From Lineus longissimus (lineage: Eukaryota; Nemertea; Pilidiophora; Heteronemertea; Lineidae): 64,000 nt of DNA. Positions 1-64,000 of this stretch are shown here, in pieces. How positions within the stretch are numbered: position 1 is the first letter of the stretch; each line of letters begins with the position of its first letter. The notes beneath the pieces are model-generated. The model was not told the origin of the DNA. It made no database searches and worked only from the letters and a program-made list of their open reading frames with translations. The translations under genes and the position numbers were made by a program. The stretch covers positions 11,286,001 through 11,350,000 of the forward strand of contig NC_088314.1 of assembly GCF_910592395.1 (NCBI RefSeq). The letters run 5' to 3'.

Positions 1-556
1 ACCAGACATGCCAGAGTGTTTATCAAGATCTTTCACCGTTTTAATTGCGCGTTTTAGGCAGATTAATCAATTATTACATGCATGCATTATATATCACCGA
101 AATGATAATTGCGTATGCTATTTGAAACTAAGTTCAGATATTATTTTCGATCTTTGAATTGAATTTAGGCGAGTGATATTTGACACCCGGTCGACATATC
201 AGGACTTGCAAAATTCACTCGAGATCGCTTGCATCATCGGCACGTTTGAAAACCGAATTTCACAAATTCCACAAATATTTATCACATACCATATGTATCA
301 CCACAAAGGTAACTTTCTAGACTATTTGAAACCAGAGTCTTTCTATACAAGGGTCTGGTCACCGGCAACTTTCCTTTGATCACACGGCTCTCTCATGCAA
401 TTAACTGGAGCCAGATGAAGCCCTTTAATTTTTTCTTAAATTTTGCGCAAACGTTGTAAGTCAGTTCTATCAACTTCCGATGGTGGCGCGCTTTTTCGCC
501 GAAGCTCACCGAGTTTCTCCGAACCGTTCCGAATGAGGAAGACACTAACAACAAAA

Positions 557-796
557 ATGGCGGACGAGGGAGTTGTCTTTCAAGATTTTCCGGTTAATTT
601 AGACGATATGCACGATAATCTTGGTCAAAATGATTTTGATTATGTTTTTTCTGATACGGAATGTGTTGAAGAACATGATGAAGAGAACATTCAGCCGAAG
701 AAGTCATCGTGGAAGTGTCCAGTGTGTGAAAAAAAAAATCAATACAATTTGATTTACATAAAAACATTTTATTACCGGGTAATACCAGAAACATAA
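557..796 (+). CDS. Hypothetical exon, acidic protein ending in CPVC zinc-ligand pair
   Basis: The start is chosen at the ATG in AAAAATGGCGGAC, a good initiation context; the frame is open further upstream to 443. The predicted product is about 79 residues, acidic (many D and E), and near its end has WKCPVCEKK, which resembles the first half of a C2H2 or C4 zinc site. No second ligand pair follows before the stop. This fits a first exon whose true donor lies near the CPVC codons (a GTGTGTGA is present), with translation after that being intron. I do not recognise the family. Confidence 0.35.
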   Translation: MADEGVVFQDFPVNLDDMHDNLGQNDFDYVFSDTECVEEHDEENIQPKKSSWKCPVCEKKNQYNLIYIKTFYYRVIPET

Positions 797-841
797 AGTG
801 AAGTAAAACCTGGCTGGCAACGGTTTCGACATCACCAAAAT

Positions 842-1207
842 CTAGAAAGATCCATCATTTTGAATGACCAGACTTTTCTGCACAACTGGCACACTATTAG
901 CGATCACAAAGTGCTGACAGAAAATGACAGAATCATCCCCGTTCAACCTGACCCAATCACGTGGAAGCGGGACACTATCAGCAACAGAAATAGCCTCGAA
1001 AAAAGTCGGCACTGTCAATATAACTTCAGCAGGTCGATCGTCCGGTTCTAGCCTTTTGCTCATAGTCATAACTGTGTTGCAGAAATTTTCAAGAACTGGA
1101 TCTAACACGCTAACTGGATCTAACACTGACACCTTCGGTAACCTATCATCTTTCTTGCTCTTGGGACGTGTAAACCTGGACCTTGAACCCTTTTTCTTAT
1201 TCGGCAT
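842..1207 (-). CDS. Hypothetical basic-N-terminal protein
   Basis: The minus-strand ORF from the ATG at 1207 gives 121 residues. It opens with a lysine/arginine-rich stretch (MPNKKKGSRSRF...), typical of nuclear proteins, then has a perfect internal duplication of SVLDPV from an 18-base tandem repeat near 1095-1130. The C-terminal half (LPRDWVRLNGDDSVIFCQ) looks like folded protein rather than random translation. It may be a first exon of a transposon-borne or host gene. No domain is recognised. It sits 45 bases from the opposite-strand ORF 557-796, so a divergent or nested arrangement inside the 333-2427 inverted repeats is possible. Confidence 0.35.
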   Translation of the reverse strand: MPNKKKGSRSRFTRPKSKKDDRLPKVSVLDPVSVLDPVLENFCNTVMTMSKRLEPDDRPAEVILTVPTFFEAISVADSVPLPRDWVRLNGDDSVIFCQHFVIANSVPVVQKSLVIQNDGSF

Positions 1208-1273
1208 GATGGAACCAGACCTAAAGTGAAGAAGTGAAACAGCATAATTTATAACTGGTAAATAAAACAACAA

Positions 1274-2397
1274 AAATTACAACAGGTAAATAAAACAACA
1301 GAGTGAATAAGTTCATTTCATCAGGTGACTCAAATCAGGAATTACAATTATAAGGCCCAGGCCTACTTAAGTTAGGTTAAAAAACAAATTAACAAATACA
1401 AATACAACACAAGCTGTTGTGTTATTGTTTACAAAAGTTATCAACACATGGCATACATTGCAGGGAGTCGAGAAATAATGAGTAATGCAGGTAATGTAAA
1501 CCACACACATAACACAACAGTGGATTTGAGTACTTTCGAGTATGATGCTTTGCATGACATTTTATTTCAACCTGTCATCGAACCTTTTCTAGTATCTGTC
1601 ATGACCTGTGCATGAAGCCATATACATCCGGGTACTCTACACACTGAACCGCTGAATGACAGAACCAATTTGAGGAAAACGGGACCAATTTGTAATAATA
1701 ATAACTCAAGATTAAAAACTTAAAAATGTACAAGAGTTGATTATTTAGTAAGAAGACAGCTATATCTAATTAGCAAATGTACTATGATAATGAAATTTGC
1801 ACGATAAACATGCTAACTGCTAACAACAACTTTTCGTCTATCCGAGAATTTTTCGTTTTCTTCAGGCGTTTTTTAGGTTTTTTTTCAGAGACTCGAATAA
1901 AACCCGCTCTAACGTCAGTTTGTTCGGTTCAATTTTAACCACACGCGATTATTAAGTTAGATCAAACCATAAAGAACAATGTGAATCTTTTAAAAAGTCA
2001 AATCAACAACGACATCATACTGAACGCCTAACAACAAAAATGTGGAAAACTGCGAGAAGAAAAAAAACTATTTGGACATTTTTCGAATCGCCGTCAAAAC
2101 TAGTCTACAAAGATGACCAATTGGTGCAAAACTAATAACATATATCGCAAATTGAAACATACCTAACTGTCCGTGAGATAAAAGTCTATCTTGATTTTAG
2201 CAACTCAAAGTGATTCTTGATATCCTTCAGGCAGTAAAAACATGTTTTTGTGAGAGAGATTGAGACGATGACTTTCCGAGTGAACCAAAATGGCGGATAT
2301 GGCGTAAAAAGTTGGCTTGGGTGTACCACGTGATCCGAGAGAGCGCTGTCCCACCGCACGTCGTTCGAGACGGGCGGTGTCTTTGATGTTGAAACCA
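1274..2397. other. No gene seen
   Basis: AT-rich sequence with no ORF that looks coding. Several short conserved-looking pieces appear, but I find no splice-bounded exon. Confidence 0.5.
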
Positions 2398-2832
2398 GTG
2401 ACCAGACCCTTGTATAGAAAGACTCTGTTGAAACCAAGTTCAGATACTTATTTTCACAAAAATTCGAAGCTATGCAAGGGATTTTTCACTGGTAGAGATC
2501 GACGGAAACAAATTTCTCGCTCTAAAATGACATGAGACCAGCACCAACTTTCGCTAATTTGTGCACAAAATTTCCGCAATATTATAAAAAACTATTGATA
2601 AATCTGAATTATATAGACTCTTTTCAGCACCTAAACAAATTTCAGGTACATGGTCATGTTGATTTGAAGAGTATCAACCGATTGAACATGAGAAATTTCA
2701 CTCACCTTCATTGAAGCAGCGACTACCACCATTTTTAAATGGTGGCATCTCTTCTATCGATCGGCCAATCAGCGGCACTGCTTGCAAAAAAGTTGAGCCG
2801 AGCGCCAAATTTGAAATCGCCAAAACTCAGTC

Positions 2833-3212
2833 AATGTGCCCGCAGCGCCAACCGGTGGTGAAAACTATATCAATTCCATTAAAAGTAAAAATGAAAAAAT
2901 ATTTAAAAATATTCAGCCACATTTGAAAACAATATTTGCTCTGTGGACCGAGGTAAAAAGGGAAAGAAATCTAAACGCGAAATGACCTCATTCTCTTAAT
3001 ACAGGTCGGATCGCGCTGATTTTTCGTTTCTTAGTTCACCTTGGGCAACTCCTAATTTAGCACCGTCAACGAAGTGGCTAGGCTTCCCGGTCATGAAATG
3101 TCCAATTTTGTCCACAGATGGGTCCCTAGATGGATGGATGGATTGCAGGACGGACACCATTTGAACAGCTATTCTACTAGCTCCGCTGACTTTGTCAGCT
3201 GAGCTAAAAATA
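2833..3212 (+). repeat. Hairpin-ended dispersed repeat (family C), copy 1
   Basis: About 370 bp that recurs in inverted orientation at about 61940-62285 in the same order: AGCGCCAAC near one end, then a CTGTGGACCGAGGT block, a GGTCGGATCGCGCTGATTTT block, and a terminal hairpin (3179-3205, arms around CTGACTTTGTCAG) followed by TAAAAA. It has a GGATGGATGGATTG stretch near the hairpin. It looks like a short nonautonomous element with one hairpin end. Confidence 0.7.
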
Positions 3213-3784
3213 TGTTGTTCAGAAATTTGGCCTTCACTTTGTTATGTCCCGGGTGTTGTGAGGACATGTATAACAAACAATTTTAAATTACATGCATTCA
3301 ATGACACAAATTAGACACTGTTTTAAAAATGATAAAGTCTTGAAGTTGAGAGAGAAGAATGCGGATATTGTGAGACAGGAGCAAAGCACATGTGTATGAA
3401 CACCTGTGCTTTGCTCCCAGAGGCGTTTATAGCAGAAAAGAAAGAACTGAGATCCAACAGGCACATGTGAGCCCACTGGACAAAAGGCTCCACACAATAG
3501 GAATTATGACCAATCGTAGACTACCCAGATGGCAGCACAATATACAGACCATTAACCTCATAGGCCTTGTCATACATAATAACTTTCATTAGTTCAACTT
3601 TCTGCGCCATTAAAGAAATATTATTGACCTAATGAGGGACTTCATTCACTAAGCAGTTCAAATTTTTCACGAGAGATGTCGCCTACTAGCGGTCCAGTGC
3701 GCATTACGTCCGGTTCAGAGCAGACAACATTAAACTCCGACCTTGGGCCTTGGTTGCTTTATTGCCAAATTTATCGACAATACA
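3213..3784. other. Intergenic and likely 5' region of the THAP exon
   Basis: No supported gene. Overlapping ORFs at 3288-3592 lie on both strands and lack domain-like composition. The last 100 bases lead directly into the THAP start codon. Confidence 0.4.
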
Positions 3785-3986
3785 ATGCCGCAAACCTGTT
3801 GTTGTGTGAAGGGGTGCCCCAATAGAGGCGGTCATGCGTTCCCCAAAGACAATAAGAAGGCAAAAACTTAGGTAAAGTACCTCAAGTGGGCTGACAAACG
3901 AGGTCAGCTATGGAAGCCGACGGCCCATTCAGTTGTTTGCAAGGCCCACTTCAAAGAATCAGACTACAAAGAGAGCACTGTTATAG
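3785..3986 (+). pseudogene. THAP-domain first exon with in-frame TAG
   Basis: Reading from the ATG at 3785 gives a THAP zinc finger (C2CH, DNA binding). It starts MPQTCCCVKGC, giving the CxxxC pair, followed by AFPKD, then YLKWADKR, the invariant-type tryptophan and proline in LWKPT, and the CxxH pair in VCKAHF. The exon ends at a consensus donor (ATAG, then GTAAGC at 3987). Codon 29 is TAG (3869-3871), yet the frame and the domain continue perfectly on both sides of it. So this is either a pseudogene, a null allele or a sequence error. THAP domains occur in P-element-type transposases and in host transcription factors; this exon alone cannot say which. Confidence 0.8.
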
Positions 3987-5250
3987 GTAAGCATATGCCT
4001 AGTTACAATTGATTTGACCACTAGAGGTACCACGTAGCTCTGCGAGTGCCATTCAACGGAACCTGTTCATCCACACTCCACAATATTTACATCATCTGAT
4101 CTGTGGCTGTGGATTCATGCACATGATGCACTGTGTACATCTTATTATAATTGACGGACTCCATTTTGAATGTCTCGGTACCAACTGTAGTTAATAGGTG
4201 CTTTACGTGTGTAACAGTGTAGCTATGTGTACAGAAGTTCGGTCAACGATGAAATTTGGGGCTATGTCACGCATCTCCTCCTAAACTATGCACTGCCGTG
4301 GGGCAAGAGCGAATTAGGAGTGTTGACTAACTATGTGACCATGTTTTAGGCGAACTTTAAGGCCAGGAAGTTAGGCAGGATTTTCACAAATGCGAACTTT
4401 GCAGGATCAATATAAAATAAATCGTCGGGACCCGTTCGAGTGGAGTCATGTGGCTTACTCGGGTAAAACTCGGGTCACTCGGCCATTTTGCTAACTCGGG
4501 TCACATGGCCATTTTGCTAAAAGCAAAAGTAAAGAACCCGTTCGAGTGGAGCCAAGAACCCGTTCGAGTGGAGCCAACTCGAGTCAATCGGCCATTTTTT
4601 CAAAGAGTACAGTCGGACAATTTTACAGAGCGAACATATTTTCACCCTTGGAGAGATTTCAAATTTGTTAAAGTAAGTAATATGATGCCCAGTCACTCCC
4701 ACGGACAACGGAGGTTCTCCGTACTTTCATCAACATGATCTTTTACTCCTCGGCAGTATTGTTTTCCATTAACAACGTCCCGACTTCTGGTCACGCATTG
4801 GTCAATTGAGCGGATTGAAGGATTTTCCACTCCCTCCCTCTCAGTCATAAGATAAACGTACAAAAACACAAGGTGCACATTTATTAGTCCCACCAATCTT
4901 AAATACCATATCTGTATGACATTCCCTGTGAGAATTTTGAACATTCATCAAAGGATGCCCGAGATAACTCGCGATATTAATGTTGTCTCCCAGTTTCACG
5001 TGGGAATGTTTACAAGCCAGCTCAGCTGGCGAAAGTTCATACATCCGGGTACTTTCAAAATGGCAGCGCCCATGGTTAACCTGAACTAACGTTAATAAAT
5101 CGACTTTTCTGCACTGTATAAGGAAGAGTGTCCTATCTAAACACACCAAGTCATAAAATACGATCTCAATTATACATCGGGCCAAGACTTTTTTCACTTT
5201 ATCACAGTAGAATGCGTTTTTCAACAGCAGAACCTGACCTACGCCAATAA
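3987..5250. other. Intron/intergenic; short repeats at 4428-4590
   Basis: No supported exon after the THAP donor. At 4428-4590 the phrase ACCCGTTCGAGTGGAGYC occurs three times with related CTCGGGTCA / GGCCATTTTGCTAA phrases. The 5' end of the Helitron probably lies in this interval, but I cannot place its terminal TC. Confidence 0.4.
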
Positions 5251-6371
5251 CCATACCACAAACCTGTGCATTTATGTCAACACTACACACTCTTAGCAAA
5301 GCCACCTGAGTGCTTACCTGCACAACCTCAACTACACTGTGCTGCCAATAACAAGTTGTGCTATGGGTGCTGTCTGCAACTAAAGCATGGTACTGTTTCT
5401 GAATGCGAAAAGTCAGGTATTGAGAAATTATATGTTCATATCAGGCAACCACTCTGTATCAATCCATTCTCTACTTTGCAGGCACCACCATGCCCTACTA
5501 CCAGGTACCACCCCACAATACTGTGATGTCACTCATCCAACACTTGAATCGCCTGCAACATACGATGCAACGAGAGGCCGCCTTTTGCCAGGTAATTGCT
5601 ACCGAGTTACGTGAAGGCTCCATCACTGCGCTCGACAATCTCGGTCAGATTGCTCAACAGTCTCTCCATCTCGCAGCTAAGAAGTTGGAGCAGTTGCTGC
5701 ACGCTGGGGCCGACTACGATAAAAAGGACCTATCACAAGCTCAAGTGCTCCTAACAAAACTCACTGACTATATCACAAATGAAATCGGCCTCATTCAGGT
5801 GTACCTTGAGACAGGCAATATTGAAGACGCTGTCCAACTCCTTAAGATGCTGCGGCACAATATTGATGGCCGCACAACTTATATCAATAAGTTCTTACAA
5901 ACAGCAAAATTGCACCTCAGCAATTGGCATCTGCAGCGAAAACGACAGCCGACCAGTACTACCAAATCAACATCCTCTCGACACCCCCTACCAACCACTT
6001 CCTCCACGCCAAAAAAAACGTCCATGCCATCGAAACAAGAACCTGTGCCGTCAACATCATCGCAGGACTCCCTTCCCCTCAGCTCAGAAACCATGTTCGA
6101 CAACGACATGTCGGATGCACTACTCTCTGACATCAGTTTTGACATTAAGCAAGAGGGAACTGAGAGTGAGAAAGAAAACGCTCAGGAGGGAAACAATACA
6201 GCATGTGACACTCCGGACGCTCAAGACAAACCAGAACATAACGCCCTTGAAAACCAAGCACCTGTCATCAACGACATCAACAACAACGCCGCAGCCAACA
6301 AGGACAATTCTGATCCACAACAGGTCACCGCTGAGGAGGCCCTGGCACTCCTACACGATAAGGAGAAATAA
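5251..6371 (+). CDS. Helitron accessory protein, Cys-rich exon spliced to helical ORF
   Basis: Two exons are supported: about 5251-5416 and 5482-6371, with a 65-base intron that has GT/AG ends (CAGGTATTG; CTACTTTGCAGG) and keeps the frame. Exon 1 is cysteine-rich (LCYGCC, CAANN, ECEKS), resembling a small zinc-binding unit. Exon 2 alone is an intact 293-codon ORF from a well-placed ATG at 5490 (ACCACCATG). Residues 1-150 look alpha-helical; then comes a Ser/Thr/Pro-rich linker, followed by an acidic tail with IKQE, which matches the psi-K-x-E SUMO consensus. No domain is recognised. It sits just upstream of the Rep gene on the same strand, so it is probably an element-encoded accessory protein. 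The start of exon 1 is uncertain (in-frame stop at 5248). Confidence 0.6.
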
Positions 6372-6708
6372 TTCTTCATCAATAGTTCTTCTTATAAAGG
6401 CAACATTTTCAGTGAGTGCCCTTTGCCCTCCTATTTCAGTGCCTTCACTCCTGTGCCCAAATTAGGCAAAACAAGCAGGAAAAAAACATTTCAGCTTTGC
6501 ACCTTATAACGTTTAACTGTGCTCCCAATTCCCATGACAAATGAGCCCAAATTGACAATTTCGAAAATATCTCTATGCCCAAATTAAACTAGCAAGATAC
6601 AAAATACAGCAATGTCTGTGCAACCAAGATGCCCGACTCCCAACTATATACTGCTACAAATATAGTTAACTTAACATGTTCTCTTCCATTACAGTGACAA
6701 CTTCAACC
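6372..6708 (+). promoter_or_regulatory. Spacer with likely splice acceptor before Rep start
   Basis: Non-coding spacer between the two Helitron ORFs. It ends with a pyrimidine-rich CTCTTCCATTACAG (acceptor near 6693), 15 bases before the ATG at 6709, suggesting a leader intron. Confidence 0.4.
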
Positions 6709-7840
6709 ATGCCAAAGCGAGCAAGACCTCAATCGTTTGGACGCTCTACCCCCACCACAACTAGAAAACAGCAACAACGTTCTCGACAGGCTGCATCACC
6801 TCTACCGTCTCCAATATCATCAAGAACCAGGTCACAATCTCTCCTGCCTGCCAGAAGATTTCCCGAACCAGTGGAACCCGTGCTAAACATTGCTGTGCCG
6901 AACTCCGAAACTCCAGGACCAAGTCAAATCCGACATCACGTGTCTGCTGCAACGAACACTTATAAAGCTGCCATTATTCATACGCCCGCTTTTGATGAAT
7001 TACAAGTGCCGAAAACTTTAAGTACTCATTCTTGCGGTTTGATCCAAGCAAACATTTGTGAATTTTGTGCAGCATATCTCTGGAAATCAGAACGTCAATC
7101 TATGTGCTGCCAACATGGCAAAGTCAACCTTACCCCCCCCCCGCCGCCTCCGCCACAACTGGTTCAAACATACTACCTCGAGAATGAACAATTTCTATCT
7201 AACATCAGAACATACAATAATGCATTAACTCTTGCATCTACTGGTTGCACTGAAGTAAGGGCCCCTGGTTTCAGCCCAACTGTGAAAATTCAAGGCAAAA
7301 TGTACCATCGCATTGGCTCCCTACTACCGCAGCCCTCTACTCCACCTAAGTACGCCCAAATTTTTTTCTACGACTCTGATAATGAATTACAAACTCGCAT
7401 GCAGCAGACTAATGTTTTAAACCAAACCACCATTCAAATTGCCTTCATGACATCAACTCCTACATTACATCATTCAAAGCCGCAATAGAAATCACTCGCA
7501 ACGCCAACATTCAGATCCTACTACATGCAGACGAAAACCACAAACCAAGCACTGAACACTGTCGTCGCTACAACTTGCCACTGACATCAGAAGTCTCAGC
7601 ACTCATCCCAGGAGAAATCGGTGAAAACCTAGACATCATCCTCCACTGTCGAAACGGCCCATGTAAAGCGAATTAACACACTTCACAGGTCATATGATCC
7701 CCTTCACTATGTCTTACTCTTTCCCTACGGTACTGATGGTTGGCAGCTGTCTCTAAAAAAAAACAGACAATAGGACCTTAACTGCCTTAGACCACTACAG
7801 CTTCAACCTCCAAATTCGTCACAACAACTTCAACATCATC
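6709..7840 (+). pseudogene. Helitron replicase N-terminal region, frame-broken
   Basis: From the ATG at 6709 (basic MPKRARPQSF start) the frame is open to 7488. It contains the usual Helitron N-terminal region: CEFCAAYLWKSE followed by MCCQHGKV (zinc-type CxxC and CC), then FLSNIRTYNNALTLAS and YHRIGSLLPQ, which precede the Rep domain in this family. Family similarity then moves by one base near 7440 to another frame, where CRRYNLPLTSEVSALIPGE can be read, and moves again near 7670 to a frame with YDPLHYVLLFPYGTDGW. A stop follows near 7770. At least two or three frameshifts therefore separate this part from the Rep ORF at 7841. A proline run (CCCCCCCCCGCCG, about 7133) is a likely slippage site. 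The element looks non-functional. Confidence 0.8.
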
Positions 7841-10800
7841 ATGCGCAGCCGTCGCCTCATGCAACAATACGCCGTCGACCAATGGGCTAAGATAGAACTT
7901 TCTAGATTGCAGTGGGTTAGCAGAAACCAAAAATCTATCCGGGCAGAGAAATACGCAGGTCTATTTGATGCTGTTCACTCAGGCGACACTGTCCCCCCTG
8001 GACGCAAGATCATCCTTCCACCAACCATTTATGGAAGCCCCAGGTTCTACTCAGAGGCTTTTCAAGACGCCATGGCCATCGTTCGCAAGCTGGGCAAGCC
8101 AGACTACTTCATTACATTTACCACCAATCCGAAATGGCCAGAAATCCAAGATGCATTACACCCCGGAGAAAAACCGCAAGACAGACCAGACCTTGCCGCA
8201 AGAGTATTCAAGCTCAAATCAGATTCATTGATCAACGACATTACCAAGCAACAAGTGCTTGGCAAAGTCTCCGCCTACACCATCACCATAGAATGGCAGA
8301 AACGTGGACTGACACACGCACATATCTTGCTCATCATGAATGAAGACTCCAAACCCCGAACACCCGAGATCATTGACCAGGTAGTATCAGCAGAACTTCC
8401 GAATAAGAATGCCAACCCAAAACTCTATCAGATCATCACCTCCAACAACATTCATGGCCCCTGTGGCAGCATTAACCTGAACAGTCCATGTATGGATGGG
8501 ACCGGCATGGAGAGGAAGTGCACCAAAAACTTCCCAAAACCATTTGCAGCTCACACAGTCGTGCCCGAAGACAGCTACCCCACCTACCGCCGTCGCTCAC
8601 CACAACAGGGAGGCCTCACCCACGCCATGACAGTTTGCAGAAATGACTTTATATGCGATAACTCCTTCATTGTACCCTACAATCCACTACTATCACTTCG
8701 ATATTCTGCCCACATCAATATTGAAGTCGTCCACTCAGTCCAAGCGGTCAAATACTTATACAAGTATATCACAAAAGGCCAAGACAGAATTGTCTTTTCC
8801 CTTACAGCAGATGGGACACCAGTTGCAGTACTAGATGAAGTTGAGAACTACCTAAATGCGCGATACATCTCAGCCAGCGAAGCCCTATGGAAAATCTACA
8901 GTTTCCCAATCCACCACAAGTACCCACCCGTTGAAAAACTACCATGCCACCTACCTGATCAGCAAACTGTCGTTTTCGAAGCCGAGGAAGCAGCCGCTAC
9001 AGTTGATAAAGGTCCCCCCACCACCAAGCTCATCACATTCTTCGCTACAAACACCAACGACATCGCCGCACGCGACATCTTATACCCAGACTTCCCACGT
9101 CACTTTACCTGGAATGCCCGTCAAAAACAATGGCAACGTCGCAAACGAGGTCAAAAACTCACCAACTCCCAACACTTCCAGACAGACACTGTTGGCCGCA
9201 TTCCAAATATCTCCCTCAGTCCACATCAATCAGAACTATATCACCTAAGAACACTGCTTCACCATAGATCAGGGCCACAGTCATATGCCGAATTACGTAC
9301 TGTTAACGGAATAGAATGCGCCACATTCCAAGAGGCCTGCCTTCATCTTGGATTAATCACAGACAACAAAGAAATTCACCGAGCCATGACTGAAGCCAGC
9401 ACCATTCAGTTCGGAAATCAACTCAGAAACTTCTTCACTACTCTTCTCATGTACTGCCGACCCGCTGACCCCAACGAATTTTGGATACAATGGAAACAAG
9501 AACTGTGTCGTGATTACATGCACCGAGACAAAGCAGTTACTCCCACTAACCACCATGAGAATGAAGTCCTCATTCACATTCAAGGCATCCTACAGAGAGA
9601 AAATTTAGACCTAGCCACCGATTTCAACCTCCCGCTTCCTGACACCAGCCTTATCAACACACCAACCACCACACGAGTGATAAGAGAAGAAACCAGCTTC
9701 GACACAATGCTCCTCCAAGAATCTGCTCCGCAGCTTATCAACACCCTCAACCCAGAACAGAGACAAGTGTTTGACTTAATCATGACCTCAGTCAATAACA
9801 ACGACAGCAAGCTATTTTGCTTAAATGCAAGTGGCGGGACAGGCAAAACATATCTCATCAACGTCCTACTAACCGCCATACGCGTACAACAAAACATAGC
9901 TCTTGCAACAGCCTTATCAGGCATTGCTGCCACTCTCCTCAACAATGGCCGCACCCTCCATTCTCGCTGTAAAATCCCCATCAACCTCAATGAACACTCC
10001 ACCTGCAACATCTCCAACAAAGATGCAACAGCTGACCTCCTCAGACTTGCCAAAATACTCATCATTGATGAAGTCTCCATGGGGCACAAGTACATCTTCG
10101 AATGCCTGGACCGCACCCTCCAAGACATCCGTCAAGACCAACATCTCTTCGGAGGCCTGACTATACTCTTCGCCAGAGACTGGAGACAAATATTGCCTGT
10201 AGTACCCCACGGCAGCAGACCACAGATTGTAGAAGCAACACTGAAGAAGTCTTACCTCTGGTCCAGCATTCAAACACTCCAACTCACATGCAACATGCGC
10301 ACCATCTCGGCAGACACCACAGACTTCGCCCAATACCTCACAAACATTGGCAATGGCTCTGACACATCGTACCCAAATATTGGGCCACACACCATCAAGG
10401 TCCCTGAACAGTTCACACACAACATAGCATCACTCTCCGACCTGTGCAACTTCGTCTTCACCGACTTACCTGACCACTTCACACAGGCATACTGGTTGTC
10501 TTCAAGGGCAGTTATTGCTCCAACAAATAAGGCAGTGCAAGAAATCAACACGTTCATCATTGACAAATTTCCGGGCTCCCCAGTAGAATACAAGAGCTGT
10601 GACACCATCCTAGAAAACGAACATGAGTACCCATTGGAATTCATTAACCGCTTGAATCCACCTGGCCTCCCACCACACAAACTCACCTTGAAAATAACCT
10701 GCTGTATAATGCTCCTGCGCAATTTCGATCCTCTCAACGGACACTGCAATGGCACACGCTACACAATAACAGGCCTCCATCAACACATCATTGAAGCAGT

Positions 10801-10867
10801 CATTGCCACAGGAACACATGCCGGCAAAAGACTATTCATCCCATTCATATCGAATACGAATCACTAA
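7841..10867 (+). pseudogene. Helitron Rep-helicase, C-terminally truncated
   Basis: Open frame of 1008 codons. The Rep endonuclease half has PDYFITFTTNPKWPE (residues 88-102), the HUH signature THAH (158-161) and the two-tyrosine motif KYLYKYITK (Y305, Y309, K312). These residues cut and join DNA in rolling-circle transposition. The SF1B (Pif1-like) helicase half has Walker A SGGTGKT (664-670), Walker B IIDEVSM (741-747) and LTCNMR (815-820). In the motif that normally reads GDxRQxLPV, the glycine is arginine (ARDWRQILPVV). The last about 20 bases of the ORF belong to an adjoining dispersed repeat, so the protein stops before the usual NKSQGQT-type motif. The first codon is not a true start: the family protein continues upstream in broken frames. 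Confidence 0.85.
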
Positions 10868-11410
10868 TGAGCGAGATATCACACTTTCTAGGTTTTCACT
10901 TTTTGCCCCCTGGTGTCCAAGTCGAGAAACAGATCAGACCAAAATTCAGTGTCAGAGGTAACCTGATCTAGGGGGTCTTGTGTACAAAGTTTCAAGCCCA
11001 TAGCCCTAGCAGTTACGAAACGTGCCACAGTTACGCTCAAACGGCCAATTTACACCATTTGACCTCTATGACCTTGAAAAATAGGTCAAATCGAAAACCT
11101 CTATATGTAATGTATCCTGGCTGGGAGTACCTACCATAAAAATTTCATCAAAAACAAAGTTTAAGTGAGGTATCACACTATTTATGTTTTCAGTTTTGGC
11201 CCCCTGGTGGCCAAGTCAAGAATCAGACCGGACCGAAATTCAGTGTCAAAGGTCATCTGACCTAGGGAGTCATGCATACATGTATAAACATTTTGAGTCC
11301 ATAGTCCTACATTTAAGAAACGTGCCACTGTTTTTGAAATAGGATACGACGGACGACGACGACGGACACTGCGGTGTTGTATGGACTTTTTTGGTGAGGC
11401 AAAAAAAATG
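10849..11410 (-). repeat. Family A dispersed repeat, abutting the Helitron break
   Basis: Two modules with the family's phrases: GCCCCCTGGTGKCCAAGTCGAGAA, an AGGTCA block at about 11061-11090, AAACGTGCCAC, and a terminal ACGACGGACGACGAC stretch ending in GTGAGGC. The same arrangement recurs at about 16930, 20990, 26760, 29090, 48870, 51690, 54365 and 60970. Confidence 0.75.
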
Positions 11411-13500
11411 CATCGGAGGCATTTGGATGTGAATGTCACGTGATCATAAGGTTTATTGCACTACATGTAGCTGTAACATTGCTTTTAAGTTGCTAAATAT
11501 CTATTCATCTGAAAAGCCAAGATCTCAATGAGCCGAAAAACTATGATATTGCTCAGTGGTCATTGGATGTCAGACTTCATCTCTTGTAGTCATGATCATA
11601 CCCAAAGGATCCAAGATGATGGGAAAGTGCCAAATTCCACAGCATATACCATCACCTGCCTTTGTTTAATACAATAACAACCTGGTACAGTATATGCATT
11701 GCTTGAAAAGGTTAAAAGCATCAAAGGCATTTTCAACATGTTCATAAGGGTGGTTCATAAAGTAGCACCACACAGAAGGATGAGGCATTCGTGATGATGT
11801 AGCCTATAGCACAAGGTCCACCTGATACAATCTGTGCTCATCCAGAAAAAAATCTGGAGGAACATCCATGGAACTGATTCCGTGGGGACACTTCCCCAGC
11901 TCAGTATCAACAAGTCAGCCTACAAAAGTAGTGGTATGGGATGACACCAAATGCAATTAGAGAGAAGTTTCCCAGATGGAACCTGAAGTCCATCAGCCTT
12001 TTGTGTCTACCATGGGGGCAAACCAACGAAGGTCTTACAGTACGGACAAGTGGACGCATTCAACATTCAATTTTTTTCTGTGAAAAGATTTGCATTTACA
12101 ACTTTGAATAAAGGATAAAGGCTGGACATATTTTAGGAGTTAGACCAAGCAGTGTGATAGGCCTTTTAATTTTTTACATTCAAATCAAACATCAACATTT
12201 TGTGACACTTTTTGGCAATGCAAAGAAATAATAACCACAAACCGATGACAAGAATCTAGTCTAGACATCTTACCTGGTGTGTTGAGCGGATGATCGACTT
12301 ATACCATTGATTTCAGATGATTTTATTCCTTCTAATTTATGCTTCAAGCCCAACAAAAAAATGGCTAACGTCTACATCCAAACTTGCACAAGACAATATT
12401 TAAATTTCAGGCACTTGAATTCATCAATCGCCGCCTTCTTGGATGTTGGCACCCTGAGATTCAGTTTTTTTTATAGTCCTACGTCATCTACTACGTCATC
12501 AGTCTGCAATCTAGGCCATATTATATCCTCATCTGCTAAAACTCAGCCTCGTTGCTAAAACTCAGCCTCGTTTTGGTACCAATGCATGATAGTGCATTGG
12601 TACTGCAATGTACTACCTGTCTGATAGAGAGTAGCCAAATGATTATGTGCCACTTAAAGTGTCCCCTGTGACCATACAGTTACCCACATCTGTTTTAATC
12701 TTGCTGATATTGGAGAATAGGTTACTCACTGACTGTTTATAATGTTTATCCTCAAACATATTATCCTATTTAGCTCCAGTAGACAGATTAATAATCCTAA
12801 ATAATCCTGAAGGGTGTGGCTGCCCTTTTTGGGCGTGTTCTGGGAGGCTTAAAGAGCCTTGAGGGTGAAAAATCCACTAGGCCTCTCTCTTGATATCTTG
12901 ACTAATGGTATGCAAAATGTTGATTTCATATCTCAACTGGTCTCTGCTATATTATTGGTTATAGTCATGAGGGGCAGGGTTCTAAAATGCCAATCAACAG
13001 AAAAAAGCTGTTGTCTTAGCGTGGTCTCAGCCAATTAGCTCAGTATCTATGCACATTTTGGCACATAATGATGCCTTCTTTCAGATGCAAGCGGTCTGAT
13101 GGCTTGAAATTAAAATAGTTCTGAGAAATCTTCAAATAAACAGTGTCTTGATAGATGGGGTCAAACATGCTGAGAGACACATGTTGGGTGCCATGTTCTG
13201 TGAGGCTTAGAGTTCAAGACAGATGATGTATGATATCCATGGGTACATAATGTCCTAACGTATCAAAATATAGTCATCTTAAACTGAAATATACCACACA
13301 TGATGTAAAATCAGTACTTTGTTGGTGCTCATTTTGCAAATCAGAGTTAAAAATCCAGGACATGACCTACTTCCTTGATGCACATTCTGTATACCCTGCA
13401 CTAGTATGCATGTGTCAGTTGGTGTAGTGGTTGCTATGGCTAGGGCATTTTCACCATTAGTTAAGTTAGTTCATTGTAGAGTTTGAAGTAACTAGTACAT
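11411..13500. other. No gene seen; small tandem repeat and hairpin
   Basis: No coding region is supported. At 12535-12572 a 19-base unit (GCTAAAACTCAGCCTCGTT) is repeated twice exactly. At 12576-12603 there is a perfect 11-bp hairpin (GTACCAATGCA arms, 6-base loop). Confidence 0.5.
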
Positions 13501-14820
13501 CTATACTATAATGCGCGTTGTGGCCGCTATTTAGGAGGTAATTTTTGTTTCAAAATTGGGCCTTGGAAATGCGTCGAATTCTTGCAACCTTTGGCTTCGT
13601 AGGTCTGGATCATACGTAAGAGTGTCACTGAGGGTGTCATACGTCGAATATCTTCGTGGTTTTAGAATAAATAACAACTTTTCAGAGAACACGTCGACTG
13701 GAGAGCTCCGCTCATTCTCAAAAGCATACACAAACTTCACGCATATTCTCCCTGCCACATCAGTATTAGCTTCCAGCACGTATGTAGTGCTATACAACCT
13801 GGTCCATGGTGCAGGGTATTAGCAGGGAGATTAATGATAAGCCTGTGTTCTATTTTAGTTCTATTCGAGAAACACTGACCTGAGTGATAAGGCAAATTCT
13901 GCAGAGTGGCCTACCGGAACATGCAGTCAGGGTATCAATAAACAGTTATGCCAGGATGGACAAAATATGTACAGTGGCCAGCGCTTGCTCTTTGATTTAT
14001 TCTTTACTGACTGATGTTGTCAGTTTGAATTGCGTTCTGCATCTCTCCATGCGCCTGGCTTTGGTCCGACAGTGGCATTGTGTACGGGAGTGGGTAGGTG
14101 ATATGCCTAATATGTGAGGGCCTTATTTGGAACAGGACCTGCTGTCACTGGTCTCAATGCATTGTGCAAAATAGCGTACTCCAATCAATCTATTGGGGGT
14201 TGCATGTAGATAGCAGCAATAAGTCCCTTAATGCAGTTAATTTCGTGTTTAACCTTTATTAAAACTTCAGTAACGTTGGAAATTTAATGTGCTCGATCAT
14301 CGTGCCCATTTAACTAATGTATATTACATTTCAACTTTGCCCGCTCCATGGGTATATGCTAGTATACCTAATTGATAATATATCCCAAATGTCCACTTAG
14401 ATTAGTTAGCATAGCTCCATAGGTTTATAATATTCATGAAATTTTTTATCTTTCACCCATGGGTGGATGGAGCCCATGTGGTCAACATGAGCTAGTAGCT
14501 AGTTAGTTGTCCACCATACAACATGCTTGGGGTTGTTTCTTTTGGATTGCTATCCAGTCAATCACGGATGCCTCTCCATCATGGAATGGCTATATTGAGC
14601 ATGTCCTAATTAGAGTCTGGCCTGCTTGCAGCAGATATGCCACTCAGCGTAAACCAAACCGAGGCCATCAGATTACGCGGGAACTGATATCAATTACATA
14701 TTCCTGGTCAGGATCGTAGACTGACTGTAAGGAATGAAATCGCCACCTCTTGTGTCAAGATTGGCATACATGCAGCTTCAGGTCCAATCAGGAGAGCAGA
14801 ATATGACTACGCAACTATGA
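13501..14820. other. No supported gene; overlapping ORFs at 13531-13822
   Basis: Both strands are open for 88 codons across 13531-13822. The minus-strand reading looks slightly more protein-like, but neither has splice borders or a recognisable domain. The rest is AT-rich with no feature. Confidence 0.4.
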
Positions 14821-14829
14821 CGTCAAAGT

Positions 14830-16918
14830 GAGTTTTTTTAAGAATTCGTAATTTTCTGGGCCAATAACACCCTCTAAAGGAAAATATTTAACTAATTCAT
14901 ATTTTTCCCTGAAAATTTTTTATTTCAGCTAAATTTTAGACCATAATTGAACTCTATTTTTCCTCGAGTAAGCGAGATAAGGGCCGATGTTTAGCCAGGA
15001 GGGGATTGGTTTGATAGAGAATTCTGGCAGTTTGGTTAGGGAATATTTGAAAGAGTTTAGAGTTGGTTTCGCACGTATAGAAAGGTCGAGAGCATTCCAG
15101 TCGCGGATTGTAGAAGGGAAGAAGCTTGAGTAGAGACTATTAGTGCGGCAAAAGAAAGGTGTTATACTGTTGTTTGCAGCTAAACGTGTGTTATGGTAGT
15201 GACTATCGACGGTTAGTTCTGGGATGAGGTCTTTGAGGTAGGTTGGTGCAAGTCCGTTTAAAATTTTGTAGAACATCACGTGGCGGTGGAACTTCCTGCG
15301 CTTTTCGAGTGGTAGAAGGCCAGATTCTCTGTAAAGGTCGCGGTGGTGAGAGCTGATTGTTTATCATGTTATACATCGCATTGCATTGATTTGAGTTTTT
15401 TTCCAGTTTTGCTGCTAAGTTCTGGGGGAGTCCGTCCCATACAACGTCTGCGTATTCGAGCTTGCTTCTGACAAATGTCTTGTAGAGCGTTAGTAAAGTT
15501 TGTATATCCGTTTTGTATTTGATGTTTTGTAGTATGCCAAGTCTGCGGTTTGCGGTCGTAACTATTGACTGGATATGGTCGTCCCAGGTTCCTTTGTCGT
15601 TGAAAGTTAATCCGAGGTGCTTGTGTGACTTGGCTTGATCAGTTGCGACGTTGTTGAGATGACAGTGGATAACAGAGGGTTGTCTCCGCCTGCTCGTAAT
15701 CAGATACAGCGTTTTTGTTGCGTTGTAGTTGATTGCCCATGCGTAAAGATTGTTTATATCCTGCTGGATTTCGGGCGTGCATGCTATGAGGTTTCGTGAT
15801 GCGAATGCGTTTGAAGTGTCGTCGGCAAACAGTCTCGTTCTGCTGTTTGTTTCCTCCGTGACATCGTTTATGTAGATCAGGAACATCAGTGGGCCTAGAA
15901 TAGATCTTTGGGGGACGCCAGCGTTGACTCGAAGCCATTCTGAGGATTTCCCGTTGATTACTACCTGTTGTTGCCTGTCTTGGAGGTAGCTCTTGAACCA
16001 TGATAGCAGGTTTCCTCTGATGCCAAACTGGTAAAGTTTCGATGCGATGCCTTTATGAGAAGTCTTGTCAAAAGCTTTGGAAATGTCACAGGATAGTGAG
16101 AAAACTTCCTTCTGTTCATCGAGGTCCATTAGTATTTGATGGTTTATTTCGAGGAGTTGGGTAACTTCAGAGTGGTTAGCCAGGAATCCAGATTGGTTCT
16201 TCGAGATCAGCAAACAGACATGGTTGTAGACATTTCTGTGGACAATTTTTTCGAAAAGTTTTCCTATGACACTGAGGAGGGAAATGGGTCTGTAGTTTAT
16301 CGTTTTAGATTTATCGTGCCTGTCACCTTTCTTGAATATGGGGGTAATGTTTGCTTTTTTCCATGTTTCTGGGAATATGTTTTCATTCAGAGATCTGTTG
16401 AAAAGGATGTGGAGCGGTTTCATCAATTGGAGCTTCAATGAATGAACTATGCGAGGGCTGATGCCGTCTGGGCCGATGGCCTTGTTAGTGTCCATGATGG
16501 CGATTTGATATCCTGTTCTGTGATTTTGATGTCGTTGAGCTTGTTGTTGGTGAGGTTTGGGAGTTCTTCTTGGGCGGGTATGTTGGTCTCATCTACGTTG
16601 CAGATTTTGGCAAAGTGAGCGTTGAGGATGTTGGCCTTGGTTGTAGGGTCGTCTACGGACAAGCCATTGACATTTAGTGAAGGAGTTGTGTTGTCTTTGC
16701 TTGAACTGCAGATGCTTTTGGCGAGTTTCCACCAGTCTTTATCCTATCTTCCATTCTTCAATTTGTCCGTTATCGAAGAAAGGTGGGAATCCTTTGCCTT
16801 CTTGATCAGTGAGATAACGTGGTTGCGTCGTTTTTTGAAGATATCATAATCGATGTTAGAACCGGATTTCTTTGCTTTTCCAAAGAGCTTGTTTCTTTCG
16901 TTAATTTTTATTTTCATC
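14830..16918 (-). mobile_element. Non-LTR retrotransposon (LINE), 5'-truncated
   Basis: Minus-strand insertion whose 3' end lies near 14830 and whose coding region runs up to about 16915, where family A repeat sequence begins. Only the reverse-transcriptase half and the C-terminal region remain; there is no endonuclease. 5' truncation is the normal outcome of target-primed reverse transcription. The RT sequence style fits the Jockey/CR1-like group. Confidence 0.85.
14929..16915 (-). pseudogene. LINE reverse transcriptase, frameshifted
   Basis: Read in three minus-strand frames. At 16496-16915: pre-RT region, with a TAG near 16745. At 15203-16495: the RT core, with AIGPDGISP, NYRPISLLSVIGKLFEKI, the motif A aspartate in SCDISKAFD, GVPQRSILGP (family consensus has G where R stands), and the catalytic FADD box in RLFADDTS, then KHLGLTF...W and LEYADVVWDGLP. 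At 14929 to about 15350: the C-terminal segment with MFYKILNGLAPTYL and SFFPSTIRDWNAL. Frame changes lie near 16495 and 15350. The copy cannot make an intact polyprotein. Confidence 0.88.
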
Positions 16919-17870
16919 CTGGTTAAGAAACATGCTACATGTACAGTATACAGGTCAAATCAAATCAGTACAACATGCGATGTATCCTTGCTTGGAGTAC
17001 CTACCATAAACTTTTTATGTTTTTAGTTTTGGCCCCCTGGTGGACAAGTCGAGAATCAGATCAGCCCGAAATTCGGTGTCGGAGGTTATTTCCCGACGGC
17101 CAGATTTGAAGTGGCTAGGTCCAAGAAATTATAATTTCCCCAAATGGCCAATTTACAGTACATTTGACCTCTGTGACCTTGAAAAGTAGGTCAAATCAAA
17201 AAAGACCCGGGTGACACATTGAATGGTTAAGAAGTTAAGGAATAATCACATTTTTAAGGTTTTTGGATTTTGCCCCCTGGTATCAAGTGGTGAATCATAT
17301 TGGACCGAACTTCAGTCCCTGAGATCACCTGACTAAGGGGTACATGTGTGCCAAATTTTGGATCAATAGTCATTGCAGTTTAGAAACGTGCCCCAGTTAC
17401 ATCCTAACGGCCAATTTACGCCATTTGGCCTGTGACCTTGAAAAGTAGGTCAAATCAAAAACCCGTACGACATGTGATGTAGCCTTGCTAGGAGTACCTA
17501 CCATAAAATGTTTATTTAAAACGGATCATTAACAAGAGACATATCACACTTTTTATGTTTTCAGTTTTGGCCCCCTGGTGGCCAAGTTATGAACCAGACC
17601 GACCGAAATTCAATGTCAGAGTACCTCTGACTTAGGGGGTCATGTGTACAAAATTTCAATTTCATAGCACTGGGGGTTAAGAAACATGCCACAGGATACG
17701 ACGGACAACGGACACAGGGCTATCGTATAGACTCCCCTAACGGTGAGCCAATAAGCAAGATAATACACTTTTTCCCTTTTTTAGTTTTGGTTCCTGGTGG
17801 CCTAGTCGAAGAATCTGATCGAACCGAAATATGTTGTCACAGGTTATGACGTAACAAGAGGCCCAAGGGC
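16919..17870 (-). repeat. Family A array (three to four modules)
   Basis: Tandem modules of about 300 bp, each with GCCCCCTGGTGG, AAACGTGCCMC, GGCCAATTTAC and a TTTGACCTCTGTGACCTTGA block followed by GTAGGTCAAAT (about 17166, 17425). It ends near 17870 with AGAGGCCCAAGGGCCTGG and CTCAGCTGAG. Confidence 0.8.
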
Positions 17871-18437
17871 CTGGCGCTCAGCTGAGTTAATATCATTAAT
17901 ATCTTCCCGGTGTTTAGTTCATTATGCATGAAAATGGCATGCTCCATGGTATTTGATGTTACAAAGGGCTCTATAGTTGAAGTACAACATTAAATTGCAG
18001 CTTTAAAGGTATCCTTTTGCGTTCACTACGGTACCAATGTTTTTGGTTGACATAATTATGCCACTGTTCATTCCTCAATCCTGACCATAATTCGGGTGAA
18101 ATCATCGTATGAAAATATTTACCGAAACATGAAGTTTATGCCATGAATGAGGATACTCATTGTCATAGCCTCGTTTACAAGTACGAAGTATTTTCCCGCG
18201 AATATTCAAAACTGCTTGGCTCCTTGCCAGTTAAATAACATGTGACTATACACAAAATAGAAAACTTTGATGGAAATTGTAAATCATTTTTTTATCTATC
18301 AGGGGAAACAAGCTGATGATGATCAAATAAATCATTCATGAGAAATCGTTTTGTTGCTGAAGCTTGCATGACGAAGTTAATGCTAAACCTTTTCTTGTGC
18401 TCTACTGCGCCACCGTAGTTTTCTATTTAGACCAGCG

Positions 18438-18894
18438 ATGACGTCATTTCTGGAGATTCCCTACATTGTCCAATGAGCGCTTTTTAAAATGTGCCATATG
18501 GTATTGTACAGTATGCAATGTATTTTTTCAGCGCTGCCAGTTGCCGAACAGAATGCCGTAGCTCCCTCAATTTCCAATCAATTTTTATGGGAGTGACATT
18601 ATTGTATTGCTTAGAATGTCTACTTTTTACTCATGAAAGAATCGTAGAACTAAAACTTAATAGGCGAACAGAATCATGCCGATTCACTGCACATACTGTG
18701 GGAATTCTCCACTTCAAAATACATCGGCGATGTCATCGCGAACAGAGCATGCACTTCCGATATCGTTTTCACAGAAATGTGGCCAAATTTTCAAGAACAA
18801 ATTTCTGAAAGTAGTCCCTAAAGACCTTATGACTACCACTGAAACGAACTAGTGATAATATCGCCTACCAGACTACTTTTTAGGCAGAAAATTG
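18438..18894 (+). repeat. Dispersed 450-bp repeat (family D), copy 1
   Basis: Matches 62440-62887 in inverted orientation along its full length, with shared phrases TGACGTCATTTCTGG, GTTGCCGAACAGAATGCCG, ATCATGCTGATTCACTGC-like and AAAGACCTTATGACTACC. The 105-codon ORF at 18491-18808 is not conserved as an ORF in the other copy, so it is not a gene. Confidence 0.75.
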
Positions 18895-19494
18895 GGTACT
18901 TGAGTGTCATTGAGCTCCAAGATTATTGCACATAGCGTAAACAACATGCCGCCATTTTGTCTCCGCTTCGGTATTTCGTAGGCCGCTTATAATGCACCTT
19001 CTCAATTAAATCCAACATAATAATAAGGCCTTACATCGTTGATTGAATAGGAACACCACACAAAACACAATAAAGTGGGGGTACAATCGATTACGAAGCT
19101 GAAGTGAACAGTGATTTATTCCTGGAGCTACTGCTTTTGTTGTGTAGCTGCCATGTTTTGAGAACTGGCAAATAGGAGACTTCATTGATGGCCGACGTCA
19201 TCGGGCGGGAATTTGAATCGGCAGAAATAATTAAAAGGCAGGTAGCGCCCTCTCCTGTTAAAATTTTGAACATTTTCTCAATAAAATAGATTTTCAAGAA
19301 TTTTATCTTAATATTAGAGCATATTTCGACTAATTCTGCTGCTCCTAGGCCGATATAGGCCAGTTTCCTTCATGCACTCTCGCTCGCAGGAAGTAGGTCG
19401 AATGGCGACAAATTTTGTTTTGAAAGTAGAGTTTGACAAGAAGTATCCAGAAATGCAAAATTGAAGTCTCTAGGTCTTACGGTTACAAAATGTG
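18895..19494. other. No gene seen
   Basis: Unique sequence without supported coding or repeat structure. Confidence 0.45.
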
Positions 19495-19509
19495 CACCAT
19501 GGGTTTAAC

Positions 19510-19543
<34 letters not shown>

Positions 19544-19745
19544 ATGGATGGACAGACGGACGCCACTGAACAACTTATTTGACAAGCTCGGCTGACTTAG
19601 TCAGCTGAGCTAAAAAGTGTTTTATACCAAATTTCAAGTTCATAGCTGTAGCGGTTAAGAAATGTGCCATGGTTACACTCAACAGCCAATTTACGCCATA
19701 TGACCTTCATGACCTTGAAAATTTGATCAAATCAAGTTTGGTATC
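19495..19745. repeat. Family C-like hairpin end with (GGAT)n, then family A fragment
   Basis: A (GGAT)n microsatellite at about 19510-19553 lies before ACAGACGGACG and a hairpin AGCTCGGCTGACTTAGTCAGCTGAGCT, the same end structure as at 3179-3205. A family A fragment (TGACCTTCATGACCTTGAAAA) follows at 19690-19735. Confidence 0.65.
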
Positions 19746-19922
19746 AACTGTCAGCACATGGTGGCACTGGCCGAAAAATGGCTGCCACAGCGAAAGGGTA
19801 AAGTCATGATGTGATGCGAAAACCTTGGTGGTCAAAATGCCGATGGTAGAGACTGCGAACAACCTAGTTATTATCTTAAAACTTTCCTCAAAATAATCTC
19901 AAAACTTTTGATCCACACTTAC

Positions 19923-20311
19923 CAAGTCTATTCTTGAATAGACTCTATCACAATCCTTCAGTGGGCAAAAGAAAGGCCGCTGCTTTGTGTGAGTCCGCAT
20001 GTGAGAAGTCAGATGAGTCGCAATTCCAAATTCCTTGCCACAAAGTGCACATGCAAATGGCTCCATACCACAGTGGCGGTATTTCCTTTGGTGATAATGC
20101 AAGGAGGACTTTGTTTTGAAGGACTGGCTGCATGCTGGGCAAGTAAATAACCCTGGCTTTCCTGGGTTGACAGCAACGTCCGCCGGTACTGATGTGAAAG
20201 ACACCTCTTCCTTGTGCTCCACATCACTGGTTGGCTCCAACTTCACCAGTACGTCATTCATGTTTCTGCTTTTTTAGTCTTGGACATCGAACGAGTCATA
20301 GATACCGATTA
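19923..20311 (-). CDS. C2H2 zinc-finger protein, one exon
   Basis: Minus-strand exon bounded by an acceptor (TTTATTTCATTCCAG, exon starts at 20311) and a consensus donor (GACTTG then GTAAGT at 19922). The coding part starts at the ATG at 20261 and gives 113 codons, ending in phase 0. Residues 1-37 are acidic and lead into three fingers: FTCPACSQSFKTKSSLHYHQRKYRH, split as CPAC and HYHQ..H; FACALCGKEF with HLTSHMRTH; and FFCPLKDC, whose histidines must lie in a later exon. C2H2 arrays normally bind DNA in the nucleus. No further finger exon was found to the left, so the next intron is long or the gene is broken. Orthology cannot be assigned. Confidence 0.82.
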
Positions 20312-20925
20312 CTGGAATGAAATAAAACAACTCCAGGTAAATATGCAATAAATAAAAATGGAAGAACATCTCTTTGAACCAGTGCAAGATGTTTTCGTAG
20401 GCCAAGAACAGCTTAGGTGGCACAAAAAAGACAGGCATGATGGTGCAGGCCATCACATTTGGTCCCCAACTTTACATATGTAGGAGGCAATTTTATTACT
20501 GCTGGTGTTGGAAGAAACTTAAATATGATCATCCTGACATAATGAGTATCATATACCCCTCAAGTTCACTAGTTATGTCTAAGGTTGTGACAGTAGGTAC
20601 ATCTTACATTACTAGTAGTGATGGTTCCTTGGACTGTGATAACCCAGCAAGATGCATGCATGACTGCAACCCATGCCATCTGGACGTTTGAAGTGTAGCA
20701 TGTGACAAACCAGTTGATGCATGGTCACAACCTAGGGGCAACCAGTAAATGCAGTCTTCATTGATTTTAACATCAATTCCTTCCTTCGGTTGTGACGAAC
20801 CAGTCCAGTAGAGAGGTACATGGTCACAACATATGGCATAGGGAAAACAAGTATGCAAGGTCAGGACCATGTCCAAGCAGTCAATTGATAGTCAGCATGA
20901 TAGAGTAAAAACAGATGCAGGTCTG
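20312..20925. other. Upstream region of the zinc-finger exon; no gene seen
   Basis: Contains GATGCATGGTCACAACC-like phrases in two imperfect copies (20715-20870). A 90-codon minus ORF at 20604-20876 spans these copies and has no recognisable domain. Confidence 0.4.
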
Positions 20926-21785
20926 CTTACCCCTAGATGGCTAAAAATGAAATGTCCTGGGGACATTGTGCTCACCTGGGAATCATTAGGTTGCAGATGA
21001 AATGACATAAGGAGGTTAAATTGACTTTTAGATATGACAAAATGTGGCACTGTCAATGACACTTTTAGAGTTTGACCTCTGTAAACTTGATAAACTAGGT
21101 CACAATTGACCTGAATTGTGTCAACTGGTGCCTCAATATAAAATTTGAAGAATCTCAGACAAATAGTAGCGAAATATATCAACTTCAGTGGAATTTTAGA
21201 GTTTGACCTTTCTGACCTTCAAGTGTAGCATCAGGTCAAGGTCAAAATGTTATACGCTCTATGTCAATCCTGATCACATCGATCAATGATGCACCTTTGA
21301 GGATTACACAGTGAAGGTTTATTGATATAACTGACATTGAGTTTTATGACCTGACCTACTTACACCTGAAAAGAAGAGCCTAGAACAATTAATGACGAAA
21401 CGTGCTACCTTCCCTGAAAATTTAGAGTTTGACCTTTGTGACCTTCAAAAGTAAGTCGAATCAAAAACCTGTAATATTATGTCATGTAGTCTTATCAGAA
21501 GTACTGACAGTAAAAAATACATTGTTCAAGCTATCAGCGTTCATGAGATATTGATATAAAATAAGGTTTTCAAAGATGGCCGCCTGGAGCCCAGAAAGTA
21601 GCTCAAATGGTGATGATTTTTTTTTGTGTCAAGTCATGTTTTCATAAGACATACTCACACCAAGTTTCAACTTTCTAGACTCAATAGTGAGCAAATGTGC
21701 CCCTAGTATTGTTGACTGACCGACGAACGGACGCACGACAGACAAGACGTGATGAGATAAGCTCACCCATGTGAGCTAAAAAGTG
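20926..21785 (-). repeat. Diverged family A repeat
   Basis: Several degenerate modules with GTTTGACCTYTGTGACCTTC blocks (21062, 21200, 21430), AAACGTGCYAC, and a terminal hairpin AAGCTCACCCATGTGAGCTAAAAA (21758-21781). It is more diverged than the copies at 28-32 and 51-53 kb. Confidence 0.65.
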
Positions 21786-22360
21786 TATTTTTCCAAAAAT
21801 ATGTGTAGTCTCTGAAATTATTTGTGTAATATTGCTAATAAATGTGTAGTGCCTATATGCTATAAAATCTCATTCTCTGCAGGATTTACTGGACTGCAAA
21901 GTCAAGTTACCCCAAGGTATTATGGATCTGGGTCATTGCAGACAACTGAGACTGCTCTCTGCCCATTAGTAACGTGTATAGGACTGGGAATCACTCTAGT
22001 TTCTGACGACTGTTATCGGCCTTTTTTTTATGTGTCTTGGCGGATCAATTGCTGCCATTTTGCAGCTCGCTACGAAATCGCAATTCACTGAAAACCTAGT
22101 TGTCTGCCGAAATGAGATATCCATTGAGATTTCCATCGTGATTTCGTTGATCACACAGAGTGCCGCAAGCAAGACTATCGAGATACGGGTTAAGCTATCT
22201 ATAACCAGACGTCGCCACGAGTACTGTGAGCACAGTTTCTTGGTTTCATCATGCCGGGAAAGGGCGGCAGATGTTTTTAACAGGGGTTTACATTTTCTTT
22301 TGCGAATTTGGGCTGAAAAAAAGTTGTCAGATATACAACAATTTAAAGTTGAACTGCATG

Positions 22361-22650
22361 AACAAAAACAGAAGCATCCATGTTTTAAAAAAAGACCACT
22401 GCGAGGTGCAAACATCCGAAACACCCTTCAGAAGTCTGCCAGAAACATGATTGTACATGGCAAACAGTGGCGCTGCCGTCAGTCTGTAGCAGAACACCGG
22501 AAGTGCTGGATCATGTGTGTAAGTACATGTACAAATGCACGTAAGCCATGTTCAAGCATGCAGGCGGCCTACAATGTACATGCATGTACGTTCGTGTGTC
22601 CTGATGATAACCTGAAGAAAACAAACGATACAATTACAAGTTAGAACAAG
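22361..22650 (+). repeat. Dispersed repeat E with residual exon, copy 1
   Basis: About 290 bp repeated in inverted orientation at about 26133-26432. Shared content includes CGAAACACCCTTCAGAAGTC, GGAAGTGCTGGATCATGTG and a shared GTAAGTACATG that looks like a splice donor. Both copies keep partial open frames, but the best frame differs between them, so this may be a decayed exon of a repeated gene. The product is not recognised. Confidence 0.6.
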
Positions 22651-22680
22651 CCCTACGGCGATAATGGCTCACTGTGAGAA

Positions 22681-22905
22681 ATGATTGCTATAATGTTGTC
22701 AACAGGGACTGGACCAATTGGTTCACTTACTGAATCCAAGATGGCGGACCACCAGACTAAAATGCGAGTACTAATTGAAGAGCTTAGAAGTATAATCAGG
22801 CTAAGGCACATTTTAAACCCTATATTTGGAGAAAAATGCAAAAATATGAAAAAAATCTTCACATTCCCTGGAAACACGCAAGTGATGATTTCTAGATATC
22901 GCTGA
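22681..22905 (+). CDS. Possible short exon, unrecognised
   Basis: From the ATG in AAGATGGCGGACCACC (about 22740) 54 codons are open, lysine/arginine-rich. The start context is good, but there is no domain, no clear donor and no partner exon. The assignment is weak. Confidence 0.2.
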   Translation: MIAIMLSTGTGPIGSLTESKMADHQTKMRVLIEELRSIIRLRHILNPIFGEKCKNMKKIFTFPGNTQVMISRYR

Positions 22906-25612
22906 ATCATTAAGAGGCACAGATTATAAGCGCGCAGCAGAAAAGCCGAAAGCGAAAAGGCTTTTCTGCGAAGCGCTACTATGGTTAACGTGCATACGAT
23001 GTCATCCAATGTAAACAATGTTTCTCAAGTCCATGGATTCGTTTCAAATGGCTTAAATTTGACTTAAAATGGCCGCCAGAAGAGATAAACGCGCGAAAGT
23101 AGTAACTCGACAATTCTGAGCTCCGAGAGAGAACCACACGATTATTCTCACTGTTTTTTAATCAAACTTCAATTTCTGGGGGGTTACCCCCCGACATATG
23201 TGTTTTGATTTTTGATACTTTAGTGATAATATCCAAAAGTTGCTTAAAATGGATTTAATCCCGAAATAATGAAGCAAAAGACGGGCAGGCGTTTCGAGAA
23301 AAAAATTTTATTTTGAGATTTCAATAAACCTTTTGAACGAATTCCACACGGGCCTTGGTGGGATCCGAAGACACCTCAAGGAGGAATGTATGTTTTTATG
23401 GGGTACCATTGGTTTTGGAGATCTTCTGTTTTTTTCTAAAGAATAATCAATATTCGCTAGCAGGCTTTTTATGCTCCCAGGTATGAAGAGGGTTCTATGT
23501 TCCTCAGGTTCTTTGTTCATCAGTCTGGTGTTCCTCAAGAGTCAAGTGTCTTCAAGTCTCTTGGCCAGCAAAAACCCTTTCCAACCAATTTTTTATGCAT
23601 TAACCATTCGGCAATATGTTGGTGGGGGAAAAACCTGATCCCTAGATCCCTGACCCCTTGAATTGGTTGCCCAGGTACGACCACAAGCAATTGTCTCAAG
23701 GAAGCCACCAGTACGACCACTAGGGCGTCTTGCCAATATCATGCCAGTGAAAAGGAAGGGTAATGATGGTTGAGGGTTGCAGTTAGGGTACCATCAAAGG
23801 AGTACCTCTTCCTCGCTCTGGGTTAAACGTGTCAAAGGACTGCACCATCATGAAGATTTGGGGGTTCCACCCGAGCGCCCCAGGGTAAGCAGCTCGGAAG
23901 GACTTATTGAGAGGCCAATAGGGGGTTTGAGGGGCCTTCCCCCCAATGCACTGGCTAAAACATGTCAGAAGGACGGGGGTTGGGGGGGGGGGGGCTCTCC
24001 ATGGCGACAGTTGCGCGAGTTCAATAGAGCTTGCACTTTACATTAGAATCTGCCAGAGTCCCAGACTAAGATAGTCTGGACACCTTTCGGGGGGGGGACA
24101 TTTTCCATTTCTTTGCCGGCTATTATGACGATGGAGTTGAGTTACTGCTAATGCGATACACGGAGAAAACTGTCTATCAAAACAAAAAATTGGCGGAAGG
24201 AACTATAGCAGGGTCCCAACCAGGGGGTTTGGGGGGTTTCCCCCCAACCTAAAGGCACTGCGCGCTTACTAGGGCACTGCACTGATAATATTATGTGTTG
24301 AAAGCATTTGCTTCTTTAAGGGTATAAATACTGCAAAATGTGCATAAACCAAGAAGGGTTGTTACAACTAGTTACACTACGGACTTAGTGATAAGGCCTC
24401 GTCCCATCGCCCTTACCGGCCACTACGACAAGTCAACACTCTTGCTGATGATTCGTCATTATTGGTCGTCGCAAAAACAACGAATTGACACAGATATCAA
24501 CTAGGTCAACCAATCACGCGGTAGTCTGGCGGACACACCTCCACGACACACTTTATGTGACTTAGCATGGTGTCCCTGATGCGGCCACTAAAGACATGAT
24601 GACGTAGATTGCCACTACAAACTTGTGGTGTGAAGCTATATTGCAATAAAACTTGCAAAATATGTTTTAAATAACCTATTTTATTGATTTATGTCAAGAA
24701 AATATAATTTTGATAACTTTGAAACCTGGTGGACGCTGGTGGACGCTGTTTAGGATGTCCGGCCTATACGTATACGTTGACTTCAGAATTCACCGGCCAT
24801 CCGCATCAGGCTGCAAGTGCAACTCTGTCAGTCAGTGTCACCCAAACCAGGTCATACCAATGCTGCCAGCGATTCACAGACAACTAATTGACACTTCGAT
24901 GAGTATTTCCATCACCTCGACATCTGAAAACTTACTGATTTTGTACGGAAAGCAAGCAGTGAACGATGTAAACATTAATGGATGACGGGAATTACGGTGA
25001 TTACCTCGTTCCGAATGCTCACCATAAGCTTAGTTGCATACAGTCATACACCTGCAATACTTCATCGATCCCAGGTTGATTATCGGCTAATGTAGCATAT
25101 CATTATCACACCCCCGGATCAAACCTTACTAATCAAACCTGAAACTATCGAACTGGCACGATATTCGTTCTTTTCTTTAAATATTTGTCGATGGAATCAA
25201 ATGGAATCAAATGGAATAAATTGTTTGTGGCCGATTTGCACTACTCACATGCGTCCAAAAAATCAACATTTTGCGAATGTACTCGATTTGTTGGAACATA
25301 GTAAGCTCGTCCCCTTGTACGAATGTACGTACATATGACCATAATAAATCAATATGAATAACATATCAATATGAACAACATTGCCACGCCCCTGGAAAAG
25401 GGGCGTGGCAAAATTACATGGAAAAACGAAAAAAACAGATATATACGATGGTTTGTTGTCCAAAATCACTTCACGAGACACACCTATGATGCCAAACACA
25501 GCCAATGATGCCGATTGCGCCCGAATCGGTCAGCCCTTATGGACAAACGAGGTTATCGCAAAATGAGGTTAAAAAACCCATGCAACTTTAATGGTCACTA
25601 TAGACAGTGAGC
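22906..25612. other. No gene seen; G-run, short tandem repeat, hairpins
   Basis: Unique and repetitive non-coding sequence. A run of about 14 G lies near 23979-23993. A solo copy of the MITE end also found at 33916-33950 lies at about 24009-24045 (GAGTTCAATAGAGCTTGC). A 10-base unit ATGGAATCAA is repeated at about 25192-25215. A perfect 13-bp hairpin is at 25380-25410 (TTGCCACGCCCCT arms). Confidence 0.5.
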
Positions 25613-26127
25613 CAATTATAGAAATAGAAATAAATGAAAACTATCCCCTACCATGCCACATCAGCACATACACTTGCACCGCTATTTGCGCGGGAAGACG
25701 TGGTAGATAAATTGCTCGGCACCGGTTCCAACGCAAACGACTTCATAGAAAGAAAATTCACTTATATTCCATTGTGTATTATCCGAAGAAAACTAGCATA
25801 GGACAGAGAAATTCAGCTATTTCGTCCTGAAATCCTCCTCGCCAGATTCAATATGGCCATGTTTTTTCCAAGTAGGCCTAAAGTCATGACCTTCTTTGAT
25901 CAAAAATAGGCAAGCGTGGTTCTAGGTTGCTCAAATATTATTCGCAATCCCTTCATTAGGATTGTACAATTACCAACTAGACCTCGTATCTATTTCTGAC
26001 GACCATTGCATTGGAACCAGTGCCGAGCAATTTATCTACCACTTCTTCCCCGCAAATAGCGGTGCAAGTTTATGTGCTAATGTGGCATGGTAGGGGATTG
26101 TTTTCATTTATTTCTATTTCTATTATT
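25613..26127. repeat. Foldback element, about 125-bp inverted arms
   Basis: Arms 25613-25738 and about 26006-26127 are inverted copies with about 90 percent identity by eye (shared TAGAAATAGAAATAAATG, GCACCGCTATTTGCG, GGTAGATAAATTGCTCGGCA). They enclose about 267 unique bases. No protein is encoded. It directly abuts repeat E copy 2. Confidence 0.75.
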
Positions 26128-26132
26128 CTAAC

Positions 26133-26432
26133 TTGTATCGTTGGTTTTATCAGGTTATCATCAGGACACACGAACGTACATGCATGTACATTGTAGGTCG
26201 CCTGCATGCTTGGACATGGCCTACGTGCATTTGTACATGTACTTACACACATGATCCAGCACTTCCGGTGTTCTGCTACAGACTGACGGCAGCGCCATTG
26301 TTTCGCCGTAGACTATCATGTTTCTGGCAGACTTCTGAAGGGTGTTTCGGACATTTGCATTTCTCTCAGCCACCGTGCTTGGGCGCGGTGGTCTTTTTTT
26401 AAACATGGACGCTTCTGTTTTTGTTCATGCAG
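26133..26432 (-). repeat. Dispersed repeat E, copy 2
   Basis: Inverted copy of 22361-22650. The minus strand reads through CGAAACACCCTTCAGAAGTC to a GTAAGTACATG donor-like site near 26245. It carries a roughly 25-base insertion relative to copy 1 (GCACGGTGGCTGAGAG region). Confidence 0.6.
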
Positions 26433-26749
26433 TTCAGCTTTAAGTAAAAACGTAGAATCAGCAACTTCAACGTACAAAATACGCAATTTACGTATAAGTA
26501 TGAAGCCCTGCAGATGCAATGGTACATATTTTTAGACCAACAGTGACATGCTGTTTCTCTGTTCAATCCATTTTGAGTGTAAATAATTGCAGTGAAATAG
26601 AATGAAATACTGGATTGAATCTACTGGTTCTTCCGTTGATGGCCGAGTGAGCACTGATGTCGAATAGTCATGGGACTGTGCAAGGTCAAGTTTGCCTCAT
26701 CTCCTCTCTGTCATGACTCTGTGTTACACTAGTAAGTAGGAGTCATTTT

Positions 26750-27135
26750 CCGAATTCTTAACAGTTCAAAGGTCATAGTTAAGCCGCCAAACAGCAAATT
26801 CACGGCATTTGACCTCTATGACCTTGAAAAGTAGGTCAAATCAAAAAACTGTATACATAATATGTTATGTATCCTTGCTGGGAGTACGAACCATAACAAC
26901 TTTATCGAATATGAATCACTAATGAGCGAGATATCACACTTTCTAGGTTTTCACTTTTTGCCCCCTGGTGGCCAGGTGAAGAATAAGACCGGGCCGAAAT
27001 TCAGGGTCAAAGGTCTCTGACCAAGGGGGTCATGCATACAAAGTTTTGAGTCCATAGCCCAAGCGGTTAAGAAATGTGCCACTATTTTGAAATAGGATAT
27101 GACGACAACGACGACGACAGACACTGCGGTGTTGT
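26750..27135 (-). repeat. Family A repeat
   Basis: Contains TTTGACCTCTATGACCTTGA then AGTAGGTCAAAT (26812-26840), GCCCCCTGGTGGCCAGG, and a terminal ACGACAACGACGACGACAG stretch. The phrase at 26905-26945 is the one found at the Helitron break at 10849. Confidence 0.75.
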
Positions 27136-27576
27136 ATAGAGCCATAAACGGTGGACATTTACTTTCTGGATGGACTGTATGTGAATCATGCATCTTGAAC
27201 AAAATTAAAATCTTTATTGACATAGTTAAGGCGGACACAGACTACCATCTATCTAAAGTGTTTTAATTGATACCATTCCTTCAGGTAACTTCCATGGCAG
27301 TGTGTCTGGTCCACAAACTTTTCTTTGAAAAGTGATTTGATACCGGGGAGGTTTGCCAAGTGTTGGCCGCTGAGGGAGACTGCTCTATTTTCACCAAGCA
27401 ATTTGTTAATCTTGGCCTGTTGTTGACAGGTGTGTTGGTATCTAAACTGAGTTGGTCAATGGTAATGACATCAAAATAGGTCTATTTCTGGTGTTTTGAG
27501 TGATACCAGATTGCATTCCTGTGTCTGAAGATGCTGGCGATTCTGTATAGTGGGCATTTGGTCAGTAGTATCCTGT

Positions 27577-27840
27577 ATAATGAATAGAAGAAGAGCTCTG
27601 GCAGATACTTGTAACATATCTACGGCTGAAACCTTCAGATTCATAGAGCTTGTACAGGATCGACCAGGGATATGGGAGGTCATGTCAAAAGAATACAAGA
27701 ACAAGCATATCAAATCCCTAAATAAAATCGAAATTGCCCTTCTCTTCCTCTGGACAAGCACTGTCAGCATATCAACAGTAGCCATCTTTGTATTTTCCCT
27801 CCAGAATCATCAAGGTCAAGGGGATTTTATTCTTGGGTAG
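27577..27840 (+). CDS. MADF-like domain fragment
   Basis: The open frame contains FRFIELVQDRPGIWEVMSKE followed by YKNKHIKSLNKIEIA (about 27634-27745). This matches the start of a MADF (Adf-1 Myb/SANT-like) domain: hydrophobic-E-LV..RP.(I/L)W, then a Y-K-N/D-K run before a helix. MADF proteins are DNA-binding regulators or transposon-associated (for example Harbinger-linked) factors. After IEIA the residues stop resembling the domain, so the exon end, or decay, lies near 27745; no clean donor was identified. It could be a pseudogene fragment. Confidence 0.4.
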   Translation: MMNRRRALADTCNISTAETFRFIELVQDRPGIWEVMSKEYKNKHIKSLNKIEIALLFLWTSTVSISTVAIFVFSLQNHQGQGDFILG

Positions 27841-28059
27841 CCCACCACAGATGCATGGATTCAATTAAAATAGAGAGTTAGATGTTAGTCTGTCCGTGCA
27901 CAGTTTAGATACTTGACCAACTTGGCCACATCTGCCTTCAATACTTGGTGACCTAGAACTTTAAACAGTGTGTAGTCTGTGCCCGCCTTTAGCTAATTCA
28001 GCAGTTCTAGCATTGAAATCACCTGCAATACAGATCACAAATTTCCCGGTCAGAACAAT

Positions 28060-28232
28060 GCCATTGATTGACCACCATTTTGAACACAGGCTGAACTGAT
28101 TGGACACAGTTATAGCTTATGTCATCAAGCGGGTTTTTTTGAATTGCACAATTTCATTTTTATACTTTTAGCGCCCTCTGGCTCTGGTAATTAAAATTTG
28201 AACTATTTTGTTCAAAACATTTTTTCTATTAA
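28060..28232 (+). repeat. Left copy of a flanking tandem repeat, split by the piggyBac-type insertion
   Basis: Sequence TTTTTTTGAATTGCACAATT through AGCGCCCTCTGGCTCTGGTA to ACATTTTTTCTATTAA is repeated at 32570-32668. The left copy stops at TTAA (28229-28232), where the inserted element begins. Confidence 0.85.
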
Positions 28233-28865
28233 CCCTATAACACCTGGAGGCGCCCTATGACGCCCGCCGCCGATCCCCCTGGAGGCGCCCTATGACGCCC
28301 GCACACCCATATTCAAATTTCGCGCGCTTAGCTACCGATCTCCTTCAGAGCGCCGCCTATTATTAATCTATGAAACTTCAGATTTCAAATGCCCGGATGA
28401 ACAATGGTGGTTGCTGTAGAAGTTTTTGAGATATTTGACGATTAAGTTTTTGTTTCTCTTCAAGCCAGTAAATTCAGGTTGGACATTTGAATTACTGAAA
28501 TGGATCGTTTGTTTGATTTCGATTTGGATGTACCCTATCTAATAGGGAATTTCATCTTCTTTTAAATAAACGGGACTTATAATACATTATTTGGAAGTTC
28601 ACCTATGTCATTTTGTAAAAATAGCATCGCAAAGCGAGCATAACCCCTCAGCCTATTAAGGTTGAACTGAGATAATGGTGAAGTTGGCTTAGTGGAGTGG
28701 CTAGTTTGCATATGGAAATTAAAAATTGTGGAAACCTATTTTGAGGATGTGAGCGTGGCGGCCATATTGAATTTCGAATCGCGCTGATTTTCAAAAGGAA
28801 CCTTCCCTTTACAAAACTGCATTAGGCCTACACTCACTAAAAATTGATTCCATCCTCCAAGCCGT

Positions 28866-31281
28866 TCTCCTCGAAATTGACGGAAACCGATTTCAAGCAC
28901 GTTGCCCTGGTGACCATATTGAGAATCAGAACGAGCCTGTTTTCGAAAGGAACCTCGCTCTAGTCACCCCCAACGTACATACCAATGAAATGGCCAGGGC
29001 CATTGTGCTCACCTCATGTGGAGGAAAGATGGATAAAGAGCATGGTATTGTGTCATGTAGTGTTAGGTTTGATGTAGGTCCAAGCAATTACAATTTCCCC
29101 AAAACGGCCAATTTACAGTACATTCGACCTCTGTGACCTTGAAAAGTAGGTCAAATCAAAGAAGACCCGGGTGACACATTGAATGGTTGTTAGAATTAGA
29201 TGTACCTATGATATAAAATTGGTGCCAATCGGGCAAGTCATTACTAGGAATAATGGCATTTTGAAGAATTTAGGATTTGGCCCCCTCCCTGGAGGCCAAA
29301 CGGCAAATCAGATCGCACCAAACTTCAGTACCTGAGATCACCTGACCAAGGGGTACATGTGTACTTAATTTGTGATCAATAGTCATTGCAGTTAAGAAAC
29401 GTGCCATAGTTACGGCCTGACGGCCAATTTACGCCATTTGACCTCTGTGACCTTGACAAGAAGGTCAAATTAAAAACCTGTGTGACATATACTGTATGGT
29501 GGTTAGATGTACCCATGATATCAAATTGGTGGCAATCGGGCAAGAAGTTAAGGAATAATCACATTTTTAAGGTTTTTGGATTTTGCCCCCTGGTGGTCAA
29601 GTGGTGAATCATATTGGACCAAACTTCGGTCCCTGAGATCACCTGACTAAGGGGTAAATGTGTACCAAATTTGGTATCAATAGTCATTGCAGTTTAGAAA
29701 CGTGCCATCGTTACATCCTAACGGCCAATTTACACCATTTGACCTCTGTGACCTTGAAAAGGAGGTCAAATCAAAAACCCGGAGGATATATGATGCACCT
29801 TTGCTAGAAGTACCTACCATATTTTTTTCAAAATTTCCCGACTACTATTGAGGGAGATATTGCATATTTTCACTTTTAACGTTTGGCCCCCTGGTGGCCA
29901 AACCATGAAACGAATCGGACCGAAACTTGGTCTCCAAGGTGTCATTACATAAGGGTACATGTGTACCAAGTTTCAACTCAATAGCTCTAACAGTTACGAA
30001 ACGTGCCCTGCTAACGGACGACGGACGACGACGACGACGACGACGACGACGGACGACGGACGCCACGGTATGGGATAAGCTCACCTCTGCTAAGAGGTGA
30101 GCTAAAAATGAATTTGATCGGACAAAGGGTTCGCCTCGAAATTGACGGAAACCGATTTCAAGCAAGCCGCCCTAGTGGCCATATTGATAATCGGAACGCG
30201 CCCGTTTTCGAAAGGAGCCTCGCTCTAGTCACCCTCAACGTACATACCAATGAAATGGCCAGGGCCATTGTGCTCACCTCATGTGGAGGAAAGATGGATT
30301 AAGAGCATGGTATTGTGTCATGTAGTGTTAGGTTTGATGTAGGTCCAAGCAATTACAATTTCCCCAAAATGGCCAATTTACAGTACATTCGACCTCTGTG
30401 ACCTTGAAAAGTAGGTCAAATCAAAAAAGATCCGGGTGACACATTGAATGGTTGTTAGAATTAGATGTACTTATGATATAAAATTGGTGCCAATCCGGCA
30501 AGTAATTACTAGGAATAATGGCATTTTGAAGAATTTAGGATTTGACCCCCTCCCTGGAGGCCAAACGGCAAATCAGATCGCGCCAAACTTCAGTACCTGA
30601 GATAACCTGACCAAGGGGTACATGTGTACTTAATTTGTGATCAATAGTCATTGCAGTTAAGAAACGTGCCATAGTTACGGCCTGACGGCCAATTTACGCC
30701 ATTTGACCTCTGTGACCTTGACAAAAATCAAAAACCTGTGTGACGTATACTGTATGGTGGTTAGATGTACCCATGATATCAAATTGGTGGCAATCTGGCA
30801 AGAAGTTAAGGAATAATCACATTTTTAAGGTTTTTGGATTTTGCCCCCTGGTGGTCAAGTGGTGAATCATATTGGACCAAACTTCGGTCCCTGAGATCAC
30901 CTGACTAAGGGGTAAATGTGTACGAAATTTGGAATCAATAGTCATTGCAGTTAAGAAACGTGCCATAGTTACGGCCTAACGGCCAATTTACACCATTTGA
31001 CCTCTGTGACCTTGAAAAGGAGGTCAAATCAAAAACCCGGAGGATATATGATGCACCTTTGCTAGAAGTACCTAAAATATTTTTTTCAAAATTTCCCGAC
31101 TACTATTAAGGGAGATATTGCATATTTTCACTTTTAACTTTTGGCCCCCTGGTGGCCAAACCATGAAACGAATCGGACCGAAACTTGGTCTCCAAGGTGT
31201 CATTACATAAGGGTACATGTGTACCAAGTTTCAACTCAATAGCTCTAACAGTTACGAAACGTGCCCTGCTAACGGACGACG

Positions 31282-31340
<59 letters not shown>

Positions 31341-31413
31341 ACGACGGACGCCACGGTATGGGATAAGCTCACCTCTGTTAAGAGGTGAGCTAAAAATGAA
31401 TTTAATCAGACGG
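28866..31413. repeat. Two tandem copies of a 1.27-kb compound unit
   Basis: Copy 1 is about 28866-30130 and copy 2 about 30131-31413; a third begins at 31414 and breaks off near 31530. Each unit opens with a family B phrase (CTCGAAATTGACGGAAACCG), continues with GGCCAGGGCCATTGTGCTCA, then three family A modules, and ends with (GAC)n and the hairpin AGCTCACCTCTGYTAAGAGG. Copies are nearly identical by eye, implying recent duplication. A 1.17-kb single unit lies inverted at 51690-52862. Confidence 0.85.
31271..31342. repeat. (GAC)n microsatellite
   Basis: About 24 GAC units just before the terminal hairpin of the second 1.27-kb copy; the first copy has a shorter tract at 30014-30058, and the inverse tract is at 51737-51835. 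Translations through it give poly-Arg, poly-Asp or poly-Thr and are artefacts. Confidence 0.9.
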
Positions 31414-31535
31414 TTCTCCTCGAAATTGACGGAAACCGATTTCAAGCATGCCGCCCTGTGAGCATATTGACAATCAGAACGAGCCGGTTTTCAAAAGGAA
31501 CCTTCCTCTAGTCATCCCCAACGCACATACCAAAA

Positions 31536-32345
31536 AAATCATCATTTTAGCTAGCATAATTCCTGAGATATAGCCGAAAGTAGTTTTTCGCATGAAGCGC
31601 CCCCTGGGGCCAAGTGTAGGTTGAAAACCGTCGAAACTGCCAAAACGCACAATGGTACCATAAAGACCTTCAAACCACCCAGAGATGAAATGCCTAGCAT
31701 TTATGGTTATGATATATGCTCCGGAAACCACTGATGGTCAATTTACGCTACTTGACCCTTGTGACCTTGAAAAGTAGGTCAAATCAAAAACCCGGGTATT
31801 ATGTGATGTAGTCTCATGAGTACTGTCCTCAGTAAAAAATATCATGATTCAAGCTAGCATAATTCATGAGATATAGCCAAAAGTAGTTTTTGCGCATAAA
31901 GCGCCCCCTTGGGCCGAGTGTAGGTCGAAAACCGTCAAAACTGCCAAAAGGCACAATGGTACCATAACACTTCAAACCACCAAAGATGAAATGCCCAGCA
32001 TTTATGGTTACGGATATATGCTCCGGAAACCACTGATGGTCAATTTACGCTACTTGATCCCTGTGACCTTGAAAAGTAGGTCAAATCAAAAACCCGGGTA
32101 TTATGTGATGTAGTCTCATGTTTACTGTCCTCAGTAAAAATATCATGATTCTAGCTAGCATAATTCATGAGATATAGCCAAAAGTAGTTTTTTGCATGAA
32201 GCGCCCCCTGGGGCCAAGTGTAGGTCGAAAACCGTCAAAACTGCCAAAAGGCACAATGGTACCATAAGACCTTCAAACCACCCAGAGATGAAATGGCCAG
32301 CATTTATGTTTACGGATATATGCTCCGGAAACGAGATCAACGGAC
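31536..32345. repeat. Three tandem units of about 300 bp
   Basis: Units begin near 31536, 31836 and 32137 with CTAGCATAATTCMTGAGATA, continue through GCGCCCCCTKGGGCC, ATATGCTCCGGAAACCA and an AGGTCA block. The third ends in a GACAGACGGACCGACAGACG tract and GGGCTGAGGGGTAA. Confidence 0.85.
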
Positions 32346-32515
32346 AGACGGACCGACAGACGGCAAACGCCTCGAAAATACCCCTCTAGCCTTTATGGGC
32401 TGAGGGGTAAAAAACTGGACCCATCGCAAAAAATTTGATTTCCAGGTAAAATCACGTCGGGGCCTAGTGGAATAAGCACTTGCGCTGGCAGTGGCTCTAG
32501 GTGTTATAGGGTTAA

Positions 32516-32690
32516 TCACTGAACTGATTTCAAACTTTGACCACAGGTCACAGAGATACATGACATCAAGTGGGTTTTTTTGAATTGCACAATTTGATTT
32601 TTATACTTTTAGCGCCCTCTGGCTCTGGTAATAAAAATTTGAACTATTTTGTACAAAACATTTTTTCTATTAATCACTGAACTGATTTCA
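32516..32690 (+). repeat. Right tandem copy holding the empty insertion site
   Basis: Begins directly after the right TTAA of the 4.3-kb element and repeats the left flank. At about 32664-32668 it keeps CTATTAATCACTG, the uninterrupted version of the insertion site. Confidence 0.8.
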
Positions 32691-32985
32691 AACATTGACC
32701 ACAGGTCAAAGAGATTCAGATATTCACCGAGATTCAGTCGACGCCACCTGGTGAGCTATGTAGGTCAGATCGAGGTGATTTTTGGTTTCTGATCAGAGGT
32801 TGGCGAGTGTTACTCGATCATCAAGTTTCATAACTCCGACTATTACGATTACAAAACATCGGGCATAAAACCAAAAGGTTGGACAGGCGATGGACCGTCT
32901 GACCGACTAGCTGACATACGCATGCCACTTGAATAGCTATAAGACTAGCTCCACTGACCTTTGGTCAGGCGAGGTAAAAAAGGTA
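32691..32985 (+). repeat. Family C-like repeat with hairpin end
   Basis: Has the same design as 2833-3212: a middle with GTAGGTCAGATCGAGGTGAT, a GGACAGGCGATGGACCGTCTG tract, and a terminal hairpin around CACTGACCTTTGGTCAG followed by TAAAAAA. Confidence 0.55.
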
Positions 32986-33505
32986 CGGGAGAAATGCTGT
33001 ACGAAGACAATAAAACTTGCTACGTGTGGCTTCGAGTAACGGTAATTGTGTGCTCATGCGCAAAAGGCCTCCTGTGCCTTTAGCCTTTTGACCTAGGGAT
33101 ACCGGTCCCGTATGGTCTCTAGCAAGAAAGAGCCAAGATAAAAATATTCAAGCAGTACTCAAGTTGTCCATGTCTTCCAATGTGCATGATATTGATATTT
33201 TGAACGCTTTGGTGACAGGTGAGGATTTGATTTAAAACATTACTTTCATGTCATCGTAAACTTACGCTGCCTGGGAAAAGGCCTTTTCAAAGACAAAGTG
33301 GCTGAAAATTATTTTCGCAAGCCGTCTAGGCCTATAAAAGTAAAAAGGTATGGCCGTACCAATAAATTTTGCCACGTGTGGCTAGAGTCGTAGAGAATAC
33401 AGGAATTTGTGTGCAGATGTGCAACAGAACTTGAGTAGGCCTACCTTAATAGCATTCTGACCTAGGAATACGGCTCACGTACCTCTAGACAGTGAAAACG
33501 TTTTA
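32986..33505. repeat. Diverged tandem duplication
   Basis: 32986-33130 and about 33345-33500 share order and phrases (CTACGTGTGGCT / CCACGTGTGGCT, ATTGTGTGC / ATTTGTGTGC, TTTTGACCTAGGGATAC / TCTGACCTAGGAATAC). There is no coding signal. Confidence 0.5.
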
Positions 33506-33530
33506 TGTTTCTTGACCGACTACTTATTAA

Positions 33531-34378
33531 CTCACACAACGTAGTGAGTGTAAACTGTAATGGTTACGTATGTATAACACTGTATGAAAAGTGTAAACAA
33601 AATTCATATATCCATCATGCATGTCATGTCCATCGAATCTGAAAAAATGTGTGCAGACCCATGACAATTCTGGTTCCGGTACAGTTTTGTCGCATTCCAT
33701 ATGGGCCGCGCGTTGGCCGATCCTGCATTCATGACACGTTGCACCCACAGTTACGACGTCGGACGTGAATCCCATTGTTGCCTTCCTCTTGACGCAATTA
33801 TTTCATGACGTCATGAGCCATTGACCATTCACACAAGTAGATTTATTCACACCAGCGCCACTGAAGTGCGGGTGTGGGACATCATGTATTTAAAAATCGT
33901 CTGCTAGGACATACGGTTGTGTGAGTTCACTAGAGCTTGCTCTTTACATATTATTCTAATCACTCACACAACGTAGTGAGTGTAAACTGTAATGGTTACG
34001 TATGTATACACTCTACGTAAAGTGTAAACAAAATTCATATCCATCATGTCCATCAAATCTGAAAAAATTTGTGCAGACTCATGACAATTCTGGTTCCGGT
34101 ACAGTTTTGTCACATTCCATATGGGCCACGCGTTGGCCGATCCTGCATTCATGACGCGCCGCACCCACAGTTACGACGTCGGACGTGAATCCCATTGTTT
34201 CCTTCCTCATGACGCTATTATTTCATGACGTCATGAGCCATTGACCATTCACACAAGTAGATTTATTCACACCGGCGCCACTGAAGTGCGTGTGTGGGAC
34301 ATCCTGTATTTAGAAATCGTCTGCTAGGACATACAGTTGTGCGAGTTCACTAGAGCTTGCTCTTTCTTTACATAAAAT
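33531..34378. repeat. Two tandem MITE copies with CTCACACAAC ends
   Basis: Copy 1 (33531-33925) starts CTCACACAAC and ends GTTGTGTGAG. Copy 2 (33963-34345) has the same ends with one change. Both are followed by TTCACTAGAGCTTGCTCTTT, so the flank was duplicated too. Identity is about 93 percent by eye. Each carries a perfect CRE palindrome TGACGTCA (33806-33813, 34226-34233). No ORF is conserved between copies. Confidence 0.8.
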
Positions 34379-34739
34379 ATACTGAAACCGACTTGTTTCC
34401 TTTAAAGAACCAATAGTTGGGTTCAGTCTGGCGTTTTTTTGGTCAGGTATTAGTGTGACCGGTTCAGGATGACCCCCAGCTAGGCAGTGTGGTGTGGCTC
34501 TTGTGTGAGAGTGACGTGTTTACAAGTCCATGAAGCTAACATTATTGTCGTGATCATAACAAGTGGAAGTCAAAAGAAAAGCACTTTTCTTTTACAACCA
34601 ACAAAACCTGAAAATCAATAGTGCACCGGCGTATTGAAATACAAGTCTGACTTACAACATTAATTGATTAAGGATAGGAATCTCATCCTTTCTTTCTTGA
34701 GCAAATTGGTCGTAAACCAAAGCAAAAATCATTTATGCT

Positions 34740-34994
34740 TCTACAAACATCATGACAAAGCAGCAAGCCACTGCATGCCGAGCGCAGCATCACAAAGAAA
34801 CTCTGCCGCAGCGCGGTTCATTCAACGGTTTGAGGAGAACATGGTTCTTCCGTCTTTTTACCGACAACAACGACGACGACAGTGGCGATCTGCATATCTG
34901 CATGATCCACGAAGTTTCGGGAAAATATGATGAACATGTTGAAAATTCGGTCAATTTATCCCCGATGTGGGCGTTTTACCAACAGAGAAAGTAA
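34740..34994 (+). pseudogene. Possible transposase fragment (Harbinger-like?)
   Basis: One frame reads RFIQRFEENMVLPSFYRQQR with RRQWRSAYLHDPRSFG, another continues GKYDEHVENSVNL. The order arginine-rich helix, W, R..(F/L)G(K/E)Y is reminiscent of the N-terminus of Harbinger nucleases, but needs a frame change near 34920. No catalytic residue is visible. This is only a suggestion. Confidence 0.2.
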
Positions 34995-35287
34995 TCTGTC
35001 CAATAGAAGATATTTTGAAGTAAGCTGTGGTACTGAATAAAAATGGATGCTGAAATAATCAAGAAAAAATGAGTCGTGTAGGCCCCTACGACACTTCGTT
35101 GTTGGCCCCTAGGGCCTAGGCTATAGGCTATTGTATTGTATAAAAATGTATTTGTAGGCCTAGCCTGCATCACTAGGTCAGTGCATCATTGTGATGTAAA
35201 TCATAGCCAGGCCTAGTCTTGTCCAATTTCCAAAATCAAGGTAAACAATCTTGCAAATCGCTCTCATTTTCAAATTTGTTCTCTGAT
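34995..35287. other. No gene seen
   Basis: Non-coding sequence up to the target duplication of the MULE. Confidence 0.4.
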
Positions 35288-35296
35288 TTTCATCAA
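35288..35296. repeat. Left 9-bp target-site duplication of the MULE
   Basis: TTTCATCAA, repeated exactly at 45770-45778. A 9-bp duplication is typical of Mutator-like elements. Confidence 0.75.
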
Positions 35297-35305
35297 GGAA
35301 GCTGT

Positions 35306-35672
35306 TATTGACACGACCGTCGTGTCCGCAGTGATGCAGGGTAAGTCTTGTAGCCACGACGGTCGTGCCCCGAATGGTTATTGTTAGCACTGCGGACCCG
35401 ACCGTCGTGTCCGCAATGCAGGCTCCCTTCATTGCGGAAACGACGACGTCGTGCCAACAAGAACGAAATTTGGTGTTGCGTACCCGACCGTGCGTGAATA
35501 TAAAACATGGACTGGAACAACCTGAATACGGCTTACCGACCGTCGTGCAAGCAGCGATGAAACTTAGTATTGCGGACCCGACCGTACCGTGGCACGGCCG
35601 TCGTGGCTGCAAGTCTTACCCTGCATCACTGCGGACACGACGCCTCACGTCGACGGTCGTGTTCAATAACCT
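35306..35672. repeat. Palindromic subterminal region of the left MULE end
   Basis: Bases about 35303-35362 and 35595-35672 are inverted copies (GTTATTGA..CACGACCGTC, GTCCGCAGTGATGCAGGGTA, GCCACGACGGYCGTG). Between them, variants of CACGACCGTCGTG / CCCGACCGT occur seven or eight times. The clustered palindromes look like repeated protein-binding sites. Confidence 0.75.
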
Positions 35673-35867
35673 CATTCAAATAGGTCATTGAAAACTTCGC
35701 TCCAGATCGATAAAGAAACGAATGAAATTGAGCCATTACCGCAACCGCGCCGTGCCAAGTGTTCCGCTTTTTAAATTGCAATGACCTCTGCGTTGGAGAT
35801 TGCCATTACCGATCCAATCCTTTCCTACCCTAGCGGAGAAATCAGGAACCAATCGATACTTCCATCC

Positions 35868-35919
35868 AACCTCGTCTCCAGGGGCCCCCTTTAAAAGACA
35901 CCTGGGGACAAGGTTGGTT
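35868..35919. repeat. Short hairpin repeat
   Basis: CCAACCTCGTCTCCAGGGGC is followed 12 bases later by its near reverse complement ending CCTGGGGACAAGGTTGG. This is a compact foldback; translations giving NLVPRCLLKGAPGDEVG come from it. Confidence 0.65.
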
Positions 35920-36855
35920 GCTTTCCCAAAGCTGTCTACAATGGTTACTATGGTGTTATTGTCCATTGACCCCAATTTATACTAGGTGGGCAGGGAAGGG
36001 ATGACACTCCTCTATACATGTAGGCTTGTCGAGTAGTGTAGCAGGATGGGGCATCAGGGGAAACCGGCCAAGTCAAGTGGCTTCACCATCTTTCATGAAT
36101 TTCTCTATCTAGTCTCATTCTGAAGTGTAGCAGCAGGAGGGGGCAACCTGCCAATTCCTATTGGTACAGACTGACCGCACAGTGTAGCAATGTGAATAAA
36201 AGCAAACAAGCAACGAAACAAATAGGATTTCAATAATTCCTTATGGTTATTATTACTTATTCCTTATAAAAAAGTAGTTTTTATAGAGAGCATTCAATAC
36301 CGGTATTGTATTCTATGATTGAAATATTCATCAACACAAATGAAAATGCAAATATTACAATATTACTGTTCTCAATTAGTTATGTTCAGAGAAATATGGA
36401 GGCAGTAAGCTGATATACTAGTACATGTACACATGTTTCAACAAAAATTAAAACAGCTCACATAAGCAGACAGTATTGCTAAAACATGATATGAAGACTG
36501 TTGGCCTACTGTAACTGCACCTCTAAGCCATCACATTGTCAAGTTCTACTAATGAAGGGTCGGGTCTACAATGTAAATGTTTGACTCATTAAAGGTTTTT
36601 CTAAACACAGGATGGAGCAGTTACAGCCAACGAAAATGATAAAGCTGACATCAGCAGTATTGTTAAAAAAATATGAAGCCTACACTGGGCTTAAGTCCTG
36701 CACATGTACTATAGCTGCTTATCTAGGCCATCCCATTGCCAAGTTCTGCAAATGACGGTTCTTCAATGGATGGCTATGAGGAGCAGTTACAGTATATGAC
36801 AGATAAAACCAAACAAGAATGATAAAACTAACATCAGCAGTTTTGTCAAAAGAAA
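35920..36855. other. MULE 3' non-coding region
   Basis: AT-rich and no ORF supported. Two imperfect copies of ACATCAGCAGTATTG / CCATCCCATTGCCAAGTTCTGC-type phrases precede the minisatellite. Confidence 0.4.
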
Positions 36856-37400
36856 TATGAAGCCTACACTTTGACTTTGACTGGTGGAGCAATATTATGT
36901 GGCAGAAGCCCAAAACAAGTTAAAACAAACATCAGCAGTATAGAGTTAAAAGATATGAAGCCTACACTAGGCTTTGACTGGTGGAGCTCCCGCACTAGGC
37001 TTTGACTGGTGGAGCAATATTATGTGGCCGAAGCCCAAAACAAGTTAAAACTAACATCAGCAGTATAGAGTTAAAAGATATGAAGCCTACACTAGGCTTT
37101 GACTGGTGGAGCCCCCGCACTAGGCTTTGACGCAATATTATGTGGCAGAAGCCCAAAACAAGTTAAAACTAACATCAGCAGTATAGAGTTAAAAGATATG
37201 AAGCCTACACTAGGCTTTGACTGGTGGAGCCCCGCACTAGGCTTTGACTGGTGGAGCAATATTATGTGGCAGAAGCCCAAAACAAGTTAAAACTAACATC
37301 AGCAGTATAGAGTTAAAAGAAATATGAAGCCTACACTAGGCTTTGACTGGTGGAGCCCCCGCACTAGGCTTTGACGCAATATTATGTGGCAGAAGCCCAA
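36856..37400. repeat. Minisatellite, about 120-bp unit, four to five copies
   Basis: The unit contains GAAGCCTACACTAGGCTTTG, CTGGTGGAGCAATATTATGT, GGCAGAAGCCCAAAACAAG and TAAAACTAACATCAGCAGTA. Copies start near 36856, 36955, 37080, 37198 and 37324. Some carry an extra internal CGCACTAGGCTTTGACTGGT half-unit. It lies just downstream of the last MULE exon. Confidence 0.85.
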
Positions 37401-37444
37401 ACCTAACATCAGCAGTAGTTAGAGTAGAGTTCTAGTACACCATA

Positions 37445-37714
37445 CTAGTACACCATACAAATAAGGCACTTGTAAACGGCTGGAGTTTCAGTTAACGCAA
37501 CACATTCATTGTGGAACCACCGATTGCAGTAGTCACATTGCAACCATGCAATATCCTCTCCTGATGGCTTGTTGCAGAATGGCATATCGCAGATGATTTC
37601 ATCATTCGTTTTGGCATGACTTAGTAGTTTTCCTAGGGCGTATCTTCGGTAACCATCACAATGCCACTGCCTCATCACAAACGGAGGAACACCTTTCAAC
37701 AGCGACACTGCATT
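37445..37714 (-). CDS. MULE gene last exon: Ulp1 tail and PHD finger
   Basis: Minus-strand exon from an acceptor (TTTAATTTCAAG, exon begins 37714) to a stop at 37445: 89 codons, phase 0, in frame with the protease exon ending at 40441. The start, NAVSLLKGVPPFVMRQWHCD, continues the last Ulp1 helices directly after the catalytic cysteine exon. Then a PHD-type C4HC3 zinc finger can be read: ICDMPFC, LQCDYCNRWFHNEC and YKCLIC, including the W before F-H that typifies PHD fingers. PHD fingers read histone H3 tails, so this could direct the element or its protease to chromatin (inference). It is separated from the previous exon by a 2.7-kb intron. Confidence 0.85.
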   Translation of the reverse strand, partial: NAVSLLKGVPPFVMRQWHCDGYRRYALGKLLSHAKTNDEIICDMPFCNKPSGEDIAWLQCDYCNRWFHNECVALTETPAVYKCLICMVY

Positions 37715-38811
37715 CTTGAAATTAAACAAAAACAATTATAAGAAACACGTGTATAAAGCCATGGAACTTTACACTTGTCCCCAGTTGCAGTGTTCTCAAA
37801 CTACTATATTTGCTGTTGGGTATATACAACTCATACATGTCATACCCCAGGTCTTTTCCACCACTACAAATTTTACAAAAACTGACCTACATCATGTACG
37901 TGAGGCATTCCATATGAAATCAACAAGTGGTTCCCAGTTCATAGTCTTAGAATTGGCTAATTTTTACATATTTTGTAGGGTATAGGGCCAATATGAAAAG
38001 TCCAAAATATTTTTGTCATATTCCTGACGGTTAGCCCCCCAGGAGGGTCCAAAAAAGGGGGCGTGGCACCTTTTGGGGGGCGGCCGCCTATTTCCTAGCC
38101 ATCTTTGAATGGCTATATCTCAGAAAGTATTAGAGATACCCTTTTGATTCTTTCAGGGTGTTTTCTTCTTGGCCAAAGGACTGCTTTAAACCCATTAATT
38201 ATATACTGAGACCTTTAGGATGAAAATTTATGGGGTTTCAATATTAGGTGATTTTTGACCAAAATTGCGTTATTGGGGGGCTCTACCACCCACACTATAA
38301 CAGGGTGGAGACAAATGAATGGTTGTTTTGGAAGTATCCTGTAATGACATTGTCTTGGTGTAAAAGAAACATCCTGAAAGATTCAGAAGTTTCTGAAAAG
38401 TGGTCCTGAAGTTGGTCCCACCCCCAAAATGCTACATTTTGAGGGTCCAAAATGGCCAGGTAGGAATGGGTTAATGATGAAAAAAATAATTTTCCTCAAG
38501 AGACCTTGGTACCCTCTACTTCTGAGTAAAAAATCTTTTTCAAACCAGCACTCCTTCTAGTGGAAATAAATAGTTTCCCTAGTCAAGACTGGTATGCCAC
38601 TCGTCCCTATATAACATGTACATTAATGTACATAAATGTACATAAAAACAATTTTTCCATATAATACTTTATTTATAACAGTAGGAACAACAGCTACAGT
38701 ATTTGAATAGCCCTGGAAACACTGGATTGTCCTTAGCATTCTTCTAAGAACCATAGAACAATAAGTCCCATCTAATATACTACAGTTTCGTTTACATGTA
38801 GATCACAAAAG

Positions 38812-39060
38812 TCAGTGCATGAACCGCTGATAGCCTGCTTTTATTCTTGTTTCATCAGCTGAGGAAATGAAATAACTGCGTCCTAGACCACAAGTTGTTG
38901 GGGCATCGATTCTGGCCAGGATGTGCTCTAACGGTACCCAGCAAACATCTTTTGGAGTTGGCCATATGATAATTGAAGCTTGACTTTGAGGATGCATGAA
39001 TGACACTTGTATATTACAATGTTCCTCAGAGCAGTCGGAGATGTTCCCAATCCACCATGT
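38812..39060 (-). pseudogene. Second, partial copy of the Tudor-like C-terminus
   Basis: The minus strand of the left arm reads the same ending as 39385-39644 (MHPQSQAS, IIWPTPKDVCWVPLEHI, PTTCGLGRSYF, stop) with one or two substitutions. The coding region upstream of the arm is absent on this strand, so the copy is partial. Confidence 0.75.
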
Positions 39061-39644
39061 TCCAGTGTATCACATCCTCCCATATTTTGACGCCTTCTGA
39101 TTTGTATGAATGGGCCAGGGCAAATATCACTGGAATTCGAATCCTGTTTATATCTAGTGCTGAAGTAGAAAGCACTGCTGTTGAGCAAAACAAAAGATTT
39201 GACAATTCTCCCAAGATTCCTGGCACTAGAGATAACCACTGCTTTACTCCCACTGCTAGCGGAACCCTTCTTGTCATGCGCGTTTCTGGTGATGACAGCT
39301 ATTTTGAAAGTGGGCCATCAGAAGTTGTGAGTATCACCCCTTTGAAGACGACTGACTGCAAGCCTGGTTTGTACATTGGGTGCATTTACAATGGGGCATG
39401 GTGGATTGGGAACATCTCCGACTGCTCTGAGGAACATAGTGATATAGAAGTGTCATTCATGCATCCTCAAAGTCAAGCTTCAAATATCATATGGCCAACT
39501 CCAAAAGATGTTTGCTGGGTACCGTTAGAGCACATCCTGGCCATAATCGATGCCCCAACAACTTGTGGTCTAGGACGCAGTTATTTCATTTCCTCAGCTG
39601 ATGAAACAAGAATAAAAGCAGGCTATCAGCGGTTCATGCACTGA
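39000..39644 (+). CDS. Tudor/SH3-like C-terminal protein of transposon type
   Basis: Open frame of 214 codons. Protein-like sequence starts near 39090 (TPSDLYEWARANITGI), so the true start or exon border lies between 39000 and 39090. The second half reads KPGLYIGCIYNGAWWIGNI, then FMHPQSQAS, IWPTPKDVCWVPLEHIL and APTTCGLGRSYF, ending QRFMH and a stop. The pattern GxYxxCxYxxxWWIGxI...DxxVxFMxP...WPxxxDxCWVP recurs, from memory, at the C-termini of many uncharacterised transposon-related proteins of cnidarians and other marine animals. The fold is likely a small beta-barrel (inference). It lies in the loop and right arm of the inverted duplication, on the strand opposite the MULE gene. Upstream exons were not found. 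Confidence 0.5.
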   Translation: MTLVYYNVPQSSRRCSQSTMFQCITSSHILTPSDLYEWARANITGIRILFISSAEVESTAVEQNKRFDNSPKIPGTRDNHCFTPTASGTLLVMRVSGDDSYFESGPSEVVSITPLKTTDCKPGLYIGCIYNGAWWIGNISDCSEEHSDIEVSFMHPQSQASNIIWPTPKDVCWVPLEHILAIIDAPTTCGLGRSYFISSADETRIKAGYQRFMH

Positions 39645-40440
39645 CTTTTGTGATCTACATGTAAACGAAACTGTAGTATATTAGATGGGACTTATTGTTC
39701 TATGGTTCTTAGAAGAATGCTAAGGACAATCCAGTGTTTCCAGGGCTATTCAAATACTGTAGCTGTTGTTCCTACTGTTATAAATAAAGTATTAGAAACT
39801 TCTGAATCTTTCAGGATGTTTCTTTTACACCAAGACAATGTCATTACAGGATACTTCCAAAACAACCATTCATTTGTCTCCACCCTGTTATAGTGTGGTT
39901 GGTAGAGCCCCCCAAAAACTCAATTTTGGTCAAAAACCACCTAATGTTGAAACCCCATAAATTTTCATCCTAAAGGTCTCAGTATATAATTAATGGGTTT
40001 AAAGCAGTCCTTGGGCCAAGAAGAAAACACCCTGAAAGAATCAAAAGGGTATCTCTAATACTTTCTGAGATATAGCCATTCAAAGATGGCTAGGAAATAG
40101 GCGGCCGCCCCCCAAAAGGTGCCACGCCCCCTTTTTTGGACCCTCCTGGGGGGCTAACCGTCAGGAATATGACAAAAATATTTTGGACTTTTCATATTGG
40201 CCCTATACCCTACAAAATATGTAAAAATTAGCCAATTCTGAGACTATGACCTGGGAAGATTTTCTTAAATAGGTTGATTTCATATGGAATGCCTCACATG
40301 TTAGATGTAACTCATACATGTACACATGACAAACCAGGAGTGAAGATTTTGTTGTTATGTTTTGTTGAATGGTCTGAAAGTTATCTAAGAGTTTTCGATC
40401 TAAACTTAAGTACTATTAGCTTGTCCTCGGAATCACTTAC

Positions 40441-40543
40441 CATCATGACAAACACCCCACAACTTGTGTTATCATCCTGCTTGCTACACATGTACTTTGC
40501 CACAGTCCATTCAGTGTCGTCACCGCGTGCAATCATGAATAAC
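40441..40543 (-). CDS. MULE gene exon: Ulp1 catalytic cysteine
   Basis: 103-base minus-strand exon, acceptor TTTCCACTTGCAG (begins 40543), donor GTAAGT (ends 40441). It enters in phase 2 from the upstream exon and leaves in phase 0. It encodes LFMIARGDDTEWTVAK, then KQDDNTSCGVFVMM. Q-x(4-5)-S-C-G is the signature of C48 (Ulp1/SENP) peptidases: the glutamine shapes the oxyanion hole and the cysteine is the nucleophile. All are present, so the protease looks chemically intact. Confidence 0.88.
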
Positions 40544-40700
40544 CTGCAAGTGGAAACAGTGAACTTAATGGATCTGACTTTCAATGCATTCTGGATATGA
40601 ACTTTTGGTGCAATATTGTAAGTTAGTTTTCATGCATACCAAATGAAAATGCAAATCGCAGCAAGTTCATCACACAAAAGTAGACCCAAAAGGTACTCAC

Positions 40701-40855
40701 CTCCAAGATGTTAAGTACAACTCGAATCTTCTGTCAGGCAAATCCAGTGAATCCAACTCACCAACGGAATGATTTACCATATCAGCAACTAGGAGAACCC
40801 AGTGTTCATTAGTGCAAATGGGCAAAATAACCCATTTGAACTTACTCAGTGGAAT
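40701..40855 (-). CDS. MULE gene exon: Ulp1 catalytic histidine and aspartate
   Basis: 155-base minus-strand exon, acceptor TCTGATTCCAC read on the minus strand as TTTTCAG-type (begins 40855), donor GTGAGT (ends 40701), phases 0 to 2. It encodes WVILPICTNEHWVLLVADM, where EHW carries the C48 catalytic histidine, and GELDSLDLPD, where D-S-L matches the catalytic aspartate motif. Its spacing to the cysteine exon is normal for Ulp1 proteases. Confidence 0.87.
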
Positions 40856-41170
40856 CTGAAAATACACAAAGAATGGCAATGACTGAATGAGAATAAAAAA
40901 CTCAAAATGCCACATAATTTTGGGGGTGTCTGATACATGTTGGGGGTGTCTGATACATAGGGCTGTCTGATACATGTATTTGCTGTAAAATTATTGCAAA
41001 TCATGTTTGAATCATGTGAAGCAGAAAGCATCCCTGGAATATTTTCATCCTTTCATCAAACATTTAGTCACAATTCTGCCAAAGTACGTATGTTTGTATT
41101 GTATTGTCATGCCAGTAAAATAACAGTATTTAGATACAGCAGAATGAACAAAACTACACTACATCTGTAC

Positions 41171-41299
41171 CTGCTTATATAACCAAGAAGATGTGTCATT
41201 CTTCTCCCACATCACGGCCAGGAAGCTTGGAAGAACATGAACTGTTGGTTTCTCCGTATTCACTTCCTTCGACAAGATATCAAGGTATGCATGGATGAC
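41171..41299 (-). CDS. MULE gene exon: Ulp1 N-terminal helices
   Basis: 129-base minus-strand exon (43 codons, phase 0 at both ends), acceptor CAATTTTAAG, donor GTACAG. It encodes VIHAYLDILSKEV, then VHVLPSFLAVMWEK and SSWLYKQ. It joins LNDQ at the end of the previous exon, giving the W/LNDxVI(x)xYL motif that opens Ulp1/SENP catalytic domains. Confidence 0.85.
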
Positions 41300-41529
41300 C
41301 TTAAAATTGAAGAACAAACAGTTGATGTTAAACAATTCATGAACAAATTACGGAAGGGGTAGCCATTATTAGTAATCAAGTCTCGTCCTGCTTCACCAAA
41401 TCATTCTTCACTTTTCAGGACCGTATGTAATTTACAACATGTAGTCACGCATACACCAATACAGTTTTGTTCCATGTGATCAATGAAAATCATATATTTC
41501 TTAGTCCAACAAGTACATCAAATACATAC

Positions 41530-42573
41530 CTGATCATTTAAACACGCCTCTGGTTTCAGTGTGTTTAGGTCATCTCTCTTCAAACTGTTGTTGCCGACAT
41601 AAAGGTTGATGTCTTTTCCCTTATCTGCATCAGCTACCCTTGTGTAGTTGGCATAGTTATTCATGTGGTTTGGGGCTGCTTTCAACGTTTCCAATATCAC
41701 CAATGGGTCAATTTCATATTCAAACGATCTGGTGAGAACACCAGAAACCAACATCAGCACATCTACATCAGTCTTTTCTTTTTTGAACTGCCAGGCAACG
41801 TAGGGGATTGTTTCAATTATTTCTTCCTTGTCGGTAGTATTCAGGAGGGAGTAGGCACCAGTAACCTGGCTCGACAAGAGACTCTTAATACTACGAAATG
41901 CAGACCTTATCCCAAGTTTGAGGCACTCGTCATACAAACTGCGTACAACTCCAGTATCAAGCAGCTCACACTTTTCTAAGAACTTCTGTCTCTTTTCAAT
42001 CTTGTCTTTTTCTGCAGCCATTTCAGCACCTGTCTTACTCTTCACCGTTTTAGCCTTCTTCTGCCTACACCCAGATTTGGTCTCTTTTCTCTTTTTTGGC
42101 CCCACAGGTTTCTTCTCAGATTTCTTTGTCTTCGGCGTTCCAGATTGCTTACTCCCCTTTGGACGGCCTCGTACCTTCAGTTTCACAGGCAGGTGAATGT
42201 CTGGTCTATTTTGTAGTATTTCAGAAAATGAAGATGGGGCAGCTGTCTTAGCTTCACAACTCAGGAGAACGTTTAACTTCTGCAAGTCAGACTGAGACAG
42301 GGTGTTGTTGTTGCTATCAACGTTAAACCTGTTCAAATCAGGCAAGGTGTTGTTGTTGCTATCAACCGTATCCATGGGGGAGTCAACAGGCACGTCAGGA
42401 CAGTATTCTTTCAGATCAGAATCAGCAATTTGTTCACCGTTGGTTGAGGAGTCGTTTTTGCTATCAATAACCATGGGGGAGTCACCAGGCAGGTCAGGAC
42501 ACTTTTCTCTTTCCACTACTTCTACCTCAATGTTCACCAAGTCTGATGATTCTTTCACTTCAACTGCATTCAT
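41530..42573 (-). CDS. MULE gene: AT-hook/basic linker and start of Ulp1 domain
   Basis: 3' part of the large exon 2, in a frame shifted by one base relative to the transposase part. It begins with a repeat-derived acidic stretch (ESSDLVNIEVEVV, CPDLPGDSPM twice-like), then a strongly basic region with an AT-hook-type core VRGRPKGSKQ and lysine-rich runs (nuclear and minor-groove binding, inferred). A helical region of about 130 residues follows, and the exon ends KPEACLNDQ at a consensus donor (GTATGT, last base 41530). The final motif starts the SUMO-protease domain. If the frame break at about 42575 is real, this part would not be made with the transposase. Confidence 0.75.
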
Positions 42574-44513
42574 GGCATTCTCAATGTCCAGGCAGGTCAG
42601 GACACTTTTCTCTTTCCACTACTTCTACCTCAATGTTCACCAAGTCTGATGATTCTTGCACTTCAACTGCATTCTCAACGTTCACTGAGTCTGATGATTC
42701 TTGCACTTCAACTGCATTCTCAACGTTCACTGAGTCTGATGATTCTTGCACTTCAACTGCATTCTCAACGTTCACAGAGTCTGATGATTCTTGCACTTCA
42801 ACTGCATTCTCAATGTTCACAGAGTCTGATGATTCTTGCACGACTTCAACAACCTGAAGCGAACTACCGCGGACTATAAGCTCCCGTAGACGTTCAAATT
42901 GAGCCAAATACTGATCAGAGACTTTCTGGCCATGTTGCGCCATAGCGCTAGCAATGTCTTTGCAAATAACATTTGCGCGACTATACTTCTGGTTCCAATT
43001 CAGGATTCGTGTTTCCTTCGTCTTCTTTAGAACAGCAACAGTGCTGATTGTGGGTCGGAGCGTGGCACTTTCAAATATAAACATCTGAGAACGTAGCTTC
43101 CATCGTTCACCAGTGAGGGTATCACAATACAGTAGAACAGGAGAGGAACATGCTTGCTGTTGTCGCACAAAGAAAATGTGCTTACATGGCAAGAGCATGG
43201 TTGATGAAAAGGTGCAGGAACAGGAGTTCATATCTGAATTCACCTTGTGGAATGCTTCACTGCTCGTTACATGGCGGATGTCAAATCCATCTTCTACTCG
43301 TTCACAAGCATACTGTCCATTCATTAGTTTCATTTTGGAAATAGAGTCAATAATGTGCTTGGCAGCATATGGCGTACAGCTGGCATAGATGGCCCTAGTG
43401 GTTTCATTCATTTCGGTGGTACAATATGACACTGAAGACACTGAAATAGATTTCTTGTGCATCATCTCCACTTCCTTCAAGTTACTGAACTTGATCAAAT
43501 GTTCCACGCAGGATGCCATAGAGTCCGATGATTTCATGACCATCTTCAGCTTTTGGTGGAATGACTCTAGCCTGTTCGTCGTGCGATTCCCAAGTGTCAC
43601 TGCCTCTTTTCGCCAGGCTGCAACCCACATCTGCCTGCAATTGTGCCAGTTCTTGGCATAATATTGCAAAAACTTAGCGAAGGCAATCTTTTCAATCAAC
43701 ACCAACAAATCACTTTTCTTCTTGCTGCCAGTTTTAGCGAACGACTTGGTCTCACTGTTCATGGTTTTGAAAACATGGAACAGGCAAAGATGTATTGGAG
43801 ATTTTGGATAGTATTTTTTCACTACACCGATTTCGGTAAAGTCCTTGTCCACAACTACAACACAGTTCTTCTGCAATGTTTCCTCACCCAGGGATTCCTT
43901 CCATGCAGCAAACCCGGAATCTAAATTGGCAGTACATTCATTCCCCACGAAGAAATGCGCAACAGGTATGCTGCAGCCATACCCATCCTCCACCATCAGG
44001 GTAAAAAGAGGCATCTTGGTGGAATTGACCCTGTACGTAGCATCGACCAGTAGAACCTCAGGGAACTTTCTAACAGCCTCTTTCATAAATGGCAGCTGAA
44101 GAAATAGACAGGTTATCTGTCCATCGTCATCAACTGTCAACTGGACGGATGACCCAGGCTTTTCTATCAGCACCTTGTCTAGCACCTCCATCAGCCGGCA
44201 CAAATCTGAAGCTCCCTTCGTTGCTTCTTTCTTCAGGCGTGTCTTTAGATTGTTGATATCAGACGGCTTCAACATCTTCCCCGAAACCTTGGTCATCATG
44301 TCCTTGTACATCTTCGGCGGAACGGACAAGTTCAACATAAGCCGTCCCAATTCCTCCTCTTTTTTTTCCAGTCGACGTACTTCTGGATATGACACAAACG
44401 TATCCTGCTCCAACGGGTGGTTATGATTGAGTGTGGCTTGGCTGATTACGAGGCAGTCATTTTTCCGATCTGCAGTCAGTAGGAATTGACAAGGGCACTG
44501 TTTTCTGTATGTC
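42574..44513 (-). CDS. MULE transposase with SWIM zinc finger
   Basis: 5' part of exon 2, opening at an acceptor (ACTCATTTCAG, first base 44513). The first codons read QCPCQFLLTADRKNDCLVIS and LNHNHP, the end of a FAR1/ZSWIM-type N-terminal module. Numbering from the TTG at 44413: MULE DDE core with D124 in LLVDATYRV, D189 in VVVDKDFTE followed by HLCLFHVFK, and E283 in NRLESFHQK; these would bind the catalytic metals. The SWIM finger is CSC at 398-400 and CKH at 410-412. It ends in five 15-residue acidic repeats (NVENAVEVQESSDSV). Sequence style is closest to ZSWIM3-like proteins. The frame closes at a TGA just after the repeats. Confidence 0.87.
42590..42860 (-). repeat. 45-bp coding minisatellite with out-of-frame duplication
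   Basis: Four to five 45-bp units inside the transposase exon encode NVENAVEVQESSDSV. A longer block (DLVNIEVEVVEREKCPDLPG) is then duplicated across 42573-42640 with a one-base frame change. Confidence 0.85.
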
Positions 44514-45345
44514 CTGAAATGAGTCAGAAGGGAAAACCTTTTGAATCAACTAGTCGGTTACCAACAAGCTTTTTCATACCAAAATTGTCATCCGTCAACA
44601 ATCGAAATCTCGCACAGGGCAGGCAATTTTGGCCTACCTACAGAACAGGATCTAGGTTATGATGACACAGTCACGTTCAATCTGGGGTTGTAAATTTTAG
44701 CCCACCAATACTACCCTAAGGCCTTCGCACTTTTAGCCGCACACCAGTGCCACATTACGGAATGGGATGACTGCAGATGGTAGGCTAGGCTACTGGCTAC
44801 ACATTAACTCCATCGTGTGGCATGATGACCATGCAAGTGCCAGCGGCCGTTTTGACCATTAGGGCCTACTATAGTAGTGCACGTGCGCAGTACGTGCTGT
44901 GTGCACTGTAGTGTAGGCCATATAATGCATGTTGTGTGGATGTAGGCCTAAGCCACACCTAGGCTACATTCATCAATAATAGGCCTAGGCCTACATATGC
45001 ACACCACATGCACTTACTTCTGACCATCAATGGTGGTGCATGTGCAGTGAGTGCTGTGACTGTGTGCACTGTAGTCATATGCACACAACATGCACTTCTG
45101 ACCATCACTGGTGGTGCATGTCACGTGTAGTGCTGTGACTGTGTGCACTGTAGTGTAGCCTGTATGTATAGTAGCCTAGTGCATTTTGTGTGCACATGGT
45201 ACATGTAGGCCTATTGAATGTACAGGCATATTTATACATGGCACGGCAGGCCTAGCCTATACTAGTAGGAGGCCTAGGCCTAAGCCACAACCGGCCCTAG
45301 CATGCCTAGATGGCGAGCATGAATGCACAAACTAAACATACAAAC
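44514..45345 (-). other. MULE intron 1 with tandem duplication
   Basis: Likely intron between exon 1 (donor GTTTGT) and exon 2. It holds a tandem duplication of about 77 bp (44997-45075 and 45077-45155; GACTGTGTGCACTGTAG, GTGGTGCATGT) and several AGGCCTAGGCCTA motifs. The two exons do not join in phase (1 base versus a required 2), so a small extra exon or another donor must exist, or the gene is broken here. Confidence 0.55.
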
Positions 45346-45613
45346 CTCTGCCTAGAACGATCCCCAGTGCTCTTCGTTGTGTGAGCGCGCCATGCTTGCA
45401 CTTGAACCGTACACGGCTATACTTGAATGAATCTTTGTAGTAGTTTTTTACGTCTACTACCCCATTATTTGCTTTCTCAACTGTCCTCGAGTCTGCTATA
45501 ACAAATTTTGCAAATGTTTCCCGCTCGAATTTATTCAGATATTCTTTAAAAGACGCGAAATGGCTGAATTTTTGGCCGAGAGACAGCGGCTCCATAACGT
45601 CGTCTCCCGCCAT
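45346..45613 (-). CDS. MULE gene first exon, ZSWIM/FAR1-like N-terminus
   Basis: Starts at the ATG at 45613 in a good context (AACATGGCGG) and reads 89 codons plus one base. Sequence SLGQKFSHFASFKEYLNKFE and KYSRVRFKCKHG is the usual opening of ZSWIM3/FAR1-like MULE proteins: F-x-S-F-x-E-(x)n-Y/F and a C-K-H-G element that pairs with the CPC residues of exon 2 to form a zinc-type fold. The frame is open upstream to 45679, but the second ATG has the better context. Confidence 0.75.
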
Positions 45614-45631
45614 GTTGTTTCTTCTACTGAT

Positions 45632-45703
45632 CACGTGGGGTCGGGTAAGGCTAAACAGTGACCGCTTGTTGGGAGACACGCGCTTGGCAAACCGGTGACG
45701 TCA
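45632..45703 (-). promoter_or_regulatory. Probable MULE promoter in right terminus
   Basis: Between the start codon and the right terminal repeat lie an E-box (CACGTG, 45632-45637), a perfect CRE (TGACGTCA, 45696-45703) and two GTCGGGTAA motifs. No TATA box is obvious. The assignment rests on position and motifs only. Confidence 0.4.
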
Positions 45704-45769
45704 CGGTCGGGTAATGCTCTTACAGATTATGGCGCTGCAGACACGACGGTCGTGTCAATAGTCACTTCG

Positions 45770-45778
45770 TTTCATCAA
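45770..45778. repeat. Right 9-bp target-site duplication of the MULE
   Basis: TTTCATCAA, identical to 35288-35296. Confidence 0.75.
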
Positions 45779-46284
45779 ACCTACTTCAAATTGAGCGTTA
45801 CAACAGATTTGTCCCTGCTGCATTTTAATCCATTCAAAAGTTCACTCCAACCACAACCGCTCCAGAAAATGATGATTTTGTTCAGTATGAGCCCCAATGG
45901 CATGCTCAACGGTCATCCGAAACAGCGTCCTCCAGGTTTAAAGTCGGGTAGGCCTATGAAGACATCAAAATAAAATTTAGAAGCCATAAATGAAATAAGT
46001 ACTAGGCCAACACCATAAAACGCATTTCATGACATGGGTGTAAGATTTAAGGTAGGGGCCTAGATGTTGTCTAAAATGCTGGAACATCAGGCCCTATCAT
46101 TTCCTCCAAGTCCAATCCAAAATGGCCGCTGACTGGGTTGTGGACGCTGGTAAGTGGTAGCCTTTATTTTACACAAGTACTCGCTAATCTTGCACACAAA
46201 TGTCATGAAACGATCAGGAAATGTGGAAAATATCCTGCTTATTTTGTTTATGACCATTAGATTTTATTTTGAAGACCTTAAATA
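45779..46284. other. No gene seen
   Basis: Unique sequence between two elements; short ORFs only. Confidence 0.4.
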
Positions 46285-47658
46285 CCCTCACCGAAAAGCA
46301 GTGTGATATCAGTCAGGATTCAGTCAGGTTGCAGTGTTACCTCACATTTTTATGGCAGTGTTGAAATCAGTGGAAAGCAGTCATAGGGAGTGTTTTTCAG
46401 TCACGCGTTACCAAAGCATACAGTATACAGCAATCAAAAATAGAAGTTAGGGAGTCATAAGCAGTGGTAAGACAGTCAAAATCAGTGGTAAGGCAGTCAA
46501 AAGCAGTGCTCATTTAAATATTTAGGCTGACTGATTTCCACTGCTTTTGACACTGAAAATGAATCCCCACTATGCATCATGCACAGGGCTGGCAGTGGGG
46601 TTCAGTGTTAATTTAAATATTTCGCAGCACACTGAATCCACACTGAAACACCACTGATTTTGACTGCCATTTCCCAAACCTCCTGGAGGGAGCAGTCATT
46701 TTCAGTGTTAATATGAATAATTTATTCAATGGCATGCAGGCACAGATGCCGAGAGAGGTTTGGGGGACGTGACCCCCCTGTGCTGATGACAACCAAAGAA
46801 ATTTTTCGAAAAAGCAAAAACTTCAAGCCAACTGTTACTTTTGCTGTCCTATTTTAGACGGTGCGTCCAATATGGCAGTGATGACGTCATCTGCACAAAT
46901 AGAGAACATCGCCATTGCATGATGACGCGACACAGTAAAAAGATGACAAATTCTCCCATGCAGATATCTTGCAGTGTATGCATACATCACAATTAACACC
47001 TATAGGGCCTACAGTTGATGCATGAAGATACATGCAGATATCTTGCAGTGTATGCATACATTACAACACCTATAGGGCCTACAGCCTTCTTGATTTGCTG
47101 AAAATACAACTTCACTGTCTGTCTAGATTACCCTTTTTGCATTCATTTGGCTCCTTATGTGTTCCAATTCAAACTGACTAAAACTCCCCTCTGCTCATAT
47201 TGAAATTCGGGTAAATATCAAGAAATATGAAGAGCTACCATGATTTCTTGAATGTTTGACTATCAAATTCAAACTTACTAGCTTCCTGTCTCAGGTTGCA
47301 TTATGGGTGATATTTAACACTGAATTTGACTGCAATTACCACTGCTTTACACTGCCATCAAGTCTTAATCTCACCAGTCATAAAGCAGTGGTTTTCAGTC
47401 ATGTTGAAAATGCCACGGGTTTCGATCAGAGTTGGAGAAGTGGAAATCAGTGGTCTTTCAGTCATAGGCAGTGTTTTTGAAATACGTCGTTCATAATGAT
47501 ATGCAAGTGGCAGTGCTTTGCAGTGGTCTTTCAGTCAAAATCAGTGGTTTTAAAACATTAAGAAAAAATGATATGCCTAAGACAGTCATATGCAGTGGGG
47601 GTTTCTGTCAAAAGCAGTGTGATGCAGTCATTTTCAGTGCACTGCCTTTCGGTGAGGG
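46285..47658. mobile_element. Nonautonomous TIR element, TA-flanked, with CAGTCA/CAGTGG arrays
   Basis: The left end CCCTCACCGAAAAGCAGTG and the reversed right end CCCTCACCGAAAGGCAGTG differ at one base over 19, and TA flanks both. About 430 bp inside each end is packed with the words CAGTCA, CAGTGG and CAGTGTT in mixed orientation. The centre (46730-47160) is unrelated and contains a tandem CAGATATCTTGCAGTGTATG duplication. No transposase ORF. Superfamily is unclear. Confidence 0.75.
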
Positions 47659-48068
47659 TATGCTTTTAAACCTGGTGGACGCTGTTTAGTATGACCCATG
47701 CTTAATACATGTGTCAAACACGGCACGTCACGATGACACTACTGAGTACTTGCAACAGAGCATCTGGAGCTTGTCCAACATCATTTTTCATGACATTTCA
47801 TTAATGGCGCGAAACCCCTGTGCAAATTGTGTGTACTAAAATTTCCTATGCTGGAACATCGGGCCGTTTTCAGGAGCAGTTGTGGCCGGAATGAACTTCT
47901 GAATGAATTAAAACGCAGCGACGTGCTGTAACGATCAATTTGAGGTAGGTTTGGTGAAAATCCGAGAGCAGTTAAAAAAATGAGAGCGATTTTCAAGATT
48001 TCTTAACATCTTGGACCGAACTATAGCAGTATAGCACATGAGCAGAGGGAGATACTGGGTGAATACTC
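47659..48068. other. No gene seen
   Basis: Non-coding sequence; overlapping short ORFs lack domains. Confidence 0.4.
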
Positions 48069-48535
48069 CAATCCAAGGCAAGGGTTTGTTTACAAACAGA
48101 GGTATACAATGCTGTACAAAAAGGCACTCTGATGAACAGAAAACTGTCACTTATTTGGAGGAATTAAGTAACCTAACTAACTTGTTGAGCAATGAAAACA
48201 TATTCAAAAATTTCAACACATGATCACATCAACGGTATCAAATTATCCGTTTTAGATTTGATGTAAATCGGAGAAAAATCACAAAAGGTTGAGAATATTT
48301 GGTCACATGGCCAAATGTTCTCAACTTTTTGTGATAATTTTCCTACTTATTCCGAGTCTAAAACATATAAATTTGAAGTGTTGCTGGGAATATGGTTAAA
48401 AACATGTTTTCATAACTCAAACAAAGTTATGTTACTGAATTCCTCCAAATAAGGGAGTTTTCTGTTCATCAGTGTGCTTTTTGTACAGCATTGTATACCT
48501 CTTGTCTGAGAACGAACCCTTGCCTTGGATTGGGT
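48069..48535. repeat. Foldback element, about 470 bp
   Basis: A nearly complete palindrome centred near 48302 (TTGGTCACATGGCCAA). Outer arms share CCAATCCAAGGCAAGGGTT, GAGGTATACAATGCTGTACA and TTATTTGGAGGAATT. Inner arms share ATCACAAAAGGTTGAGAA. The ORF 48038-48223 lies in the left arm and has no support as a gene. Confidence 0.8.
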
Positions 48536-48865
48536 TATTTTTTCGGAAATTTTTACTTGAAATAAGATAAAGAATGTTGAACAATATTAAAAGTGTCTTT
48601 CACTATTTTCAGGTTCGCAAAATCTTCCTAATTATCTATGAGAAACAAAGGAATTTTTTGGTGCAAAGAATAAGCAAACCTGCTGATTTTTCTCTGCCTA
48701 GTAAAACCTAATCAATCAATGCATGAATGAATGCGTGAATAAGGGTCATTGCTAAGGCAAGCTAGCATTTTGAAGAAAAAAATTGCTTATTGTTTATGGA
48801 CGGGTTATTTCCACGTCTACCGTCGAGCGAACAGCGAAAATGACCTTGCGTCCACACCACTTTTT
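48536..48865. other. No gene seen
   Basis: AT-rich spacer. Confidence 0.4.
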
Positions 48866-49400
48866 AGCTCACCTGTCAGGTGAGCTAATATGATACCGTG
48901 GCGTCTGGCGTCCGTCGTCGTCGTCGTCGTCCGTCGTTAACTTTTGACAAAATCGTGGCACGTTTCTTAACCGCTTGACCTAGAAAGTTCACACTTGGTG
49001 TGTGGGTACCCCTAGGCAAGACCTTCCTTCAGAAAGAAAATCAGCGCAATTTGACTGCTGGTCTGCCATATAGGGGGTGCTCTTTGAAAACCTATTTTTG
49101 TCATTTTGAAGCTTATGGTTAAAGCTAGAGCGATGAAAATTTTATGGTGGGTGTAGCTAATAAAGATACATCACATATCAGACAGGTTTTTGATTTGACC
49201 TTCATTTCAAGGTCACAGAGGTCGAACTCTAAAATTTCTTTGATCATGGCAGGTTTTTTTGCTATTGGTCATAGACTCTCTAAATTTGATATGTAGACAC
49301 TTATTGGGCATCTCTACATGTTGACACAGATTTAGGTCAGTGTGACCTACTATTCAGGTATAAGTAGGTCAAGGTTAAAAAAGCCCATTTTCTTTATTCC
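48866..49400 (+). repeat. Family A repeat, hairpin end first
   Basis: Opens with the hairpin TTAGCTCACCTGTCAGGTGAGC, then a (GTC)n tract at 48911-48937, TGGCACGTTTCTTAACC, and a TTTGACCTTCATTTCAAGGT block with CACAGAGGTCGAA (49194-49228). Confidence 0.75.
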
Positions 49401-50291
49401 AGCAGATTGAAGTTTGAAATGAAGTTTTAGAGGTCGGCCTGATATAGAGGTTTCGATATTAAATAGATTAATTTCGTTTCATATCACTAGGTGGCGGTAT
49501 TGTGCAAAAATGTCAGTTGGCACATTGCCAGCAGTTTTGAATTTCGCGGTTCGAGGCAATCCCTCGGGGTATCCCAGATGCGCAGTGTAGTACTGCGCCA
49601 CTTGATCTGCATACTACAAGTATGGAAAACAGCCATTTTATGAATTTGAAGCAAGACGTAGAAGGAATTAAATCACCTTGAATCAATGCTAAAACTTAAT
49701 CATCCGCTCTTCGGATGAGGTCATATGTGTTGATTACATTCTTGTGATTGGTTTGAGATTATTAGTTTGTCCTCTTTGCCGGTTGTTTTAGAAAATTTTG
49801 ACTGCGATTGGAAGGTAAAATGAGAAACTTGTCACACTCTTCTTCGGCTTGGAATGGGGATAGTCAATGCAGAGCCGGTTGGTACAAGCTGCCTTGCGAA
49901 TCGGGGTGGCGTAATAATACTGTGAAAGAACAATAAAATGATGAATTGTAGCAGTGTGTGTCAGAAATTATGTGATTTCTATTGCATTTGACGATCCCAA
50001 AGTTTCGAGAGTATGGCAAAATGGCGGCTGGCGTCATTAGAGATTAGCGTCAAGCCTAAACCTTTCTTTACAATGTGGGCTATTAAACACAAGTTAATGG
50101 TTTATAATCACCCAGACGCTACTCATTGGGTAAACCTCTACTAAAAACACTTGCTTTAATTTTTGTAAACATGTCACGAGTGCTTGAAAAGAACCATTTT
50201 TGTGATCGTTTTTCGTCGCTGTAGAAATGTACACAGTCGGAGTCAGTCAGTGTGTCAAAACAACGGTGTTAGTATACACATGAATCCATGA
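49401..50291. other. No gene seen
   Basis: Non-coding. Contains GATGCGCAGTGTAGTACTGC, which resembles the GCGCAGTTGGSTACTGCGCAT motif inside the next element. Confidence 0.4.
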
Positions 50292-50296
50292 TACAC

Positions 50297-51540
50297 CAGT
50301 GTTCTCGCCAGGCCATTTAACCGCCCCATTTAAATTTGAGCAGTGAAAATGTGCCCCGTCTAAAATTAGCCCGCCCTGTTAAATTTGCAGCCGCCCTCTT
50401 TAAATTCACCTCCGCCATGCTTAAATCCAAGCCAATAGTTACACAAACACAGCCTTAAATATCGCATATAAACATTCCGCCGTCACTCAAGGATCATTAT
50501 CCCACCGCAAAACGACTGCCAGCCATCTCAATTACCCGGTACAGCAGTAGGGCCTACTACCATTACTATCCACGTGTTCCGGCAGATGACGGTCGGCCAA
50601 TAACAATCACCCGTAGCCTTGGCAACGAGGTCAAGGGAGTGGACAAAAGCGCACCTGTACGATCGGCTAGCGGCAGAGCGGGGCGGTTGTTTTTAATTAT
50701 GTCAAAAGAGTGCTTGCAGGTGTGCCGCAGGTGGATGATAATAGCTGTCGGCGTAAAATCAGCAGTCTCTTTTATTGATATACAGGGTACAACGGGATCA
50801 AACGAGAAGAAGGCCTCTACAAATTTTTAATAAAGTAAACATTGTACATGTATAGAAGCGTCGATCATCATCCTGTCATCATGAAGAAGTACATGGCCTG
50901 CGCAGTTGGGTACTGCGCATCCGCGGGCTGCGGGATGCGCAGTTGGCTACTGCGCATCTATATTTGGCGCCGCTATCTGGTTACAAAATACCATGTGCTT
51001 TGACGATGTCGGGGTCCGGGGAGCAAGCGGGGAGGGCAAGGCCAAGGGGGATCAAAACTTTTTTTCGAACCAGTGAATTTTTTATTCGTACAACTTCAGG
51101 TGGTTATTTTATGTTGAGTGCCCGTACAAACACAACTTTTTATCTTTCCGTATAATATAGTGTACCCGACCATACAGCGGTGCACAAACATCGGAAAACG
51201 TACAAAATACGGTTGAAACGTACAAGTAAACAGCCCTGCGCATGTAACGGTTTGAATACTAGTATTTACGTGGATACCCCGCCATGCGTCCCTCCCGCCG
51301 ACCGACGTGACGCCGCAAATTGCCATGAAGCAAAATGTTTTGCCTACGATACTAACGCTGCAATGTCGTTTTATATCATCAGAATTAGGCCTGAAATTGC
51401 ACCTCAGAGCATCTAGGTTTCAAAATTTTTCAGGGGGAGGGCCCCCCGGACCCCCCGCCAAAAATGCGCCTGCGGCGCATATAGGAGCTGGCCTCCGGCC
51501 AGCTGCGCCCCGTTTGATTGAAATGCTGGCGAGAACACTG
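50297..51540. mobile_element. Nonautonomous TIR element with 5-bp target duplication
   Basis: Perfect 15-bp terminal inverted repeats (CAGTGTTCTCGCCAG at 50297-50311; its reverse complement at 51526-51540), flanked by TACAC on both sides (50292-50296, 51541-51545). The left interior has a degenerate CCGCCMTTTAAAT array; the right has GC palindromes (GCGCCTGCGGCGC, AGCTGGCCTCCGGCCAGCT). The centre repeats GCGCAGTTGG..TACTGCGCAT. CAGTG termini resemble hAT, but a 5-bp duplication is not the hAT norm (8 bp). Confidence 0.82.
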
Positions 51541-51689
51541 TACACGGAGACACGAATGTAAACATTTGCCTGTTGGGTCGGAAGGAGTTCACCGTTACTG
51601 ATCACTGCCCCAAGAAAGGTCATCTGAGCTGGTTGACTAAAGTAGATGATGATAATGATGAAAGTGTAGCGCAGCTGTCATCAGTGCTT

Positions 51690-51744
51690 TTTAGCTCACC
51701 TCTTAGCAGAGGTGAGCTTATCCCATACCGTGGCGTCCGTCGTA

Positions 51745-51814
<70 letters not shown>

Positions 51815-52862
51815 CGTCGTCGTCCGTCGTCCGTTAGCAGGGCACGTTTCGTAACTGTTAAAGCTATTGAGTTGAAACTTGGTACACATGTACCCTTATG
51901 TAATGACACCTTGGAGACCAAGTTTCGGTCCGATTCGTTTCATGGTTTGGCCAGCAGGGGGCCAAACGTTAAAAGTGAAAATATGCAATATCTCCCTTAA
52001 TAGTAGTCGGGAAATTTTGAAAAAAATATGGTAGGTACTTCTAGCAAAGGTGCATCATATATCCTCCGGGTTTTTGATTTGACCTCCTTTTCAAGGTCAC
52101 AGAGGTCAAATGGTGTAAATTGGCCGTTAGGATGTAACGATGGCACGTTTCTAAACTGCAATGACTATTGATACCAAATTTGGTACACATTTACCCCTTA
52201 GTCAGGTGATCTCAGGGACCGAAGTTTGGTCCAATATGATTCACCACTTGACCACCAGGGGGCAAGATCCAAAAACCTTAAAAATGTGATTATTCCTTAA
52301 CTTCTTGCCCGATTGCCACCAATTTGATATCATGGGTACATCTAACCACCATACAGTATATGTCACACAGGTTTTTAATTTGACCTTCTTGTCAAGGTCA
52401 CAGAGGTCAAATGGCGTAAATTCGCCGTCAGGCCGTAACTATGGCACGTTTCTTAACTGCAATGACTATTTATCACAAATTAAGTACACATGTACCCCTT
52501 GGTCAGGTGATCTCAGGTACCGAAGTTTGGTGCAATCTGATTTGCCGTTTGGCCTCCAGGGAGGGGGCCAAATCCTAAATTCTTCAAAATGCCATTATTC
52601 CTAGTAATGACTTGCCCGATTGGCACCAATTTTATATCATAGGTACATCTAATTCTAACAACCATTCAATGTGTCACCCGGGTCTTCTTTGATTTGACCT
52701 ACTTTTCAAGGTCACAGAGGTCGAATGTACTGTAAATTGGCCATTTTGGGGAAATTGTAATTGCTTGGACCTACATCAAACCTAACACTACATGACACAA
52801 TACCATGCTCTTTATCCATCTTTCCTCCACATGAGGTGAGCACAATGGCCCTGGCCATTTCA
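51690..52862 (+). repeat. Complete family A compound unit (inverted relative to 28-31 kb)
   Basis: Runs from the hairpin TTAGCTCACCTCTTAGCAGA, through a (GTC)n tract (51737-51835) and three modules with AGGTCA blocks at 52077, 52380 and 52692, to GTGAGCACAATGGCCCTGGC. It is the reverse complement of about 28988-30109 with few changes, so it gives the unit's natural length, about 1.17 kb. Confidence 0.85.
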
Positions 52863-52881
52863 TATATAGTTAGGCCTAGGC

Positions 52882-53235
52882 TATAGTCGGACTCATAAGT
52901 AAATGTCACTGACTGCCCTTTTGGGTCGCTGTGCAAAAACTATTGGGCCGATTTCTTCAAAGTTTGGTTTTTCTTGAATCTAATTTCGGGACCCAACACA
53001 ATTTCCAGGTTAGAGATTTGCAAATTATAAAGAAAAAAAATTGTCAACTTTACTACGTCTATGTACACCAATACATACAAAAAAATTATTTCGTAACCAT
53101 GGTTACTGAAATATGAAAATCCTCTTGGGTCCCGAAATTAGATTCAAGAAAAACCAAACTTTGAAGAAATCAGCCCAGTAGTTTTTGCGCAGCGGCCCAA
53201 AAGGGCAGTGACATTTACTTATGAATCCGACTATA
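52882..53235. repeat. MITE, about 354 bp with about 120-bp TIRs
   Basis: Ends TATAGTCGGACTCATAAGTA and, reversed, TATAGTCGGATTCATAAGTA. Arms continue through CAGTGACTGCCCTTTTGGG-like and TTTGGTTTTTCTTGAATCTA. Possible TA duplication. No ORF. Confidence 0.8.
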
Positions 53236-54112
53236 GGGCTGTATTGTAACTGTGTTATTGTCTCAAAAATGAATACAAACTGCTACCTAGTTACTCAGTA
53301 CATCATATTCTATACTGTGCATTCCTTGCTTCAATTGTTCTTGTATCATATTTTTCAACATTTCTCTCTAATCGCAAGCCGAGGATAAATACTCCTTTTA
53401 AGATAGCGTATTCACACGCAATTCCACAGGTACATCCCATTCATTTGAAATTTCGGCCAATGACAGCAGGTTTTACAAAATGTAAATGCGCTGTTAATTT
53501 TCAATAGTCACTGAATAGCTAAGACACATGTAAACCTGTCTTAATTGGCCAGAAAACATCTCTCAGCTTCTCCCACAAATAACGATTCACTTATTCCAAC
53601 GTCAGTAACATGTGCACGCGGAAAACAATACGACTAACTCCACTTTTTCAAGACAAACCACACCATCCCACAACTATTGCTTGATTAACCACTAACAATG
53701 ACAAGTTCTTCCTCATACTCTCCCTTTCACATCGACAGGTGAGCACAATGGCCCTGGCCATTTCATTATTTAGTGAAATAAACAAAATAAGTTCATGTTC
53801 CCACATTTACCTCTCTACCTGATGCCGTGATTGTCTGTTTTATGTATACACCTAATTCGCTTAAAAAAAGGGTTAAAAAAATTATGAATAATGAATAATG
53901 GAAAAAAGCCTCATCACTTTTCAAAAAGTTTTTGACGGTAAACTCATAGTATACCTATGTTCCCATGGTCTTATGTCTGTCTGTGTTCGTGTCCGTGGCA
54001 TACCTTACAAATCTCACTTCTAGATAGGGAAAATGAAGGATATTGTCAATTGTTTTGTCCTGAAGTTCGGCTTTTTTCGATGAAAAAAAAAATAAATTAT
54101 TCACTCAAAAAT
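53236..54112. other. No gene; family A end at 53742-53765
   Basis: AT-rich. A short remnant ACAGGTGAGCACAATGGCCC marks the edge of a lost family A copy. An ORF beginning 53957 is not supported. Confidence 0.45.
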
Positions 54113-54185
54113 AAGGGAGATTTGAACCCGGGACGCTGGCATCATATAGGCAGGTGTCTTTTATATCCATCAGGCCACGGGGAAT
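54113..54185 (-). repeat. tRNA-like sequence (SINE head or tRNA pseudogene)
   Basis: The minus strand reads GTGGCCTGATGGATAT (A-box-like) and, 40 bases on, GGGTTCAAATC (B-box-like, consensus GGTTCRANYCC). Box spacing fits a Pol III promoter. Stems pair poorly, so it is not a functional tRNA. Confidence 0.4.
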
Positions 54186-55272
54186 TCTGTGAGAGCCGGT
54201 GGGCAATCTTACTTCTGGACCTTTCGCATGATCCAAGTCTTGAATATTGCTTATCGCCCTTTGTTGTAAAAGAATTCAGATGCAAAATGTCAGCGAACGC
54301 CATTTGGAAAAAAATAGATAATTATAATGTTGAAATGAAGCCGACATTACCCTCTAACTTTGAACCCTTGCTTCGTCCGTCGTCGTCTGTATCCTGTTTC
54401 AAAAACAGTGGCACATTTTTAACCGCTAAAGCTATGAACTTGAAACTTTGTACACAGGACCCCCCCAGGTCAGGTTACCTCTGGCAATGAATTTTGGTCC
54501 GATCTGAGTCTTGACTTGGCCACCACGGGGCCAGAAGCGAAAGCCCAAAAATGTTTTATATCTCTCTTATGAGTGACTCAGTTTCGATAAAATTTTATGG
54601 TAGGTTCTCCTAGCAAGGATACATCACATTTTCAAGGTCACTGAGGTCAAATGGCATAAATTGTCCGTTTGAGTGTAACTATGGCACGCTTCTTAACCAA
54701 TAAAGCTATGAACTTGAAATTTGGTGCACATAACTCACTACCTCATATAACCTCTGACACTGAATTTCAATCTGATCTGATTCTAGACTTGGCCACCAGG
54801 AGGCCATAACTAAAAAAGGTAAAAAGTGGAATATCTGCTTATTAGTGACTTGTTTTCAATTTTGGTTTGACCTATATACTATTACATGTAGCATGTTTCT
54901 TAACCAGGATGAATTCCTAACCACCAAATATCTATGCGGTGAGCACAATGGCCCCTGGCTGTTTTATTTTTGAAGCATCAGTCAACACTTAAACAGAGAA
55001 AACAGTTCTGAACAGTTTACAGGATGTTTTTAAGCCTTTCTGTTTAGCTTGTTGAAAAGCTGCTCGATGTGTTGCAGTTGAGGGATTTTGAATTTCTTCA
55101 CGCCTAGGTGATCAATGGGTCCATAGAAGACTGTGCTTGAATGAACTCTGTCACGGTCCTTAGTTGTCTTGGCCACTTGAACTTCACTGGACATTACGTT
55201 GCTAAGTGCGCATTAATTAGCGGTTACGGAGAATATCCACGAAACATTTTTTGTGGGTTGACCTTTACTAAA
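54186..55272 (+). repeat. Family A repeat (54365-54975) with flanks
   Basis: Modules with TGGCACRTTTYTTAACC, GGCCACCAGGAGGCC and TTCAAGGTCACTGAGGTCAA (54630). It ends at GCGGTGAGCACAATGGCCCC (54940-54960). The flanks up to 55272 show no gene. Confidence 0.7.
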
Positions 55273-55665
55273 GGAAGGTTCCTTTCGAAAACGGGCTCGT
55301 TCTGATTCTCATTATGGCCTTCCAGGGCAGCGTGCTTGAAATTGGTTTCCGTCAATTTCGAGGAGAACTGTTGGTCCGATCAAATTCAATTTTGGTATGT
55401 GCGTTGGAGGTGACTAGAGGGAGGTTCCTTTCGAAAACAAGCTCGTTCCGATTGTCAATATGGCCTCCAGGGCGGTGGGCTTGAAATCAGTTTCCGTGAA
55501 TTTCGAGGAGAACCGTTTGTCCGATCAAATTTATTTTTGGCGTTTGTGTTGGGGGTGACTGGAAGAAGGTTCCTTTCAAAAACTGGCTTGTTCCGATCGT
55601 CAATATGGCCACCAGGGTGGCATGCTTGAAATCGGTTTCCGTCAATTTCGAGGAGAACCATCACA
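55273..55665. repeat. Family B tandem repeat, three units of about 146 bp
   Basis: Unit: GGTTCCTTTCGAAAACGGGC, TCAATATGGCCWCCAGGG, TGCTTGAAATYGGTTTCCGT, CAATTTCGAGGAGAAC, then GTCCGATCAAATTCAATTTT. Copies start near 55273, 55421 and 55567. It is inverted relative to the family B phrases at 28866, 30131 and 31414. Confidence 0.85.
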
Positions 55666-56087
55666 CCGTTCTTTAACTATTGTTCTATTATTGTGTATTC
55701 TGATTGGACCAGTGCCATATATTCGAAAAGAAAATAACTTTCTACGTGGTTTACATTGGGGACTTTATCTTTTTCTAGCGTAGATTTTTGTAAACAGAAT
55801 TTTAGTAATAGAAAAAGATAACGTGTACAGCGGGCATTACAGACCAATAACTCTTTCACGATGTCAACTAAACCCAGTCAGCTATGACACCAGCTGCCCG
55901 GGGTTGTCTGAAAAACACTTTACTTTCCTAATACACCAACTCAATGTGCTCACGGGGGCATATATTATGCCACCCCCTGCGTTACTCTTGTTGAATTGTA
56001 TATTTTCAAAAGGATACTATGCTAAATCCTCCACTTCCCATCAATGAGCTTCACAGTTTCCAGCAGACCACAGGTTTCATCATTGCG
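55666..56087. other. No gene seen
   Basis: Spacer between family B and the transposase-like pseudogene. Confidence 0.4.
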
Positions 56088-58487
56088 TCATCTGCCAGAA
56101 CTGTCATCCCCAAGTAGACAAATATTGCAGCTACAGGTCAGCCTCTGGTACTGACGCTTGTAAGGTTCCAATGGTTTGATAAAGTTGAGGCTTCTTGTTC
56201 CAGCCAAAGTGGCATCCTCGCGCTTAAACTTTGTTCTCTGCTCTCTGATCATTTCTGATGTTGCAAATACAAAGATCCGACGTGAATCAGCTACAAATTC
56301 CTTCCGTTTGATACTCGTAGTGGAAGCAGCACCTTCTGACAAATTTTCCAAACAGTAATCGTAAAGTTCCCTTGCATTTGATATCTTGGCTTCATGATGT
56401 AAAACTGCCTGACGAGCTTAGAATTTCACTGGAGCCCCGAGTGCATCACAAGGACCCTTTCCACGGCTGCTTTCGAAGTAGTTGCGCTCGGATGTAATTC
56501 CAAAATCTGTGTGAAAAAATGTCAAATCAGTGAATGCCTGCTTCCCCTTGTACTGGGCAGCACACCCATCAGTGAACTGACTCAGATGGATAACTTTGTC
56601 AATATCATCCATCGTTGAGATCTTATCCAACGCTAGTTTCAAGAAAGTGGTAACTGCTGACCCGTCACGCATCAAATCAACGGAAATGCCAATGATTAAT
56701 TTTCAGGATATGCCAGTCATTTGCTTGGCTCTCTTTTGAATGGGCATAAATCAACACTGGATGGACTGTAACCTGCTGCACAGTCAAGTGAGCACTCAGT
56801 ACTTCCTCATCAAACAAACAGGTGTAATCCTCTGCAAAGTCCATGACTGAAACAGCGTGGCCGATTGGCAGATCTTTGATTATTGAGTTTAGTGCGGTTG
56901 ATTGATGAAAGGAAGTAAAGTGTTTAGCGAAGGTTTCCAATTCAGCTTTCAGCTCCTGGAGGAAAGCGTCTCCATTTTTCGTCAAAGTGAAAAGCTTGCC
57001 CCTCCTTGTTTCCTCTTTGATACAATCCACGTAATCCCACTTCTCATACAAAATTTCAAATGTTTCGGGATCATCAATCCTCTTTGACACCACAGGTTTT
57101 GCAGTTTCTGTAGATGTACAGGAAACTGATCCTTCACGACAAAGCGTAGCATTTGACAGAGCACCAATACTTTCTGGTTTTTCTTTCCTTCAGAAGAAAA
57201 CATGTTTTTCACTGCTGTTAACTTGTACTCTATATTGGCTTGTTTGCTGCAACACAAACACTCGTATGTTGCTACCTGGTCTGGACTACATCTTGTGGCT
57301 TGGACCTCCGGAACACTGTGTACTTGCATGGGTAATCTGGATAATCCTCTCTAAACATCTCCGTTGTCATGTATTTATTCTGGCTCGTCGGCACACGCTA
57401 TCCGGTCTCACTCCCTAGTTTTTATGATTCATCACGCATGGCATGGAACAAACCACAGGATCCCAGAGTTACGCTACACAGGCAACAGCAGAATACAATA
57501 ATGTCCCATCTTTGTTTTTGAGCATGTTCTTCAGGCAAGGCTCGGGAAACTGGTTCTGCACAGAAAAACTGCTTGAATTTCTAATCCCACGCCTGGGCCT
57601 CTACAGCATCCTCCTTTTCTGCATTTTTTTCCAATAGATGGACCGATTTTGACCTTTCTTTCTTAATGAAGTATGAATCATGTGTACGTTTGTCAATCTT
57701 TAAAGCCTTGGCCACACGTCTCTTAGGAACCTGTCTTTCTTGTCAAAACTTTGATGATCCTAAAGCTTGCATAATTTTTTTCTAATAATTCTCTGGATTT
57801 TTCGAGGCTTTGGCTTCACGCAACGATTCCAGTACAGCTTTAACCTTGCGTACACTCGACGCTAGTTCTCTATCTGCTGAGTGAGATGATCTACTGGTAC
57901 TGGCAACTTCCCTTCCTGGACAACAGACTTCAGTATTTGGATCCTGCGCTTTCCAGTTTGTGGCAGTCCTTTTTGGGCCTTGCTTAATGCTTGCCTGGAA
58001 TTAAAACCGCTTGGTTACTTTTGAGTACTGCTTGATGATGGCTGGCCCGCGTTTTTCTCTTGTGTTAGAGGATCCTATGTCATTGTCTTCTTCACTGCCT
58101 TGGTCCGGCATTTCTGCACTTTTAAACACACACGCAGTCTCACCTTTTCCGCCTTTGTCTTCTCTAGGATCGTTTTGGTTTTGCATTTGATCAGCTTTAG
58201 ACTGAGATCTCTAATTCCCTTGCTTTAGTGAGAGCTCCATCTTTCTTCTTTTTTCTGTAAGCAGGTTTCCTATTCCTCTCCTTCTCCCGAAGCTTTTCTT
58301 TTTCATCATCCGTCATCTTCAACTTCTTCTTAGCCCTTAGCGCAGCGATTCTTTTTTGTTCACAGGCCTTGAACTCTGTGTGCACATCCTTATTCTCCCT
58401 GAGCCTGTCCGCCATGCTGCTGTCTGACCCTGTTCGTCGCTTTCCTTCCGTGAAATCGGCACTTCCGTCCTCGTTCATGGCATGTTG
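56088..58487 (-). pseudogene. Transposase-like protein of uncharacterised marine family
   Basis: The minus strand, read across several frames, gives one continuous protein-like product. The N-terminus (ATG near 58478; 58197-58478) has MADRLRENKDVHTEF and a long charged helix (KLREKERNRKPAYRKKKK). Then there is a decayed stretch with stops (57330-58196), a Cys-bearing region CSPDQVATYECLCCSKQ (57220-57329), and a middle frame (56677-57093). The third frame (56418-56675) has HLSQFTDGCAAQYKGKQAF and NYFESSRGKGPCDALG, a last segment ends at 56088. FxDGCxxQYK and F(x)6GKGPCD recur, from memory, in unnamed transposon proteins of cnidarians and molluscs and may hold RNase H-fold catalytic acids. At least three frame breaks make it non-functional. 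Confidence 0.65.
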
Positions 58488-59160
58488 AATTAAATCGAAA
58501 AGAAATACTGAGGAATTTAGATGATGCACCCACCTGCCGTGGTCACACTGGCGTTTTAATACGAACTGAATACGCTTTAAAAGTTTAATACGTATTGAGG
58601 TGCCACACTCAATTCGGTTTATACCATTTTCAATCCACCAACACGGTTCTTTAACTGAATTGAGTGTGAATCAGTTAAGGTGCATCAATGGAACGGTATT
58701 GAAATTTTACTCTGGCGCGCTTAAGACATATCAAGAATTATGTTCGCTTATGCGCATGCGCAGCGTTACTTCCTCCGCCGTTTTATTTCACTCCAAATTT
58801 GTTTATCAATTACATTCACTGTCACCATCAAATATCTGTCAAATTCATCATTATTTCATTATTTTTTGTATTTATTTAACTTAGAAAAGAGGCGAGCAAT
58901 GTGACCTTTGACCGCGGAAACTAGTTATGTGATACATTTATAGATGGTGCGGCATATTGTGTATTGAGTGTTGCGTATTTTAAACCAATTTCAATACGCA
59001 TTCATTCCAGTTGTGGCACGAAAGTTTTGAAACCGGTTTAACCAATTGGTATTCTGGAGAGCGTTCCATGGAAAACGGTTTCAATTCCAGTTCAGTGTGA
59101 ACACAGCACAAGACTAGGGAGATCCTTTCAGAATAAGAGCCTGAAGTGGAGTGAAATATC
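58488..59160. other. No gene; possible short element
   Basis: 58540-59108 has many AATACGNATTGA / CCAATTGG-type words, with GGTCACACTGGCG at the left and CAGTGTGAACAC at the right as a possible imperfect inverted pair. The evidence is too weak to call an element. Confidence 0.3.
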
Positions 59161-60798
59161 ATGAACATTTTCCTGAACTCGGAAGCCAGTACAAAGTACC
59201 ATTGCAATGACCTTGACTCCAAAAATCGAAGTAAACAAGTTGTGTTATGTACGGGACATGGGACGCTCTCACCATAAAATTGGAAAAGACACTTGAAGGA
59301 CAGCATGAATTGAAAGGTGGAATAATGACCACAAAATGACATACCTTCATTTCTAGTATGTTCAACAGAAGTTAAAAGACCAAAAATACATTTGCTTCCA
59401 ATACCAAGTCATTCCAAACTAAGCAAAACACCACTCTAGTTTGGCATGTGTCACCAAGGGCATATTACTTGATATAAGGTGGGTAATATGGCAGGAATTT
59501 TAGGGAAAGGAGGGATTTTGTAAATGCTGGTATGGTCATCAGATTATACCAGTAACTAAGATAAGAGAGAAGAATGAAAACATGGTAGTGTCGCATACAT
59601 AACACAGACCTGGCAAAAGTTATGTTCGGGACAGTGCATTTCAAGAATAGAAATATCAGACTAAACTGTTTTAAATGCCATGATATCTTATTACAGGTTT
59701 TCACCAATCCATGATTACATTATTCCTGTGTTACGTCAAGGAAGTGGCACTTTACTGGAATGAAAATATAATTCTGTGTTATGTACCGGACATGCCTCAT
59801 TTCCCTGTTATTTTTGCAACTGAGAAATTTAGGCATGCAGTTCAATAATTTCAGCATGGACATACTAAATTCTTTATTTAGAGTTATATTTCAGTCTATG
59901 AGTCATCAGAGTCTGAGAAGACTGTGCCTTATTTACTTTAAGGTCTACTCCAAACCATGGGCTATGAAAAAACCATGTCAAAGTAGTGAAGGTGTACTTC
60001 AGGAATTGAAAACTCATTAGATGAACACGTAGACTGTGACAACATTATGGTTGCATTATACACTACTCAAAATAAGTCCTAAAGTATTGTAAGCAAAAGA
60101 CTAGTCAATTTCAATTTAACTGGGACTGAAATAGATGATTGCCTTCTAATTGACATTAAAAGTGGCAAAAAGGTGTTATGTACAGGACATATTTTGTAAC
60201 GGCATATGATTATGGGTAACTTGACACAACTTTTTCCAGGCATTGACCATTCTTGCTGAAAAATGGAGGTTTCTAGTGATATATCTTCACAACCATGAGA
60301 TTCATATAGGTTACAAGCATATATATTTCTTAAAATTGCGAGTTTTCTTGAAACACCCCATCTATTTAATTAAAGAGACTGCGTATACTGTTTGCAATTA
60401 GAATGTATCATAATTACACGTAACTAACACAAATTCCACACTTCTTGAATGACTTTTGTCAAATTAATGCACATATTAAATTGTGTGCTATAGGCTTAAT
60501 AACTCGACATATTGAGACATGTTGAGTACAGTTGCGTTGAGTATGTCCACATAGACATCTGCACTACAGCATATATTCATTCAGAGGTCTGGGTCGAAAT
60601 AGACGATTTTGAATTTGTCAAAGCAAAAAATACTTGCCTCGCAAAGATATTCTGCCGCAAATAGGTTCATCGCTCGGCATTTGCGAACATCTTATGCTGC
60701 AAAAATTTTCTGTTCTAACGTCACTTCATGGTGAATAGTATATAGACATCATAGCTGATGATAATTCTGCATTAATTGTTTAACTAATTTTCTTCCAG
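59161..60798 (+). other. Upstream of CPT2 exon; repeated GTTATGTACNGGACAT motif
   Basis: No exon identified. The motif RTTATGTACNGGACAT occurs near 59243, 59777 and 60178, with a variant at 59620 (GTTATGTTCGGGACAG), all on the plus strand. The first exon of CPT2 should lie here or further left, but I could not pick it out. Confidence 0.45.
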
Positions 60799-60860
60799 CC
60801 TGTTACAACTGTTGTTCGCCATAAGATTTCACCTTCTGGGAGAGATTATGCCACTCTTAG
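60799..60860 (+). CDS. CPT2: Carnitine palmitoyltransferase 2, N-terminal exon (probable)
   Basis: 62-base exon with acceptor TTTTCTTCCAG and donor GTAAGC. The frame PVTTVVRHKISPSGRDYATL ends in phase 2 and joins in frame to the firmly identified exon at 61710. It is rich in basic and hydroxyl residues and lacks acidic ones except one D, as expected just inside a mitochondrial targeting sequence. In-frame TAA lies shortly upstream of the acceptor, so the start codon is in an earlier exon that I could not find. Confidence 0.6.
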
Positions 60861-61709
60861 GTAAGCAATTTTGTGCTCACACAGTGCAGTCACAATATTC
60901 ATGAAATATGGATTATAAATTATGATAAATTTGTCATTCCTTTATCTGTATCTTGACTTATAATTATCGGTCTGATGTCTGTGTCTAGTTCTTGGTATTT
61001 CCTGACTTCCTAGCCCACTCATTTTGGATAAAATTGTAAAATGGCTGTTAGGCTATACTATGGCATTTTCTTAACTGCAGTGACCTATGGTCTCAAATTT
61101 GGTACACATGTACGGTACCCTATAGTATTATAGTAAGGTGATCTCGGGCGCCGAAGTTCGGTTTGATCGGATTCACTGCTTGGCCAGCAGGGGGCCAAAT
61201 TTGAAAACCTTACTTTACTACTTGCCTGATTGCCACCAATCTGATATTATGAGTACGTCTAACCACTATACAGTATTACATGCCACATCAGTTTTCGATT
61301 CGACCTGTTTTTCAAGGTCACAGAGGTTAAATGGCATAAAATTTCCATTTGGCTATATTTGTAGCATGTTTCTTAAACAGCATGAATAGTTGTTAAAACT
61401 TCTATACAGGCCATTTCATTAGTTTAAAAATGTCAGCAGCTAATCAAACGATCCGCTTTCCTGCACCACCCCTCCCCAAAAAGATGCCCCAAGTCAGAAT
61501 TACTTTACTGTTAGTTTCATTGAAGAAATTATTTTATGCAGTTCCTATCTTTCCATGAGGATGGTGTTTTGAAGCCTAGAGCAGTGATTACCTGCTGGAA
61601 GAGATAATTTTGGTCAACATAGATATTATATGTGGTTTGGCTGTTAAAAATAGTTGAGAGAGTGCTCAATAACACTAACAAACAATATATCTCTATCAAA
61701 TCCTTTCAG
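60861..61709 (+). other. CPT2 intron with family A fragment (60970-61400)
   Basis: Contains a family A module: TTCTTAACTGCAGTGACC, GCAGGGGGCCAAAT, and TTTCAAGGTCACAGAGGT (61313-61330). The remainder is unremarkable. Confidence 0.65.
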
Positions 61710-61903
61710 AGCTGATGACCAGTACCTTCACAGGAGTATAGTGCCCACTGATCACTTCCAGAGAAGTTTACCACGGTTGCCCATTCCAAAACTAGAGGAT
61801 ACCTGCCAACGTTATCTAAATGCCCAACAGGCTTTGTTGTCCGACAATGAATTTAAAAAAACCAGAGGATTGGTAGACAAGTTTAGGAATGGGACTGGTC
61901 TAG
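61710..61903 (+). CDS. CPT2: Carnitine palmitoyltransferase 2, internal exon
   Basis: 194-base exon, acceptor AATCCTTTCAG, donor GTGAGT. It encodes [35 protein letters not shown], then [20 protein letters not shown] and FRNGTGLG. [32 protein letters not shown] is the highly conserved N-terminal signature of mitochondrial CPT2, the inner-membrane enzyme that converts long-chain acylcarnitines back to acyl-CoA for beta-oxidation. The choline/carnitine acyltransferase catalytic histidine lies far downstream. No later exon is visible before the window ends, so the next intron exceeds 2 kb and the gene continues to the right. Confidence 0.92.
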
Positions 61904-61937
61904 GTGAGTGGATGTAGATTTAGGAATTGAGCACAAT

Positions 61938-62285
61938 TTTTAGCTCAGCTGACAAAGTCAGCAAAGCTGGTAATATTACTAAGGGAATGGTGTCTGTCCT
62001 TCCTTCCATGTCACTTTTGGGCATTTTGTAACCGCAAGACCTAGGCACTTCGTTGAAGCTGCTAAATTAGGCGTAACCCAAGATGAACTCAGAAACCAAA
62101 AATCAGCGCGATCCGACCTACATTAAGCGAATGAGGTCATTGGGAAGTTTAAACTTCATTCCTTTATACCTCGGTCCACAGTGGAAATATTGTTTTCACA
62201 TCTGGCCGAATATTTTTTGATAATTTTTCATTTTTACTTGTAATGGAATTAGTTTAGTTTTCACCGCCAGTTGGCGCTACAGGCA
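61938..62285 (-). repeat. Family C repeat, copy 2
   Basis: Inverted copy of 2833-3212: hairpin TTAGCTCAGCTGACAAAGTC first, then AATCAGCGCGATCCGACCTA, ACCTCGGTCCACAGTGG and CGCCAGTTGGCGCT. It lies in a CPT2 intron. Confidence 0.7.
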
Positions 62286-62439
62286 CATTTAACTGAATTT
62301 TTGACGACTCAAAAGCCCGGGCTATGACGTATAGTTGCGCAATTGTATTCTGTGCATGGAATTGGCCAAGGAACCAGGCTATCGGCATAACCACTGTGAC
62401 CAGTCTAAAGATGGAAGATTGATTTTGCAACACGGTAAC

Positions 62440-62887
62440 CAATTTTCTGCTAAAAAGAAGTCAAGTAGGCGATATCATCACTAGTTCCTTTCAGTGGGTA
62501 GTCATAAGGTCTTTAGGGACTACTTTCAGAAATTAGTTCTTGAAAATTTGGCCGCGTGACAATTCTGTGAAAACGATATTAGAAGTGCACGCTCTGTTCG
62601 CGAATTATTTTGAAGTGGAGAATTCCCACAGTATGTGCAGTGAATCAGCATGATTCTGTTTGCATTTTAGTTTTTAGTACTACGATTCTTACATGAGTAA
62701 AAAGTAGACATTCCAAGCAACACAATAATGTTACTCCCACAAAAATTGATTCAAAATTGACGGAGCTACGGCATTCTGTTCGGCAATTGGCAGCGCTGAT
62801 AAAATACATTGCATGCTAATGCATGCCAAATGGCACACTTTATAAAGCGCTCATTGTACAATGTAGGGAATCGCCAGAAATGACGTA
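62440..62887 (-). repeat. Family D repeat, copy 2
   Basis: Inverted copy of 18438-18894, sharing TAGGCGATATCATCACTAGT-like, GCAATTGGCAGCGCTGA-like and GAATCGCCAGAAATGACGT. Confidence 0.75.
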
Positions 62888-63736
62888 ACCCTTTGTCACT
62901 GATGGAATTTCATTCATTTAATCACTTTTAGCAATTTCTCGGCAGTTTGGCTGAAGTTCATAATTTTTCAGACAAATTCACGGACTTCCTACTGTGTATT
63001 GCTGTATATTTTACATGTATTGAATGGCTGCATGGTGTGGGCGGTGTTCAACACGCTCTAAAAGTATCGAAATGTAATTATTTTTCAAAGAAACTTCAAA
63101 TAGGGCCTACAGTAATTATATACCCATCTATACAATTAATGGTAGTGGAATTTTTCTCAATGAAATCAGTTTCAGCAAAACTTAACAAGCGGAATAAAGT
63201 GGAACAACGTATTTCAGCAGCATAGGGTAGCATTAGCAAGATTCAGGACAGAGAGAGGTGCAAGGCCAACAGTACTTAGGTTCAAATGATTAGGCGGAAT
63301 TTTGTTCTTAGTTTCGCCACTTGGGGGCAAAATGTCCAGACACAAAAATGGCAATTATTCCCTCAATACTGGCTGAAAGGGGTTGGATGCTTAAGGAAAC
63401 ATGGTAGATGGCAGCAAAACTACCCAGGTAATTTTTCTGAAACTCGCATGGATGACACTGACCCAAAACATTTATTATGATAAAAAAGTAATTGAAATTG
63501 ACCTAATTAATTTCTTTTGTCTTGCTTCAAACCCAAACACGAAGGGTAAATAATGGGAGCTTCGTATTTTTGGACATTCCACAAGAATCGCCATGACCAA
63601 CTCCTTAACCCTTTGGGCGCTGAATTGTTTTTTAAAAAATCAGAAAATGTTATATCCACACTTCATACTATAACGTAATAAATATTGGTGCTATGTCAAT
63701 AGTCCTTGAGTGTTACATGTTCAGTATAACCCCCAG
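62888..63736 (+). other. CPT2 intron, no exon seen
   Basis: Searched for the next CPT2 segment by translation; none found. 63290-63400 looks like a diverged family A piece (CACTTGGGGGCAAAATGTCC). ORFs at 62947 and 63286 are not supported. Confidence 0.45.
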
Positions 63737-63825
63737 ACCAAGCCATCCCATTCAACAAAAATCTTATCGACTTTCTGATGACAAGTCCTTCTTTGCCTGA
63801 ATTTTGTTGAATGGGATGGCTTGGT
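63737..63825. repeat. Perfect 24-bp-stem hairpin
   Basis: 63737-63760 (ACCAAGCCATCCCATTCAAC plus AAAA) and 63802-63825 are exact reverse complements, separated by 41 bases. It may be a tiny foldback element or a stem-loop transcript in the CPT2 intron. Confidence 0.85.
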
Positions 63826-64000
63826 GTACTGAGCTGAAATTTGGAGGGTTCTTTTTATCTGACAACTATCCAACGCCTTGCAAATTCTAGATGAATAGGG
63901 CGAAGTGTTCCCTCTCAATGCCCCCTCACGTTTTGCTTAATTTTGCTCGATTCATGATTGGATGATAGCTATGATGGATCAATGGGGCTGAACCCGACTG
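63826..64000. other. No feature seen
   Basis: Short remaining intron sequence. Confidence 0.4.

Follow-up and report, generated by a model that had tools for sequence, protein, structure and literature searches.

The window analysed here, 64,000 nucleotides of the Lineus longissimus genome (contig NC_088314.1, positions 11,286,001 to 11,350,000), carries a gene in which a Mutator-like (MULE) transposase seems to continue into a SUMO-type (Ulp1) protease domain and a PHD finger. The locus raises the question of whether these parts belong to one transposon gene, in what state that transposon is preserved and what such a tail may contribute to its propagation. We consider it likely that the locus holds a damaged member of a Rehavkus-like MULE family that is low in copy number and was probably active recently, and in which the individual domains have the roles proposed below. 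The features are collected in Table 1.

Table 1. Features of the transposon and its gene (positions within the window; Pfam values for single exons)
Feature	Position	Strand	Remarks
Whole transposon	35297..45769	- (gene strand)	10,473 bp; TIRs, 9-bp TSD, related genomic copies
Target-site duplication TTTCATCAA, left	35288..35296	.	
Terminal inverted repeat, gene 3' end	35297..35326	.	
CGACCGTCGTG-type subterminal repeat cluster, putative transposase sites	35310..35660	.	repeat families D8, D9, I3
Minisatellite, between gene stop and 3' TIR	36875..37401	.	125-bp unit, 4.3 copies
Exon 6: Ulp1 end and PHD finger (37457-37591), stop TAG	37445..37714	-	Pfam PHD 4.5e-6; PDB 2ma5 3.8e-8
Nested palindromic repeat, last intron	37902..40296	.	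2.4 kb
Exon 5 (Ulp1: Q and C of Q..SCG)	40441..40543	-	103 nt
Exon 4 (Ulp1: H of EHW, D of LDS)	40701..40855	-	155 nt
Exon 3 (Ulp1)	41171..41299	-	129 nt
Exon 2: N-terminal domain end, DDE, SWIM-like motif, 15-aa repeats, AT-hook/basic linker, Ulp1 start	41530..44513	-	
103-bp tandem duplication, frame-breaking in window copy	42485..42674	-	
SWIM-type CxC...CxH motif	43175..43231	-	Pfam SWIM 0.19, below cut-off
Site of missing 57 bp (19 codons), window copy	43675..43676	-	present in other four large copies
MULE (PF10551) DDE core	43766..44056	-	
Exon 1: start ATG, ZSWIM3_N / FAR1-like N-terminal domain	45342..45613	-	Pfam 5e-10; donor GTATGT
Terminal inverted repeat, gene 5' end	45740..45769	.	
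Target-site duplication TTTCATCAA, right	45770..45778	.	

The element occupies exactly the interval 35297-45769 given by the earlier note, with a perfect 9-bp target-site duplication (TSD; TTTCATCAA on both flanks) and with TATTGACACGACCGTCGTGTC at both of its ends. The terminal inverted repeats (TIRs) are about 30 bp long (84% over 37 nt, the inner core being perfect), and the subterminal CGACCGTCGTG cluster possibly provides binding sites for the transposase. Membership of the MULE superfamily is judged by a MULE DDE domain, a TSD of 8–11 bp (mostly 9) and TIRs, which are not universal; the window element has the DDE domain, a 9-bp TSD and TIRs. Searched exon by exon with Pfam, the gene matched ZSWIM3_N in exon 1, the ZSWIM1-3 RNaseH-like domain (2.5e-30) and, as the earlier note had expected, MULE (PF10551; 1.4e-14; 54.7 bits, cut-off 27.6), and no match to rve, the Gypsy-type integrase, was obtained in these exons. 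The SWIM finger, also proposed in that note, is present as a CxC...CxH motif whose four ligands are all invariant in the four rows of alignment A2, but its Pfam score does not reach the cut-off.

Six exons make up the gene, and each of the five introns between them is of the GT-AG type. In the window copy a single reading frame runs from the final part of exon 2 through exons 3–6. The order of domains read in the earlier note (a ZSWIM/FAR1-like start, DDE, SWIM-like motif, AT-hook linker, Ulp1 and PHD within one animal MULE gene) was confirmed. Its description of the element as complete had to be abandoned: the ends and the parts are there, but 57 bp of the DDE region are missing, the 103-bp duplication breaks the reading frame, and none of the five large copies has an intact gene. 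The Ulp1 residues H, D, Q and C were all found as proposed; they had been thought to lie in a domain spread over three exons, whereas the match runs over five, beginning in the last part of exon 2 and finishing early in exon 6.

This fragmentation has consequences for detection. By itself the Ulp1 exon scores just under the Pfam cut-off (5.8e-4, 20.2 bits versus 20.7 bits), while the spliced tail matches both Peptidase_C48 (3.5e-12) and PHD (9.6e-6), so that both domains predicted for these exons were recovered. A genome-wide search with PF02902 (31 matches at E <= 0.001) missed the window's own Ulp1, probably because the domain is distributed over several exons; it was recovered when the search was made with the spliced tail. 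The solved relatives of the domain are an Ulp1-like SUMO protease (6dg4, 9.2e-9), SENP5 (3.5e-8) and yeast Ulp1 (2.5e-7), and H, D, Q and C are invariant in all five rows of alignment A1 (the window copy, Nymphon P0013, Argopecten P0014 and P0015, and P0006). P0006 was modelled with AlphaFold2 from alignment A4, but the model was set aside, its mean pLDDT being 41.5 with the protease region under 50. The PHD finger is of the C4HC3 type with eight ligands invariant in the four rows of alignment A3; its closest solved match is the KDM5B PHD finger 2ma5, and both of its Trp residues align with those of KDM5A/5B. The two Trp of KDM5-type fingers form part of the H3K4me3 pocket.

The 2.7-kb intron with a nested repeat that lies between the last Ulp1 exon and the PHD finger of the window copy could raise the suspicion that the Ulp1 and PHD exons come from a host gene or another element merely adjoining the transposase. 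This is extremely improbable, since exons 3–6 follow in the same order in 4/5 large copies, the 2.4-kb palindromic repeat is missing at the same site in three other tail-bearing copies, and the domains follow one another in this order within a single predicted protein in both P0006 and P0029. A sister family on C5, collinear with the window family over 1247 columns and 33.6% identical to it, likewise has exons 3–5 of 129, 155 and 103 nt and an equal domain order. Conservation of exon lengths and domain order at 34% identity argues that the DDE-Ulp1-PHD fusion is old and real and, together with the four copies carrying exons 3–6, makes separate, unrelated transcripts for the transposase and the Ulp1-PHD parts unlikely.

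The search for other copies in the host genome that the earlier note had suggested yielded at least five large ones and seven mini-elements built from the two ends, six of which were retrieved as sequence. The mini-elements are internally deleted. Where both ends were seen (nine places), the 9-bp TSD was perfect in seven, imperfect in one and absent in one. The minisatellite downstream of the gene was found by TRF in four of the five large copies, with a different number of units in the other three. For the C5 and C2 families a k-mer script gave no clear TIR/TSD pair in the stretches L050 and L051, the former containing many internal repeats and the latter yielding nothing; the ends may lie outside these stretches.

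Among known elements, Rehavkus is one of the closest by the traits published in Dupeyron et al. 2019 (PMC6446971): one gene, a 9-bp TSD, a TIR of 26–400 bp, a PHD finger in the transposase and a minisatellite ahead of the 3' TIR. The window element has all of these, its TIR lying within that range, and its size is similar to the 9.5 kb of Rehavkus-1_TC (PMC10218199). It differs in its Ulp1 domain, a word absent from the main text of the 2019 survey, and in its nemertean host, Rehavkus being given there for Arthropoda and Annelida (PMC6446971). The combination comes very close to elements known from other animals, and the novelty implied by the earlier note was not borne out, because Bao et al. 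2010 (PMC2836005) had already described Mutator elements encoding Ulp1 in hydra and lancelet, as well as Ginger1 elements with both Ulp1 and PHD. That paper lists Ginger1-9_HM with Ulp1 and PHD, aligns both domains of Ginger1 and Mutator transposases (Fig. 1e, according to its legend) and cites Bao and Jurka (Repbase Reports 2008/2009) as the source of the Hydra and Branchiostoma floridae MuDR-type Ulp1 transposons. The latter resemble our element as animal Mutator-type transposons with Ulp1; their full domain set, exon structure and any minisatellite are left unstated in PMC2836005 as far as its text was available. Against these reports stands the 2019 survey, whose main text lacks Ulp1 and whose authors were unable to confirm a previous report of a MULE from lancelet (PMC6446971). 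Ulp1, PHD and SWIM are absent from the main text of PMC13359780, and our literature search found nothing on Zisupton with Ulp1 and, among the matched papers, none on Lineus longissimus.

The tail is also found outside MULEs. The Ginger1-type tails of the scallop Argopecten (P0014/P0015) are 39.9–40.8% identical to the window Ulp1-PHD tail (E 3e-68 and 2e-73), and Pfam found no ZSWIM, MULE or SWIM match in these two proteins. Ginger1 shares this C-terminal tail, but it has a Gypsy-integrase-type DDE domain and a 4-bp TSD (PMC2836005), compared with the MULE DDE domain and 9-bp TSD of our element. The Ulp1-PHD tail thus appears to behave as a cassette. A tree of eight tails did not settle the MULE/Ginger1 branching (of five inner branches one is starred and three are open), and the relationship of the tails is therefore stated by identities alone. 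The protein search based on alignment A2 returned 19 proteins, of which 12 were scanned with Pfam (eight together with P0001, P0002, P0004 and P0011); among these 12 there was no further protein in which each of the three domains exceeded its cut-off, both C48 and PHD of P0029 falling below theirs, and the precomputed annotation of the remaining seven contains no PF02902.

Whether the Ulp1 domain is a working protease has to be considered in the light of its relatives. In two of the three Lineus families examined, C5 and C2, Asn takes the place of the catalytic Asp, so the full triad is not strictly kept. The tick proteins P0002 and P0017 combine DDE and PHD without a Pfam C48 match, so that related lineages seem able to do without the protease. 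These facts would suit a vestigial domain, or one that purely binds, holding SUMO or a SUMO-like protein without cleaving it. We regard this as unlikely: the five proteins of alignment A1 retain the complete set of H, D, Q and C, and in papain-type proteases Asn can act in the catalytic triad.

In the mechanism that we propose for the Rehavkus-like element, the N-terminal domain would bind the TIR as well as the CGACCGTCGTG repeats near it, and cutting and pasting would fall to the DDE domain. At the donor or target site the Ulp1 domain may free the transposase, or proteins of chromatin and repair, of SUMO or a similar modifier, and the PHD finger, having kept both Trp of the KDM5-type H3K4me3 pocket, may tether the complex to open, active chromatin. 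With this arrangement the element may, as the earlier note proposed, also lift SUMO-based silencing at its own locus or target. A more far-reaching version, offered tentatively and with considerable doubt, sees the transposase as a single-polypeptide chromatin tool, which would dock on open chromatin marked by H3K4me3 through its PHD finger and desumoylate silencing or repair factors there by its Ulp1 domain; the cassette would then have passed between two unrelated superfamilies of animal transposons, MULE and Ginger1, owing to the advantage that it gives them against SUMO-based silencing.

The tail may instead serve target-site choice or the repair of DNA after excision, SUMO or ubiquitin being cleared at breaks, and not the escape from silencing; this is a serious possibility, although we stop short of calling it probable. 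Bao et al. 2010 proposed that Ulp1/OTU take part in the repair that accompanies transposition (PMC2836005), and docking of a KDM5-like PHD finger on active promoters would put insertions in open chromatin. Anti-silencing is favoured, on the other hand, by the plant Ulp1-bearing VANC/KIU protein, for which a link with the hypomethylation of related elements is reported (PMC13317346). That protein comes from a separate gene, however, and its Ulp1 domain may or may not have a part in the effect. The plant VANDAL/Kaonashi (KIU) elements are, like ours, MULEs with Ulp1, but their Ulp1 belongs to a VANC-like gene that stands beside other genes in the element, and the elements are described as non-TIR (PMC13317346). 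In comparison, the Lineus element provides a well-defined animal case of desumoylase-like and histone-reading modules inside the transposase. Similar tail cassettes in MULE and Ginger1-type proteins suggest that the same trick has been used repeatedly, and offer a way to test whether desumoylation serves transposons against silencing by the host.

Gene annotation can miss the Ulp1-PHD tail, as illustrated by the annotated L. longissimus protein P0001, which matches a locus of the genome with 99.85% identity across 681 aa and stops short of both Ulp1 and PHD.

On its sequence, the transposon belongs to a dispersed family that is bounded by terminal inverted repeats (TIRs) and predicted to carry one spliceable gene. 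The span proposed in the earlier note was exactly right: TTTCATCAA is present at either flank and TATTGACACGACCGTCGTGTC is common to both inverted ends. All five introns of the six-exon gene model are of the GT-AG type. The suggested search for other genomic copies yielded, the window copy included, at least five large copies, together with seven mini-elements made up of the two element ends (367–424 bp in the six of seven that were fetched). At seven of the nine places where both ends were seen the 9-bp target-site duplication (TSD) is perfect; it is imperfect at C11:9.03 Mb, and none was found at C1:11.23 Mb, where the end seen may be the wrong partner because four repeats of the 3' end region lie there. 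This region was seen amplified head-to-tail at two places, in units of ~1.9 kb in the stretch L011 and at four positions spaced by 3.2 kb in the other. The exons of the copies agree at 96.7–100% (the repeat-bearing part of exon 2 left out), which points to fairly recent movement of the family. Exons 3–6 are present in four of the five large copies, and a minisatellite of ~125 bp unit and varying unit number directly follows the gene in four of five (TRF); no intact gene was found among the five. Since the copies at C1:11.23 Mb and C1:12.24 Mb have a common 5' flank, one of them is probably a segmental duplicate.

Positions of the transposon, its gene, related loci and other features (window positions unless a contig is named)
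Feature	Position	Strand	Remarks
Transposon	35297-45769		gene on minus strand
Exon 1	45613-45342	minus	
Exon 2	44513-41530	minus	
Exon 3	41299-41171	minus	
Exon 4	40855-40701	minus	
Exon 5	40543-40441	minus	
Exon 6	37714-37445	minus	
Tandem duplication	42485-42674		
Palindromic repeat	37902-40296		
Large copy	C1:11.23 Mb		exon 2 open over 981-codon frame; exon 1 truncated
Large copy	C1:12.24 Mb		exon 1 truncated; exon 2 interrupted
Large copy	C1:15.61 Mb		Ulp1-PHD deleted; exon 1 interrupted
Large copy	C15:0.44 Mb		exon 2 with two stops
Amplified 3' end region	C1:15603000-15612999		L011
Amplified 3' end region	C1:11242619-11252555		
Second family	C5:17.916-17.921 Mb		in L050, C5:17914800-17921800
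Third family	C2:15.59 Mb		in L051, C2:15586500-15593800
Ulp1-PHD tail parts	C15:249396-521113		
Ulp1-PHD tail parts	C15:1937007-1943393		
Ulp1-PHD tail parts	C17:5440547-5441846		
Helitron	6670-10864		
ORF before Helitron ORF	6670-7485		
Helitron ORF	7757-10864		
Reverse transcriptase fragment	15206-16588	minus	
~301-bp-period array	29103-30007		
~301-bp-period array	31532-32332		
~301-bp-period array	52069-52727		
CAGTG/CACTG repeats	46429-47661		just outside the transposon

The window copy itself, which the earlier note had called complete, is broken. A tandem duplication of 103 bp puts the Ulp1-PHD part out of frame with the DDE part, and 19 codons of the DDE region, kept by the four other large copies, are missing. 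In addition, a 2.4-kb palindromic, foldback-like repeat, whose arms are 98% complementary, is nested in the last intron. The three other tail-bearing copies lack it at this position, and long matches to it were seen at 13 sites elsewhere, on other contigs.

The domain assignments of the MULE transposase, the protease and the PHD finger were upheld by Pfam. Single exons matched ZSWIM3_N (5e-10), ZSWIM1-3 RNaseH-like (2.5e-30), MULE (1.4e-14) and PHD (4.5e-6; 9.6e-6 on the spliced tail), while Peptidase_C48 was matched on the spliced tail (3.5e-12). The proposed SWIM finger fared less evenly, its four ligands being invariant in the four-row alignment A2 but its Pfam match weak (0.19). The solved structures nearest to the tail are an Ulp1-like SUMO protease (9.2e-9), SENP5 and yeast Ulp1, and the predicted Ulp1 active-site residues are intact in the window family. 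The PHD finger is nearest to that of KDM5B, then to ALFIN-LIKE 3 and KDM5A, and has matches for both of the KDM5 Trp positions.

Comparison of families suggests that this architecture is old and conserved. The second family, of which a similar copy lies on C3, is collinear with the window family up to the PHD finger, starting with the second half of the N-terminal domain (33.6% identity over 1247 columns), and exons 3, 4 and 5 measure 129, 155 and 103 nt in both. The third has the same tail and a broken exon 2. In both, the Ulp1 catalytic Asp is replaced by Asn, and the His, Gln and Cys are kept, as are the PHD cysteines and histidine. The annotated L. longissimus protein P0001 is 99.85% identical to the C5 locus over 681 aa, which marks the host as this ribbon worm or a near twin; its annotation ends short of the tail. 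Related transposases on C10, C6 and C9 are 28–35% identical; the genome search with the tail as query gave no match near them. Parts of the tail are also encoded at three further loci (29–54% identity).

The predicted protein P0006 combines DDE, a C48-like region and PHD; its tail aligns with that of the window family (2.7e-8, 21.8% over 239 columns, PHD included), with no Pfam match to C48. Protein P0029 has DDE, C48 (0.0019) and PHD (0.0073), the latter two under their cut-offs. Three predictions from the sea spider Nymphon striatum (P0011, P0013, P0016) contain scattered parts of a close relative, 60–75% identical over short stretches; for the tail of P0013, which is gapped, the identity is 39.8%. 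In P0002 and P0017, both from ticks, DDE and PHD occur with no Pfam match to C48. In the MULE proteins P0004, P0005 and P0008, an HW...D stretch together with a VCG motif was seen by eye before the DDE domain; this N-terminal region, which has no Pfam match, looks like another cysteine protease. Two Ginger1-type proteins of the scallop Argopecten carry the same Ulp1-PHD tail fused to a Gypsy-type integrase, PHD being under its cut-off in both. Their tails are 39.9–40.8% identical to that of the window family, and that of the C5 MULE family is just as close (40.5%); the tail tree is poorly resolved and the direction of transfer is not readable from its branching.

The whole domain set may already be known, because the Fig. 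1e legend of Bao et al. 2010 (PMC2836005) describes an alignment of Ulp1 and PHD from Ginger1 and Mutator transposases; passages of that paper also describe Mutator elements that encode Ulp1 in hydra, lancelet and plants, as well as Ulp1 with PHD in Ginger1-9_HM. A literature search, which did not reach Repbase Reports, found no single animal MULE with the whole set. The element shares all four traits ascribed to Rehavkus in passages of Dupeyron et al. 2019 (PMC6446971), namely 9-bp TSD, 26–400-bp TIR, PHD finger and minisatellite before the 3' TIR, a likeness drawn from these described traits. The main text of that paper does not contain the word Ulp1, and for a lancelet MULE reported earlier it found no transposase, leaving some scope for novelty. 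The main text of a 2026 arthropod survey (PMC13359780) mentions no Ulp1, PHD or SWIM. C48 peptidases also occur in oomycete Cryptons, as passages of PMC3212892 report. In plant KIU, according to parts of PMC13317346, Ulp1 is part of a VANC-type gene that has been linked with hypomethylation, whereas in our element it lies in the transposase gene.

The DDE domain would move the element by cut and paste, Ulp1 would take SUMO or a kindred modifier off silencing or repair factors, and the PHD finger would dock on H3K4me3. That desumoylation is real and useful to the element is a tentative proposal, to which we give somewhat less than an even chance, and its specific anti-silencing reading is less probable still.

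Elsewhere in the window, the Helitron ORF encodes Helitron_like_N (4.7e-57) and PIF1 helicase (1.5e-67) and is directly preceded by an ORF with no Pfam match. The reverse transcriptase fragment (RVT_1, 5.7e-23) is probably a non-LTR retrotransposon remnant. The three arrays of ~301-bp period are perhaps a single satellite family in two orientations, and the many short direct and inverted repeats containing CAGTG/CACTG perhaps form another element.
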